From Reticulascus tulasneorum (taxonomy: Eukaryota; Ascomycota; Sordariomycetes; Glomerellales; Reticulascaceae): DNA of 64,000 nucleotides. The notes beneath the pieces were generated by a model. The model ran no database searches. It was not told where the DNA came from and saw only the letters and a list, made by a program, of their open reading frames with translations. Each line of letters opens with the position of its first letter. Position 1 is the first letter of the stretch. Of this stretch, positions 1 to 64,000 are shown one piece after another. A program made the translations under genes and the position numbers. Location: contig LSAX01000007.1 of NCBI GenBank assembly GCA_001557505.1, forward strand, positions 2,728,001 through 2,792,000. The letters are read 5' to 3'.

Positions 1-1283
1 GTTTGAACTTTGCACTAAACTGGCTGTTTCACTTTGGCCGAGCTCACCCGGAACTGGTGAGAGATCTCGAATCGGACAGCGTCCTTGGAACAGGCAAAGA
101 AAGCTTGGCATATCTCCGTGTGAAAGCGAAAGAAACTGGCATGTGGACCTTGTGGAGCTCGGTCTTGATGAGCGAGGCGAAGTTGGGTCTGGTGAACGGA
201 GAGAGTGTTGCAACGTCTCTTGAGCTGATGGTTCGAAGTTCTCACCTGATTGTCGAGCGGAACATGAAGAATATGTTTGGAGCCCAGCTGTCAATTGTTT
301 TGGCAGTCTGGGATCGACTTGGACTTGCACAACTGTCGGCTATCAACTGCGAAATCTTCCTGCGTTGCCATGCACGACATTCCGTATTCGACGACGAGCT
401 TAAGGTGACTTCAAGATTAGCTCTACAACTTTGTGGAAAGGGGAAATATGACGAGTCCCTGAAAATATTGGAGGCACTGGACGAAAACGCATTACGGTCT
501 TGGAAGCCAAGCCAGTACTGGCACAAATATCGCGGAATCATCAAACTCAGACGAGATCTGCATCGGAACAACTTGGATGGAGCTGAGCAGCTTCTGTCCC
601 AGCTACTTCAGTCGAAGAAAGACGATCTTGAACCTGACATGGCCTTCGTAGTGGATTTTCTACATATCGACTATTTGATACGACGAGGAGATCTGCAGGC
701 GGCCTTTAGCAAGGTCGAAACGATGCTGACGTCCCTGCGAGATGAGAAGAAAGACATTTCTCTTCGGGTCAGGCTGATGTTGGTGAAGGCACATCTTTAC
801 GACAAATGTGGGCGGCCTCAACGAGGATTTACAATTGCCATGCGAGCCGCCAGCATGTCATGGCGAGCAAGAATAATGCCCTGCCTCTGGCAAGCAATCG
901 GTGCGATAGCCAACATTCTCACATCGCTAGATGAGTTCGACACAGCAGCCCAACTGCTGACAGCAATCCTCCCTCGGAGCCTGGAGTGCGAATCCGCCTC
1001 ACTGAGTGGGCAGCTGTATTCTTATCTGGCAGATGCGAATATGGGGTTGGCAGGGAAGATGCCGCCAACGTCCACAAAGAGGATGGAATACTTGACAAAA
1101 GCAGTAGCGGCCATTGAGAAGGCGTTTGACCACTATTCTAGCATCGAGGATATCAATCGGCAGTGCGAGATGATGGCGAAGAAGGCGACGATCATGAAGG
1201 TTGCCGGGGACAAAGTTCTCGCCGCCGACTACGCCGCAGCTTATGTGGCTCTGCGAAAAAGCGCTGCTGCACTTGCAATTTGA
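1..1283 (+). CDS. APC5: Anaphase-promoting complex subunit 5 (C-terminal part, cut by window edge)
   Basis: The reading frame is already open at the window edge, so only the last ~427 residues are present; the stop is TGA at 1281-1283. The protein is almost entirely alpha-helical with repeated helix pairs rich in Leu and Ala (for example around KYDESLKILEAL and GDLQAAFSKVETML), as in the TPR-like C-terminal part of Apc5. Apc5 is a scaffold subunit of the APC/C ubiquitin ligase, which drives exit from mitosis. The assignment rests on this helical-repeat architecture and on position: APC5, COX13 and APN2 sit together beside MAT in many Pezizomycotina, in this order. No intron is evident in the visible part. 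Confidence 0.85.
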   Translation, partial: LNFALNWLFHFGRAHPELVRDLESDSVLGTGKESLAYLRVKAKETGMWTLWSSVLMSEAKLGLVNGESVATSLELMVRSSHLIVERNMKNMFGAQLSIVLAVWDRLGLAQLSAINCEIFLRCHARHSVFDDELKVTSRLALQLCGKGKYDESLKILEALDENALRSWKPSQYWHKYRGIIKLRRDLHRNNLDGAEQLLSQLLQSKKDDLEPDMAFVVDFLHIDYLIRRGDLQAAFSKVETMLTSLRDEKKDISLRVRLMLVKAHLYDKCGRPQRGFTIAMRAASMSWRARIMPCLWQAIGAIANILTSLDEFDTAAQLLTAILPRSLECESASLSGQLYSYLADANMGLAGKMPPTSTKRMEYLTKAVAAIEKAFDHYSSIEDINRQCEMMAKKATIMKVAGDKVLAADYAAAYVALRKSAAALAI

Positions 1284-1752
1284 TTACGAGTTATGACCGA
1301 CGACTTGGGATGAGACTATTGGAAGCTCTTGGTCGACTCCATGAACCCCTGGGGCATATGACCCGGCAAGTTCGCCGCATGCCTCTATTCTGCCAGGAAC
1401 ACCGCTGATAAGGGGGCATGCTCTGGCTAGACGAGAACGAGCTGTGCCATTTGCTTAGGCGTGTTGGAACATGAGAGCTGTTTAGGAGGAAACAACGTGG
1501 GAATGGTGAAGCACGCCATGATTTCAGTGTCCAGCCACGCTTGCATAGCTATACCCATCCTGAGATAAAGTTGTTTGAAGGTGCATAGACAAATATTGAA
1601 ACACGACTTTGAAGTGAATTCTATGGCCGCATCGTTCGATTGCTCTGACTCTAGGAAACATGTACAGGTAGTCCACTCTTCAGTAAGAAACTTCAATTCT
1701 ATGAATTCCTCTTCCCACTCACGCCCGAGAACTTTACTTTCCCATCTCGAGA
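1284..1752. other. Intergenic, APC5 / COX13 convergent 3' ends
   Basis: Both neighbouring genes end here, so this is 3' UTR and terminator sequence for both. I see no further gene; the short frames on either strand have no recognisable content. Confidence 0.6.
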
Positions 1753-2491
1753 TCACTTGTCCTTGTTGTGGTAGTTGACGTTATCATTCCAGCTGCACTT
1801 TAGTTAGCTTCCTCATTCTTTTGAGAGTCGAATTGCGAAGTGCCCGCTAGAGCCTCGGGGCCTAGCTCGGAGCGAGAGTACTTACAATAAGGTCTGGAAA
1901 CATGTTAGCATTGGCTCTCGATATCAGAAGGAAACAACTCACCTTGTCACCGTTGCCCCACGTGAAGTTTTTGGTGCGGATGTTCTGGTATGGGTACTCC
2001 ACTCGCTCCTCCAGAGGAGGCATATGGCTCCAGTGCTCCCAATGCTCGTTCCACAGGTTGTAGGCGTTCAGGCCGGCCAGAAGCAGGGCTGGAATGCAAC
2101 CACTTCAAATCGTTAGCATCGTATCTTCAGAATCCCTCTCTCCGCGCCTGGCTTCCATAGTCAACTTCCTACCAGCTTCGGAAGCTCCGCTGCGACTCGC
2201 GTAATTCACTCAGAGGGAGGGTGATGTCATACTAGATGGAGATCTTTCGCCAGAGGTCTGCCAGCAGTTAGTACTCGCATCCAGAATGCCAATTGGGCGT
2301 AATTGATGGGGGGACATACCCGTGGTGGCGGCCGCGTGCTCTTTGGCGTGTCGTCGCTCCTTGACGAAGGCGTTCTCGGTGCTGGCCTCGGTGCTTGCTA
2401 GTCGGCGCTGGATGGTGGATCGGATGGCCGGGGAGCGCAGCTGAGCAGCGAAGCGGGGTGCCGCTTGGAACATTCGGCGTTGGGGCAACAT
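1753..2491 (-). CDS. COX13: Cytochrome c oxidase subunit VIa (COX13), five exons
   Basis: Nuclear-encoded subunit of respiratory complex IV in the inner mitochondrial membrane. Exons by splice signal and phase: 2491-2320, 2257-2233, 2102-1943, 1893-1886 and 1792-1753, giving 134 residues. The N terminus is a basic presequence (MLPQRRMFQAAPRFAAQL). One membrane helix follows (about IYGCIPALLLAGLNAYNLW), then the family signature NEHWEHWSHMPPLEERVEYP and IRTKNFTWGNGDK. Exon 2 is only 25 nt (DLWRKISI) and exon 4 only 8 nt (ACCTTATT, encoding T, L and part of F). Both are needed to join the conserved sequence: skipping exon 4 loses the conserved TLFW junction, and reading through it stops after three codons. 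It is divergent from APN2. Confidence 0.92.
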
Positions 2492-3028
2492 CTTGGCGGT
2501 GTTGGTCGGTGGTTTGGTGTTTTCAATGTCGTGATGAGTGAGGTTCGAGATCAGGTCATGTCCCACAAGCTCGGTTACAACGTCAGAAATGCCTTAGTTT
2601 TGAGGCATCAATTGACTGACTGATGGCAAATAGTCACGTGCGGGATGCAAACCCGATTCAAACTTTCTTCAGAAAGACCGAAGAAATTCCGAATATCAGT
2701 AGAAGGTCAGGTGACGTCGCGCAACCGTTCGTGTGTTCCAGGACGAAGTCGCCACTGAGAGATACTGGGGGGCGTCGCGACTGCAGTTCTGACCTAAGAT
2801 GACTGATTTCTGCTGATCTGTAGCCTTTTCCATGAGATATCATTTTGATGGATCTGTAGCGTGGTATCAATAACCTCCACTGATTAATTGTGAATCCGAT
2901 GCATCGTGCCATTGGAGTGCGTCTGTCCATCGCAAAAGGAGTGGGAGTAGCAGAGGGTTCTTGATTTAGTAGACTCCGAGGAATTTCTTGCCCGTAAGAG
3001 CTTGCGACTTCTTAGAGTTATTTGCAAT
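2492..3028. promoter_or_regulatory. Shared upstream region of COX13 and APN2
   Basis: The 537 bp between the two divergent start codons must hold both promoters. I see no gene in it and no motif strong enough to name. Confidence 0.5.
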
Positions 3029-5231
3029 ATGGGGCTTCGGATCACAACTTGGAACGGTAGGTGCCCCTGACCAGTCAAAGCGGCCGCCAGCTGACGAGTT
3101 CTGAAGTCAATGGAATCAGGTACATAGATACTGTTACTGAGCTCATGCCAGCTAGCTGGTTAACCCATTTTCAGGAATCCATTCGGGTATCAGCCATGGC
3201 GAGAGAAGCGAACCTTCCAGGTAGGTCTTGCCAGTCTTTGTTCGTCTCCCAAGTCTCTAACCCCCGTGGTAGGCCATGTTCGATATCTTGGAGGCTGATA
3301 TCGTCATAATGCAAGAGACGAAGATTCAGCGCAAAGATCTCCGAGATGATATGGTTCTCGTTCCCGGCTGGGACGTTCATTTCAGTCTTCCAAGACACAA
3401 GAAAGGTAAGCGACGAGAACAAGAGGTTTGTGCCAGCCGCGTCTAAAGTCAAACTCCTAGGATACTCCGGAGTCGCTATCTATACCCGTAACTCGGTTTG
3501 TTGCCCAATACGCGCAGAAGAAGGCATTACTGGCGTCCTTTGTCCCCCAAACTCTTCAACCAAGTTCCGTGACCTCCCTGAAGACCAGCAAATTGGTGGA
3601 TACCCAAGAAGCGGTCAGCTTGCCGGCGTTGTAGACGATGTGACCCTCGACTCCGAAGGACGCTGCGTGATACTGGAGTTTCCTGCCTTTGTCCTCATTG
3701 GCACCTACAGTCCAGCCAACCGTGATGAATCTCGTGACGAATTCCGACATGGATTCCTCGAGGCTTTGGATGTGAGAGTGAGAAATCTCGTGGCTGCTGG
3801 AAAGCAAGTCATCCTGACCGGAGACTTGAATGTCATTGGCTCCGAACTTGATGTTTCAAACGCGGTGGAACATCTTCGGAAGCACGGCATGACAGTGGAC
3901 CAATGGTTAGGGATGCCAGCGCGGCGTATATTCACCCAGCTCATCTTTGGTGGACGCGTTGTGGGAGGTCGCGACGAAGGGAGAGAGGAGCCTGTGTTGT
4001 GGGACATGTGCCGAATTTTCCATCCAACTCGCCAAGGCATGTTCACATGCTGGGACACCAAGAAGAACACTCGTCCCGCAAACAACGGAAGTCGAATAGA
4101 CTACATCCTCTGCTCGTCCGGCATCAAAGATTGGTTTACGGATTCGAACATTCAGGAGGGTCTCATGGGCTCGGATCACTGCCCTGTGTTTGCAACACTT
4201 CCACACCTGGTGAAGTCTGACGGCAGAGATACCCACGTACTGGACTTGATGAACCCAGACGACATGTTCCGAGAAGGCAAGCGTTTGAGAGAATGGGCCC
4301 CAAAAGATCTTCTACCCATGTCTGCGAGATTGATCCCCGAGTTTGATCGTCGACGAAGCATTCGAGATATGTTCATGAAGAAACCAACAACAATTCCCAC
4401 AGAAATACCTACCGAGCCTTCAATTCTGGTTAGCGATGGAGGCAACGCATACACCCCGACGGAAGTTCGAGATCAGGACCCTCCATTGACCCCAAAACGT
4501 TTAGAAACGACCTCTCAAGCAACCCAGGAACGAAATACTCTACCCGCAGATGATTTCAGCCCGAAACCACAAAAGAGCGATACCCTCTACAAGAGACCAG
4601 CCGAGACAGGCTCCTTGGCGAAACGACCACAGAAGAAGAGCAAGGCGGCGTCGGACGCAGAGACACAATCGAAAGGGAACGCGGGTCTTTCTCAGAGTTC
4701 GTTGAAGGGATTCTTCAAACCCAAGCAGCCGGCCGCGAAGCCAGCAGATAACAAAGAGGCCACGAGGGACAAAAGGGAGGCAAGCAGTGTAGCATCCCCG
4801 AGTAAAAGACAGCCCCTGGAGTTCATGAGGTCCCAGTCCGAGGTTTCGGAAGGCAAGGCTGAGACGATGTCACCAAGCAAGCAAGTCACAACGCCATTGT
4901 CGACTTCGGCCATTGAGGATGCTAAGGATGTCTTTGATCCCATACAGGCAAAGGAATCATGGTCGAAACTCCTAGGCAAGAGAGTAGTTCCGAACTGTGA
5001 GCACGGTGAGCCTTGCATAAGTCTCTTGACCAAGAAAGCTGGTGTCAACTGCGGTTAGTACACATGTACCACGAGCCCTGTTATTTATATCATTGCTAAG
5101 TTTGTCCTACAGGAAGATCATTCTATATTTGCAGTCGGCCACTGGGTCCATCGGGCGAGAAGGAAAAGGGGACCGAATGGAGATGCGGGACATTCATCTG
5201 GAGCAGTGATTGGAATGGATCACAGCCTTAG
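3029..5231 (+). CDS. APN2: AP endonuclease 2 (class II, DNA base excision repair)
   Basis: Apurinic/apyrimidinic endonuclease and 3'-phosphodiesterase of base-excision repair, acting in the nucleus. Exons: 3029-3056, 3107-3119 (13 nt), 3175-3220, 3273-3405, 3461-5053 and 5113-5231, giving 643 residues. The EEP nuclease fold shows ITTWNVNGIR at the start, QETK (Glu44), GDLN (Asp195, Asn197) and GSDHCPV (Asp312, His313). A disordered middle carries a PCNA-binding box QSSLKGFF (about 485-492). The last exons encode a GRF-type zinc finger (CEHGEPC ... NCGRSFYIC ... WRCGTFIW). Without the last intron the protein would stop right after NCG and lose half of the finger, which supports the splice at 5053/5113. 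It is a canonical flank of the MAT locus. Confidence 0.95.
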
Positions 5232-5849
5232 TCACAGTTTCAAGTAGCCATGCATCCTATGTCTGTTTATCCGGGTTACAGTGTCTGTATTGTGAATTCT
5301 TTTTTTTGGGTTTCTATGTTTTCTGACCTTAAGGGCTAGCCTGTGGCTTGGGGCAAATTTGTGATGTTGCAACGTCAGTATGTACCATCGGTTGAATCCT
5401 TTACTTTGACCGACCCCGTCAGTCTTTTTGGATCATTTCCGTCGGACTGAAAGTCGACTGATTGCATGAGTTTCAATTTCGGGGAATGGGGGAATTGTGC
5501 GAAGGTACCAGGGGGCATCCGTGAACCAAATTGCCACAAGCCGTGACTTGTGGCGTCATTCGATTTCAAATATCATGGGATTGCGTGCCCAAAGATTCTG
5601 ACATTTTTTTTTGAGTGTTGAGTTTATGGGGGGGGTTGTTGTCATGCTTGTTGTTGGCTTGTCTTGGGGTCAGTGACAATATGACTTGTGAGCTTGTGTG
5701 GGTGCTTACACTTCCAGGTTGGTGGCAGAAACGAGAAGAGGCTTCTGATAAGAAACCACGAAATTCGAGGAATGGCGAATGTTCGTACTGTGCATCTGGC
5801 GTCTCACCTCACATGCTATGTTCCACAGATGCTAGAAAGTACGAGCATA
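5232..5849. other. Intergenic between APN2 and MAT1-2-1 (convergent)
   Basis: The 3' ends of both genes face each other here. The stretch contains T-tracts (about 5300-5308 and 5604-5612) and a G-run near 5628-5634, with no gene content. In heterothallic relatives the idiomorph boundary usually falls in this interval. Confidence 0.5.
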
Positions 5850-6919
5850 TCAGTAGGAACCATCATAGACCGAGGGTTCCCAATTGTAGCTCGCCCAATC
5901 TCCCATCAATGGCATCGATGAGCCAGTTCCATTGTTCATGACTGGAGCATATTGAACCCAGTTGAAGTTCGAAGTCCAATCATGCATAGACATCATTTGC
6001 GTACCGGGAGACGCCATGGTTGTAGCGTTGTTGAGATGTACGAGCGAATTACTGTCGTGGCCGAAGCTTGCAGGTGAACCTGAGGTAGTAGATGCGACCA
6101 TGGAAATATCAGAGCTGATGTTATTCTGTGAAGTCTGATTCGCAAGCTTTGCAGCACTCTGCTTTCGAAAATGCTTCTTCGTTCCAGCATTTCGAGTCGT
6201 GTACTTGTAGTTAGGGTACATCTTCTTGTGCTTTTGATCTTCCTCAATAGCCATCTGCTTCCAGTGTGACTTTTCAGATTCAGATAGGCCCTTCCAAAGA
6301 ACGGAGCACACAGCAGCTGTCATAGGATTAGACGAGTTTGTGAAGTGAGAATGAAACTTACAAATTTCAGCAGTTGAGAAGGCCGGGTTCTCAGCACGGA
6401 TCTTTGGGGATCTCGCTTTGCGAAATAGAATCCAACTGTTTGCCGGACGAGGAATACGCTTGACTTTGCCAGACTTCTGATTGAGCTGGCTGTGCTCGCT
6501 GTCGATAACATGAGACAGGTGCAAGTCTGCGGTGGCTAATTAGCTGACCGGTCTAGAACAGGGATATGCTACTTACCGCCAACGTTCATGATCCACTGCT
6601 CATTCAGAAGCAGTCCAGTAAATGAAGCGTGGAGAGAAATGCGATATCTACCAAGGCTCGTGTTGAGAATGACCATGGCGGCTTGTCCAATTTCACGACT
6701 AGAAAAGGTGAGCATTGTAAGCATCGATGGGAAGCAGACATACTTGAAGTTCTCTGCCGCAATCTTGACAGCTGCCAGATCCAGGGTAGAGGGCAGATAG
6801 ACGTGAATATCAGCTACATCGGCGACATTTCCAAGATGATCGCCACCAGGTCCAATGATGACGAAAGTCATGGGCACCTCAGACGTTGGTACCATGATAG
6901 CGCTGGCGTTTCCACTCAT
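5850..6919 (-). CDS. MAT1-2-1: MAT1-2-1 mating-type protein (HMG-box transcription factor)
   Basis: Master transcription factor of the MAT1-2 mating type. Exons: 6919-6744, 6698-6577, 6526-6362 and 6316-5850, giving 309 residues. The MATA_HMG box spans roughly residues 122-195: KRIPRPANSWILFRKARSPK, then AENPAFSTAEIS, then VLWKGLSESEKSHWKQMA and the basic end HKKMYPNYKYTTR. The third intron splits the Ser codon in the middle of the HMG box, a position typical of MAT1-2-1 genes. The first intron (GTATGT to TTCTAG) could be read through but removing it restores normal phase. The C-terminal half is Ser/Asn-rich and disordered. The frame is intact, so it is likely functional. It sits next to APN2, tail to tail, and is divergent from the gene at 7380. 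Confidence 0.95.
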
Positions 6920-7379
6920 GGTAGATGCACACGACGATAGTGAGTTTGGATCTTTGAGTAGTTAGGAGGAGTTGTGTTGGAGATGTTTGAGGATTTGTAC
7001 AGAAGTGGTGAAGAGAAAAGAATTGGTGAAGAGGAAAGAAGTGGTGAAGAGAAAAAAAGTGTGAACGACGAGATAAAAACGTTGTGTCCTTCCTTCCTCC
7101 TTCCAAGAGCAAGTCGCTCCCACCCAGGTGTCTTGCACCTTCCAAGATATATCTAGGGCACACTTACCCTCCCCCCACCTGGTAGTCCCAATGCTCCTTC
7201 CAGTTCCCAATTACAATGCCCCATTTGACTTTCTTGTCTCCTGATTTTGGCAAGGGTTTCTTTTTATTCTGCATACTCCCAATAAGCAGATTCGTCACTC
7301 ATGTTCCACTGTCTTTGAAGCGTCTCAGCAAGTCACCATTCTCAAAAATTCCAACTCCGGCATATCATACTTGTCCAAG
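6920..7379. promoter_or_regulatory. Divergent promoter between MAT1-2-1 and the 7380 gene
   Basis: The 460 bp separates the start codons of two head-to-head genes and so contains both 5' UTRs and promoters. It holds an 18-bp purine-rich tandem repeat at 7005-7058. Confidence 0.5.
7005..7058. repeat. Three tandem 18-bp purine-rich units
   Basis: Units start at 7005, 7023 and 7041 and follow the pattern KTGGTGAAGAGRAAARAA. They are nearly identical, lie about 90-140 bp upstream of the MAT1-2-1 start codon and probably fall in its 5' UTR or promoter. Confidence 0.8.
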
Positions 7380-8876
7380 ATGAATTCAATCATGACTTTC
7401 TCCCCATTGTGGAGCGAGCCCGCCTTAAAGCGACTCAAGCACGATGATGTGATTCTCTTACGTGAAGAAGGTGTATCGCATGCCTCTTCGCTCCGTCAGT
7501 CGGGTCATTTGCAGTTACCAGCGGACGGTGAAGAAGGTCAGTGCCATAAATATAGCATCTAATGGCTTGAAACTGAGTATTAAGCTTTTACCATGATTGT
7601 GGCAGAGGTTATAAGCCTTTTGGCGAACACGAGCCAGGCGGAGATGATGGCGAGAATGAGAGACCAAGCCTCCATTTTCTTTTTCTGGAGTCCAGATGAG
7701 GCAGTGAACATTTGTCTCTGTCTCTGGCGAATCAGCTCGCTCCCTGCGCTCCTTGGAAAGCTTGACGATGACTACATTGACACACATATTGCGAACATCG
7801 GCCAGTGGGCGATGCTTATGACACTCCGAGACTGGAAGCCTACTGCAGCCACGGCCCATTTCAGCGTCTTGGAGTTGCTGATAAGTAATGCTGCAGTTTC
7901 AGTTGTTGCAACTGTACTCGTGATAACAGAGCACTTGTGTTCTCACAGCTGTCTCTCTGACTATGTCGAAACGGGTTGCAGGTCGAACGAAAATGGAACA
8001 GCTGCTCTCAAATTATTTCTACGACGTGCAGCGGAGCTGGCTGGATGCGGAGGTGACAATCCTGGCGCGGACCGCAGAATACTTGGGGTTGGAATCAAGC
8101 TTCAAGCCGACGCTACGGGGCTACTTTCTCCTAGCCACGTATTGGATTCACCAAGTGGTATGGTGTTGAGCCTTCAACCGTTGCCTGAAACCCGCGAATC
8201 CGCCTCTCCTTGGGCGCGCCTTTTCAACCCAAAAAAGAACCCACTGACGGGCAAGGTCGACTTCATGTATCCCACCCGGCTCAATTTCATTCATAGGCAT
8301 TACCGGCGACAAACTCGAGCGTGGCTCGCAAAGGGCCTGAAGAGCGGGCATCTCAAAAAAAGGGATTTCGAGGAGATGCGAGAACAAGAGAAAGAAGTGA
8401 GACACCCGCCGTGAATGATATTATGAAGGCACTGACATATTAAAGGCCGATATCGAAGCAGCCTGGAAAGATGGAATTTGTTATGATCCTGATGATACTT
8501 TGCATAAGCAGGTAAGTCAGAGGTCACCGGGGGAAACAAATCGTGCTAACTCATAGCGGGTACTAAACCCAGAGCGGCTCACCACCATTCCCAAGAAAGA
8601 TGTGTTGAAGCTCATCAATGGCAAGGATACAACCGTTGATATTGTAGGAGTGCATCATCGGAAGCCAAGAATGTCACTAACACCGCTTAGACCAAACCGC
8701 CTTTCGCTGACAGTGAGGGCAATATTGTGCCCGCTTTTGCCAATGCCATCTGCGCTGCCTTGGACCGTTCGTTTATTGCGAATCAGAGAAATGGGGCCTT
8801 AGACGTAGGCGAAGGGCCTGAATGGCCAACACACAATCCCGAAGATCCCTACGAGATGGCCAAGCTCTCGTTGTAG
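7380..8876 (+). CDS. Unidentified MAT-locus gene, multi-exon; candidate MAT1-1-2
   Basis: Certain parts: ATG 7380, exon 1 to 7536, exon 2 from 7606, and the last exons ending at 8396, then 8446-8511, 8557-8643 and 8691-8876 (TAG). These junctions have good donors, CTRAC branch sites and consistent phase. The middle is ambiguous. Read without further introns the protein is 428 residues. With introns at 7885-7948 and 8158-8255 it is 374 residues and gains the plausible stretch SNYFYDVQRSWLDAEVTILA. The C terminus reads TKPPFADSEGNIVPAFANAI and ends EDPYEMAKLSL. I cannot identify it by homology. Size, exon number, location beside MAT genes and the KPPF motif suggest MAT1-1-2, whose PPF domain is named for invariant Pro, Pro and Phe. 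A MAT1-2 accessory gene is the alternative. Confidence 0.6.
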
Positions 8877-11042
8877 TGGTGGCCTACGGTGCATGTTTCA
8901 TTGCACGATATTGGGAAGGGATGCAATAACTGTGAATTGGGGATTCCCAGCTGAAGTAAGTCTCGGACACGGACAACAATGTATGAGTACCTAGGAAACA
9001 TCTCACGATGATGATGATCGCAAAGCTGTGGGGGGATTCTTATGATGGCAGGCTACTTTCGCCGCGCGATCTCCAAGATCGTAGCTGTTTAAGAGGAATT
9101 TAACAATGTCATGATACGGTATCACACTGTTTGGATAGCGTCCCGAAATGCTGTAGCAAAAATGCGAAAATGCCATTATATCAAATGTGCCGGGTCAGTA
9201 GCCAATCTTAATTGGGCGTGGACAACTGCCCCGATGAGAGAGAGCGAGACCAGAATAGTACCACAACAGTGCTTTATCCTGTCGGCTTCGAGAGGTGTTA
9301 GAATCCCATTAATCTCCACGCAGCTTTTACTTGTTGGCCGTCTATAATATATGCAAATTAAATCCACCTGCCATCGATCCCAGTTCGCCTCAAGCAACTC
9401 GTGATAATTCGCGACCTCCTAGATTATTTTCATTGGTTCTAGAGTTGGACCAACCAGATAAGCTATTCGAATCTTCTGTATGGACAACAACTGCACACTC
9501 CAACGGCCAGGAGCCATAAACTTTGTGATCTGTCACGAACTGATAATGCCCCTTTCTTTGGGCGCTGCCGATGACACCAGCTTTCTGTTGATAAGAACAA
9601 AAGCATTTTCTTGGGTACATTGATCATGATGCGGCTACCTATTGGTGGTCTTAGAGATGAGGGTTTGGGAAGAGGATCTACAAAGTAGCGAGTGTTCACT
9701 GTTGATGATCATTGGGCTAAGTAAGAGCTATTTGCTGCGCAGTTAGACCACGATGGTTAGAAGACATATGGTTGATAATTGGCCCTCTGCACTGTTTTGG
9801 TTCTTACAGAGCTTGAGACCGAACGAAACTCACGTCATTAAGACGTTGCAAATGTCCTAGAACGTCCTTGAGAGACACGCCTCCAAAGTTATATGGCTGA
9901 GAATGTTGGACGCCGTCAAGGGCAAATTTTGTTTTGCAACCCAATTCTAGAGGCGCATGGCATTGCCGCAACGAAGTTTCGAATCTATCTTATAGCGGCC
10001 ATTGCTAGGTAGTGACAAATCAATCCTGCCAAAGATGTGGAACGCAACCCAAGGGTTCTACCTGGTTGAAACACAAGGTGACTGCTACCTTATGATACAG
10101 GGAGTAAGACACTTGAGGCAGCTGATGCGAAATGCGTTGCTCAAGTAAGAAGAACCAGCTTAGATTCAATTTGTGCAGGACATTGCTCAGTGTGCTTGGT
10201 GTTCAGGTTGGGGTTGGCATGCTTTAGCAAGACTGTAAACGCATCTCCATTCTGCGACATTATGTCTCTCACTCTGATAACAATAGCATTCATAAAATGC
10301 TGAAACGACCGACTACGGTCTGGCCATGATGCATTACCTCAGTGGCACTTACACTGACTGGAGAGATGGCCGACAACGCATGTGGATGGCATACGACCAC
10401 CTTGAAGCGGGTGGTCAAGATACTCTCAACGAGTTTTGCCCACTACCCGCCTACTTTACTTCAATTCATGCGAAAAATGTAGCCACACGGGTTTTCTGTG
10501 CCAGCTTTGGAAACCTAGAGGTATTCTGGGACGACGTGTTGTTCATATGCTGTTCGGGTACACTTCGGGCGTTGCAACAGATGCCCAGTCCAGGCTGTGC
10601 CTAAAATTTCTTCGGCAAAGCTTTATTCCGTCGCCAACATGGAGCCTGGCGCTTAGTGGGTACGTGACCTTGGTTTTTAGGTACTTGGATGGTCGTGTCT
10701 GGCTGACTGGTCTTGGCATTGGAAGCTTGCGCATCACTTAATCCCCCAGCCACATTTCTTCTGGAAACAATTCGTACGCATCCCACCTTCACATTGAAGT
10801 TTGTCCAGGCTGACGACTCTTCCCCGCCACTGCCTGGGCACTTGCGACACTTACTTTTGACGAATCTTTTGTGTTCCGCCTAGCAGCAAGTTGCGGCCTA
10901 AATCCTAGTGGGATAGGCTTCGTGTGACGGAAGCTACCTTACATCACGGAGCGGCTCTCGACTCTCGAGCCAAACGTCAATTCCTCTTAGCTGCCTACAC
11001 TACACTTTCTTTCTCCTTGTGCACAAAGCAAAGCTCGTCAAG
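8877..11042. other. Gene-free 2.2 kb between the MAT gene and SLA2
   Basis: Only short open frames with no domain content, including 10326-10604 and 9111-9347 on the plus strand. I looked for an HMG box (MAT1-1-3) and an alpha box and saw neither. The right end is the SLA2 promoter and 5' UTR. Confidence 0.5.
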
Positions 11043-14000
11043 ATGGCTTCCGTACTTCAAACTACCCATACAAAGTTAGTGATTTGGTTTCTGAATGAGC
11101 CTCGTGGTGGTCTGCATCGTAGTGTTGCTAACTCTCAAATCGTAGAACCGACCAGGAGCTGGCGATCAATATCAAGAAGGCGACAAGCCCGGACGAGAGT
11201 GCTCCAAAGCGCAAACATGTTCGCGCTTGCATCGTTTATACCTGGGACCATAGGTCTTCCCAGGCTTTCTGGGCCGGTGTCAAAGTGTAAGTGTGAATAT
11301 CCCCGTCTCGACAATTTATCTAACCAGGTCATCCCATCCAGCCAACCTATTCTCGCGGACGAGGTCCAGACCTTCAAGGCTCTGATTACGATACACAAAG
11401 TCTTGCAGGAGGGGCATCCCAATACGCTGAAAGAGGCAATGGCGAATCGGAGCTGGATAGATAGCTTGAATCGCGGAATGGCCGGGGAAGGCGTGCGGGG
11501 CTATGGCCCGTTGATCAGGGAATATGTCTATTACCTGCTAGCCAAGCTTTCCTTCCATCAGCAACATCCCGAGTTCAACGGCACCTTTGAATACGAAGAG
11601 TATTTGAGTTTGAAGGCTATCAACGACCCAAACGAGGGCTACGAGACCATCACTGATCTCATGACCTTGCAAGACAAGATCGAGCAGTTCCAAAAGTTGA
11701 TCTTTTCACATTTCAGAAATGTAGGGAACAACGAGTGCCGCATTTCAGCCTTGGTGCCTCTTGTTCAGGAAAGTTACGGTATCTACAAGTTTATCACAAG
11801 CATGCTGAGGGCAATGCATTCCAGTAAGCTGCGACCACCCTTTACTCGATACCTTAGTTAACACAATTTAGCAACTGGCGATAACGATGCTCTTGAACCT
11901 CTTCGTGGAAGGTACGATGCTCAGCATTACCGACTAGTCAAGTTTTACTACGAGTGTTCCAATCTTCGATATTTGACGAGTTTAATTACCATCCCGAAGC
12001 TGCCTCAAGATGCCCCGAACTTGCTGGCTGAAGATGATGAGGCGCCGGCTCTGCCAGCTCGCCCAAAGCAAGAAATTGAGCGGCAGCCTACTCCCCCACC
12101 CGCGCCAAAATCCGAAGAACCCGATGAGATCTCCGAATTTTGGAAGAATGAGCTAGAGCGTCAAAATCGCGAATACGAAGAGCAGCAACGAGTGCTAGAG
12201 GAGCGCCAAAACCAGCATTTGATGAACCAGCAGCAGGCACAGCTTCAAGCCCAGAGGGATTTTGAGGAGCAACAACGCAGGCTAGCCGAGCAGCAACAGC
12301 GAGAGCAAGAAGCACTGCTAGCTCAGCAGGCTCAATGGCAAACCCAAGGCAGACTCGCAGAGCTTGAAAGAGAAAACCTGAACGCCAGAGCACAGTATGA
12401 GCGTGATCAATTGATGCTGCAGCAGTATGACCAGAGAGTGAAGGCTCTCGAAGGAGAGCTGCAGCAGTTGCAGGGCAGTTTTAGTCAGCAGATCGGCAGT
12501 AAAGATGATCAGATTCGGGCGTTGCAAGAACAGGTCAATACTTGGCGGACCAAATACGAGGCTCTGGCGAAGCTATATTCTCAGCTGCGGCACGAGCACC
12601 TGGATCTGCTCCAGAAGTTTAAATCCGTACAACTGAAAGCTGCCTCGGCCCAAGAAGCGATCGATCGACGCGAAAAGCTCGAGCGCGAGATCAAAACGAA
12701 GAATCTCGAACTTGCAGACATGATCAGAGAAAGGGACCGGGCAATGCACGACAAAGACCGTCTTTCAGGGAGCAACAAGGACGAAGTGGAGAAGCTGAAG
12801 CGAGAGTTGCGCATGGCGCTTGACCGCGTAGACAATCTCGAGCGAAGCAAGGGAAACGAGTTGTCCACCATGTTGGCGAAGTACAATCGTGAAATGGCCG
12901 ACCTCGAAGAAGCCCTTCGGAACAAAACCCGGGCATTGGATGATGCCCATTCTAAGGTCAGGGATGGAAACTCGGACCTCGAGCAACTGCTTCGTGACAA
13001 GGAGGAAGAGCTGGAGGTTTACAAGGCTGGCATGGACCAGACGCTCATCGAACTCAATGAGTTGAAGCTGAACCAGGGGGACACAGACCATGCCCTGGAT
13101 GGACAAATTGATGCCTTGATCATGGCGAACGTTGATAAGATCAACGACATTATTGATTCTGTCTTGCAGGCTGGCGTTCAGAGGGTCGATGATGCGTTGT
13201 ACGAACTGGACTCCACCATGCAGGCCGGCAACCAAAATGCATCCCCTTCTTACGTCTTGTCTCAAATTGAGAAGGCTTCGGCAAATGCCATGGAATTTGC
13301 TACAGCTTTCAACAACTTTATCGCCGATGGCCCTAATGCTACCCACGCAGAGCTGATCAAGACTATAAACGTCTTCTCAGGTGCGATAGCAGATGTTTGC
13401 AGTAACACAAAGGGTCTCACTCGCCTCGCTACGGATGAGAAGAAGAGTGATTCCCTAATGAACGGGACTCGACAGTCTGCCCAGTCTACCGTCAAATTTC
13501 TGCGTGGCCTTCAAAGTTTCCGCCTAGAAGGCATGGACCCTATTCAAAAGACGGATGTCGTGATTAACAGCAACAACGATGTGCAGATGAATCTTCAGAA
13601 GCTGAACAAACTTGTAGAGATTTTTGCACCAGGCTTCGGCAAGCTGGCCAATAACAAGGGTGATTTGGGCGACCTCGTGGACCAAGAACTCAGCAAGGCC
13701 GCTGATGCTATTGCTGCGGCAGCAGCAAGATTGGCCAAACTGAAGAACAAGCCTCGGGATGGCTATTCCACGTACGAGCTCAAGGTCCACGACTCTATTC
13801 TGGATGCCGCCATGGCCATCACGAACGCCATCGCCCAGCTGATAAGAGCAGCCGCCGTGACCCAGCAGGAGATAGTCCAAGCAGGACGTGGATCTTCCTC
13901 GAGAACCGCCTTTTACAAAAAGAACAACCGATGGACGGAGGGGTTAATTTCGGCCGCCAAGGCTGTCGCCTCATCTACAAATACTCTGATTGAGACAGCT

Positions 14001-14439
14001 GATGGCGTCTTGTCGAACCGCAACAGCCCAGAGCAGCTTATCGTAGCCTCAAATAATGTTGCGGCGTCTACTGCCCAGCTTGTCGCGGCCAGCAGAGTCA
14101 AGGCCGGGTTCATGAGCAAGAGCCAGGAGAACTTGGAGCAGGCCAGCAAGGCTGTTGGGGCGGCCTGCAGGGCCTTGGTGCGTCAAGTGCAGAGCATGAT
14201 CAAGGATCGCAACCAGGACGATGACCAGGTAGACTACACGAAACTCGGAGCGCACGAATTCAAAGTACGAGAGATGGAGCAGCAGGTAAGACTACAAACT
14301 AAGCCCCGCTTTGGAAGGTATCGACAAGTGACTGACGTATGTGTGCTACACTTAGGTTGAGATCCTGCAGTTGGAGAACTCGTTGGCTGCAGCACGACAC
14401 AGGCTAGGGGAAATGCGCAAGATTTCGTATCAGGAGTAG
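11043..14439 (+). CDS. SLA2: Sla2/End4 endocytic actin adaptor (ANTH - coiled coil - talin-like I/LWEQ)
   Basis: Links clathrin coats and PI(4,5)P2 membranes to actin at endocytic sites. Exons: 11043-11074, 11146-11286, 11342-11823, 11872-14285 and 14356-14439, giving 1050 residues. The N terminus is an ANTH domain (TDQELAINIKKATS, KHVRACIVYTWDHRSSQAFW, TFKALITIHKVLQEGHP). A Gln/Glu-rich coiled coil follows (about residues 290-600). The C-terminal part is the THATCH I/LWEQ module, seen in NNRWTEGLISAAKAVASSTN and LIVASNNVAASTAQLVAASR, ending in a short helix VEILQLENSLAAARHRLGEM. SLA2 is normally the outer border of the MAT locus; here it lies between two MAT genes. Confidence 0.96.
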
Positions 14440-16926
14440 GGCGGTGATGGGGCGGGAGGGGGAATCATGTTGGTTGAGGGTGATGAAGGCAGATTAAGTT
14501 GTCGGGAACGCCGCTAGCTAGACGCGTTCGGCAGTTCCTTAGGATCACGCCACCTGAAGAAGGCATTAGTACTGCGTATACACAAGTTATGCGCTCATTG
14601 CCTCACTGGCCCAATCGGATGTGTTGGATGTCTACTGGCAGCAGTGCGGTACATATTGTGGTGTGCACCTCTACGGAACACAAAATTCCAAGTACCAGGA
14701 ACATGTACACCTTGAACCTGTGGCTATGCATGTAATATCATGATCCGACAAGTCGGTCGGAAGCCCTGTTGTGCTTTGGTTCTTGGAAGTGATACGGACT
14801 AGTGGATTGGTGGATTTAAAAAAGAGGCGTTTGTTTAATCCGAGGCAGTGTCTTGCTCGTCTATGTGTATGAGGATCTTTGTTCATGGCGTTTTAGCCCC
14901 ACTGCATTTCCGCGACCAAATGATCAGTAAACCCACCCAGCCAAGAGGCTAGCATGGAATCCCACAAGACATATCATGTCTGGTTTTGCCAAGTAATGCC
15001 GCTGAGCATACCGCTGTGCCTTGCATACCTTGTCTAAGATTGTAGTCAGCTGTTTCTCTCAGTTATTGGCGGTCCGAATGCGTATCGCACTCTGCGTCCA
15101 GGGTTTCCGATTCCCCCGCCATGAGCAGCTATCCTTCTTTGGCGATGATAGCCAATCCACTCCACTGCTCACCGATCCTAGCCATACAGAAAAACCCCGG
15201 TGGTACTGGTTGTGATGCGGTGTTAGCGCCAACAGGACTGCCGGTTTACTTTAGCGTAATGGAGGAGCAGCTGACTGCCTTTTCGTCGCAACTTGATCGC
15301 CACTTCTCACTAAAGGCTTGTCCCGATAGAATACGATGCATCGACTGGCGCCAACATCATATCTGTGAGCAAGATGCAGCCCAGTCCCAAAGTGGCGATG
15401 CTGCAGGGGCCCCACGCCTTTCAACATACTAGTATGTGGTACAAATGATGGAGTGGATATCGAACTTGGTGTGCTGAAGATGGAAAGATGAAATCAACGC
15501 CACAAAGTCGAGCTCTTTATGCAACCCCTCACCATCCCCCGCCCAGCCTCGAAGCCCAGAAGTATTTTTGTCATTCAAGCTCAGATTACTTATGCTCTCA
15601 GGCACTTGCTCGGGTATGTGCGCTTTAAAGACTACATACAAAGGCGAAGACACGCGGAGTGACGCCACGTTCAAATCGTCTTGCACAGGACGGTTGCTAA
15701 GTTCTCAAACTTCAGCCGGAGTGAAAGTGGACAGTGTCATAGTTAGATGTTGAATTCCTTGCAGGAGCTCCAGAGAGATATTCTGGGCCTAAGTAGATAA
15801 GGATGGGTGGCAGGTTGGGGTCAGCATTGCTTTGGGATAAGGGGAGCCGGGCCAAATTCCAGGCGCGGAGACAGTCGCCTCGTTCTCCCTTGCGCTTTGT
15901 CGCCCGCACTAGTCTCAAAGAGTACGGTACATGCTAATTGTTAGGTACAACGCAGTGTAGTCTCTAGCCGTAGATCGCTGCATCAATCGAACCAATCCTG
16001 CATCTGCTCTTGGCTTTGGTGCGGGTGCATCCCGCCTGTGTCTTTGACCACATTCCATCTGCTGCTCTGCTCTCCGAAATCCCCCCCTGTAGAGTTCCTT
16101 GTCCTTGACCTCTGCTGGCCGATCGATGCAAGTTGCGTATGTCCATCACACACGCCCCTTAGGGAGAGGTGAAGATGAAGAGGGCGTCGTTGCTCGGTGG
16201 AGTGAAAGACCGATCACTTGTGCTTAGCTCAATTTGGCGGAAGGTGGAATGCAGGCAATTGACATGGGGCTTGGAAGCCTGGATGGAGGGGCGAGACAGA
16301 TCTACATCGCAAATACAGGACGACGCCACACTCCTGCTAATTCGTACAGTACGTCTGTAGGTACGAATAAACGAGGAGCTACGGTGACCGAAAGCTGAGT
16401 CGCGCAGTCATCACCATGTAACTTTCAGAAAACCTGGTGCTTGATCGATCCAAACACACCAGGATCCCGGAGTCGACCAGTCACCAGGTTTGCGGCCAGG
16501 CTGTGGAACCAGGAATTCCCGTTAAGACATGGGTTGGAGGCTGAACTAGCTCTGCATTAGCGAGCTTGGCAGCACATGTTAAACCAGACGACCTTGGATG
16601 TTTTCAACTTCATAGTTGCTTTTTAGACGTGATCGTCTGGGTCCCAATGCATTTCTCGGTACCCAATCATTTGGCCTTCCTCTTGCTATCACTCTCATTT
16701 AGCATGTCTTGCTTCTGCAATGTGTTTGATGTTTATTGAGCCGGTCTACCATACAGTGCAGACCATGAAGGTTGCGCTCCAGGACCCCCCGCCTTGGCTT
16801 ATCTGAGACCATCTCGTCGCCCTTCAAAGTCTTTACCACCGTTTCCTCCCGATCTTGTACTCCACAAGCCTTGAAAAAGGAAACCCTGAATAATCAAGCT
16901 TCATAGTACCATGAGTTGGAATTGTC
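14440..16926. other. Intergenic 2.5 kb between SLA2 and MAT1-1-1 (convergent)
   Basis: No gene or domain recognised on either strand. SLA2 and MAT1-1-1 are transcribed toward each other, so both 3' UTRs fall here. If MAT1-1-1 was moved across SLA2, a rearrangement breakpoint should lie in this stretch or in 18162-20013. Confidence 0.5.
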
Positions 16927-18161
16927 TCAGATGAGTGTCTGATAGGAAAGCCCTTCATTGTAGCTAAATCCAGGCTCAGCATCATCGACCGCTATGCGAT
17001 GATTAGTTGTTAACTCAATTATATCATACGGTGCGACTTACTCGCCAAATCAATTGTCATTGTATCTTCAATCACCCCGTCCAAGTGATATGCATTGCCG
17101 ATGTCGAGCATGTCGTCGCTAAATGCTTCAAGATCAATATCTGGATGATGAGTCCGCAAGACGTCATCATAATTTTCTTCGTACGGGTAGGTCTGGACAG
17201 AATCTTGTCGTATAACGGGATACACGGTGGCGGAGCCATGTTGATTGAGGTTGATTCCAACTGCGTTGACATCATCAACGTGGAAGACATTGACACCGAA
17301 TCGGAAGAAGTCATTGTCTGCCGGAACACCAATAATTGTTCCCGCTTGATTGATGGGATCGCTGATGAGAGCGTTTATGAAGTTGACCTTTTTATCATCA
17401 TTACCAGGAGAGCTGAGAGTCATCAAACCAGTGGATTTGGCTCTCATCTTAGCGAGAACGATTGGAGCATGCTCTGAGGAAAAGGCGTTTGGGATGCATG
17501 CAGACAACAAGTCGAGCTCAGTTGTTGGGACGCCACCTGACTGAGTGATTGCCGCGGCTGCGTTCTTAGCCGCTTTTCGATCTTGCACAAGGCCTGGACT
17601 CTCAGCTGAGCTAACTGACCAGAAGAATGTCTGTATGTAAGAATCTGGGGGGACAATCTTCATGATGGGACAGGCAACCCGCAGGAATGGCTTAAGCGGG
17701 CAATTCTTGATACCGACTTCATCGCGGACAAAAGAATATACCTTGGCGATGAGAGTCCAACGGTCGGTAAAATGCTCGCATTGCCACAAAATCGTCGTAA
17801 AGCTTGAGACCTCCTTCTGCTGGATGCGAAGCATTGAGGAGTAATACGCTGTAAGACTGTCAGTGATCCATCCTACACAGCAGGGGAGTTGGTGCTCACT
17901 GCGAAATGCGAGATAAGAATTCAAAACACGCTTGGGTTTTTCACCAGCACCGGCGGTAGTAGCATGTCGCTGGATCAGTTGCCCGCGCTGCTCCGAGGGA
18001 TCTTGATGAACCACTGGTGTCGCCTTGCGAACAGCCACGGCTGGATTTGCGAGTTGATCCCGAACATCCTGCGAGAGGAGGCTGATCACCTCTTGCGGAG
18101 AGAGAGTGGCGAGAGTCGCCATGATGGCCGCCTTGTCAACTGTAGAATGAACTGTCGGCAT
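16927..18161 (-). CDS. MAT1-1-1: MAT1-1-1 mating-type protein (alpha-box transcription factor)
   Basis: Master transcription factor of the MAT1-1 mating type. Exons: 18161-17900, 17848-17042 and 16991-16927, giving 377 residues; Met14 (18122) is an alternative start. The alpha box begins at about residue 75 with KPKRVLNSYLAFR, crosses the first intron (51 nt) into TYYSSML, and continues through the typical blocks ILWQCEHFTDRWTLIAKVYS and FVRDEVG to CPIMKIVPPDSYIQTFFW. The first intron lies within the alpha box after the LAFR motif. The second intron (GTAAGT, TAAC branch, ATAG) replaces the read-through end with the exon TVDDAEPGFSYNEGLSYQTL. All frames are intact. It lies on the distal side of SLA2 rather than between APN2 and SLA2, and SLA2 and MAT1-1-1 converge. 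Confidence 0.95.
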
Positions 18162-20013
18162 CTGGGCGACTGGGTGGATGATTTGTTGTTTCGTTTTGGC
18201 AGACGTAAGAAGAGTGTAAAACAGCCTGTTTTGAGATCTCCGAAGATGAGAGAACGGGAAAGCCTTTTTGTGATTATCAAAATATTCTGATGAGTGAAGT
18301 TTGGAAGTAGGAAGGGGAAGGAAGATTTCGGGGGCGCAGGAACAAAGGAACCCGTTTCATTTGACTTGAGAAAAGGCAGGTGCGGCCACCGTCACTGCCA
18401 GCACCGTGGTTATGCTCTTCACCACCGGGTCAATTGACACTGTGAGGTGGCATCACTTGCAACGGGCCTTGCCACTCCGCTCTTGATAGGCACCGCTGAG
18501 GTTGTTGTCAGGCAGTACTAAGTTGTAGTTGTTGCCGCCCCCGCATCTCTGATGATGTCTCCTTCTTCGCCGATTAAGCTGTAGCTATTTCGAGATCTTG
18601 TATTGCAGGCCGACCTAGATCGTTATGTAGCAGGTCATCATGATGGGCAAGACCATTATCCGCTCGATTCATTGAGTGTTTCCCACCAGACCCCGATCCA
18701 TACCACTTGCAGGTCGCCTGCCACCAACTAGACTCATATCTTGCCCCATATGCTGCTGTCGGTTTGTGTCTATCTACCTACAAGTCTGACTGGTTTCCTT
18801 GGCTTTTTGGATGCCAATTTTCTTAATTGGCTTGACCGGGAGACGAAAAGCATGGCTTGGACAGCCCGGAATGGCTTGGGCTAAGGCATACTTATGTGAA
18901 CTATCATGATAACTTCTTGCTCCTGGTCAGCCAGTAGAACCTGAGTCATATTCTGCTATCTGTCTAAGGCTCGATACGTGGCAATCATAAGTCAACAGCA
19001 TCCAGGCTTCCAAGAGCCTTAAATAAGCAAGCCGATGGGAAGCTTGCGGTGATCAGCTCGACACCAGCACTGCTTAGACGGAGGTTGACAGAGATTTCCG
19101 GTTATTCTAGAGGCCTGGAGGCCTTTACAGCAATGTGTTAGCCTCTTTTCATTGTAAGCTTCAGGTTGGGAATGATCTGGCTAAAATCACCACAAAAGTA
19201 GATATAGCGTACAATGAGACTACGTACAAAGCAAGACACTGGCAAACAGATATCATACTTGCTTCCTCATTGAAGCATGACATGCCAAATAAGCACATGC
19301 TTTGTGGAGTTGGTAAGGTTGTTGATATTTGACGCTCGAGAAGGGATTATCGAATGATATTGGTATTTCAGGGGGACATTCGGCGGCAAACGAAGACCAG
19401 AACCTATCCGCCCGTCTATGTTGAAGCTGCTTTCAAGACGGCGATTTGGGCTCATAGTCGTTAGTTGAAGAATGCTCAGCGAGTTTCAACTCACAATAGA
19501 CAAACTGACTATTCCGACGTTGATATCTACAAAAAAGCAGATTTCAGAAGCACGACTGCTTTTGATTGCAGCCAGTGTACGTTCAAACGTTACGGCCACC
19601 AACAAGGCCATGACAGTAGTATTTGAACTCTGGAATACCCATCGCTAAATCGCGCGGAGATTGCGGTGGAATGAGGCTAGGATTCGACGGAGCACAGGGA
19701 TATGCTGTCGATGGAGAAAAATCACTACACGGTAGGAGTTGTGAACGAAACATTGAAATTAAGGGGTGAGGCGTCATGGCTTGGTGCGCGAACGAAGAGT
19801 TTGGATGATATCACTGGTTCCTGAGGGAGCAACTAGATCGCAGCGTCCAAGAGCACATCCTGCGAGCTCGGGATATTATGAGATGCCATCGGAGTTTCAT
19901 TCCTATGGACATGCCGAAACCTCAAATGCCTTCCATGCGCGAGTTCTTTCCGATCCGCACGTAAACACCCCATGCAAAGAGAAGCAAGCAATTCTGCCAT
20001 CCCCCAAAGACAC
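18162..20013. other. Intergenic between MAT1-1-1 and RPL21
   Basis: 1.85 kb without a recognisable gene. The left part is the MAT1-1-1 promoter and 5' UTR; the right part is the RPL21 3' UTR. Confidence 0.5.
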
Positions 20014-20694
20014 TTAAATCGTAGTCTCGTACGCGATAGGAGTGACCGTCTCTGGCGGGTTGTCCTTCAGAGATACGGTGCGGGCATCTCTCGGCATAAC
20101 GGGCTGTCTCTTGAGCTGAACGGGCTGTCCCTCGACCTTTGCCTGCTTCTTCAACTCAGCGTTCTGCTTAACTCTTCGGAGGAAGTCGTCTCGTGATCGG
20201 GATGGGGAGATGTGCTCAAGTCGGATGTTGATGCGCTTCTCGATGTATCGGTGCTTGACCTTCTTGTAGATGATTATGCCGACTGCAGCCTTGGCGACGT
20301 TGTAGATGACACCAGTCTTGCCGTGGTAAACCTTGTGAGGCATACTATCCCCATCGTTAGCCCGCCGTTTCAACTCCATCCAGACAGTCTGCATATGCGT
20401 GTGTTTGGCTCTGCAGTGACGAGGAAACATACCCCTTCTGGACAGCACCGTTCGTCTTGATGTCGACAATGTCACCGACTCTGCGTAAAGTCAGCAGCTG
20501 CCAATAGGCTTTCCATCCAGATCCAACTAACCTGTATTCTCGAAGGTACGTAGAGAGCTTGATCATACCCTTCTGGCGGAAGTTTCTGCTGAACGCATAC
20601 TGATCTAAAGTCAGTAATTCGCTCAATCAATTGCACATCTTGCAAAGGAACCACATACTCGCGTTCCCGCGCGAAGACCCGCTGCGTGACCCAT
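20014..20694 (-). CDS. RPL21: 60S ribosomal protein L21 (eL21)
   Basis: Structural protein of the large cytosolic ribosomal subunit. Exons: 20694-20659, 20599-20532, 20480-20433 and 20344-20014, giving 160 residues, the usual eL21 length. Diagnostic sequence: [20 protein letters not shown], then [40 protein letters not shown], and [20 protein letters not shown]. The fourth exon resumes with the Met of GMPHK. The gene is head to head with RPS9 across 286 bp, so the two are probably co-regulated. Confidence 0.96.
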
Positions 20695-20980
20695 CTTTGC
20701 GGTGTTGAGTCGAAATGGTCGATATTTCGTGGTTGAACTTCCCAAGTCACTTGAAGATCAAAAAAATCGGGTAATCCTCATTTGTGTGGTGCCCAGCTTA
20801 GGTAATCAATTTTTTTTGGCGCTGCAGCATTAGGGCAAACAGCACACGTGATTCAGGCGAGCTGGCCCGAGCGTTTTTTGCAGCGTCAACCCACTCCACA
20901 AATCAATTTTCCCACCATCTCGAGTTGCATGCCACTTTTCCTTCGTCAACAGCAATCGCGAAGGAAACAGAGTTGTCATC
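20695..20980. promoter_or_regulatory. Bidirectional ribosomal-protein promoter (RPL21 / RPS9)
   Basis: 286 bp between the start codons of two divergent ribosomal protein genes. It includes a T-rich run near 20810-20818. Regulatory elements for both genes must lie here; I do not name a specific factor site. Confidence 0.6.
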
Positions 20981-21738
20981 ATGGCTCCGTAAGTTGGGAA
21001 ATATTGACACTTATTTGCACTGATTGCTAACACTGCTCTAGTCTTTCGTACTCGAAGACATCGAGAGTTCCCAATCGACCTTTCGAGGCCGCCCGATTGT
21101 CAGTATCACCGGCCACTGAACATGAGCTAGCCTCTGTTTAAGTCGATTGTGAATAGCAACTGACTTGATATCAGGGACTCTGAGTTGAAGTCCGTTGGAG
21201 AATATGGCTTGAGAAACAAGCGAGAGGTCTGGCGAGTCCAGCTCACTCTTTCCAAGATTCGACGTGCCGCACGGTAAGGACCTTTGTCGCTTTGGGCACA
21301 TAAATCCGTTGCTAACTTCCCCCAAGTCAGCTTCTCACCCTTGACGAGAAGGATCCCAAGCGACTCTTCGAAGGAAATGCACTTATTCGACGATTGGTTC
21401 GTGTCGGCGTGCTCGACGAGTCCCGCATGAAGCTCGATTACGTGCTCGCCCTGAAGGACGAGGATTTCTTGGAGCGCCGCCTGCAGACCTGCGTCTACAA
21501 GCTCGGTCTTGCCAAGTCCATCCACCACGCTCGTGTTCTCATCCGCCAGCGACACATCCGCGTCGGAAAGCAGATCGTCAACGTCCCGTCGTTCATCGTC
21601 CGTCTTGACTCCCAGAAGCACATTGACTTCGCCCTGACATCTCCCTTCGGTGGTGGCCGACCTGGCCGTGTCCGGAGGAAGAAGGCCAAGGCCGCAGAGA
21701 CGAAGGATGATGGTGGTGAGGAGGAAGAAGAGGAATAG
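20981..21738 (+). CDS. RPS9: 40S ribosomal protein S9 (uS4)
   Basis: Small-subunit primary rRNA-binding protein. Exons: 20981-20988, 21042-21098, 21175-21273 and 21327-21738, giving 191 residues. The first coding exon is only 8 nt (ATGGCTCC). Signature sequence: [40 protein letters not shown], and the S4 RNA-binding domain ([40 protein letters not shown]). The C terminus is a Lys-rich stretch followed by an acidic Glu tail. Confidence 0.96.
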
Positions 21739-21963
21739 ATGCATCGGCTACTCGTTGAGAATACATCTTCATATCTCATTGGACGGCTGGAAAATACCAA
21801 CCATGGAAATTGTGGTGTTCATAGCTACGGCGTTAGCCAGAGGCAAAATGGAATGATTGCATCATATCGTGACCGAAATAGTGGCAATGGCCCTATGGTA
21901 ATGGTCTGGCCAAATCGTGAAGTCCCAGAATGTGAGGTATCATAATATGTTACGCTCATCTAC

Positions 21964-23373
21964 TTAATGTACAAGCTCGTCCTTCCCTAGAAACTTGGCC
22001 ATTGGGTCATTCGTTGCTGTTCTCTTCCTCCTGTATTCCTCCATTTCAGCTTCGGAGACACCTCCCATCATTTGCTCCATTGTCCGCTTCTTTGCTGACT
22101 TGTCGCTTTGCTTCAATTCCTCTGCATCTCCCTCCTCATCTACAGGTTCTGCGGTCTCTACCGTCTCCTCTGCTTCTTTGATCAATGCAACCCCTGTCCT
22201 TTGACGTTCGGACACTTCCCAGGCGGCCTTGCCTTCTTCACCAGTACAATAGCTATTCTTCACTACAGAGTGACAGCAATAGTATCCCCACTTGAAGCTG
22301 GACCACCAACTCCCCCATACGGAGGTGTGGTTGTGAATGTAGACATCTTCAGGGTATTTCGACTTGGCTGAAACCTTCGGAGCACCTTTGATGGCACCGC
22401 TCTCGTCGTACTCGACGAAGTGCTCAGATTCCGTAACCGCAAGCTCTTTCATGCTGGCGGGCATCTTATACTGCGCATCGTCTCCGTAAAGGTCTCGGAG
22501 CTTCGTTTCTCGCTCTAGGCGCTTCTGCTCTGCTTCCTCCTTTTCCTTCTTGCGGTAGAACTCTCCGGCTGTGGGATTTGCCTGCAAATGCTGACCTGTG
22601 TCGCCAGTCTGCTCTTGTGCTTCCCAAGCGTATCTCTGGGCATTTTCAAACTCGCCTGCGTCTCCTGATGCTCGCATGTATCCTTCCTCGGCGAAAAGAT
22701 TGGCAGCCTTGTCGGCTGTGGCTCCACTGTCAACAAGTGTTCTTGTCTTGGGGTCGTATTTGGCGGATTCTAGATCCAGGTTGAGCAGATACTTCGCAGT
22801 ATCCTCTCGTAACCTAAGCTGGCGTGTTGCTGTGCTCTGGTGTTTGCTCATGTCGGACTCCTCCGCATATTTGTCCCCTTCATCTCTCTCCTCTTCCTCG
22901 CCTTCTCCTTTGTACAAAGCTTTCTTCCTTAACTCCTCCATCTGGTTGAAGTCTTCAACGACGTTTCGATACTCCTTCGCGTCATACCCGTTCCACCTAT
23001 CTCGCTTGGCGTCCCAACCGAGCTTTACGTCTTGAATGACCTCGTCTGCCTGAATGTCTTTGCCTGTCCACTTTGCGCCTTTCGCTCTCGGCCGACTTAG
23101 ACAGTCCTTGGCCTTATGTGTCATTGCTCCGCAGTTTTCGCAGGCACCTTTGCGGTACTTTGTCGCTGCCGCGCCAGCCTTTCGTCCACGATCGTACCAT
23201 TGTGATTCCTCTTTCTTCTTCTGCAGACGTTGATGTTCGAGGTAGTCGGTCTGATCGTCCCCATCTTCGCCCGCATAGAATGGACGCTTACTGATGAACG
23301 ATGGGATGTAAATATTCTCTTCTTTTGAGGCCGCGGAGGCTTTGGAATCTGGTTTTCGCGGTGGCGGAGGCAT
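21964..23373 (-). CDS. SLU7: Pre-mRNA-splicing factor SLU7
   Basis: Second-step spliceosome factor that helps choose the 3' splice site. Single exon, 469 residues; the frame is open 60 codons further upstream, but MPPPPRKPD is the typical start. It has a CCHC zinc knuckle [14 protein letters not shown] (Cys78, Cys81, His86, Cys91). Next comes the conserved block [20 protein letters not shown], then [10 protein letters not shown]. The family motif [20 protein letters not shown] and [10 protein letters not shown] lies near the C terminus, with an acidic and Lys-rich tail. It is divergent from REV3. Confidence 0.96.
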
Positions 23374-23771
23374 CTTGAAGAGCCTGATAGAGAGTGGGTA
23401 ATGCGGGTCGTATCCCAAGGAGAGTGAAACAGCATATGTTATCCTCCAGGCGGTTAAGGGAACTGCGAAGACTTGTAGATGGTCACAAATCTGGAGAAAG
23501 CTGCTCGCGGATACGTATTGCGGGGAGGTGGTTTCGTCTGCTACAAAAGGCAATCTAGAAAGAGATGGATGAAGTCGACATCGAATTATGGCTTATCTTA
23601 TCATCACGTGACATCGTGGGTTTTAGGCGGCTTAATTGCCTGCACGTTCCAACAACACAGGGAAGTATCGCGTCGTGGCTTGAGAGGCCCGAAGTTCAAA
23701 CTTGGCTGTATTAACATCGCCACTGCTTTTATTTACAATGATCTTTGTTCTTGCACGAAGACTTTGTGCCC
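23374..23771. promoter_or_regulatory. Shared upstream region of SLU7 and REV3
   Basis: 398 bp between divergent start codons, with no gene content. It carries the promoters and 5' UTRs of both genes. Confidence 0.5.
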
Positions 23772-26700
23772 ATGGACCGGGAAATCAAAATGGACCTTTT
23801 CCGGGTCAGGTTGAACTGTATAGATCATTACCAGGCAACTCCAACGCGATATGATCCTCAGCTTCGGAGGGACATTCGTCCTTCCCAAGTCTCCAAGGGA
23901 GCCAAGGTTCCCACTATCCGAATCTTCGGGTCCACCGAAACAGGCCAGAAAGTATGCGCTCATGTCCATGGCGCGTTTCCTTATCTATACGTGGAATACA
24001 ATGGCAGTTTAGACCCCGAAGAGTGTTAGAAGCCTGGCAGTCCCTAAGTAGGTTCACTTGCTAATGGATTGCAGATGGGGCTTATATGTATCGTCTTCAT
24101 ATGTCCATAGATCATGCTCTGGCAGTAAGCTACCGACGTGATCAGTTTGGCGACAATGCAAAGTTCGTTGCCCGCATCACTCTGGTGAAAGGTATTCCGT
24201 TTTACGGATTCCACGTTGGATATCGTTTCTACCTCAAAATCTACATGTACAACCCCGTGGTAATGACGAGACTGGCCGACCTTCTTCAACAAGGCGTGAT
24301 CATGAAGAAGAAGTTTCAACCCTACGAAGCGCATCTCCAGTATCTACTCCAATTCATGACTGATTACAACTTGTATGGCTGTGGCTACCTGGACTCTTCC
24401 AAGGCTTTTTTCCGAACTCCCATACCTGCGTATGAAGAAGAGGGAAACTCCCAACACCTCTGGCATGACCGATCGATTCCCTCGGACCATCTGGTAGACG
24501 AATTCACCTTGAGGAGAGTCAGCCATTGCTCCATCGAGGTTGACATTTGTGTCCAGGACATCCTCAATCGCAAGCTGATTGAGGAACGTCGAATTCATCA
24601 TGACTTCATTGAGAGAATTCACCCACTTCCATCCGACGCGAAGTTGGTTTTCAGCATGGCCGGACTCTGGAAGGACGAGACGAAACGGCGGAAGATGAGA
24701 ATGTCAAATCCCAAGCCAGGCAGTAGCCCATTTCCTCCCGAAGCCTTGGTGACGATGTCTGCAGATCTTCGACACTCACAGCCTGCTGGGTGGATTCATG
24801 AGGAAGAGTACAGACAAGAAATCGCGAATTTGATTACCGCAGAAAAAGAGGCAGACGGAGGCCCACCGCTCTCTTTCGAAACCTTCGCCCAGAATGATCC
24901 GCTCGAGTCTACGATTAAAACGGCCTTGCAGGCTGTCGAGGATCTCTATCCAGAGAATCTGATGCCTGTCCTGGGCTTATCAGCCACTACTGCAGCAGAC
25001 CAGGCTCCTGCAAGTAGCATCGAGGTCGACGAGCAAGGCATTCTTCGAGCAGGCGCAGACGATGTTGACCTGTTTCCGGACGATTCTGACGAAGAACTGT
25101 TCCTGAAACTGGAGAGTCATGAAACAAAGGAGGTTCAGAATGACCAAGCGCAACCAGCTGGCCGAGTGTCTGCTGGTGGCTCTCGAAGTGCCGAAATCCA
25201 AAAGCCTAGGACGAATATTAGCGCCCATGGATCCCACTCATCGACAGGAACAGTCAATGGGTTATCCTTCCATCCATCTCCTTTATCAATGGATGGAATC
25301 TGCGTAAGCAGGCTAAAGACCGGAGTGGCCCCTACGATTCCACTGCGCAAGGAACTCCTTTCCGTGGCAGAAGAGGAAGGGCTCATAAGCAAGATACGAG
25401 ATGTTCCTCAACTTAAGGACCAGGGCAGAGCAAGAGCAAAGCGTCCAGGATCTTCAAGCCCCTCGGCAAGCTCTATCAAACGAGTTAAAACAGGGAATCC
25501 CGGCACCACAACTAAACTATCGCATTCTCAGGACGAATCATCTACAACATTAACTTTGGAAAAGAATACGATGTCTGGCGGGACTCATCAGAACAACAAA
25601 TTGGCAAATGGATCGCAAGCAAAGAAACTGTCTACCCAGGCACCTGCGACAAGGGCTCCTTTGAATCAGCTTCTCGGGTTTCCCGTGATCAAAAGCCAAG
25701 AAGATCTTGATGCGAGGCTTCGTTTGAGTCAAAAGAGTCTTGAATCTGGTTCGCAGCCGAGCCATGACCAGGCTAAGAAGGCTGTAGCATTTGACACCAC
25801 TACTGACATGGCTGACCACAAGTCTTCTACCGAAACCGCTGTCGCAAAGAGGTCACTGACGCCGTCATCCACAAGCTCAAGAGGAACGGCAACAACACTT
25901 GATCAAGCGCGAATCGCAATTGGCTCCGAGTCGGACAAGATTATGTACATGGTCGGGCCACTTCCGCCGACATCATTTGAGGTGGTCTCTACGTTCAAGG
26001 ATCTTAACATCCCCGATGTCATATACCAAGATGCTTACTACAGCAACGAGAAAGATGTTCCTCCGCGCATGCGGGAGTATGCCGGAAAAGAATTCCGGCT
26101 TGAGAGCAATACACTTCCATATCTGGCAGATTTTGATCCCACTGGGACTTCTGCTGCTACCATGGGCCTCAAACCGGAAGCAAACGTTGATAAGACTAAA
26201 GATGAACTTCTTTACGAGAATAACCAAAAGCTATGCTCATTTCGCAGCTGGGAAATTGCACAGCCACCACCGACATTCGAGGAAGTGAAGAACTGGGGAG
26301 ACCGGAAGAATATGGACGTAATAGACAGGACAGCCAAGAATGTCAACCCACAAGGCAATCCAGAGTCCAACCGCGACTTCTCTCAGATCGACGGACCAAC
26401 TCCCAAGAACAAACATGGCTTCAAGTTTACCCAAAAGAACCAGTCGACAAGTGTCAAGCATGAAGCCCAATATATGAGTATGATGAGTTTGGAAATTCAT
26501 GTCAATACCAGGGGGAAATTCGTGCCCAACCCTGAGGAGGATGAGGTACAATGTATGTTTTGGGCATTGAGATCCGACGGGACTACAAGCGGCAACAATG
26601 ATGAATCTAAGGGGATTATCAGCGGAGTTGTGGTTTTCTCGGAAGATGGGGTGCTTGCTAAAAGAATGCGGCGACAAACTGCTGTTGAGGTCATTGAAGA

Positions 26701-28999
26701 GACATCCGAATTGGACATGATGGTCCGCATGGTTGAAATCGTGAGAACCCACGATGCGGACATTCTCACAGGATACGAAGTTCACGGTAGCTCTTGGGGT
26801 TACTTGATCGAACGTGCTCGACTAAAGTATGACTATAACCTGTGCGACGAGTTTTCCCGCATGAAGAGTCAGTCGTACGGCAGATTCGGAAAAGAGAATG
26901 ATCGATGGGGGTTCAACACAACGTCAACCATTCGCGTCACTGGCAGACACATGGTAAACGTGTGGAGGGCGATGCGAGGAGAACTGAATCTCCTACAGTA
27001 CACGATGGAGAATGTTGTGTGGCATCTCCTACATCGCCGGATACCACACTACTCCTGGAGAACCCTCACCGACTGGTACAAGAACGGCCGGCACCAAGAC
27101 CTGGCGAAGCTCATGCGATACTACCTGACACGCACACAATTCGACATCCAGATTCTGGAGGCAAATGAACTCATCCCTAGAACTAGTGAGCAAGCACGCT
27201 TGCTCGGAGTGGACTTTTTTTCCGTCTTCTCTCGCGGCTCCCAGTTCAAAGTTGAGTCTATCATGTTCAGGATCGCAAAGCCGGAGAACTTCATTCTTGT
27301 ATCCCCAAACAGAAAACAGGTGGGGACACAAAATGCGCTCGAGTGTTTGCCGCTCGTAATGGAGCCACAAAGCGCATTTTACAACAGTCCACTGCTTGTT
27401 CTGGACTTCCAGAGTCTCTATCCCAGTGTCATGATCGCATACAACTACTGTTACTCCACCTTTCTCGGACGAATTGTCAACTGGCGGGGAACAAGCAAGA
27501 TGGGGTTCACCGAGTACAGGCGGCACCAAAGACTCCTGGAGCTCCTCAAGGACCACATCAACATTGCCCCGAATGGAGTGATGTATGCCAAGACAGAAAT
27601 AAGGAAGTCCCTACTCGCGAAGATGCTTACCGAGATTTTGGAAACTCGAGTGATGGTCAAGAGCGGGATGAAGCTAGATAAGGAGGACAGGACCTTACAA
27701 CAGTTGCTTAACAATCGACAGCTTGCTCTGAAGCTCCTCGCTAACGTCACCTACGGCTACACCTCGGCGTCTTTCTCCGGACGCATGCCATGTTCTGAAA
27801 TTGCCGACAGCATTGTTCAGACGGGCCGGGAGACCTTGGAGAGAGCCATTGCATACATCCACTCGGTTGAGAAATGGGGAGCAGAAGTTGTTTATGGAGA
27901 TACCGACAGCATCTTCGTCTACCTCAAGGGAAGGACTCGAGATCAAGCCTTCGACATTGGCAATGAAATCGCCCAGGAGATCACGAATATGAACCCACGG
28001 CCGATCAAACTCAAGTTTGAAAAGGTTTACCACCCTTGCGTCTTGCTCGCGAAGAAACGCTACGTGGGGTACAAGTACGAGAGCAGAAACCAGGTGAAGC
28101 CCGAATTCGACGCGAAAGGTATCGAGACAGTGAGACGGGACGGCACGCCCGCGGAGCAGAAGATGGAGGAGAAGGCACTGAGGATCCTCTTCGAGACTGC
28201 CGATCTCAGCCAGGTCAAGGCCTACTTCCAGAAGCAGTGCGAGAAGATCATGCGTGGCGCAGTGTCGGTGCATGACTTTTGCTTCGCGAAGGAGGTCAGG
28301 CTGGGCTCATACAGCGAAAAGGGGCTCCCGCCGCCCGGGGCCATGATCAGCACCAAGCGAATGCTGGATGACGCGAGGGCAGAGCCGCAATACGGAGAGC
28401 GCGTCCCCTACGTCGTTATCACCGGCGCACCGGGCTCCCGCTTGATCGACAGGTGCGTCGCGCCTGAAGACCTAGTGAACGACTCCCGCTGGCAGCTCGA
28501 TGCCGAGTACTACATCTCCAAGAACCTCATCCCGCCGCTCGAGCGCATCTTCAACCTCGTCGGGGCCAACGTCCGCCAGTGGTACGACGAGATGCCCAAG
28601 GTCCAGCGCATCCGGCGCGTCGACCCGGCCCACGGGCCGGGTCCCGCCAAGATGACGCTGGAGTCGTATCTCAAGTCCGCGTCGTGTATCGTCTGCGGCG
28701 TCAAGATGAAGGTCGAGGGCACGCTCTGCTCGAAGTGCAGGGAGGACGCGCCGGCGTCGCTGCTGAGCTTGCAGAGCAGGCTGAACATCGAGGAGAAGAA
28801 GTACTTGGAGGTGGTGAGCCTCTGCCAGAGCTGCGCGGCGCTCTCGCCGGTGGACGAGGTGCCGTGCGATAGCAAGGATTGTCCCGTGTTTTACTCAAGG
28901 GCGAAGCAGGCTGCGCGGCTCAGGACGGAGAAGAGCTCCCTGGAGCCGGTTGTGAGGCAGTTGGTGGAGACTGCTGGGAGGGCGGCTTTGGAATGGTAG
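23772..28999 (+). CDS. REV3: DNA polymerase zeta catalytic subunit (translesion synthesis)
   Basis: B-family polymerase that extends past DNA lesions, in complex with Rev7. Exons: 23772-24024 and 24075-28999, giving 1725 residues; Met at 23790 is an alternative start. The N-terminal domain shows FRVRLNCIDHYQATPTRYDP and VHGAFPYLYVEYNG. A long disordered region (about 400-740) precedes the exonuclease-like and polymerase domains. Polymerase motifs: A, DFQSLYPSVM from Asp1195; B, LANVTYGYTSASFSGRMPCS; C, YGDTDSIFVY from Tyr1358. Both C-terminal cysteine clusters are present (CIVCGVKMKVEGTLCSKC; CQSCAALS...CDSKDCPVFY), the second of which in this family binds a [4Fe-4S] cluster and accessory subunits. 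The last ~700 bp are markedly richer in G+C at third positions than the rest. Confidence 0.96.
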
Positions 29000-29273
29000 C
29001 ATATGGGTTTGCGGGTTGCATTAGGCGTTTGGATATAGACTCTGCATGGTGGCATTGTGTTTGGCTGGCTGTTTCTTTGGATGTACGAAAACATAATGAA
29101 GATACCCGTTCCTCGATTTCACTGCGCGATGCAGTTGCTACAGTCACCATCAAGTGAAGCACTTTCGTTTCCATGACGTGAGCTGATATAGCTCCATGTA
29201 ACATCACTCAGCCGCACAGACATGCTCTCTATCACAAGAAAAATATATGTGTATTCCTTATTGGTATCGTGTC

Positions 29274-32200
29274 CTAATTATGCCCTTCATGCCCATCCAT
29301 TAAACTCCTAGAATCCGAAGAATTGCCGTCCCTCTCTTCCGGGACCTCCATGTTGGGTTGCTCATCATCGGCTTCAGTATTATCCATCCAGTTGGAGTAG
29401 TCGTCGTCATCTTCTTCAGGCTCGTGCACTGGCATGGCTGTGATTGGACTGTTCTCTCCCGAGTCTGTTTGCTCGGCCTCCTCAGCTTTCTCGGCATGTT
29501 GAACAGGCTCAGTTTCGCCTTTGAAGTTAGCGGATGTCGCGGGTGGTGTTTCGATATCTCCTTCATCTGTCTGATGGCTGTCCGTATGGCTTTCATCCTG
29601 TACAGGATGACTGTTTACGTGCCGTTCGTCAACAGCATCCTCCGCCCATGGTCGCATGTAACTCGGCGAAGTCTCCGATAGAGGCGTCGTTGGCTCCGAG
29701 TCCATTGGAGCAGCGACAACTAGCATGTTTTCCTCATTGCTATTGTCAGTCTCTAGGAGCCTTCGCTTTGGTAGCAGAGAAGGCGGCGCTGATCGACGCT
29801 CTGGGTTGCTCTCTTCTGTTACGATAGCTTTCGGTCTTTCGGGCGCATTTGAAGACGGGACGGATTTCCGTTTCGGCACAGGAATCGATGTGACCTTCGA
29901 CTTTCGGTCTGGGGGAGGTAGAGGGGTGCCGGGAGGCGGCAATGGTCTTCCTCGCCCCATGGGCTGATTGAGATCCAGGGGAGGATGCTCCTCCGAAGTA
30001 CCGTTCTTCGTCCCGTCCTTATGCCTCTGCAATGCGCTCCAGCCCCATTGCTTCGCTTGTGCTGCGGCATTGGTAACAGCCGCAAGTGTATTTCGTTTCT
30101 GGTTTGCATCATTGTTGGTAGAGGCGCTGGAGGTGGAAGTAGACGTGTTTTCCCGTCGGAGAAAGAATCCTTTCGTGATTGAGCCAGTGTGGCTCTTGAT
30201 TGAGCTCCTCGTCGAGGCCGGGGAGTTGGAGCTCTGGGCTTCTTCATGGCTTGCTGATTCCGACGAGGATGCCGTGTTTCGTCGCCCTTGGGCAACCGGT
30301 GTACTCTCGTTGTCTTTCTCGGTATCTGTAGTCTCTCTTGATGACGAGGAGGACTGACTGGCCGCTTGCGCTACTGCCGATGGGCGAGAAGGCGATCCGA
30401 CAGGTGTATGTGCGGGCGAATTGCCTTGTGATCGGGCTGACAAAGCTGCAATCATACTAGCCGCATGGTCTGGAGGCGATGAGGGTTTGAAGACATCTGC
30501 ATGAGTAGGGTCGGTTCCAACAACTGGTTCGGAAGGAGTCGTTGCGGAGTTTGACCTCATCGTTCTAGGTATTGACGTTGAGGACTGGTTGCTGTCAACG
30601 CTGGTTGTTGAACCCGTCGTCAGCGGGTTGTGCGCCAACTTTGCATGTATCTTCCTTCCAAATAAGCCGGTGTGCGGCACGTTCTCCACGATAGGCAAGC
30701 TGTAACTCTTCTCTATCGGTCGTGTATCGGGATGGGGTTCGCCATGTTCTTCTATCTGATCGACAGCATCAACGTCGCCTTCTTCGGCCAGATTTGTTTC
30801 CAGGCTGGGTGAATGCAAAACAGCATCGTCGTCTTCCCATATGCCACCACGCCATTTCTTGTGCTCGGTATTAAAGAACGGTATATCGTCCCAATAGGGA
30901 TGGACAAGAGTTTCGGCAAAGACTTCCTTGATTCGATTCTCGATCTGGCGAAGAATGAGGGTGTAGGTGATCTGCCGGGAGCTCACAATCGGCTCAATAG
31001 TCATCTCCAGCTTCGGCATCGTTTGGAAAGAGAACCAGATTCGGTTGCTCGGTGGTGGCTTGATCTTGAAGAGGACGTGCCCTTCAAGCTTCCTCAACAC
31101 CACTGCCAGCACGAGGTTAACTTCCCGCACTTTGAATCGCGATCCCAGATCGATGCGCGCTGTAGCAGCGACTTCAATCCGGGCATTACCAGTGTACCGC
31201 ATATCTGCTTCTACTACGCATTCTCCCTCCACGTTGAGATCCTTGTGCCGTAGATTCGTAATGAACGGGGCAGACTCTCCCGTGTCGATCCTCTGGATGG
31301 AAATGCCCGTCAGGAATGTTGGACGTTTGACCCTCGATATCTTCTTGGTAATCTTTTCCCGAATAAAGTGCTCCAAATCTTTCGTCTTGTAAATGCCAAG
31401 AAATATTCTTCCAAGAAGAGCATTCAGCCACCTAGTCTGTATATGCTCCTCGGAAGAATGTAGCTTCTGCACGAGGGAGATGATGTTCTTCACCTCGAAC
31501 TGGATGGGCTTTGGCGACTTCCTATCTGCCCCGATTGTCTGCTCTTGATTCCGGAGTAGCGAGAAATAGAAGTCCTCCTTAGCAGAGCAATTCTCTGAGA
31601 AGAGATAGAACGGTTTCGATAACTTGCTGTCTGGCCCCACTTCAGGTCCATCACGTCTTCTCGAGAGACAAAGAGCGTTCCTCTTGATGAAGAGCTCGCC
31701 TTCCGGTGTCAAATCTCCTCCCGAGTATATGCTTATGTCGTGGTGTGCCAGGGAAACAACATGTCGTACTTCGAGTTGCTCGTCATCGTCAAACAGCATC
31801 AGGTGGCCGTGTCTGGAACAGATTAGCCTTATGCCGCGGCCAAAACACGGGGGAAAAGCAGACCTCAAGACAACGTAGAAGACGTTGCCCGCCTTCTTTG
31901 GCCTCTGACTCGTACCATTGGTATCCAGCGGGCCAGGTGTCTGCTTCCGGTCAAAAATACTCCGGTACATTGTCTGATAGACACTTTGACTGGGAGCCGC
32001 AACGGTCGCGGACCCAACGGGGGTAGCTCGCTCGATAGGTTTTGCATTGATTCCCATAGGTGTGTATTCTCGGCAGACTGCAAAGTAGCCTGCTGCAACA
32101 TCGTGCTGGTGGGTGGGTTGTGATTTCGTGTCTTCCTTGCCGGCAGCCTTGGCGGCTTCGAGGGCCGTGAGATCGTCCCCGGGTTGGACTATGCTGTCAC

Positions 32201-32342
32201 CCTCATCTTCTTTGATCGGTTCGACATCTTCTCGGTATGGGAATGTGTAGTACGCATGTGCAAGTACGACAACCAACACCAGAGGTATGAAAGTTAATCC
32301 TCCTAGCAGGTAGGTGAAAAGGAAACCTGTCCAGCTCCCCAT
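29274..32342 (-). CDS. SMP-domain lipid-transfer protein, Nvj2/TEX2 type
   Basis: Probable lipid carrier at ER contact sites. A membrane segment lies at residues 9-31 (FTYLLGGLTFIPLVLVVVLA). A PH-like region follows (about 150-255: FYVVLR...GHLMLFDDDEQLEVRHVV). The SMP fold occupies about 300-480 (PTFLTGISIQRIDTGESAPF, NLRHKDLNVEGECVVEADMR, VLFKIKPPPSNRIWFSFQTM). The second half is Ser/Pro-rich, disordered and acidic at the end. A 51-nt in-frame intron at 31863-31813 is likely, because removing it joins VLR directly to HGHLML; the product is 1005 residues with it spliced or 1022 unspliced. It converges with REV3. The MAT-flanking gene called TEX2 in some Sordariomycete maps is this family. 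Confidence 0.85.
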   Translation of the reverse strand: MGSWTGFLFTYLLGGLTFIPLVLVVVLAHAYYTFPYREDVEPIKEDEGDSIVQPGDDLTALEAAKAAGKEDTKSQPTHQHDVAAGYFAVCREYTPMGINAKPIERATPVGSATVAAPSQSVYQTMYRSIFDRKQTPGPLDTNGTSQRPKKAGNVFYVVLRSAFPPCFGRGIRLICSRHGHLMLFDDDEQLEVRHVVSLAHHDISIYSGGDLTPEGELFIKRNALCLSRRRDGPEVGPDSKLSKPFYLFSENCSAKEDFYFSLLRNQEQTIGADRKSPKPIQFEVKNIISLVQKLHSSEEHIQTRWLNALLGRIFLGIYKTKDLEHFIREKITKKISRVKRPTFLTGISIQRIDTGESAPFITNLRHKDLNVEGECVVEADMRYTGNARIEVAATARIDLGSRFKVREVNLVLAVVLRKLEGHVLFKIKPPPSNRIWFSFQTMPKLEMTIEPIVSSRQITYTLILRQIENRIKEVFAETLVHPYWDDIPFFNTEHKKWRGGIWEDDDAVLHSPSLETNLAEEGDVDAVDQIEEHGEPHPDTRPIEKSYSLPIVENVPHTGLFGRKIHAKLAHNPLTTGSTTSVDSNQSSTSIPRTMRSNSATTPSEPVVGTDPTHADVFKPSSPPDHAASMIAALSARSQGNSPAHTPVGSPSRPSAVAQAASQSSSSSRETTDTEKDNESTPVAQGRRNTASSSESASHEEAQSSNSPASTRSSIKSHTGSITKGFFLRRENTSTSTSSASTNNDANQKRNTLAAVTNAAAQAKQWGWSALQRHKDGTKNGTSEEHPPLDLNQPMGRGRPLPPPGTPLPPPDRKSKVTSIPVPKRKSVPSSNAPERPKAIVTEESNPERRSAPPSLLPKRRLLETDNSNEENMLVVAAPMDSEPTTPLSETSPSYMRPWAEDAVDERHVNSHPVQDESHTDSHQTDEGDIETPPATSANFKGETEPVQHAEKAEEAEQTDSGENSPITAMPVHEPEEDDDDYSNWMDNTEADDEQPNMEVPEERDGNSSDSRSLMDGHEGHN

Positions 32343-33637
32343 AGCTCCAATGCTCCGTTAGCAGCACTGAAGGGCGGTGCTAGCTGTCGGGTAGGTTGAG
32401 CTCTGGTGTCATCGGCGAGTGTAGTCAGAGTTCGGCGAGGGTGTCGCGGTGAGAAGTTGTGATCATTATGTTCCGGCCGTTGGTTGGGAGGCTTATGGCC
32501 ACGGAATCGTCCGCAATGATTTGACCTACGTCAAAGGTTCCTACCCGTCAGATCCGCCAATGAGGAGCTGTTAGCGTATCATGTGATAAGCCAACTGTCC
32601 GTAATTAGTGGACTAAACGGGGGGCTGTCTTAGTGGATTGCAGCCTGGAGCCGCATGACCCGCAGCCTATCCACTGTAGCTGCCAGGGTTCCCCACAACT
32701 TGTAGCTCCTGTCAAATCCACTCCGTATGTACACTATCGAGGTATGCTTCAAGACTGCTCCAGTCACTGTTTACGTCAAGACCGGGAGGACATGAGGGTT
32801 TTGAAATTAGCTCGAGTCTCTTTCTCTTATTTATTTTCAATTTTTGTCCCTAATCAGGATGCAAACAGACTGTCTCTAGATAGACCTTCTCCTGCTGCAT
32901 TCGGCGCCCGTTGTGAGACTACGCCTGATATCATCAGATTTCTAGCCCATCACATCAAAAAGACAGTCAAGTTCCAATTTAGTTTTCTCGTCATTCATCA
33001 ATACTACCACTCCGTCAAAATCACCAAGCTACTAAGTTCCCCTTGGATATTCTCGTCGCTCTGCCGAAGCTCAGTACGCCTGAGCTGGACCAAGGAGATA
33101 CTGCGATCGCAAAAAGGGAATCACTATGTATTACATCGGTTGGCCACTTCCAAAAGCCTGATAAAAGGTCCAAGTTCCCTTGTCTAGTGTCATCGAGATA
33201 TTACTTTTTCCCCTAATCGCGCCATGCCCCAAATGTTCCCGTAAGACAGTGGCAGATAACCCCAGCAGAAGAAGAAAGGTTCACAGTAGTAGCAAAACGA
33301 AGAAAACAAACAGTTAAGGAAATGATCGTAGGACATGGCAGTCCTGGATGCAGTCGTATAGGATTAGCCCACAATAATCGAAGGCGGAAGGCGGGCCGGG
33401 CCGTGATGGGGTGGATATAGGCCTGGCGGAATGGTGCTGGTAATGAAAGACATCATAAACGTCGTGAAAGTCCGTCGCGTATGGGTAGTTGGTCGTGATG
33501 AGGAAACCTCAGATGCAAAATGTATGGTAAACGAATGACGTGAAAAGAAAAGGTTGAAGCTAGTCTGGGCAGCCTGAGGGCTGTCAAACTATGGCAATCT
33601 GTTTTAGATGTGGTGATGGTCCCCGCATTCCAGGGAA
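32343..33637. other. Intergenic 1.3 kb between the SMP gene and apsA
   Basis: Holds the promoter of the SMP gene and the 3' UTR of apsA. A 184-codon frame on the plus strand (32633-33187) has no recognisable content and is not called. Confidence 0.5.
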
Positions 33638-36600
33638 TTATGCCCGAGTCCTCGTGCTACTCATAGGTGTCGTCGCAGTTGACGGCCCTGGGTGAGAGTG
33701 AGTGTGGCTGACTCGACCACGTTTGGAACCATGGGCAAGGACTCCAACGTCATGTTTGCCTGTTCAATCGAAGGTTAGTCCCCTAGCCTCTTTGATTCTC
33801 GAGATGTACTTACCGTCGCAGCAAGCCCGGACATTCTCCAATCGGTCAGACTCCCTATCTTGCTTCTCGATCATGTGTCTTAAATCCTCAGCACTGTCAT
33901 GAACCTCGCTGGCTTCGTAGATACTGGGATTCTGGCCGTTGGCAGATCTGCTTCGTAGACTGGAGAAAGTGCCAGTAAGAACCTGGCTGTTTTTCCAGTA
34001 GCCGCTCAGTCTACCCAGAGTGCCGATAGACGGCCTCTGAGGAGCTGTCTTGTGCGGGGTTGGTGTCAAAGTAGGGATACCCATCGATACGCCCACAGCA
34101 GGGGATTGGTTTCGAGTGGTTCTGGAGTTGTATGATGAAAGTGATGGAGGGGGTCGAGGTCTAGTCCCATTGGCAGCGCGGCGGCCAAATGATGGATTGA
34201 ACTCTTCCACATCCTCCCGCGTGATATTGCCAGCCAACTCTTCCGCGTCAGAATGGCCCTCGTCGGTGGTACGGAGCAACAGGTACGAAAGAGCGTTGAA
34301 CCAGGTCTCATGTCTTTGGCCGGTTGTACATGTGAACTTGATGGTTCTGCCAGGCGAGATGACCACCAAACTCTTGCGGTGAAGACCAGGCGGCATGGGG
34401 TTGTCGTCAGTCACAACTCGAACAGCCTCGATAGGTACGCTCTTCGCCCGCAACTCGGCGCGACCAGCAGTCGATGGATCCCGGTCACTCCAGTATAGAG
34501 TGCGCGTATAAGGGTGGATCCAGAAGTATCGCCTGTGTCGGTTCTCTGACATCTCTCCACGACCAGCCTTTCGGGTGTACTTCCATAGATATTCGCCAAT
34601 CATTGTCTGCGTGATTGCCTGGATCATGCGGGGATCAGTGTTTGGCCCGAAACCGGTGGCATCCATTCCCATATTATTGGAGCGAATATTGAATCTGTCA
34701 TCAACTTCAGATGCGAACGAAGACACGGACGATTGTCTGCTGCGAGCCGAGAACTTGGTCGGAGAATGGACGTCCGCGTTCCCATAACCAGTTCCAGTTT
34801 TGATGGCTCGAGGGGTGGGCGTGCCTTTGACGGAGATCGGCGACTGTGGCTTCGGGCCGCTAGGCGTACGTGGACGATGGTTCCTCATAGCAGAAGCAGG
34901 CCACAGAGGCGGGCCCATCAGACCTGTTGTTGCTTGATTGCCTTGTGCCGAGCCAGTTCTAGCAGCTTCGATGACCTCCTTGTGGTTGGGTGGCAATGGT
35001 GGGAAGGCTTGAGTAGAACCGCGAGCACTGTTCGCACTACCAGGCCGCCTGTACGGGGTAGTCTCCAGAGCGGATTCGGTGGACTTATCTCGCGTTCCAC
35101 CGGGACTTCCGAGGGGACTGCCAAGACTTTCCTGAGATCGACGAACTCTCACTGTTCCTGGGCTGCCTATGCTGCTGCCAAGCGACAGGGACTTCTCGTG
35201 ACCGAAGTCAAATGCCTTGGCTTTCTTTTTGAGCATCTCGTCGATGGCATCGGATGTCAACGACGTCTGCGCACTGTTATCGGATGTCGGAACTGGCTGT
35301 TTACGCACGGGGCGGACGTTCGAATTCGTGGAGATCTCTTTGAAAGGTCGCTGTGACTCTGGTGTCTCGGGCTGGGGAGTATCCCTTGGAGATTGGCGAG
35401 TCTCATCCTCGGCAATAACAGGACTAGAAGCGTCCTTGCCCTTGCCCCAGCCCAGCACAGCACCGAAAAGACCAGGCTTTGGCGTTCTTGGCTGGTCTTT
35501 CTCGGCGAAGGAAGACTCCATATCGCGGGGTATAATGAATGCATCCCTCTTGGGGCTGCGCGGCGAGATCGGACGCGTCTCAATCGATTCGATGGATGAG
35601 AAGCCAAACCTCGGCGCTACTGGTTTAGGTGTTGGCGGGCTGATTGGCTCCACATCTTCTGCCACGACGGATGAGAGTGTCAAGGCAGGTAGCATCTGCT
35701 TGGGCGTTGGTGGGCTGATCGGTTCCACATCTTCTGCCACGACAGATGATAGTGTCAAGGAAGGCAGCGTCCGCTTGGGCGTCGGCGGGCTGATTGGCTC
35801 AACGTGTTCTGCCACAAACGTTGACAAGGTCAATGAAGGTGGCGCACGCTCGGGGCTAGCACGGGGCTCAACTTGCTCAGACTGCAGGCTAGAGAAGGCG
35901 AACACCGGCCGTGGTGCAGCCGGAACCTCGGGTTCTGCCTTCGGCTCAACGGCTTGAGACGCGATCGAGGTCAGACTGAGAGTGGGAGGAGCAGGTAGCG
36001 GCACTTCAGGTTCCGCCAAGGGTTCGATGTCTTGTGCATCAATGCTTGAGAAGCTGAGAACCGGCGGGGTAGGCTCGAACAACTTCTTTGGGGTTGAAGG
36101 CGGCATAGGAAACCTGGCGAGCTTCTCATCCATGTCAACGTCGTGTTGAGTGCCAAATTCACTGTAAGATAAGGTAGACATTGGCCTCGAGCTCCCCCCA
36201 TCTGTGACATCCTCGTGGGATAGCCACTGAGCAGACGTGTGGCTTGCATCGACAGCTGAGTCCATGGACACTGGTCTCTCATTGTGAACAACACTCACGG
36301 GTGATACCAGCGGTGTTTCCACAAGAGGGTCGGTCATAACGCCACTATCAACCATAATCGGCTTAGGAGCAGCGATTGTTGGGGTTTCGACGAGAGACGT
36401 TTCGAGGTCAGATTTGACAGGATCGGTCATGATGCCACTGTCGACCATGATAAGCTTGGGCAATGCTGGAACCGCGGGAATCGGCGTCGACTGGGTATGA
36501 GCACTCGAGCCAGGAGTGACGGATCTACCGCGACTTGGCGTAGCACTGATAGACTCGTCGTCGCTGCCTTCAAACTCGGCCAGTTCAGCAAACAAGCTTT

Positions 36601-38631
36601 GACCTGCCTGTTGTGGAGTTCCAGAAGCACTGCTCGTAGCGAAGCTTGCAGGACTACTCTGGAATGTTGGCTCTTCGCTCGCTTGTCTGGATCGTCGATT
36701 AAGCAGTCCGCGGCTGACCTTGAGGCGCATCTTCTGTGGTTGCACAGCAGTCGGGGTCTTAAGCTCGCCAAAGTCGTACTCCTCATCATTGGAGGTGGAC
36801 GCGGTGCTGTGGAACGACTGCCTATTGCCAGCAAGAATCAGGGTCTGTGGTCGGTTCGATCTGCCCTTCAACGGGCTGTCCGTCTCAGTCTGCGCATCTT
36901 CGCTATCCGAGAACTCTTCTGCGCCAGTCTGGAATTCCTCCGTCTCCGTGCCTCGCTCATTGGCGGTCTCAAACGCAGCATCGCTGGTCTCATTGGCGGT
37001 TTCGAAATGGTCGCTAGAATCAGTGGCTTGGACTAAATCTCCAGATCGGCGGGTAGTCGGGCCCAGATGGGTCGGAGAGCGATCTTCTTGGTTGTCTTCC
37101 CAATCGGGGTCATCCATGAAGATTTCGCTCCTGGCAGACCGCACACCTCCAAGTTTGGCCGGCTTCTTGAACTCTTTCGACTCCACCTTACGGCTTCGAC
37201 GGTTCAAGCCACCAGAGTCGTTTCGCGACTTCTCCAACTCGTCCCGGGCGTCCTGGAGCATTCGCTTCAACTCCAGCTTCTCGGTCTTCTCTCTATGAAG
37301 CTGTGAGCGCTGGCTCTGGATGGTGCGCTGAGCATGATGGAGGGATGTCTTCAAAGTCTCGCTCTCCAACATGGAGTGCCGCGGTGTGCCCTTGACTGGT
37401 GACGGCGGTGGAGAATGCTCCGGAGTAATATTATCGTTTGCCGTGTCGAAATCCTCATCGCTCATGCCGAGGGTCTGGTCCCGGTCCAGGGCTCTGCCAC
37501 GCTGGGCAGAAAATGCTTTGGCAAGTTCTTGGTTCTGACCAATCAACTCATCCACCTTTCGCTGTAGAGCAGTTCTCTCCCCCTCGGCCAGAACAATGTT
37601 CCGCTTGGCTGTGCCCAGTTCAATATCGTGGTGCTTGATTACGGCATTGTGCTCTTCTGCAAGCTTCGAGTGAGCCAGCTTGACCTCATCCAAGTCTTTC
37701 TGCGCGTCGTTCTTCTCTTTCTGAAGTAAACTTAGAGATTGCGTCAACTTTTGCTCGCGGTCTGCGGCTTCACTCTGCTTCGCGATAAGCTCGTGTATTT
37801 GCGTCTCGAGATTCCAGTTCTCGTCTTTGTAACGATGTTCGCTTTCGTCGAGGGTTTTGACGCGCTGTTCAAGGCGTTCCGCCTCGTCTTCGAGTTTCGA
37901 TTTGTCCGTTTTCACATCCCTCAGCTCTTCATCCTTCTCAGCGAGCAGACCTTGCAGGTTGCGAACCTGGGCAATCAGAGATGTGCTGATTTCCGCCGCA
38001 AACTCGATGTCGTGTATTCTGTTGGCCGGTTGGTTTCGTATTTTTCGGTTTGGCACGCTCAACTTGGTTGGAGATCCCGTAGCTTGACTTTCGAATTTGG
38101 AAGGACTGACAGATCGCTGTGCAAACATGTTAGTTGTGAACGAAAAGTGTCGCAAGCAGATAATCTTACCCTTCCGCCTCTGCCTTCAGGCACGTAAGGG
38201 GACCCGCCAGCCGTCTCGTTACTTGGCACTCTTGACTTTGGTAGGAATGCCCTGGCAGTCTCTCTCGCAACATCATTGTACTCTTTCTCGATGTCCATAA
38301 GCTTTTCGCGCAGATCACTGGTAATTTCTCCCTCGGCTTGAATCTTCTCGATGTCCTCGAGTCGCTCGGTCAGCTCCTTGCGTTGTTGCACCAAAGCTGT
38401 TCCAAGTTTTCCCGCTTCAGCCAGACGCCGCTGGGTCTCAGCTAGATGTGCCTGCAAAGCGCGTTTCGCCTGCTCTGGTGATGACGCCGGGCCCAGGGCG
38501 AAGAGTTGATGGTCGAAATTGGAAAAGCGGTGGTGCGTGGGACCAGAGGTGCTCGACACGAAAGGGTCGTTTGCTGCCTCTGCCTCCGCATGAGGGAGCG
38601 AGGGCTTGTCGGCCGCAATCGAGGTGGCCAT
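33638..38631 (-). CDS. apsA: Cortical nuclear-migration protein ApsA / Num1 (coiled coil, repeats, PH domain)
   Basis: Anchors dynein and microtubules at the cell cortex during nuclear migration. Exons: 38631-38170, 38116-33814 and 33759-33638, giving 1628 residues, close to the size of the Aspergillus ApsA family. Coiled coils lie at about residues 45-130 and 165-330 (LQAHLAETQRRLAEAGKLG; RNLQGLLAEKDEELRDVKTD). A long disordered middle follows, with tandem ~27-residue repeats at about 830-1005. The Num1-type PH domain lies near 1317-1440 (MIQAITQTMIGEYLWKYTRK, HRRYFWIHPYTRTLYWSDRD, GRTIKFTCTTGQRHETWFNA). The last intron (33813-33760) replaces a short read-through end with a His/Ser-rich tail beginning CDGKHDVGVLAHGSKRG. 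The second intron carries a CTAAC branch site near its 3' end. Confidence 0.92.
35570..36090 (-). repeat. Tandem ~27-residue repeats inside ApsA/Num1
   Basis: About seven copies of a unit of the form L-x-L-S-S-x-x-A-x-x-V-E-P-x-x-x-P. Two adjacent copies are almost identical (LTLSSVVAEDVEPISPPTPK), and the outer copies are more diverged. The DNA is correspondingly repetitive, and copy number may vary between strains. Confidence 0.8.
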
Positions 38632-40592
38632 TGTGAAGGGAATGATCGAAAGATCTGCTTAGAGTCTCCGCGGAAACATCCAATGCGGCAAGCGCTTTGT
38701 TGGTGATGTATCCTCAAGAATAGAGTCGTATCGTTTCCCAACCCAGGCGGGCCAAGGCCTCTGGAGGCGGGGACTACGATAGGGGAAGTGCAGACCCGGC
38801 TGCTGTAGACAAGGAGAGGGCCTGACCAAGTGGAAAAGGCGCGAATGATTGACCGGAAAAGCGAGGTAATTGTTGATCGTGTCGAAATGTGATATACACA
38901 AGCCGGTCGCGAAGGGTGCGGATTGCAAGACTGGAATGTGCGTGGTTGTGTTGTCAATCTCCAAAAAAGTGTTTACGCGACGTAGGCTGCTTTGTTGTTG
39001 GCGGCCATGCCCCAGCAAAGAAGAAAAGGTGGGATGAGATGGGGATCGAGTGGATGACGCGCCCACACAACTCCGGATTCTGGGTAGCTCCAGAAGCTTG
39101 TCTACCGTCGGGGGTTGGTCGATGGGCAGATTGATTGATTGATGGCAGAGAACACCGGGGGAAACGAAGAAAAGCAATTAATAAAATACAATGATATTAT
39201 TAGGGTACCGTGTCCGTATCCCGTATCGCGGCTGGCGGAGGGTCGACCCAAGGGAAAAGGGAATTGAGTGGTCTCAGTAGGAGCAAAATGTTTCGGGAAG
39301 GGAAAAAAGCAAAAACGGGCACACTAGAGAGCTCCAAGAGAGGGACTTGAGGGGACGGAGGGAGGGACAAGAATATAGGCCGAGCAGCGGGGGAAGCTGA
39401 AGACTGCTGGAGCTCCACGTCGAATTAGTCGGCCTGGAGTGCGGACGGGCAGAGCAAAGAAGAGAGAGGAGGAGAAGTCGGGGAGAGGAGGTGGAATGGA
39501 GAGGAGGAAGGCCATGTTTCCCAAGATAGGGTTTAGCTACGAATAGGTAGGTAGGTACAGATTAGAGCTGGAGCTCAACAATGTCAACTCGAGCCAGGGC
39601 TGCTGGGATGTGTGATTTGTGCAATCTGCCAGCTTCAATGCCAGCTTCGGCAACGCAAGGGCACGAACGATTGTATTGGACTACGTACGTATTAGGTACC
39701 TTTTCTTTGAAAGTACAGAACCTCATCATTGAGCACAGCGAGGGAGAGAATAGCAGATGCAATGCTCCATACCTACAGACATACGCCATCTTCCCTCCTC
39801 CCTCTAATTATTACAGTTATATATGATCCAGTCAAGCTTGTACACGCTCCTCCTCCTCCTCCTCCTCTGAGAAGAGCGAAATGTGACAAACTGCCAGCAT
39901 CACAGCACACAATCATCAGAGGCATTAGCTACTTTTGGTACAAACCCATGGTCCATATGTATGTACCGAACCACCACGCACATGATAACAACTGATGGTT
40001 TATTCACTACGCGGCATGTTTTACGATGGCTTAATGCAGCTGGGAGCGGGGGCTGCCATAGGCCAAGCCGCTTGCATCAGCCTGTTCCCAAACCTACACC
40101 ATCTCGAGTCCCTGAAGAGATCTGGATCAGCGAGGGCACAGCAGTCATACCACGTACGTATTAGGCTACGGGCATTCTAAAATAAGTCGCGCAGTTCACA
40201 TGCAAACATGAATTTCATCATTGCACATTCCCCCACCCTAGTCAACAAAACAAAAGAAACGCGTCCTGAGTTTGTTTCGCATGATTTTGGCCAATTTCAG
40301 CAAGCGCCACTACGCTGCAACAGGGGAAGCTAGAGTTCATCCAATCACCGCCCTCCCTTGTGCGGTCCCGCTTTTTGCCGATCTATGGTACCGGCCCCGC
40401 TGATATTCCGCCGCCGACAGCCTGACAGGGAGCTTGCAGCTCTCAGCAAACAGGTGGATCCACTTATTAGTCACCCTTGTGGCTTGATCTTCAGCCTTCT
40501 AGAAGTGCGATGACAGAAGCTCAAGATCATCATTTGAAGGCATCCCTCCACATCAGATTCATTCCCAACTCGCAACCAGTACCCCAACGACC
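38632..40592. other. Intergenic 2.0 kb, promoters of apsA (-) and CWC24 (+)
   Basis: Divergent upstream regions with purine-rich runs at 39440-39520 and a CTC microsatellite at 39847-39868. Several short frames overlap on both strands with no domain content; I call no gene. Confidence 0.5.
39847..39868. repeat. (CTC)n microsatellite
   Basis: About seven uninterrupted trinucleotide units in the apsA-CWC24 intergenic region. Confidence 0.85.
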
Positions 40593-41735
40593 ATGGATAC
40601 GGGCATTGCAGCTGTAGAAGAACCTGGGAATGCCCCCGTAGCACTTTTCAAAAGACGAGGCGCAAAGGGGAAGGCAAATTTACGCAAGAGACCCGCTACG
40701 CCACCACCAGCCAACAGCGACAGCGATTCCAACTACTCCTCCTCGGAAGACGAGTCCGGACAGCGAGTGAAGAGGCGAAAGAAGAACACGGGCGCCATTA
40801 CGGCATCATCAAAAGACAACGCCACATCGAACCAAGATCTGTCCGCGACAGTCTTTTCGGCAGATCGAAGCGTCCCGCTAACCAGCGTCAACGATGCAAC
40901 GAAACAGAGCAACTGGTACGACGAGGATGCGAAGGACGCCTTATCCTCGAAGAATCTACTAGGCACCACGCGAGCCGTCACAAAAGATGTGCAACCGGCC
41001 GATGGAACCTACAAGGGCCTTGCGAATAAGACTTCCTTCGTCCAAAGGAACCCCGATGCGCCGAATAGGACGGTCGGGCCCATCAAGGCCGCCACCAACA
41101 TAAGGACCATAACAGTCACCGACTTTGCTCCAGACGTTTGCAAGGATGTAAGTTTTCAAACTCAATGTGTAACTAAGGAATCAGATACTAACTTTTGTTG
41201 CAGTACAAGCAAACAGGGTTTTGCGGTTTCGGTAAGACCTCCTCCTTTGAATAACCTTTCGAAGTAGCCGATACTAACATTTACTTTTACAGGCGATAAT
41301 TGCAAGTATCTCCATGCCAGAGAGGATTACAAACAAGGCTGGCAACTTGATAAGGAGTGGGAGAGTGTCACCAAGGGCAAGAAGAATATCGCCGGGACGG
41401 TCGTCGCGAACGCCAACCGGAACAATGCAGAGGAGGAGGACGATGACGACGAAGCAATGCTGGAGAACATTCCGTTTGCTTGCATCATATGTAGGGAGTC
41501 GTACAAGGAACCAATCGTGACGAGGTGCGGCCACTACTTCTGCGAGCCGTGCGCGCTCAAGCGGTACAGAAAGGATCCGTCTTGCGCTGCGTGTGGAGCT
41601 GGAACGAACGGGGTCTTCAACTCGGCAAAGAGGCTGAAGAAGTTGTTGCAGAGGAAGAAGGAACGGGCAGCAAAAATGCGGCAGGAAGCAATAGAAGCTG
41701 GAGAGGAAGTTAGCGATGAGGAAGAAGAAGCATGA
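40593..41735 (+). CDS. CWC24: Pre-mRNA-splicing factor CWC24 (CCCH zinc finger + RING)
   Basis: Component of the Prp19-associated spliceosome, RNF113 family. Exons: 40593-41147, 41204-41231 (28 nt) and 41293-41735, giving 341 residues. An N-terminal basic/acidic disordered region holds FKRRGAKGKANLRKR and SDSDSNYSSSEDES. The conserved core includes TVGPIKAATNIRTITVTDFA. A CCCH finger spans Cys183-His202 ([20 protein letters not shown], spacing C-X8-C-X5-C-X3-H). A C3HC4 RING starts at Cys258 (CIICRESYKEPIVTRCGHYF, CEPC, CAAC). The finger is split over all three exons, so the splices are needed to build it. Confidence 0.95.
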
Positions 41736-42256
41736 GTTTGAGCTCTAGGTACTAGCGAATAAGCAGCACTGAAGCCTTCGAGATTGTGTCCACCACAAGC
41801 AGTTTTGTGTGACTCGAATGATAAGGATGTGGTCAGAGACCGACTATTATCGCAAACAAATTAGCGCTTTGCCCTCATCTGACAGGTAATTTAGACATGT
41901 ATAAGAGCATTCAAGTCTCCAGCATCTTTTTCTTCCAGTTGAAGCAGGGTCTCATCAGAGCTCTGCCTAGGTGTGTACCGTACAGTAGTAGTGGAGGCGA
42001 TAAGATAAGCCTGGTCCCCTTACCCTCCTAACCCCGCCACACTCGCCCCCTGCCCAATAGTGAGACAACCCCGCCATCCATGTGATCGCCCCGAACAGCT
42101 GCCACAGCTTCCAGTCATCTACATACCACATCAGGCGGAAGCATACCATCATTGCCTAGTCCAACATATCAGCCTTGCCGCAGGCAAATCATTCTTCCCT
42201 CCTACAAACCCCGCATCAAAATTACTCTGCGCTCGTCGAGAAAGGACACTGCGAAC
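41736..42256. other. Intergenic between CWC24 and ATG3
   Basis: 3' UTR of CWC24 and promoter plus 5' UTR of ATG3, both genes on the plus strand. No other content seen. Confidence 0.5.
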
Positions 42257-43410
42257 ATGAATCTCCTCTATTCGACAGTCAATACCCTCCGCGACAGGTA
42301 CACGCCTGTTTCGCACACGTCAACCTTCCGCCAGACCGGCCAGATCACGCCTGAAGAGTTCATCGCCGCCGGCGACTACATCGTCTACAAGTTCCCGACC
42401 TGGTCGTGGGGCGATGCCGACTCCGAGAGCCGGAGGGTGAGCTACCTGCCCGCGGGCAAGCAGTTCCTAGTCACAAGAAACGTGCCTTGCCAGCGACGGC
42501 TGGATGACGATTTCGCCGGCGACGCTGGGCATGAGGAGGCGGTGGTCGAGGGGAAAGGCGGCGCCGGCGGCGATGATGACGATGGTTGGCTGCGCACCGG
42601 TGGGCTGGCGAGCTCGCAGCCGTTGAAGGGTAGGGATGTACGGACGGTGGATGATGCGGGAAACGTGAACGAGCGGGAGGTTGACGACGACGACGAAATA
42701 CCTGATATGGAGGATGAGGATGATGATGAGGCTATTATTCGCGATGCGGGCGATGGTGGAAAGAACAGGTATGGAGATTCGGCCTCTGGTAATTTGATTA
42801 GGCACCAGCTAACTTACACCCAGTGGTCGACGAACATACACCCTCTACATTATGTACTCATCATACTACCGAACACCCCGGCTCTATCTCTCGGGCTACC
42901 TGCCCAACGGCCAACCCCTGCCGCCGCACGCCATGATGGATGATATCGTGGGCGACTACAAGGACAAGACGGTGACGCTGGAAGATTTCCCCTTCTTCGC
43001 GAACAACATCAAGATGGCCAGCGTTCATCCCTGCAAGCACGCCTCCGTCATGAAGACGCTTCTCGACCGAGCTGACGCCGCGTTGCGAATTCGACGAGAG
43101 AAACTCAAGGCTGGCAGGTCTGTTGGCGTCGACCAGGGCATGGAGGGTCTCGTCGATGAGCTGGGCAAGCTGGATGTGAAAGAAGCGCAAGCCGCTGCCG
43201 ATAAGAGCGGTGACGGCGAGTGGGAGGAGGTCCAGGAGAGCGAAGTCGCCGATCAGGAGGTTGCCATCCGGGTGGACCAATATCTTGTTGTTTTCCTGAA
43301 GGTATGTCCCCCTCGTCTCATATAGTTGCAGAGTCCCTTGCTAACTTTGTGAACAGTTTATGGCCAGCGTAACACCAGGTATCGAGCATGATTTCACGAT
43401 GGGCGTCTAA
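42257..43410 (+). CDS. ATG3: Autophagy E2-like conjugating enzyme ATG3
   Basis: Transfers Atg8 to phosphatidylethanolamine during autophagosome formation. Exons: 42257-42768, 42824-43301 and 43357-43410, giving 347 residues; the frame is open upstream, but [18 protein letters not shown] is the conserved start. Core E2-like motifs: [48 protein letters not shown], and the active site [12 protein letters not shown] with catalytic Cys241. The acidic Gly/Asp-rich flexible region lies between about 85 and 170. A WEEV motif in the handle region fits an Atg8-interacting motif. The last exon gives [17 protein letters not shown], the standard C terminus. Confidence 0.96.
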
Positions 43411-44184
43411 CCGTTAGGTGTTCGGATCCCATTGCTGGCACTTTAGCTGAAGACTGGTGTTTTATGGTTTTGAGAATGAGTAACTGGAAATAGACTGGAT
43501 TGGGATAGTGCTAGATTCGGAAGAAGAGACTGTATGCTATCACGAATTCATAAGGATTTCATATCGGCCCAGGTGAACGTTTGCTACACTTATAAGTCCC
43601 TTCCATTTCACTCACGGCCAGAAGTGCTAAGAACATTCCTTCCAATGATCCCATGGCTGTCCAGTCTTTCATCTAGACAATAGGCTTCATGGTAACAACC
43701 CTAAGCATCGCCATTATCTCCGTCTGGATTGACAATATCTCGAACGACCAAGAGAAGACATTCGTAGGTTGTTCATTTCATCCCTTTTTTTAGATGCCGA
43801 CCTACCCTCTCTGCCGGGTCCTAAAATCTAACCCTGATTGTAGACAGGACGACCGCTTGGGATTAGCCTGTTCCTGAGGACCGTCATAGTCTTTTGCCCC
43901 CATACTCTGTAGCAGTTCCGGACTTGGTGACCACTGCGAAACGAAAAGAAGAAAGTTCGAAGAGCAAACACAAGAAACGGCCGATTCATCGATTCAGCAT
44001 AAGTCGAGCGAATCCAAGCCTGGCAATGATACCGTTAGCACTCATAATCTTTAATGAAGTGTGGTATACCAAGCGAACAAACCTGTATCTGCGGGAGTAG
44101 TCTGCCCTTCACCACATATTGCTTCATCAAGTAATATTCTGTGTGACGTTCAACTACCTGCTTTCCTCGCCAACGCAAGTCGCT
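43411..44184. other. Intergenic between ATG3 and the Gln-rich gene (convergent)
   Basis: 774 bp of 3' flanks with no gene content recognised. Confidence 0.5.
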
Positions 44185-45156
44185 TCAGTTCCTTTTCTTC
44201 CTTGATGGAGAATTCAACCCTAGCGAGTTCGAACCCGCCGCATTGATCGACGATTCCGCTTTCCGCTTTCTACCCCTGGACTGATTATTGACAGCATGCC
44301 GGCTCTCTCGATCTCTCGGGCGACCGTTGCGGCGGCCCTTATATCGCGCTGTGGAACCGGGATCTGCTGACTCTGGCTCGTACTCTGGCTCTGGCGACAG
44401 GGTTTCTGCGCGGCCTACGGGTGGCAAGCTAGGACGCGCAACTGACGGCGAGATATGCGGTCGTTGTTGATGGTGATATTGACGTCGATGTTGGAGCTGG
44501 CGCTGGGGTTGCTGCCGGTGATGGCCCGGTTGCTGAAGTACGGGCGGATACTGCTGCAGAGGTGCGTATGCTGGAACCCAGGGGACCTGCTGCCCCAGTG
44601 GTTGAAACGGTTGCGGTGCTTGTTGGTACCCTTGTTGATATCCATAGGCAACTTGGCCAAAGACGTACGTCTCGGTGTTATAAAGGTACATGTCGCCAGG
44701 CGCATAAGCACTATTATTCGGAAAAGACGCTTGAGATGGAACCCCAGGGTGATGATGGCTTGGTTAGTAGGGATTTCCATAACCTGGCGGGTCTGAGTAA
44801 TGGAAATCTTGCTGTTCATGATAGTGATTCGGTGCATGGGCTGGCTGGGATCCATCCCCACCGAGGTGGCCGTACTGATCTCTATGCTGTGGATATTGGC
44901 TGTAGTCAGTAGGATAATGTGCATGAGTTTCCTGATGCTGCCACGCGTTGTTAGCAGTGGCTGTTTGATACGCGGTGCTTATGCTGGGGGGATGCTGGTC
45001 TCCCATGTGTGCTTCTGGCTGATGGCGAGGTCCACCCTCGGTGATGTTGGGTGCCGGGGCTGCAAGACCGTCATAATACTGGTTTTGAGCAGCCCGACGC
45101 TTTCTTCTGTGCTCCTTTCTCCTCCTTCTGTTCTGTTGGAATGAATTGCGACCCAT
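44185..45156 (-). CDS. Gln/Pro/His-rich basic protein of unknown function
   Basis: I do not recognise a family. One intron at 44783-44730 (54 nt, GTTATG ... TACTAAC ... CAAG) joins two parts of a single reading frame, giving 305 residues from Met at 45156. Without splicing, the frame is broken by a single TAA, which is part of the TACTAAC branch site. The N terminus is strongly basic (MGRNSFQQNRRRRKEHRRKR). The middle is rich in Tyr, Gln, Pro and His (YGYQQGYQQAPQPFQPLGQQ). The C terminus is again basic (RYKGRRNGRPRDRE, SRGRKRKAES, SPSRKKRN), resembling nuclear localisation or RNA-binding tails. No folded domain is visible. Upstream exons are possible. Confidence 0.6.
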
Positions 45157-48042
45157 TTCACTGCTCTGCTGTGGTTGTGCACGCAAATCAGTCAGATGGG
45201 ACTCCGAAGGTGTGAGCGCAAGAGTAGGACCGCCTTTGTGTTTTTTTCGCGTAATCTATTATCTTGTTCGAAGAAATTCATAGCGACCTCAGCCAAAGGT
45301 CACAAGTTAAGGCAGGCACCAGCCGGTCGCTCTTTCCAGGTTGAGCAGGAACTGCCTCACGCCAACCATGGCAATCTATCAATGCAGTTTATCACTCCTT
45401 ACTCTGCAAACTACTCAGATATAACTCACCCGTAGCGCATGAATGGCTAACTTATCTGGATTCTCACTCTCGCCTTTGATGTGTCTGAAATCTTGTTATT
45501 CCGGGTCAAGATGCCGAACCACCGCAGGCTTCGGCTCCGGCTTGAAGATCGGGTTGATCGCAGATCACGGCCCCACAACCACATGATGTCAAAGTAACGG
45601 GACTCAACCGCAACCCAACACCTCCCAGATTCCTTTTACAAACTTTGATGTCCCACGGTTGATTTGCTGATTTCGAACATAGACAACAATTGGGAATCAG
45701 CTTATTAAAGTCTTCTCTTATTCGTCACAGATCCTGTGAGTGGGTTTCCATATCTAACCCGACGAGAGACTTCTCTTAGTAGCAGCCATTCCCAACCACT
45801 CGAGTCATGGAGCTCAAATAAGATCAAGAGTTTGCGTAACAGATGTATGACTAAACTGCCTTTTGACTCGATGGTACTTCCCACTTGAGAAGTTCCCGAC
45901 GTCTGTCATGCGCATGAGTGTTCAAAGCAGTGTATACTTGACGCCATGACGCACACGAGCTCTTGCCAAATACATCACTCGAGGCAACTCACCCCAAATC
46001 CCACATTACACAACGTAGATTGCGCTTGCGGGGTACTGCAAGCGCAGAGTCGACAGATATGCAGACTCCCGACGCCTGCTCCGGAGACACAGCGAGGGTC
46101 TGCTGCCCAGTATCGTCCTCTGGTGAATGAGGTGGGGGTCCTTGAAGTCCGAGTTCCTCTCTTCTGTTCAATGCCCATCTTGTGCTTACTTTCAAGCAAG
46201 AGGCCTGTTCAGGGACAGCACACATATATCGCGCCTCCACGAGACCGATCTCGTGACCCGTGCCGACCGATCCGCAAAGGCACCCAGTTCCACAAGGCTT
46301 GCTTAAGGCTCGCAGGAGGCAGTATGCAGTCGAGACACCACGACCCCATGACCCAGCCCGGAGCGTTGTGCGACGAGTATGCACGGCAAAGTACGTCCAA
46401 AGTACTCGATACATCACTCTCCCTCGAGAGGCACGCACCCGAAGGCCCTTCACCACAAGACTGAGCTGGCGTCGACGGACTAGGAGCTGATAGTATAAGC
46501 TGACTGCACAGAGACTGACCGGTAGTATGCATGTGTCGTGAAGATCACTCAGGGTGAATCAGTCCCTGACAGGAACTTATAGCCTGGCGTTGCCTCACCC
46601 GTCAAGTCGCGTGAGCTGGCATCTGCCCCAGCACGCTTACCTAGCCGCACCCCATGGCCATCCATGTCCGCGAGCTGCATTCGATGATTATCAGCTCGCT
46701 TTAACTTCCCATGATTGGCTTCGAACTTGAAGGGGCTTCAGACTTGGGGTCGCACAAGAGAACAGAAGAGGCATGGGTCCCAGCAGCCATCAAACCTTGA
46801 CGCCACCATTTTACTCACTTCTCGACGAGCACTACACACCTCTCTCCCTCTCTCTCTCTCCATGCCGCACCGGAACCGCCTCGGTCCGGGCAGCACGCAC
46901 AGCGAATTACCCACACCCAGCTTGCATCCCAGCGGGCGGACACACTGAGGGAAAAAAAGACGGTGTGCCAAGACTTGCATATCGGTTGACCGATCCGGCA
47001 TGTCCAGCCGTGCCGGGCTGCCAGGCCTCTCCGTCTCCCACTCCGTGATTTGGCCAAGCCACCTCACTCTGGGGGGGGTCTTTCTAGGGAAAAGAAAAAG
47101 AAAGCCCGCGCCCTCGGTTTGCAGAAACGATGATTCCAATGGGGCGTGCTGCATGGGGGATCGCGACGTGGGATGCAAGGCAGGACGGAGGAGGGGCGGG
47201 GCAGTCGAGCGTCATACCCAAGCGATTGGAAGAGGGGTCCCAATTCCCATCAGGCGTTGCGGGGACTGTCGGAGCAAGTTTGCACGCGATTTCCGTCCAC
47301 CACGGGAACTGCATACGTCAATGGTCAATCCCCTCCAAGGCATCGTGGGGGCCCGGATCCATTGAACCGGAGAGGGGGCAGCAATTAGGGTTGAGCCACA
47401 TACGTCTGAGACTTTCGACAAGCCTGTTGGACGGCCTTGACCAGAGGAAACAAACGGGGGTAACAAGAACAATCACGGAGACCGAGAGGAACCTGCGACT
47501 GCGTGATGATGGAATGCAACTCTAGATATATTGATGCCAATGAACACAACGATCTAGCCTCCAGCTCCTCAAAATGATTTGCGACCACGTATGTAAGGTG
47601 GTATCGATTGCGCGTAGGCAAACCTCTCAAATAATCCAGTCTTGTTCAGAAACTTTTATATGCAGAAATCCCGCTCCGTTCGTCATGCTATGTACCATGA
47701 ACCCGATGCTATTTGCACCACACCCGCCCCCGTTCTTCATCTCCGTCAAAAGATGCGGCAAGCAGACAAAAAGAAAATATTCCATTATGTACGGGACTAT
47801 GCAGCCATCCCAGCATTGCCTAGCCGGCTTGTAGCATGCACTTTAGACACAAAATATTCATATTCCACTACCAAAGATGGCCCGTTCCGAACCAGCCATT
47901 CTGGTAGCCATAGCCCGCGAACGCCGGTGCTTGAGCAATCCTCATTTGCAAGCTCCATAACTCAGCCCAGTGCCCACAATGAATCTCAGTGGACCAAAGC
48001 CCAAAATCCCGATCAGGGTCGTGTAGTAATCATATCGACATC
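45157..48042. other. Intergenic 2.9 kb
   Basis: Several overlapping frames of 75-170 codons occur on both strands (for example 45946-46464 and 46738-47178), but none shows a domain, consistent codon use or splice logic. A CT-rich run lies at 46840-46862. I call no gene. Confidence 0.5.
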
Positions 48043-50347
48043 TTAGTATCCAGCAGCACCCGGCATCTTCCCCAACGAGTGGCCGTGGCTCTGTATCGGT
48101 AGGTGATTGTGGCAGAAGATCTTCTTGGCGCCGGCGCGGCTGTAGTCCTTTTTGGACGCATCGATAGTCTGCACCGGATCGTCGTAGCTCTCCAACTGAC
48201 AGCATTCGATGTTCTTCGTCCATCGGTTGTTGATGATGTCTGCGATGGAGGCTCGCTTGGACGGGTCCGGGTTCAACATCCGCAGGAGAATTCGGCGAAG
48301 AGCTGGTGGCTTGACATATTCGTCAAATGCCTGGAAGGCTGGGTAGCTGTTCTCCGTCACGCACGCGTCCGGTTCGGGATGTCTCGCGTTCCACTTCTCC
48401 CAGCCCTTGATCAGCAAATCGAATTGGACCTGACCAGGGACAGCCTTCATCCAAATTGCACCACCAAAAGTGAGATATATCATGATAATGGCCGAGCTCC
48501 AAACGTCCAGAGCGCGAGGATCGTACATCTCGGTCTTGTTGAGGACTTCCGGTGCAACATAGGGTTCGCTGCCACACATGCCGGGCTGGCACAGACGCGT
48601 GTCGTACATGTTCCTGCCGCATTGCCCGCCGGCTTCTCGTAGGCCAGGGTGCGTGCCGGAAAAGACTTCCGAGACGCCGAAGTCGGTGATCTTCAGTTTG
48701 CTGTCCTTAGTGATGAGCAGATTTTCTAGCTTAATATCTCGGTGAGCGATGCCATTGCAATGAAGATAGTTGATGCCCTGGATCAGCTGCTTGAACAAAC
48801 AAAGCCGGTCGCCCAGTCTCGCTTCGTCCTTGAGATATCCCTTCTGGACGAGGCCGAAAAGATCGCCTTCCGAGCAATATTCCATCACGTGGTTCCAGCG
48901 GCCGGCGTTCGTGCAGAGGGCGATGGTCTCAACAATGTTTGGGTGATGCAAACTCTTGGCAATGCTGAATTCCGACTTGACCTTCTTTTCATAATCATCC
49001 TGTCCCTCCTTTCTTGTTTTCCCTCTGAACTCCTTGACGGCGTACAACTCGTCAGGATATCCTTTCCGCGCCATGAGGGTCACTTTGGAAGTGGCTCCCT
49101 TTCCGAGATGCTTGCCATGGCGGCCGAGGAGCTTGGACTGATATTCATACTCGGTGAGCAAATCCGCGACATCGACGGTGAAATCATCGGGCAGGCTCAG
49201 ACTCATGCGGCGAGCCTTGACACCAACGCCGTGCTCCGGAAGCTGCGCCCACGGTGAAGGGCCATTGATGGGAATTGCTGGGTTTCCTCCCTCATGAGCT
49301 TCCTCGTTGGGAGCGAAATGTTGGTTGCTTTTGCCGTCGAAACTGCTGGCGCGTTTGCGTGGGGGCACCCTCTTGGCGCCGGCCTTGTCCTTTGCGTTGG
49401 CATTGCCGCTGACGAAGTTGACAGCCCGTCCCCGGAAAGTCAATCCAGTGGATGCGCGGTTCTTCTTCTTAAAATCATCCGACGAGGGTACGGTGGCCGT
49501 GGCGGCCGGCTGCTCCTTGTTGGTGACCTTCATCTCAAGTGGTGAGCCGGGCGAAGGGGGGCTGTTAGATCGCGTAGTTGTGTGCGATTTGTTCATGGAG
49601 AACCGTCGACTACCGATCTTGGGCGGACCCGAGTCGTTTAGGTTGGTCTCGGACGCGGCATTACGATCCGACTCGGTGAATGCAAAGTCTTTGGTGCCAG
49701 ATTGAGAGTTTGCTCTCCTGAAGAAGGTGGACATTGTGCGTTTAAAGCTTCGCGTGGAGCTCGCGGTCTGGCGTCTAGACAATGGAGTGGGTGGCAAATC
49801 TTGGTCAGCTACAATAGGAGTGGCCGCGGGCTTCGGGGTCACGGCAGAGTCGGCAGGTGGTGGAGATGGACTCGCAGCTGTATTTACGATCAGAGGCGGT
49901 TTGGGTGTGGTGGCGGCGACGGCGGTGGTCGTCTGTGGATTAGAGGAAGGGTGCTGGGAGGAGGTATCTGTGAGGTGGAGGTCGTGGTTGGTTTCTTGGT
50001 TCGGCAGAGTGGTGAATTCCTGCGACTGTCTCCCGCTGACGGGTGTTACGGGCTCATTAGGGGATTCTTCGGATTCGTCGCCCTCTTCGAGAATGGGATG
50101 GGAGAGGTCGGTGGGGAACTGCCTGGGGGAGGAAGACAGGCTGTTGATATTGGCGTTGTTGGTGTATTGCAGCTGCTGCGAGCCTTCTTTCTCTATATGT
50201 AAGAAAATGACGGGTTAAAAAGACGTGATTCTGGAAGCATGCATTCGTTTCGTGGGGGAAGCACAATGACGAAGGGGTTCGGGATTATCATTTACCTGAG
50301 GAGAAGGTCGCAGCTGGCTGAGGGGCCAAGATCCCCGAGAGTGCCAT
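48043..50347 (-). CDS. Ser/Thr protein kinase, Hal4/Sat4-type
   Basis: Probable regulator of ion and nutrient transporters, as Hal4/Hal5 kinases are in yeast. Exons: 50347-50296 and 50192-48043, giving 733 residues; the short first exon encodes MALSGILAPQPAATFSS. The first ~370 residues are Ser/Pro/Thr-rich and disordered. The catalytic domain occupies about 375-690: G-loop LGKGATSKVTL (381-388), AVK lysine (Lys404), HRDIKLENLL (Asp503), DFGVSEVF (521-523), CGSEPYVAPEVL and DVWSSAIIMIYLTFGGAIWM. The insertion between DFG and APE with GLREAGGQCGRN is in the style of this fungal subfamily. The C-terminal tail is His/Gly-rich. All catalytic residues are present. Confidence 0.85.
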
Positions 50348-53300
50348 GGTGGACTGCGGAGGAGTGCGGAGGAACAGGGCAATCCGATGGGTGACAATAC
50401 GTAATAATCTGCGACACACCACCCAAGTATCCAACTATTGATGGGAAGTTCAGGAAGGGCCCAGGAAGAGGGTTCGGGCGCTGCGGCGTTACCGAGAGGG
50501 GTATCCAGGTGACAAATGTAAAGTTGGTAGTAGTGGCAGTGGTATGGTAAGGTGGGCAGGCGGGCTGATCGCGCTATGTGGGAGGTGGATGTGTGGGTTT
50601 GTCGAGATTTCTCCAATTGCCAGGCTAGGGGCGCCAACGTGCGAACGCAGAGAAGCTTCGAGGTGCCGGTAAAAGGTCGCCGTGCAGGTAGGTTGGTTGC
50701 AAAGCAAACCCGAGGCGTGGTAGGAGCAGTAGTAGTAGTCTTTTTCTCAGCTATCTCATGCCATCGATCGTCTGCAGCAGCCACTGACTCGTCCAAGGTA
50801 AACTAGGTACGATCTGCCTTTTTTCTTTTCTTTTCTTTCTCGTCTTTTGGTGGGTTTGGTTGGGGTGGTGTTTGACTGGCGAGGGGACTCGGGAGGGAGG
50901 GGTGGGCGGTTTTTGGGAGGGATGGTAACCAAATCCCTCTCTCGTTCTCTCTCTCGTTTCCGTGCCGCCGTGTAAGCCTGCCTGCAACGAGCCCTGCCCA
51001 GCAGGATACCGGTACCCTTATCAGTGAGAGAGGGGAGGGGAGGGATTTTTTTGAACGGAGACCCTCGTGAAGGTTCAACCCGGTACCGAGAGGTGATTAG
51101 GGCATGCAATTGAGTTTGAGGCGAGGGAGGACAAGGTCGAGGTGGGTTTGCGATCTGGCAAACCGTGGGAGAAGGCGGAAATGGAGGTTTGAGAAGGAAG
51201 GAAGAAGGGGAAAAGGGTCCAACATATTACGGGGAGTTTGTCTGCTTTTGCTGGGGAAGGCTGTGAGTTTTGAATCTCGAGGGGGTCATCTCGAAGGACC
51301 AGGGGGGGTGTTTGTCCAGGCGGCTTTTCGCTCTCGACTGCGCTTTGGGCTAATCTGGAAAGATACAGACAGTACTGTATCTACATTCATATGGAGGGGT
51401 ACATACAGTACATACATACGTCCTGGGTCTCTGAGGAGGGGCGTGTGGGTGTCCTAGATTCGGATGTGTGGGATATTACAGGCTACCTACCCTATGGGAA
51501 AGTGGGAACTCCAACTTGGGAAGGGGGGTGGGACTGGGGACATGATGGATCATCGATACGGGCACCACAGCGCGGTCGTCACTAAGGTTAGTACGTAGGC
51601 AGTAGGGGGGGGGGAAGATTGCCTGCCAGAGAGCCAAAAGTTGTGTTTCTGGAGGGAGAGGGACCCTTGGCATCATTACAGCGGGTGGTGGGAGTGGAAT
51701 GTGGAATTGAGTGGCGTCCGCAAGGTCTCTCTGGGGTCTGAAACCAGGTGAAAGTTGCAGCGCTTGTACACTGTACTTTCAGGTGGACTTGCAGCTAAAA
51801 AAGGGCACACGTCGGGAGTACCTACCCTTTTTTCCTTTGTATTATGATGGGATATGGATCATGGATGGATGGGATGTATGTGGGTGCGGTATGCATGTAC
51901 GTACCCAACCCAACTACCACATAACTTACTACTTACAGTACCCCACTGCAACCTCGAAATCGCAGATAATGCGCGACCCTTCGATTCGCGTGGGCCTTGA
52001 TCGCGGATACGCATCAAACATTCGTCCAATACTTACGTGAGTACATCCGTACTTGTGAACCCATATAACTTGAGTCCATACAATTCATCCACACATGCAC
52101 TTTTTGCATACCAGCAACCTGCTGCCCAGATCGCCCCATCTTTATTCAATTTGCCCTACCGTTCTATGTAACGGTGGTGTTTCTTGTAGTTGCCTGCCCG
52201 CGCACGCGCGCGTCGCTGCTATGTACATATATGTCTCTTTTTTTTTTTTCGCTTTCCTGCAAAAGGAGGGGCGAAAGTTATGTAGGTTGATGTGGGAGGA
52301 GGATGTCGGGGGAACATGGGTTGAAGCGAGAAAGATGGGGTGGTGGATGATGATGCGATTGCAAACGGGGCCTTGGTATTTCTTGGAAGACTCTGGGCAT
52401 CTTGGAGAAGCAAAAGCAAAAGGGAGAGAAACGGAACATTGGGTGTAGCCCTCGCCTATCTCGACGATATCTCTCTCTCGTCTCTTCCCTTTTCCCCCTC
52501 CTCCTCCCCTCGGCCTCCTCCTCCTCCAAACCGCCAAAAACTTTGAACTGCGATGGTTTCTATCTGCCAGATGTGGCTGCACACCCACTCAACCACCAGA
52601 GTCAGCAGGTACCCACGCGAACATGTCCCCGTGCTGCCATGTCTCCCCCTTCTCTGACATCAGAATCTCGTAAACTTTCTTCTAGAAGAAGGAGGGGAAC
52701 AGTCATGCTGAAAGTCAATTCCCAGCCCCTCCTCGCCCCGTGTTCTGCCTCATTTCTGTAAATAATCTAGGTGAGAAAGCTGGGCGGCAATCCGTCGCCT
52801 GCGTCTGCTGCTCATCACAGGTGGGATCACATGTCCCCGAGATTCCGACCAGAGACTTCAGTGTCAGACCTGTCTTCGGACTACTTGGCGCGACGGTACT
52901 TGTCTTCGCACATTCAGCTGAGTGATTTACGGGTCAGTACTCGATTCATCCGTACTCTAAACTCCCTGGGGTACGCATCACTACCATGTAGTACAAACGG
53001 CCACTTATTTCAGAATGGCCTCTTCCTTCTTCAGCATCGTTCATCCGCAGCAGCGTCATTTCCTCATGCCCGCAAGCCACCAGCCCACCCGGAGTGCCCA
53101 CACCAACCAATCCTTTGGTGGGTCTACAGGTTCCATTTGCTCACACGCAGGGGACGCCAGCGAGGTTCCAACAGCAGCGCAGAAGAAGACGATGCAGCCG
53201 ATAATAGTAGCGCCTAGTCTCAACTAGAGGCGACCCTTTTGATGATAGCCGTTGATTGGATTTGCTCGGCACACCCGGCACCTGCGAAAGTTGCGCCTAC

Positions 53301-56300
53301 TACCTTAGGTACTTCGTACAGCCATCTCGGTGTCTCTCCGAGGCAATTACAGCGGGACATGCGCCAAGCAAACAAATAGTCCAGCCAGCCAGCCAGCCAG
53401 CCAGCAAGGCTTCCCTCGAGAGCGCCTCGCCCATGCCCCATCGCGCTGTACGTGTCTATGTACATGTGAATTCAGGAAGAGACTGTGGGTCTCGGAAGTT
53501 GAACATGACGGCGCGTCTCCGCTCTCGCTCCATCAAAGACGGACCTTGAACTTTGGCGGCTTTGAACTCAATGTCCACGATCACTGGCGCGTGTTAATAA
53601 GATGCTGTCCGAGAAATCATTATGCCACATTTCTACCGATTCCTCCGTATGTAGGTATGCAAAGGACGAAGGGAGCAGATGCACAGTTGGAACCGCTGCA
53701 GAGCCAAGATCAACTCCAGCATTTCCCCAAAGATGGATCGTCGTCGAGAACCGGTATCTCGAGCCGGCAGTATGCTGACATGGACTCGAAAGCCATCTGG
53801 ACCCTGCCTGCTTAATATTCAAACACAACGTGGCCGATCTGGGCACTTTGATCGGTTGTTTCCCGTAGAAGACCAAGGTCGACTTTGGCACACAGGTCAG
53901 CCTACCTACAGATATTAGATCATTTGGGTTCGGAATCTTCCTCGAACACCCGTGCTATAATCCAACATGGCCAAGCGCCAACAGCGGCAGACCATCGAAA
54001 CGAGAACTCGCCAGAGGGCATCAAGTACCTGGTACGGAATCCCTTCCTCATCACACAGGCAGGGTTCCAATATGCGATGGATGTGCGTCATATGCTCCCC
54101 AGAAAAAGTGGAGATCTACACCTATCGCTAATGTCAACGTTGCGATCAGCTAGTAGTCACGTATGTAGTGTAGGGCCGTCGGGTCTTCATGCTATCTTGA
54201 GCAAGGGTTTGCCGATTGCATCATGGGGGGGCGGCTGGTTCAGCAACATTGCATTGTCCACCAAGTCAACTTGCACCTAGCGTGCGAGTTTCTCGTTTTG
54301 GCGATAAGATGAAGGCGAAAGCTGACCGTCCTTCCATGCGGAACACTCCACTGTTCAGCTCGTCATCATCATGGGACATTGGGGTGGGTGTGTTGTGGTT
54401 CCCTCGCCCATCGGAACGGTCCTCCAACCGACCGTCAGCACCCTCACCTACCGATTTAGGAGACTTGAGGACCCCGAGCGGCCTGTGGCTCTTTTTCGGC
54501 CGAATGCCCCGTAAGCCCCTGGCCACCGGATTTGCTAGTTAGTTCATCATTTGCTCGTGTGGTGATCATTGGACTTGGGCTTGAATTGCCGCTGATGCTA
54601 GGCGCCGTCTCGAATATGATACCTTACTTTGCGGCAAAAGCTTCAACTTCGGGTGGCGTTGCTTCTCTCTTCGTTGATGCCGTCCAATTAATGTACCCAA
54701 GGCCGTTGGATCTCTTCTTTCTCTTGGCAGACAGGAGGAAGTTGTGGAGGCGGGACGAGATTAAGCAAATGAATGAGTGGTTGCAGTGAATTGATCAGAG
54801 ACCACTTGCAGGATAGGGCATTCAGCCAGTTTGGACTCTACATTGGTGGGCCATCAAGTGCCTGTCAGGCGCATGGACTTGTGCGCCGGATTGGGGGGGC
54901 TATCAGTCAGTCACCAAGGTACGCTGGGTCCCAAGTGATGCAGAGGAGGCAATAAGCTTATCTCTTCGCTCAATCGTATTCCTGTTCTCCCCGAAAAGAA
55001 ATCGGAACCGTTGAACCTGTTGACGAGAGCGATCGTGAGGGCCGTTCGATGTAGCCAAAAATCTCCTCTCACATTGCCACACCATCACTCGGCGCCGTGT
55101 TTGTCAGGATTGACCGGTTGGCCAGAGCGATTTGCATGCACATCAGTCTTCGTGAATTCTTCCATGTAAGGTACTGCAGGCTCGTCGAAGTGCCAATGTC
55201 TCGGCGCACCAATCGAGGCGTGCCAGTTGCGTCTGCCAAGCGACAGACGTACTATCCACCGGCCAAACATGGTTTCGGCTGACCAAAGTTCGTTTCGACA
55301 ATTGCCTTTCCAGTTCTGCCCACTGCTTACAGCCGAGAAATGGTTGGAAAGTACGAAGCTTTTTCTGACAGGAAGAAAGAGAGAGCATTCACACGACCCA
55401 TCCGTCGCCCCAAGCCTGCCGACTTGCCGCCCATTCCTCTTCGCTTTCGACGGCATGTACTGTATGTCTTCTCACAGGCCAGAAATAGATTTCGCAATGT
55501 ACCCCACCGACTTCGATGAGGTACCTGTGTCCCATCGTCAACCGTGTCGGCTGTAACCAAAGTGGTAATCCGCAGGGTGTGCGGTCTAAGAACAGGCTTG
55601 TCTCGCCGCCCATAACATGTTTCACAGGACCCAGAATCGTCCCCCACGCTTCTAGCATTTTCACACGCCCCCGAGGGCTGGGCCTCACTGGCTCGCTTGG
55701 GAAAGGGCTACTGCACCAGGCCAGAAGCAACCGATGGGATGCATTGAAAAAGCGAATCTGTGGTTTGGAGGAATTGTCGTCACTTGATCACAGACCCGAG
55801 GAACTCGTTATTTCTTGGTTGTATCTTGGCGGCCGAGATGCTCCGAAATGAACATGTCTCTTTCACGCACCAACACAAGCTTTCGTGCCCTTTCCTAGGC
55901 GCTGGAGGCCATTTCCTAGAGGCTTGGTGTTGCAGCGCTATTGGAGTTTGGAGGAGGGCCAAGGCTGGCCAAGCTCTCATCGCAATGTTGCTGTCTCGGT
56001 GCATTCCGCGCCCATAACTGGGAGAATCATCCGCCAGCCTGGAAGGTAGACCACCCGGACGGGCTGAGTGGTCCTCCGTGAGCGAAACCTTCAGCACCGC
56101 CTGGCAATGTCTAAGACTGCGGTCTCTCGTAGATGGTGAGGTGATCGACATGGCTATGTCTGGCTTATTGGGAGACTGTTTTACTTGACGAGTCCCTTAC
56201 GCGTACGCATGACCTTTCCTCACAACAAGACAACGTTTTGCCCAGTCCGAGGGAACGGGCCAAGAAAGGTTCAAATGAGCGCTGGCATGGCGGGGTATCT

Positions 56301-56733
56301 TCATCGTGCATGTATGTATGTGGTACGAAAAGATGCGATGCGAGAGGGTCCAGCATATCGAGCCGGTGGGGGCGGGCGGGCCATCGGACATTGCTTTCGA
56401 ACGAGACATCGGGCTTTTCGTTCAAGGAGCCACTGAAGTGAACTGGCGCCCTTCCCAAAACCCAAGATTGGCACTGCATTGATTGGATCGGAGACCGGAA
56501 AAGCATTGCAACGGCGGCGATTTCAACGAATTGTCAGCCCTGAATTGATAATAGTTTCACGAGCCTCAGATTCCCACACCCCATCGACGCCAAGCGAAGT
56601 GGCGGTGAGACGAGGTCTGACATTTGCCCTCCGCCTCCTGCGTCGAACTGCCTCTCCTGCGCCTGCGGAATTCGTTTTAGATGTTAGAAACTCGTCAATC
56701 GAACTCTACCCCCAAATTTCATTAGCTGCCACG
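50348..56733. other. Gene-poor 6.4 kb between the kinase and the retrotransposon
   Basis: The left end is the kinase promoter and 5' UTR, with long polypyrimidine and polypurine runs (50815-50850 and 50880-50930). Further right are simple-sequence runs (a T-run near 52239-52250, a G-run near 51607-51616) and (CCAG)6. Many short overlapping frames occur on both strands, none with recognisable content, and base composition is normal up to the element boundary. I see no gene I can support. Confidence 0.5.
53381..53404. repeat. (CCAG)6 tetranucleotide repeat
   Basis: Six exact tandem CCAG units in gene-poor sequence. Confidence 0.9.
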
Positions 56734-56738
56734 GATTA
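56734..56738. repeat. Target-site duplication GATTA (left copy)
   Basis: Exact 5-bp match to 63738-63742. A 5-bp duplication is the usual size for Copia integration. Confidence 0.85.
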
Positions 56739-56899
56739 GTTGGAGTGAGCCTCTGCCACCTTCCCAGTCCTCTGTACCAATATGCAGGCAAGCGGTGATT
56801 CGTTTGTATGTAGGGCTTCTACCTTTAACCCCTTTCATGAAGATAGTTAGCAAGTTAGATATTAATAAATTAACCTTGCACCTTCTTATATTTCTTCTG
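56739..56899 (+). repeat. 5' LTR (161 bp)
   Basis: Begins GTTGGAGTGAGCC and ends TTCTTCTG. It aligns without gaps to the 3' LTR with 14 differences, all transitions; ten of them are C in the 3' copy and T here. Its ends are not the canonical TG...CA. A possible primer-binding site (GTTATGAGCC) follows directly. Confidence 0.9.
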
Positions 56900-59800
56900 G
56901 TTATGAGCCTGGGCACCGTAAATCAAAAACTCTATCGTTGTTTAAAGTTATTACCTTAGTGTGTTTATTAAGGATTTAGGTAAGATTGTTAATATTAAGA
57001 TTCTGACTAGCTTTAAATAGACAGCTGAGAGTAAGATGTTGAAGGAAACGGACTTTACCTTTATATGGGCTTATTAGCTGTAGTCTAAAAGTAACTATTT
57101 TGATTAGAGATTATATTTCGACCGTATGGTTAAGGTTATTGATATCTAAGGAGTCTTTACGGGAAAAGATATTATCTTAAAAGAGGAACTAGATAAGTTA
57201 AATTTCGTCGTTTATATAGAATTTATTAGACTAGTTACTTAAGTAGTTATAAAGGTTAGTAAAAATATTAAGCTGAAAATTGATCAGGTTTATAGTCTTC
57301 TTCGTTATTAGGTGGCTTATAAATGATAGGAAATAAGTAAAATAAAAATTAGATTAACATGTTAGTTTATTGATAAATCTATTTATAAGGTTATTAATAT
57401 TAAAATTGAAGACAAATGAAACCTCTTAAAGGTAATTAATATCTTGAAGGAAAGATATATTATATCTAATAATTATATTTATATCTAAATCTTTAATTAA
57501 ATTATTTCTCTTAAGCTTGATGATTATGATTTTATTATAGACTATTTAAATAAATATTAATAATATAAGTATAATCTTAAATAAGCAAATTATGATTATA
57601 CTGATAATTAGATAATTATAAATATTATCTATAAATTACTTTTATTATATATTAGTTTTTAAAAATAATAAGATTAGAAATATGTTAAAGACCTTGAAAA
57701 AGAGCTAAATATATATTTCTTAACTAACTAACTTTTCGCTAAAGAGATAGAATATAAAGTTTTTAAGTTTATTAAAAAAGGTAAGAGAAGATCTAAGAAC
57801 GTAGAGAAAGTTACTTTTAAGGAAAAAAAATATATATATCTTAATTATCTAATTCTTAATAACCATATTATTAATTAATATTAAATAACCTACCTTAAGA
57901 AGAAACTTTAAATAATTAAAGATTAAGAAGTTTAAAAGGTAAAAAAGTAAAAAAATAAGGATAATAATATTAAGAAAGATAATTCTTAACTTAAGAGAAT
58001 TATAACCTTTATCTTTAATAATATAGAAGACTTTAAATATCGTTTATAACAAATTTTAATTATTTCTAAATCCTTAACTAATATATCTCTTATTGATAAG
58101 ATTATAAAGATAGAAAGAAGAAATATTAATGATATTTTATTAGATAATAATATCTTACTTTTTTTAATTATTTATAAATAATATCAAAATATACTTTATC
58201 ATCTTAGAGATATTACCTTTTTAGACCTTTCTTAATTACGCTTCTTAATTATAATTTTATCCTTTTTTAAACATAAAGCTAAGAAGAAATATCTAGATAT
58301 TATAAAAAAAGTCTTTTATATTATAAATAAACTCTTTAAGAATTATTCTCGTCAATCTCAGAACATTAAACCCCATAACGAAGACCTAGAGCTTCTACTA
58401 TTTCTAAACGAAAAACTACTTATCTTCAACGTTCTTATAAATAACGAAGAAACCTATAAAGTCCTTATTATATTTATAATAATAAAAGCTATAAAGATAA
58501 GTAAAAATACTTAGTTAATAGATAATGATGTTAATATAGTTATTTATAATAATAAAAAATAATTTTTAACCCTTACCGAATTAGAATATAATATTTCTAC
58601 CGTTAATTAAATATTAATATTAAAAATCTTAAGAGGTGGACGTTACTAACTTTTTTTACCTAATGTTAAAAGCGACATTATTATCTTTGATCTATCTAAT
58701 ATAGTATATATATTAGATATTTATTATAACCTCTTCTTGATAACGTAAATTAATAAGAAAGTATAACTTTGAAGATTATAGATGGTAAATATAATCATTA
58801 TTAAGATTATAGATAAGGTTGTTAACTATGTCTTTAAGATTAACGGTTTATATTACTTAGATACCATTATATTATAAAATAACTTAATTTAAGAGAATTC
58901 TTTTTTTATAAATATGATAAACCTTAAAGATAAAGTTTAGAAATAGCACCAACACCTCGGGTATCTAAGCTGGTAAAACATAAAGAACTTATTAAAAATT
59001 AATATTAAAATAATTATTACTAATAAGTAATTAAAGCTTATATTTATTATAATCTATCTGATTTATAAAGTTATTAAGATAATCTATAAAATATCTTAAA
59101 AATTAGCAAAAAGATAAATAGATAATCTTAATAACCTTTTTTACTATGATTTATAAAGTTTATATCTTATCCTTAGGTATAATAGGTCAAAATATTTTAT
59201 CTTTATAATAGATAATTATACTTGTTATACATAATATAAAGAGTATATATTACCTAGACAGGCACCGTCCATTTTTAAGGCCTTTTATAAAATAATTAAG
59301 AAGATATATAATATTATTATTTAAAAATACCAACTTAATAATGAATTTCAAAAAAGGAAAATTGTAAAATTCCTTAAAAAACATTATATCTTAATAAAAT
59401 CTAACCTTCTATATTATTATTACGTAAATAATATCGTTAAGAGAGAGATAAAAACTATTAAAGATAAAGTTAACTTTATAATATAAGAATAAAATATAAT
59501 TAACCAACTTCTACATCTTTTTAAAGCTAAAAATAAAGAATACCTTTATAATATTTTAATTTTAGAAAACCTCTAACCTTATATTATATATTATATTATC
59601 TAATATAAGAATTATTTACTAATTTAAGTTTATAAAAATAAGATAATATTATAAAAAGCTTTTTATAAGAATAAATTATCTTTAAAATAAGAATATATTT
59701 TTAAAAATAGAGTTTTTATTATATTATTACCTAAGAAAAGATAAGATATTCTCTTTAAAATCCATAATTAAAGAAGATAGATAAGTTATTTTGCTAGATA

Positions 59801-62341
59801 TAAATCAGAATCCATCTATAAGATCTTCTCTAAGGAGAAATATTATATATTTTATATAAGAATAGCTTAAGTAGAAAAAGGAAAAAGACTATTTAACTAA
59901 TATAAATAACCATCACTAACGGACCACAACCTAATATAAAAAAATATTATCTTTAATAAGATTTTATTAATTAATAAGTTTAATAATAACGATTTTAGAG
60001 AAAATAATAAGTTAGTAAATAATAAATAAGAAGAGTAAAGTTATTAAGATATTATAAAAGATAATAACTTCTAAGTAGATAAAGAAGATTAAGAATATCT
60101 TTTCTTGGAAGATAAAGATAATATATAAACTGAGGTATCTAAAAACGTTCTTAAGCTTTAACTAACATCTATTTTAACAAACTAACTTAAAAGACGTTTT
60201 TGCTAAGATGAAGATGATTATATTAAGAACGACGAAGAAGATGATATACCTTTTGAAATAATCTTAAGGTTTTTTGCCTTATTTATAATAAAAAGAACTA
60301 ATATATCTTTTTATAATACTAAATATTGATATTATTATCAAATAGGCAAACCTTATCGAAGATATAACTTAAATAAACTTTATAAGGTATATATTAAGAA
60401 GAAAGTTAAATATAATAATAACTTTATAAAAACTATAATTCTTAAAAAACATAAGATATAAGCTAATATCTTAGTTAAAGATATAAAACTTTTGAAATGT
60501 TATTAATATTTATAAAAATAAATAAAATATATTAAAAAGTTATTTAATAAGGTTTATAAATAATATATTAAATAAAAAAGAAAATATATAAATAACCTTA
60601 TAAGTGCTCAGCTTTAACCTTTATACCAGCCTAAGTTAACTAAAGCTCTTTACGTTATTCTGGAAAAGGACCGCTGTTAACAATATATAACACACCATAA
60701 CACTATATATAACAGTAAGGTTTTATATAATATATATAAAGATAAAGATTACTTATATTACATACTTAAAAAGAATATAAATAAGTTAAAATATCTTAGA
60801 TGTTTAAGTTATTTCTATAATAGAAAACGGCTATATAACTAATATATAAAAATTAAAATAATATATTCTTATTTTAAACAAAAAAGCTTTATAAAAAGGT
60901 TATATAATAGACTATATATTAATAAAAAAAAAAAAAAAAAAGTAATCTTAATATTAAATTACTTATGGAAAAGGTTCTTAAAAACTAAAAAGAAAAATAT
61001 ATTCAGTATTCACATTAAAAACACATTTACAATAAGTAAAAGCCATATTATCAATACATCAAGTATATAGATTCAAATTAGAAAGTATATAGTTATATTC
61101 ATAATAGCTTTCTCAGAGAATCATATATTATTACCTTTTACAAAATTGAAAATTAAGACATTATACTAAAAAATGATTAATAAAAATTTACTTTTATATA
61201 AACTAGAAAAAAGATATATAACAGAGATAACTCTAAATAAACTAAGTAACTTAGTTCTATAGCTTTATTAAATAACCTTAATATATTTAATAATAATTTA
61301 ACGGTAAAAGTTTATCTAGTATAAGATTTCCTAGAAAGGTATAATCTACGTCTAACCTTAAAAGAAAAACTTCTCTATGATATTTAAGTTATTAAGGGAA
61401 ATTATTAATATTAATATAATATAACCTATAGATCTTAATAACGTAATCTTTATTTATTATTTTAGAACGATGAAATCTAAATCTTTAAAATAGAAATAAT
61501 AATTTTAATATAAAATAATATTAATAACTTATTTGTTAACTAGTTAAATATAATATTATATTTATAAAGGTAATAATAATAATAAATTATATATCTTTAA
61601 CTTAGATATATACTTAGTGATAAATAGCCTTTTTTAATATTTACCTTAATAATAGAAAAAATAGTTGTTATCTAGATTTATAACTTAAATGTTATTAGCT
61701 AAAGCGGTAATCATATTAAACACTTTTTATAAATAATATATAATAGAAAAAATAACGGTGATAATATATTAATATTTAAAAAACCTTAAAATGAGTTTAA
61801 TTATAAAAAGAGTAATAATATTATAATATTATTAAGTAAAGATAAACTTATTATAAAAAGACTATTAAGATAAAAGGTTATTAATAATGATATTACAGAA
61901 TTTGCAAAATAAGTAAATCTTATATATATGACTAATAAAGGAGTATTTACTATCTTTATAGTTATAATAATAGACAAAGAAAGACCTAAGTTGATATCTT
62001 TTATATAAACTATTAAAACCTAAGAGGTAAAAGAATAAATAAAAATAATTAACAAAAAACTTAAAATATATTTTTATAATAATATATATAAAGTTATTAA
62101 TATCTTTATAATTTTAGATAAAAAGAGGATTTTTATAAGAAGATTTATCTTTAAGCGAAAGATCTTCTATAATAATAAAAATCATTGTTATTTCAAAAAA
62201 TATAAAACACGTTTTATAATTAAAAACTTTTAATAAGAAAAAAATATTAACTACGAAGAAATTTTTATTACTATTATTAAATTATTATTATATAAAACTA
62301 TTATTATTTTATCTATAATATTAAAGTTTACTATCTATTTA

Positions 62342-62605
62342 ATAAACGTTAAAACTACCTTTCTTTATAAAGATCTTAATGTTAATATCTATATAAAGGC
62401 TTTATTTAAAATTAATATATTATAAAGAAAGGTTTTATTATTAAAAAAGGTATTTTATAGTTTTAAATAAGCCTTTAAAGTATAATATATCCACCTTATT
62501 AATATTCTAAAGAAACTTAGATTTTAAATGTTAACTTATAATCTTTATATATTTATTAATAATAATAAAACATTACTAATTATTATTTAGATAGACGATC
62601 TCCTA
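62342..62605 (+). pseudogene. Reverse transcriptase relic of the Copia element
   Basis: NVKTTFLYKDL at the start of this span and IDDLL (62591-62605) match the conserved blocks of Copia reverse transcriptase. A TAG sits directly before IDDLL, and many further stops interrupt the frame, as expected after heavy RIP. Not functional. Confidence 0.8.
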
Positions 62606-63319
62606 ATTATTATTAAAGATAAACGTTTTATTTTAGATTTTTAAGTTTAAATATATAAAAAGTTTAAGATAAAAGATAAAAGAATCTATATATATTACTT
62701 TAATATAAACATAAAGTAATCTTAAATAAATATCTTTATTTATTAAAAACGATATACTAAGTAAATATTAAAACGATTTAATCTTGTTAATATATTTTAT
62801 AAAAAGACTTTTATAGATCTTAAATTATTATTTAAAAGAGAAATTAATATCTAAGCTTTAAAAGAACTTAAAACCTAATATTAATTATTAACAAACTATC
62901 TAATATAATTATCAAATATAATATATATTAATATTACTTTCTTAATAAACTATTATTTAAGATTTAGTAAGAACTTAAATTAATTATATCTTAATATAAT
63001 CTTTTATATCTATGATTATATCTTAAAAATAAGATAAATAAAGATCTTTTATTTTAAAAATATCTTTCACTCTCTAGTAGGATATTTAGATATTAATTAT
63101 ACTAGATATCTTAATATTTAACAATTAACTTCTAGATATATTTTCCTCTTTAAAGGTAACCTTATCTTATAGATATTTTAACAACAAAAGTCTATCGTTA
63201 TAAAAACTATAAACGTTAAATATATAGTTATCTTAGAAATATCAAAAGAAACTATATAGATTTAGTAATTTCTAAATAACTTAGGAATTCTCCCCGAAAT
63301 CATAGAAGTCCTATTATAC

Positions 63320-63493
63320 GTAGATAATAATATAGCTCTAAAGCTAATAAGGAATCTAGTCTTACACTAAAAGGCTAAACATATCAACGTTCGTTTTCAT
63401 TATATCCGAGAACGAGTTATATAAGTTAAGGATATGATAACCCTGAAAATAGATATCCAAAACAACATCACAGACATACTAACCAAGCCCCTA
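63320..63493 (+). pseudogene. RNase H C-terminal relic of the Copia element
   Basis: One frame reads VDNNIALKL, then KAKHINVRFHYIRERV and finally DILTKPL, the characteristic end of Copia polyproteins, with stops at LVLH* and RVI*. The 3' LTR starts 83 bp further on. Confidence 0.85.
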
Positions 63494-63576
63494 CCCACAT
63501 TGAGATACTAAGAACATATAAAGGTAATGGGAATAAGGAATACAGAACATGCTGGAAAGGTCGAGTCAGGGGGAGA

Positions 63577-63737
63577 GTTGGAGTAAGCCTCTGCCACCTT
63601 CCCAGTCCTCTATACCAATATGTAGGCAAGCGGTGATCCGTTTGTATGTAGGGCTTCTACCCTCAACCCCCTTCATGAAGATAGCTAGCAAGTTAGATAC
63701 TAATAAATCAACCTTGCACCTTCTCACACTTCTTCTA
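63577..63737 (+). repeat. 3' LTR (161 bp)
   Basis: Begins GTTGGAGTAAGCC and ends TTCTTCTA, followed at once by the GATTA target duplication. It is less AT-shifted than the 5' LTR and so closer to the original sequence. Confidence 0.9.
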
Positions 63738-63742
63738 GATTA
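63738..63742. repeat. Target-site duplication GATTA (right copy)
   Basis: Exact 5-bp match to 56734-56738, immediately after the 3' LTR. Confidence 0.85.
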
Positions 63743-64000
63743 CTACTGCTCCTCCTCCCACGGCGCGCCGCCGGCCTGAATGGGGCCTTGGCTCCTGTAT
63801 CGGCCCGCTAAGACAAGCCATCCCATCTTGTAGGCCGAGAACGCCCTGAAATGGGGCTCCAGGCTCTTCGCAGACCGCGGCGCCCGCCCGGACCAAACAT
63901 CTGCTCGTGTGACTGGCTTCTTCTTTGGCACACACAATAGGTTTGTTTCCCCACGGTAAGCTGCACGGCATTGCATCGCAGCAGCAGCAGAAGGGGGGGG
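63743..64000. other. Right flank of the retrotransposon
   Basis: GC-rich sequence of normal composition continuing the pre-insertion DNA from 56738. The frames of about 77 codons on the minus strand have no recognisable content. The window ends in CAG repeats and a G-run. Confidence 0.45.

What the first reader, a model, noticed from the sequence alone, without database searches (positions are those of the whole stretch)
5850..18161. Both mating-type master genes in one haploid window: a homothallic MAT locus
An intact HMG-box MAT1-2-1 (5850-6919) and an intact alpha-box MAT1-1-1 (16927-18161) lie 10 kb apart with all exons in frame. In heterothallic ascomycetes these are alternative idiomorphs and never share a haploid genome. 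Carrying both predicts self-fertility.
Basis: partly seen in the sequence, partly recalled or inferred. Interest (0 to 1): 0.88.

Follow-up and report, generated by a model that had tools for sequence, protein, structure and literature searches.

The report
Both mating-type genes, straddling SLA2
This fungus carries both master sex genes on one chromosome, which probably lets it mate with itself; the unusual part is that one of them lies outside the place where such genes normally sit.

Summary
The window encodes an HMG-box MAT1-2-1 (5850-6919, minus) and an alpha-box MAT1-1-1 (16927-18161, minus). Both splice open at GT-AG sites, 10 kb apart on a 3.56 Mb contig of a 42.8 Mb, 35-contig fungal genome. 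One alpha box, one SLA2 and one copy of the MAT1-1-1 surroundings were found. A REV3 tree places the fungus in or next to Glomerellales, outside Colletotrichum and the sampled Plectosphaerellaceae.

The two genes do not share the usual APN2-MAT-SLA2 interval. The order is APC5-COX13-APN2-MAT1-2-1-unknown gene-SLA2-MAT1-1-1-RPL21-RPS9-SLU7-REV3, so SLA2 lies between them. A simple two-strain chimera is therefore unlikely. An alpha-pheromone gene and both receptor genes appear intact. No long repeats that could drive switching flank either gene.

Primary homothallism is the best reading; selfing is untested. A heterothallic species with MAT1-1-1 fixed beside the locus remains possible, and this alpha box is the most divergent of 15 compared. 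Homothallic loci are well known, and displaced MAT genes have precedents in Leotiomycetes. I rate it a new variant of a known kind, more interesting because Colletotrichum belongs to the same order.

The parts
1..1283 (+). APC5 (ANAPC5), end of gene; continues left of the window
   Evidence: L045:6754-8283, i.e. C25:2727754-2729283; Pfam ANAPC5 E=5.9e-37
2210..2593 (-). COX13 (cytochrome c oxidase subunit VIa), main exon
   Evidence: Pfam COX6A E=7.1e-5, 23.7 bits, just under the curated cut-off of 25; position next to APN2 fits
3310..5058 (+). APN2 (AP endonuclease), main exon
   Evidence: Pfam Exo_endo_phos E=1.9e-12
5850..6919 (-). MAT1-2-1, HMG-box mating-type transcription factor, 309 aa, 4 exons
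   Evidence: the one homologue found is Hirsutella minnesotensis HIM_01475, 36% identity over 61%
6983..7072 (.). imperfect 18-nt tandem repeat just upstream of MAT1-2-1
   Evidence: family D1
7380..8876 (+). gene model of unknown function between MAT1-2-1 and SLA2 (435 aa with 4 introns, or a 230 aa variant starting at 7963; start not settled); same position as the Colletotrichum-specific MAT1-2-15, homology untested
   Evidence: gene-model search that favours open length; weakly positive codon score, 0.08-0.11 against 0.22 for SLA2; no Pfam match at E<=10
11043..14360 (+). SLA2 (ANTH + I/LWEQ), lies BETWEEN the two MAT genes
   Evidence: Pfam ANTH E=6.5e-51, I_LWEQ E=5.9e-50; one I/LWEQ match in the genome
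16270..16285 (.). left arm of a perfect 16-nt inverted repeat around MAT1-1-1 (right arm 18999-19014)
   Evidence: 5 of 100 Markov resamples hold at least one such pair, so possibly chance
16927..18161 (-). MAT1-1-1, alpha-box mating-type transcription factor, 377 aa, 3 exons; outside the APN2-SLA2 interval
18999..19014 (.). right arm of the 16-nt inverted repeat
20014..20490 (-). RPL21 (ribosomal L21e), exon
   Evidence: Pfam Ribosomal_L21e E=1.3e-18
21316..21738 (+). RPS9 (S4-domain ribosomal protein), exon
   Evidence: Pfam S4 E=1e-12
21964..23592 (-). SLU7
   Evidence: Pfam Slu7 E=7.2e-81
24065..28999 (+). REV3 (DNA polymerase zeta), used to place the fungus

Best explanation
This is the mating-type region of a homothallic fungus of or near Glomerellales in which MAT1-2-1 keeps its ordinary place next to APN2 and a single open MAT1-1-1 sits beyond SLA2, between SLA2 and RPL21. 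Shown: both genes are open and linked, one copy of each MAT gene was found, and SLA2 is between them. Inferred: every haploid nucleus makes both the alpha-box and the HMG-box regulator. The two would jointly switch on the alpha-pheromone gene, both receptors and the ascogenous programme, so a single-spore culture can self. Inferred too: the layout arose from a normal MAT region by an inversion of a MAT1-1-1/SLA2 segment or by a transposition of MAT1-1-1 past SLA2.
For: Open gene models with GT-AG introns and strong Pfam matches. The alpha-box intron falls exactly where 3 of 14 aligned homologues (P0001, P0003, P0016) carry an insertion, apparently the unspliced intron; a fourth, P0004, begins inside it. 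One alpha box found genome-wide. The 14400-21000 stretch and the SLA2 I/LWEQ domain were found once each, on a 3.56 Mb contig. Classical neighbours lie on both sides: APC5, COX13 and APN2 on the left, RPL21, RPS9, SLU7 and REV3 on the right. Fusarium sarcochroum tags FSARC_6220 (REV3) and FSARC_6225 (alpha box) sit on contigs of the same listed length, consistent with an ancestral REV3-SLU7-RPS9-RPL21-SLA2-MAT order. STE2, STE3 and a seven-repeat alpha-factor precursor with a signal-like start and KR sites appear intact. The AT-rich block at about 57-63 kb has strong RIP indices; RIP happens in the sexual cycle (general knowledge), so sex probably occurred in the lineage, though that does not tell selfing from outcrossing.
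Against: No phenotype, reads or second strain were available. MAT1-1-2 was not found (no positive control), and by eye none of the 7 other HMG matches reads like MAT1-1-3. The alpha box deviates at 12 of 52 positions conserved in at least 90% of the others, against 0-9 for the other 14 proteins, which may mean altered constraint. No a-factor gene was recognised with two patterns. How MAT1-1-1 came to lie there is not shown.
Confidence: 0.73

Rival explanations
1. The species is heterothallic. MAT1-1-1 left the idiomorph long ago and is now an ordinary flanking gene present in all strains. Mating type is decided by what lies between APN2 and SLA2 (here MAT1-2-1 and the neighbouring gene).
For: MAT1-1-1 lies outside the APN2-SLA2 interval. 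Its alpha box is the most divergent of the 15 compared. A MAT1-2 idiomorph with MAT1-1 gene remnants exists in Chrysoporthe austroafricana (PMC10298223, passages).
Against: MAT1-1-1 is a full open gene, not a remnant. No second allele of this locus was available.
Confidence: 0.14
2. [quoted passage not shown]
For: Both master genes are present, as in the self-fertile form of such species (PMC4891775, passages).
Against: The two characterised cases use 146 and 260 bp direct repeats. Between the flanks of the MAT1-2 genes (5058-5849 and 8877-11040) blastn shows nothing longer than 23 nt. No exact direct repeat of 16 nt at least 500 nt apart occurs in 2000-24000.
Confidence: 0.05
3. Assembly artefact: a chimera of two strains or nuclei of opposite mating type.
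For: Raw reads could not be inspected; the assembly is unnamed.
Against: A simple join inside the idiomorph would put MAT1-1-1 on the APN2 side of SLA2 or duplicate flanks. Here one SLA2 was found and it lies between the genes, 14400-21000 was found once, and the contig is 3.56 Mb.
Confidence: 0.04
4. The displaced MAT1-1-1 has taken on another role, or is beginning to decay, and no longer confers mating identity.
For: Twelve substitutions at conserved alpha-box positions, among them P79V, G163F and G172P.
Against: 377 codons are open with a conserved intron place and the codon score is highest in the right frame; 8 of the 12 substitutions look conservative by eye; the comparison set holds no close relative (highest listed identity 44%, over 42% of the query).
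Confidence: 0.04

Closest known systems
Homothallic Sordariomycete MAT loci such as homothallic Clonostachys rosea (PMC13401452: abstract and passages read)
   Same: Genes of both idiomorphs in one haploid genome; perithecia formed by single strains there.
   Different: There all five mat genes lie in one expanded locus flanked by apn2 and sla2 and include mat1-1-2, mat1-1-3 and mat1-2-9. Here SLA2 splits the pair and only MAT1-1-1 and MAT1-2-1 are recognised.
Hirsutella minnesotensis 3608 (names only; no paper found)
   Same: An alpha-box protein (HIM_01477) and an HMG-box protein (HIM_01475) two tags apart, on contigs of the same listed length; the only homologue found for this MAT1-2-1.
   Different: Tags two apart leave room for one gene between; its locus was not seen.
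Helotiaceae (Leotiomycetes) with displaced MAT genes (PMC10569646: passages read)
   Same: Hymenoscyphus repandus has MAT1-2-1 directly upstream of APN2, outside the interval. [quoted passage not shown]
   Different: Other class. In H. repandus the displaced gene is MAT1-2-1 on the APN2 side. For the three split genomes the passage gives no firm order, so a layout like this one is not excluded there.
Chrysoporthe and Valsa mali (Diaporthales) loci with a flank gene inside the locus (PMC10298223: passages read)
   Same: A classical flanking gene lies within the MAT locus.
   Different: There it is APN2, COX13/COX6A or APC5; here it is SLA2.
Colletotrichum MAT1 locus (PMC13373834: passages read)
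   Same: Contains SLA2, an extra gene (MAT1-2-15), MAT1-2-1 and APN2, listed in the order seen here. a-factor not detected there, nor recognised here.
   Different: No MAT1-1 gene is listed there (that none is known in the genus is recalled). Here MAT1-1-1 is present beyond SLA2. Identity of the extra gene with MAT1-2-15 could not be tested.

Membership tests
MAT1-1-1 (alpha-box) | alpha-box domain (PF04769) | tested here: met
   E=7.6e-38, 130.2 bits against a cut-off of 28.1
MAT1-1-1 (alpha-box) | intron inside the alpha box at the conserved place | tested here: met
   Directly after LNSYLAFR; insertion at the same place in 3 of 14 aligned homologues
MAT1-1-1 (alpha-box) | conserved alpha-box residues kept | tested here: inconclusive
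   40 of 52 kept, 12 changed; the other 14 proteins change 0-9
MAT1-2-1 (HMG-box) | MAT-type HMG box with an intron in a serine codon | tested here: met
   HMG_box E=3.7e-18; Ser codon split by intron 6361-6317; that this position is canonical is recalled
Homothallic MAT locus | both MAT1-1-1 and MAT1-2-1 open in one haploid genome | tested here: met
Homothallic MAT locus | both genes between APN2 and SLA2 (usual, not universal) | tested here: not met
   SLA2 lies between the genes
Homothallic MAT locus | self-fertility of a single-spore culture | not testable with these tools
   No strain or phenotype
Unidirectional switching locus | long direct repeats flanking MAT1-2 | tested here: not met
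   Nothing longer than 23 nt between the MAT1-2 flanks; no exact direct repeat of 16 nt at least 500 nt apart in 2000-24000
Colletotrichum-type MAT1 locus | MAT1-2-15 between MAT1-2-1 and SLA2 | not testable with these tools
   A gene model is there (7380-8876) but no Colletotrichum MAT1-2-15 sequence was at hand
Sordariomycete MAT1-1 idiomorph | MAT1-1-2 and MAT1-1-3 beside MAT1-1-1 | tested here: inconclusive
   PF17043 no match, no positive control; by eye none of the 7 other HMG matches reads like MAT1-1-3

The most novel reading that the evidence does not exclude
In this early branch of Glomerellales MAT1-1-1 has escaped from the idiomorph and become a fixed neighbour of the locus, so that the interval homologous to the Colletotrichum locus (MAT1-2-1 plus a MAT1-2-15-like gene) is the only part that could still vary. 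That would be a living model of how an order can drift to a mating system in which the two-idiomorph rule no longer decides sexual identity, of which Colletotrichum would be the extreme. The extra gene would then be a MAT1-2-15 homologue older than Colletotrichum.
Probability: 0.15. Interest if true: 0.72.

Novelty: new variant of a known kind. Interest (0 to 1): 0.5.

Why it matters
Homothallism from linked MAT genes is common, so the co-occurrence alone is ordinary. The layout is less so: SLA2, the standard border of the MAT locus, lies between the two master genes. A survey that scores only the APN2-SLA2 interval would type this strain as a heterothallic MAT1-2 isolate (inference). The fungus lies in or next to Glomerellales, the order of Colletotrichum, whose lack of a MAT1-1 idiomorph (recalled) is a long-standing puzzle. 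A relative outside Colletotrichum with both genes gives an outgroup for that question. The REV3 tree puts Plectosphaerellaceae closer to Colletotrichum than this fungus, so it is not a direct intermediate.

Tried and rejected
Unequal-crossover scar: blastn between the MAT1-2 interval (5058-11040) and the MAT1-1 interval (14360-20000) gave only matches of 25 nt or less at E 1.2 or worse. Flanks of MAT1-1-1: matches of 27 nt or less, the best the 16-nt inverted repeat at E=0.004. Relics: tblastn of 19 MAT proteins on the whole window found no second MAT1-1-1 or MAT1-2-1 fragment; besides the two genes there were five weak matches up to E=1, the best P0016 at 31647-31811, E=0.009. Transposon capture of MAT1-1-1: the 16-nt inverted repeat pair has no matching target duplication at its outer ends (read by eye). 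MAT1-1-2 identity for the 7380-8876 gene: no Pfam match at E<=10. a-factor: a strict pattern gave 0 matches. A looser one gave 25 C-terminal matches against 7 for the reversed control. Six of the 25 ended in TGG, not a stop, and were dropped; of the other 19, six (L021, L024, L026, L038, L039, L044) end a peptide of 14-60 residues that starts with ATG, and none convinced me by eye (L024 looks like the end of a Ras protein, recalled). Introns were not modelled there, so absence is not shown. Species name: not found; an rDNA search did not complete. The ORFs 10296-10604 and 15046-15432 have no positive codon score and no Pfam match. No solved-structure relative of MAT1-1-1 by sequence. Structure prediction was not used.

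Papers: the Verticillium MAT paper PMC4226480 (passages) gave no locus layout for my terms; Grosmannia PMC3583454 (passages) supports SLA-MAT-APN as the Sordariomycete order, but the passages give no orientation of SLA2; the Colletotrichum pheromone paper PMC8661429 is not held. Literature searches; Glomerellales + MAT1-1-1 + MAT1-2-1 returned one paper, on Fusarium graminearum. This library holds only open-licence papers, and of most listed papers I saw only the listing.

Full report
What is there. Reading and splicing the minus strand gives MAT1-2-1 at 6919-5850 (309 aa; HMG_box E=3.7e-18) and MAT1-1-1 at 18161-16927 (377 aa; MATalpha_HMGbox E=7.6e-38). The modelled introns have GT donors and AG acceptors. 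One MAT1-2-1 intron has two possible acceptors (6536 or 6527). The HMG-box intron splits a serine codon. The alpha-box intron follows LNSYLAFR, exactly where 3 of 14 aligned homologues (P0001, P0003, P0016) carry an insertion, apparently an unspliced intron; P0004 begins inside it. No transcript data were available, so all introns are models.

The neighbourhood. From left to right: APC5 (to 1283), COX13, APN2, MAT1-2-1, a gene model of unknown function on the plus strand (7380-8876), SLA2 (11043-14360), MAT1-1-1, RPL21, RPS9, SLU7 and REV3. COX13 scored just under its Pfam cut-off (23.7 against 25 bits) but lies where expected. The unknown gene comes from a search that favours open length; its codon score is weakly positive (0.08 or 0.11 against 0.22 for SLA2) and its start is not settled. 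Further right are a PH/MMM1-domain protein, a Mcp5-type PH protein, an ATG3-like protein and a kinase. The Sordariomycete pattern is SLA-MAT-APN (PMC3583454, passages; PMC10298223, passages). Here MAT1-2-1 is inside that interval and MAT1-1-1 is outside it, between SLA2 and RPL21. In Fusarium sarcochroum the locus tags for REV3 (FSARC_6220) and the alpha-box protein (FSARC_6225) differ by five and their contigs have the same listed length, as expected if SLU7, RPS9, RPL21 and SLA2 lie between them; I did not see that contig itself.

Copy number and assembly. The genome has 42.84 Mb in 35 contigs; the window lies on C25, 3.56 Mb. One alpha box, one I/LWEQ domain (SLA2) and one copy of 14400-21000 were found. 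Nine HMG matches were found: two are the halves of the MAT1-2-1 box, and by eye none of the other seven reads like MAT1-1-3. The control genomes of these family searches rang in 0 of 14, so they give no positive control. A simple chimera of a MAT1-1 and a MAT1-2 strain would not place a single SLA2 between the two genes.

Who it is. REV3 is 70% identical to several Colletotrichum over its whole length and 65-66% to the listed Sodiomyces and Plectosphaerella. I took 32 of the 120 listed proteins for a quick tree and 21 for a careful one. In the careful tree the window falls beside a clade of Colletotrichum plus Sodiomyces, Plectosphaerella and one unnamed row, with 100/99 support for both nodes. 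So it is in or next to Glomerellales, outside both sampled families. An rDNA search was asked for seven times and never answered.

Mating machinery. A precursor with a signal-like start and seven WCxKPGQPCW repeats lies at C1:4302983-4303702; the reversed control pattern gave 0 matches. STE2 is at C4:1327674, where the two in-frame TGA codons lie in what I read as an intron, and STE3 is at C35:2200501 in two pieces that I read as exons. No a-factor gene was recognised with two patterns; this does not show absence. [quoted passage not shown] MAT1-1-2 gave no match, without a positive control.

How it most likely works. The best reading is primary homothallism: each nucleus carries both regulators and a single strain can self. 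Supporting context is the alpha-pheromone gene, both receptors, and an AT-rich block at about 57-63 kb with RIP indices TA/AT 1.16-1.28 and (CA+TG)/(AC+GT) 0.24-0.51, against 0.42-0.87 and 1.14-1.45 in five control kilobases of the window. RIP speaks for past sex, not for selfing, and selfing itself is not shown. Repeat-driven switching is unlikely: the two characterised cases use direct repeats of 146 and 260 bp (PMC4891775, passages), while here the flanks of the MAT1-2 genes share nothing longer than 23 nt. A perfect 16-nt inverted repeat surrounds MAT1-1-1 (16270-16285 and 18999-19014); 5 of 100 Markov resamples contain such a pair, so I do not build on it. At 14 nt the region holds 5 inverted pairs, a count reached by 5 of 100 resamples (mean 1.11).

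What speaks against it. Between residues 76 and 235 the alpha box differs at 12 of 52 positions that are at least 90% conserved in the other 14 proteins; those proteins differ at 0-9. Two of the 16 proteins (P0009, P0012) were left out of that alignment, and the set is rich in Fusarium and in one group of unnamed sequences, so the contrast may be inflated. It leaves room for altered constraint on a displaced gene, or for a heterothallic species in which MAT1-1-1 is fixed outside the idiomorph.

Comparison. Homothallic Clonostachys rosea keeps all five mat genes in one locus flanked by apn2 and sla2 (PMC13401452, abstract and passages). Hirsutella minnesotensis, the only homologue found for this MAT1-2-1, has alpha-box and HMG tags two apart (HIM_01477, HIM_01475) on contigs of the same listed length. 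In Hymenoscyphus repandus MAT1-2-1 lies directly upstream of APN2, in H. fructigenus the MAT genes are unlinked, and in three further genomes MAT1-1-1 shares a contig end with SLU, DNA pol and SLA in an order that the passage does not fix (PMC10569646, passages). In Chrysoporthe and Valsa mali APN2-side flank genes lie inside the locus (PMC10298223, passages). A displaced MAT gene is therefore known. MAT1-1-1 on the far side of SLA2 I did not find described in what I saw of the papers listed by my searches; most of those papers I did not open. The Colletotrichum locus is listed as SLA2, MAT1-2-15, MAT1-2-1, APN2 (PMC13373834, passages). The window has the same order with a gene model in the MAT1-2-15 place, but its identity could not be tested.

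Verdict. It is a new variant of a known kind, of moderate interest.

Noticed in passing
   Followed up: partly
about 57000-63000: AT-rich block, 13-21% GC per kilobase, with a strong RIP signature; exact borders not fixed.
   Followed up: partly
16270-16285 and 18999-19014: Perfect 16-nt inverted repeat enclosing MAT1-1-1; borderline against chance.
   Followed up: yes
6983-7072: Imperfect 18-nt tandem repeat just upstream of MAT1-2-1.
   Followed up: no
L015 (G000:C1:4302983-4303702): Alpha-pheromone precursor with seven repeats in one open frame.
   Followed up: yes
33764-38185 (-): Protein with a Mcp5-type meiotic cortex PH domain near the MAT region.
   Followed up: no
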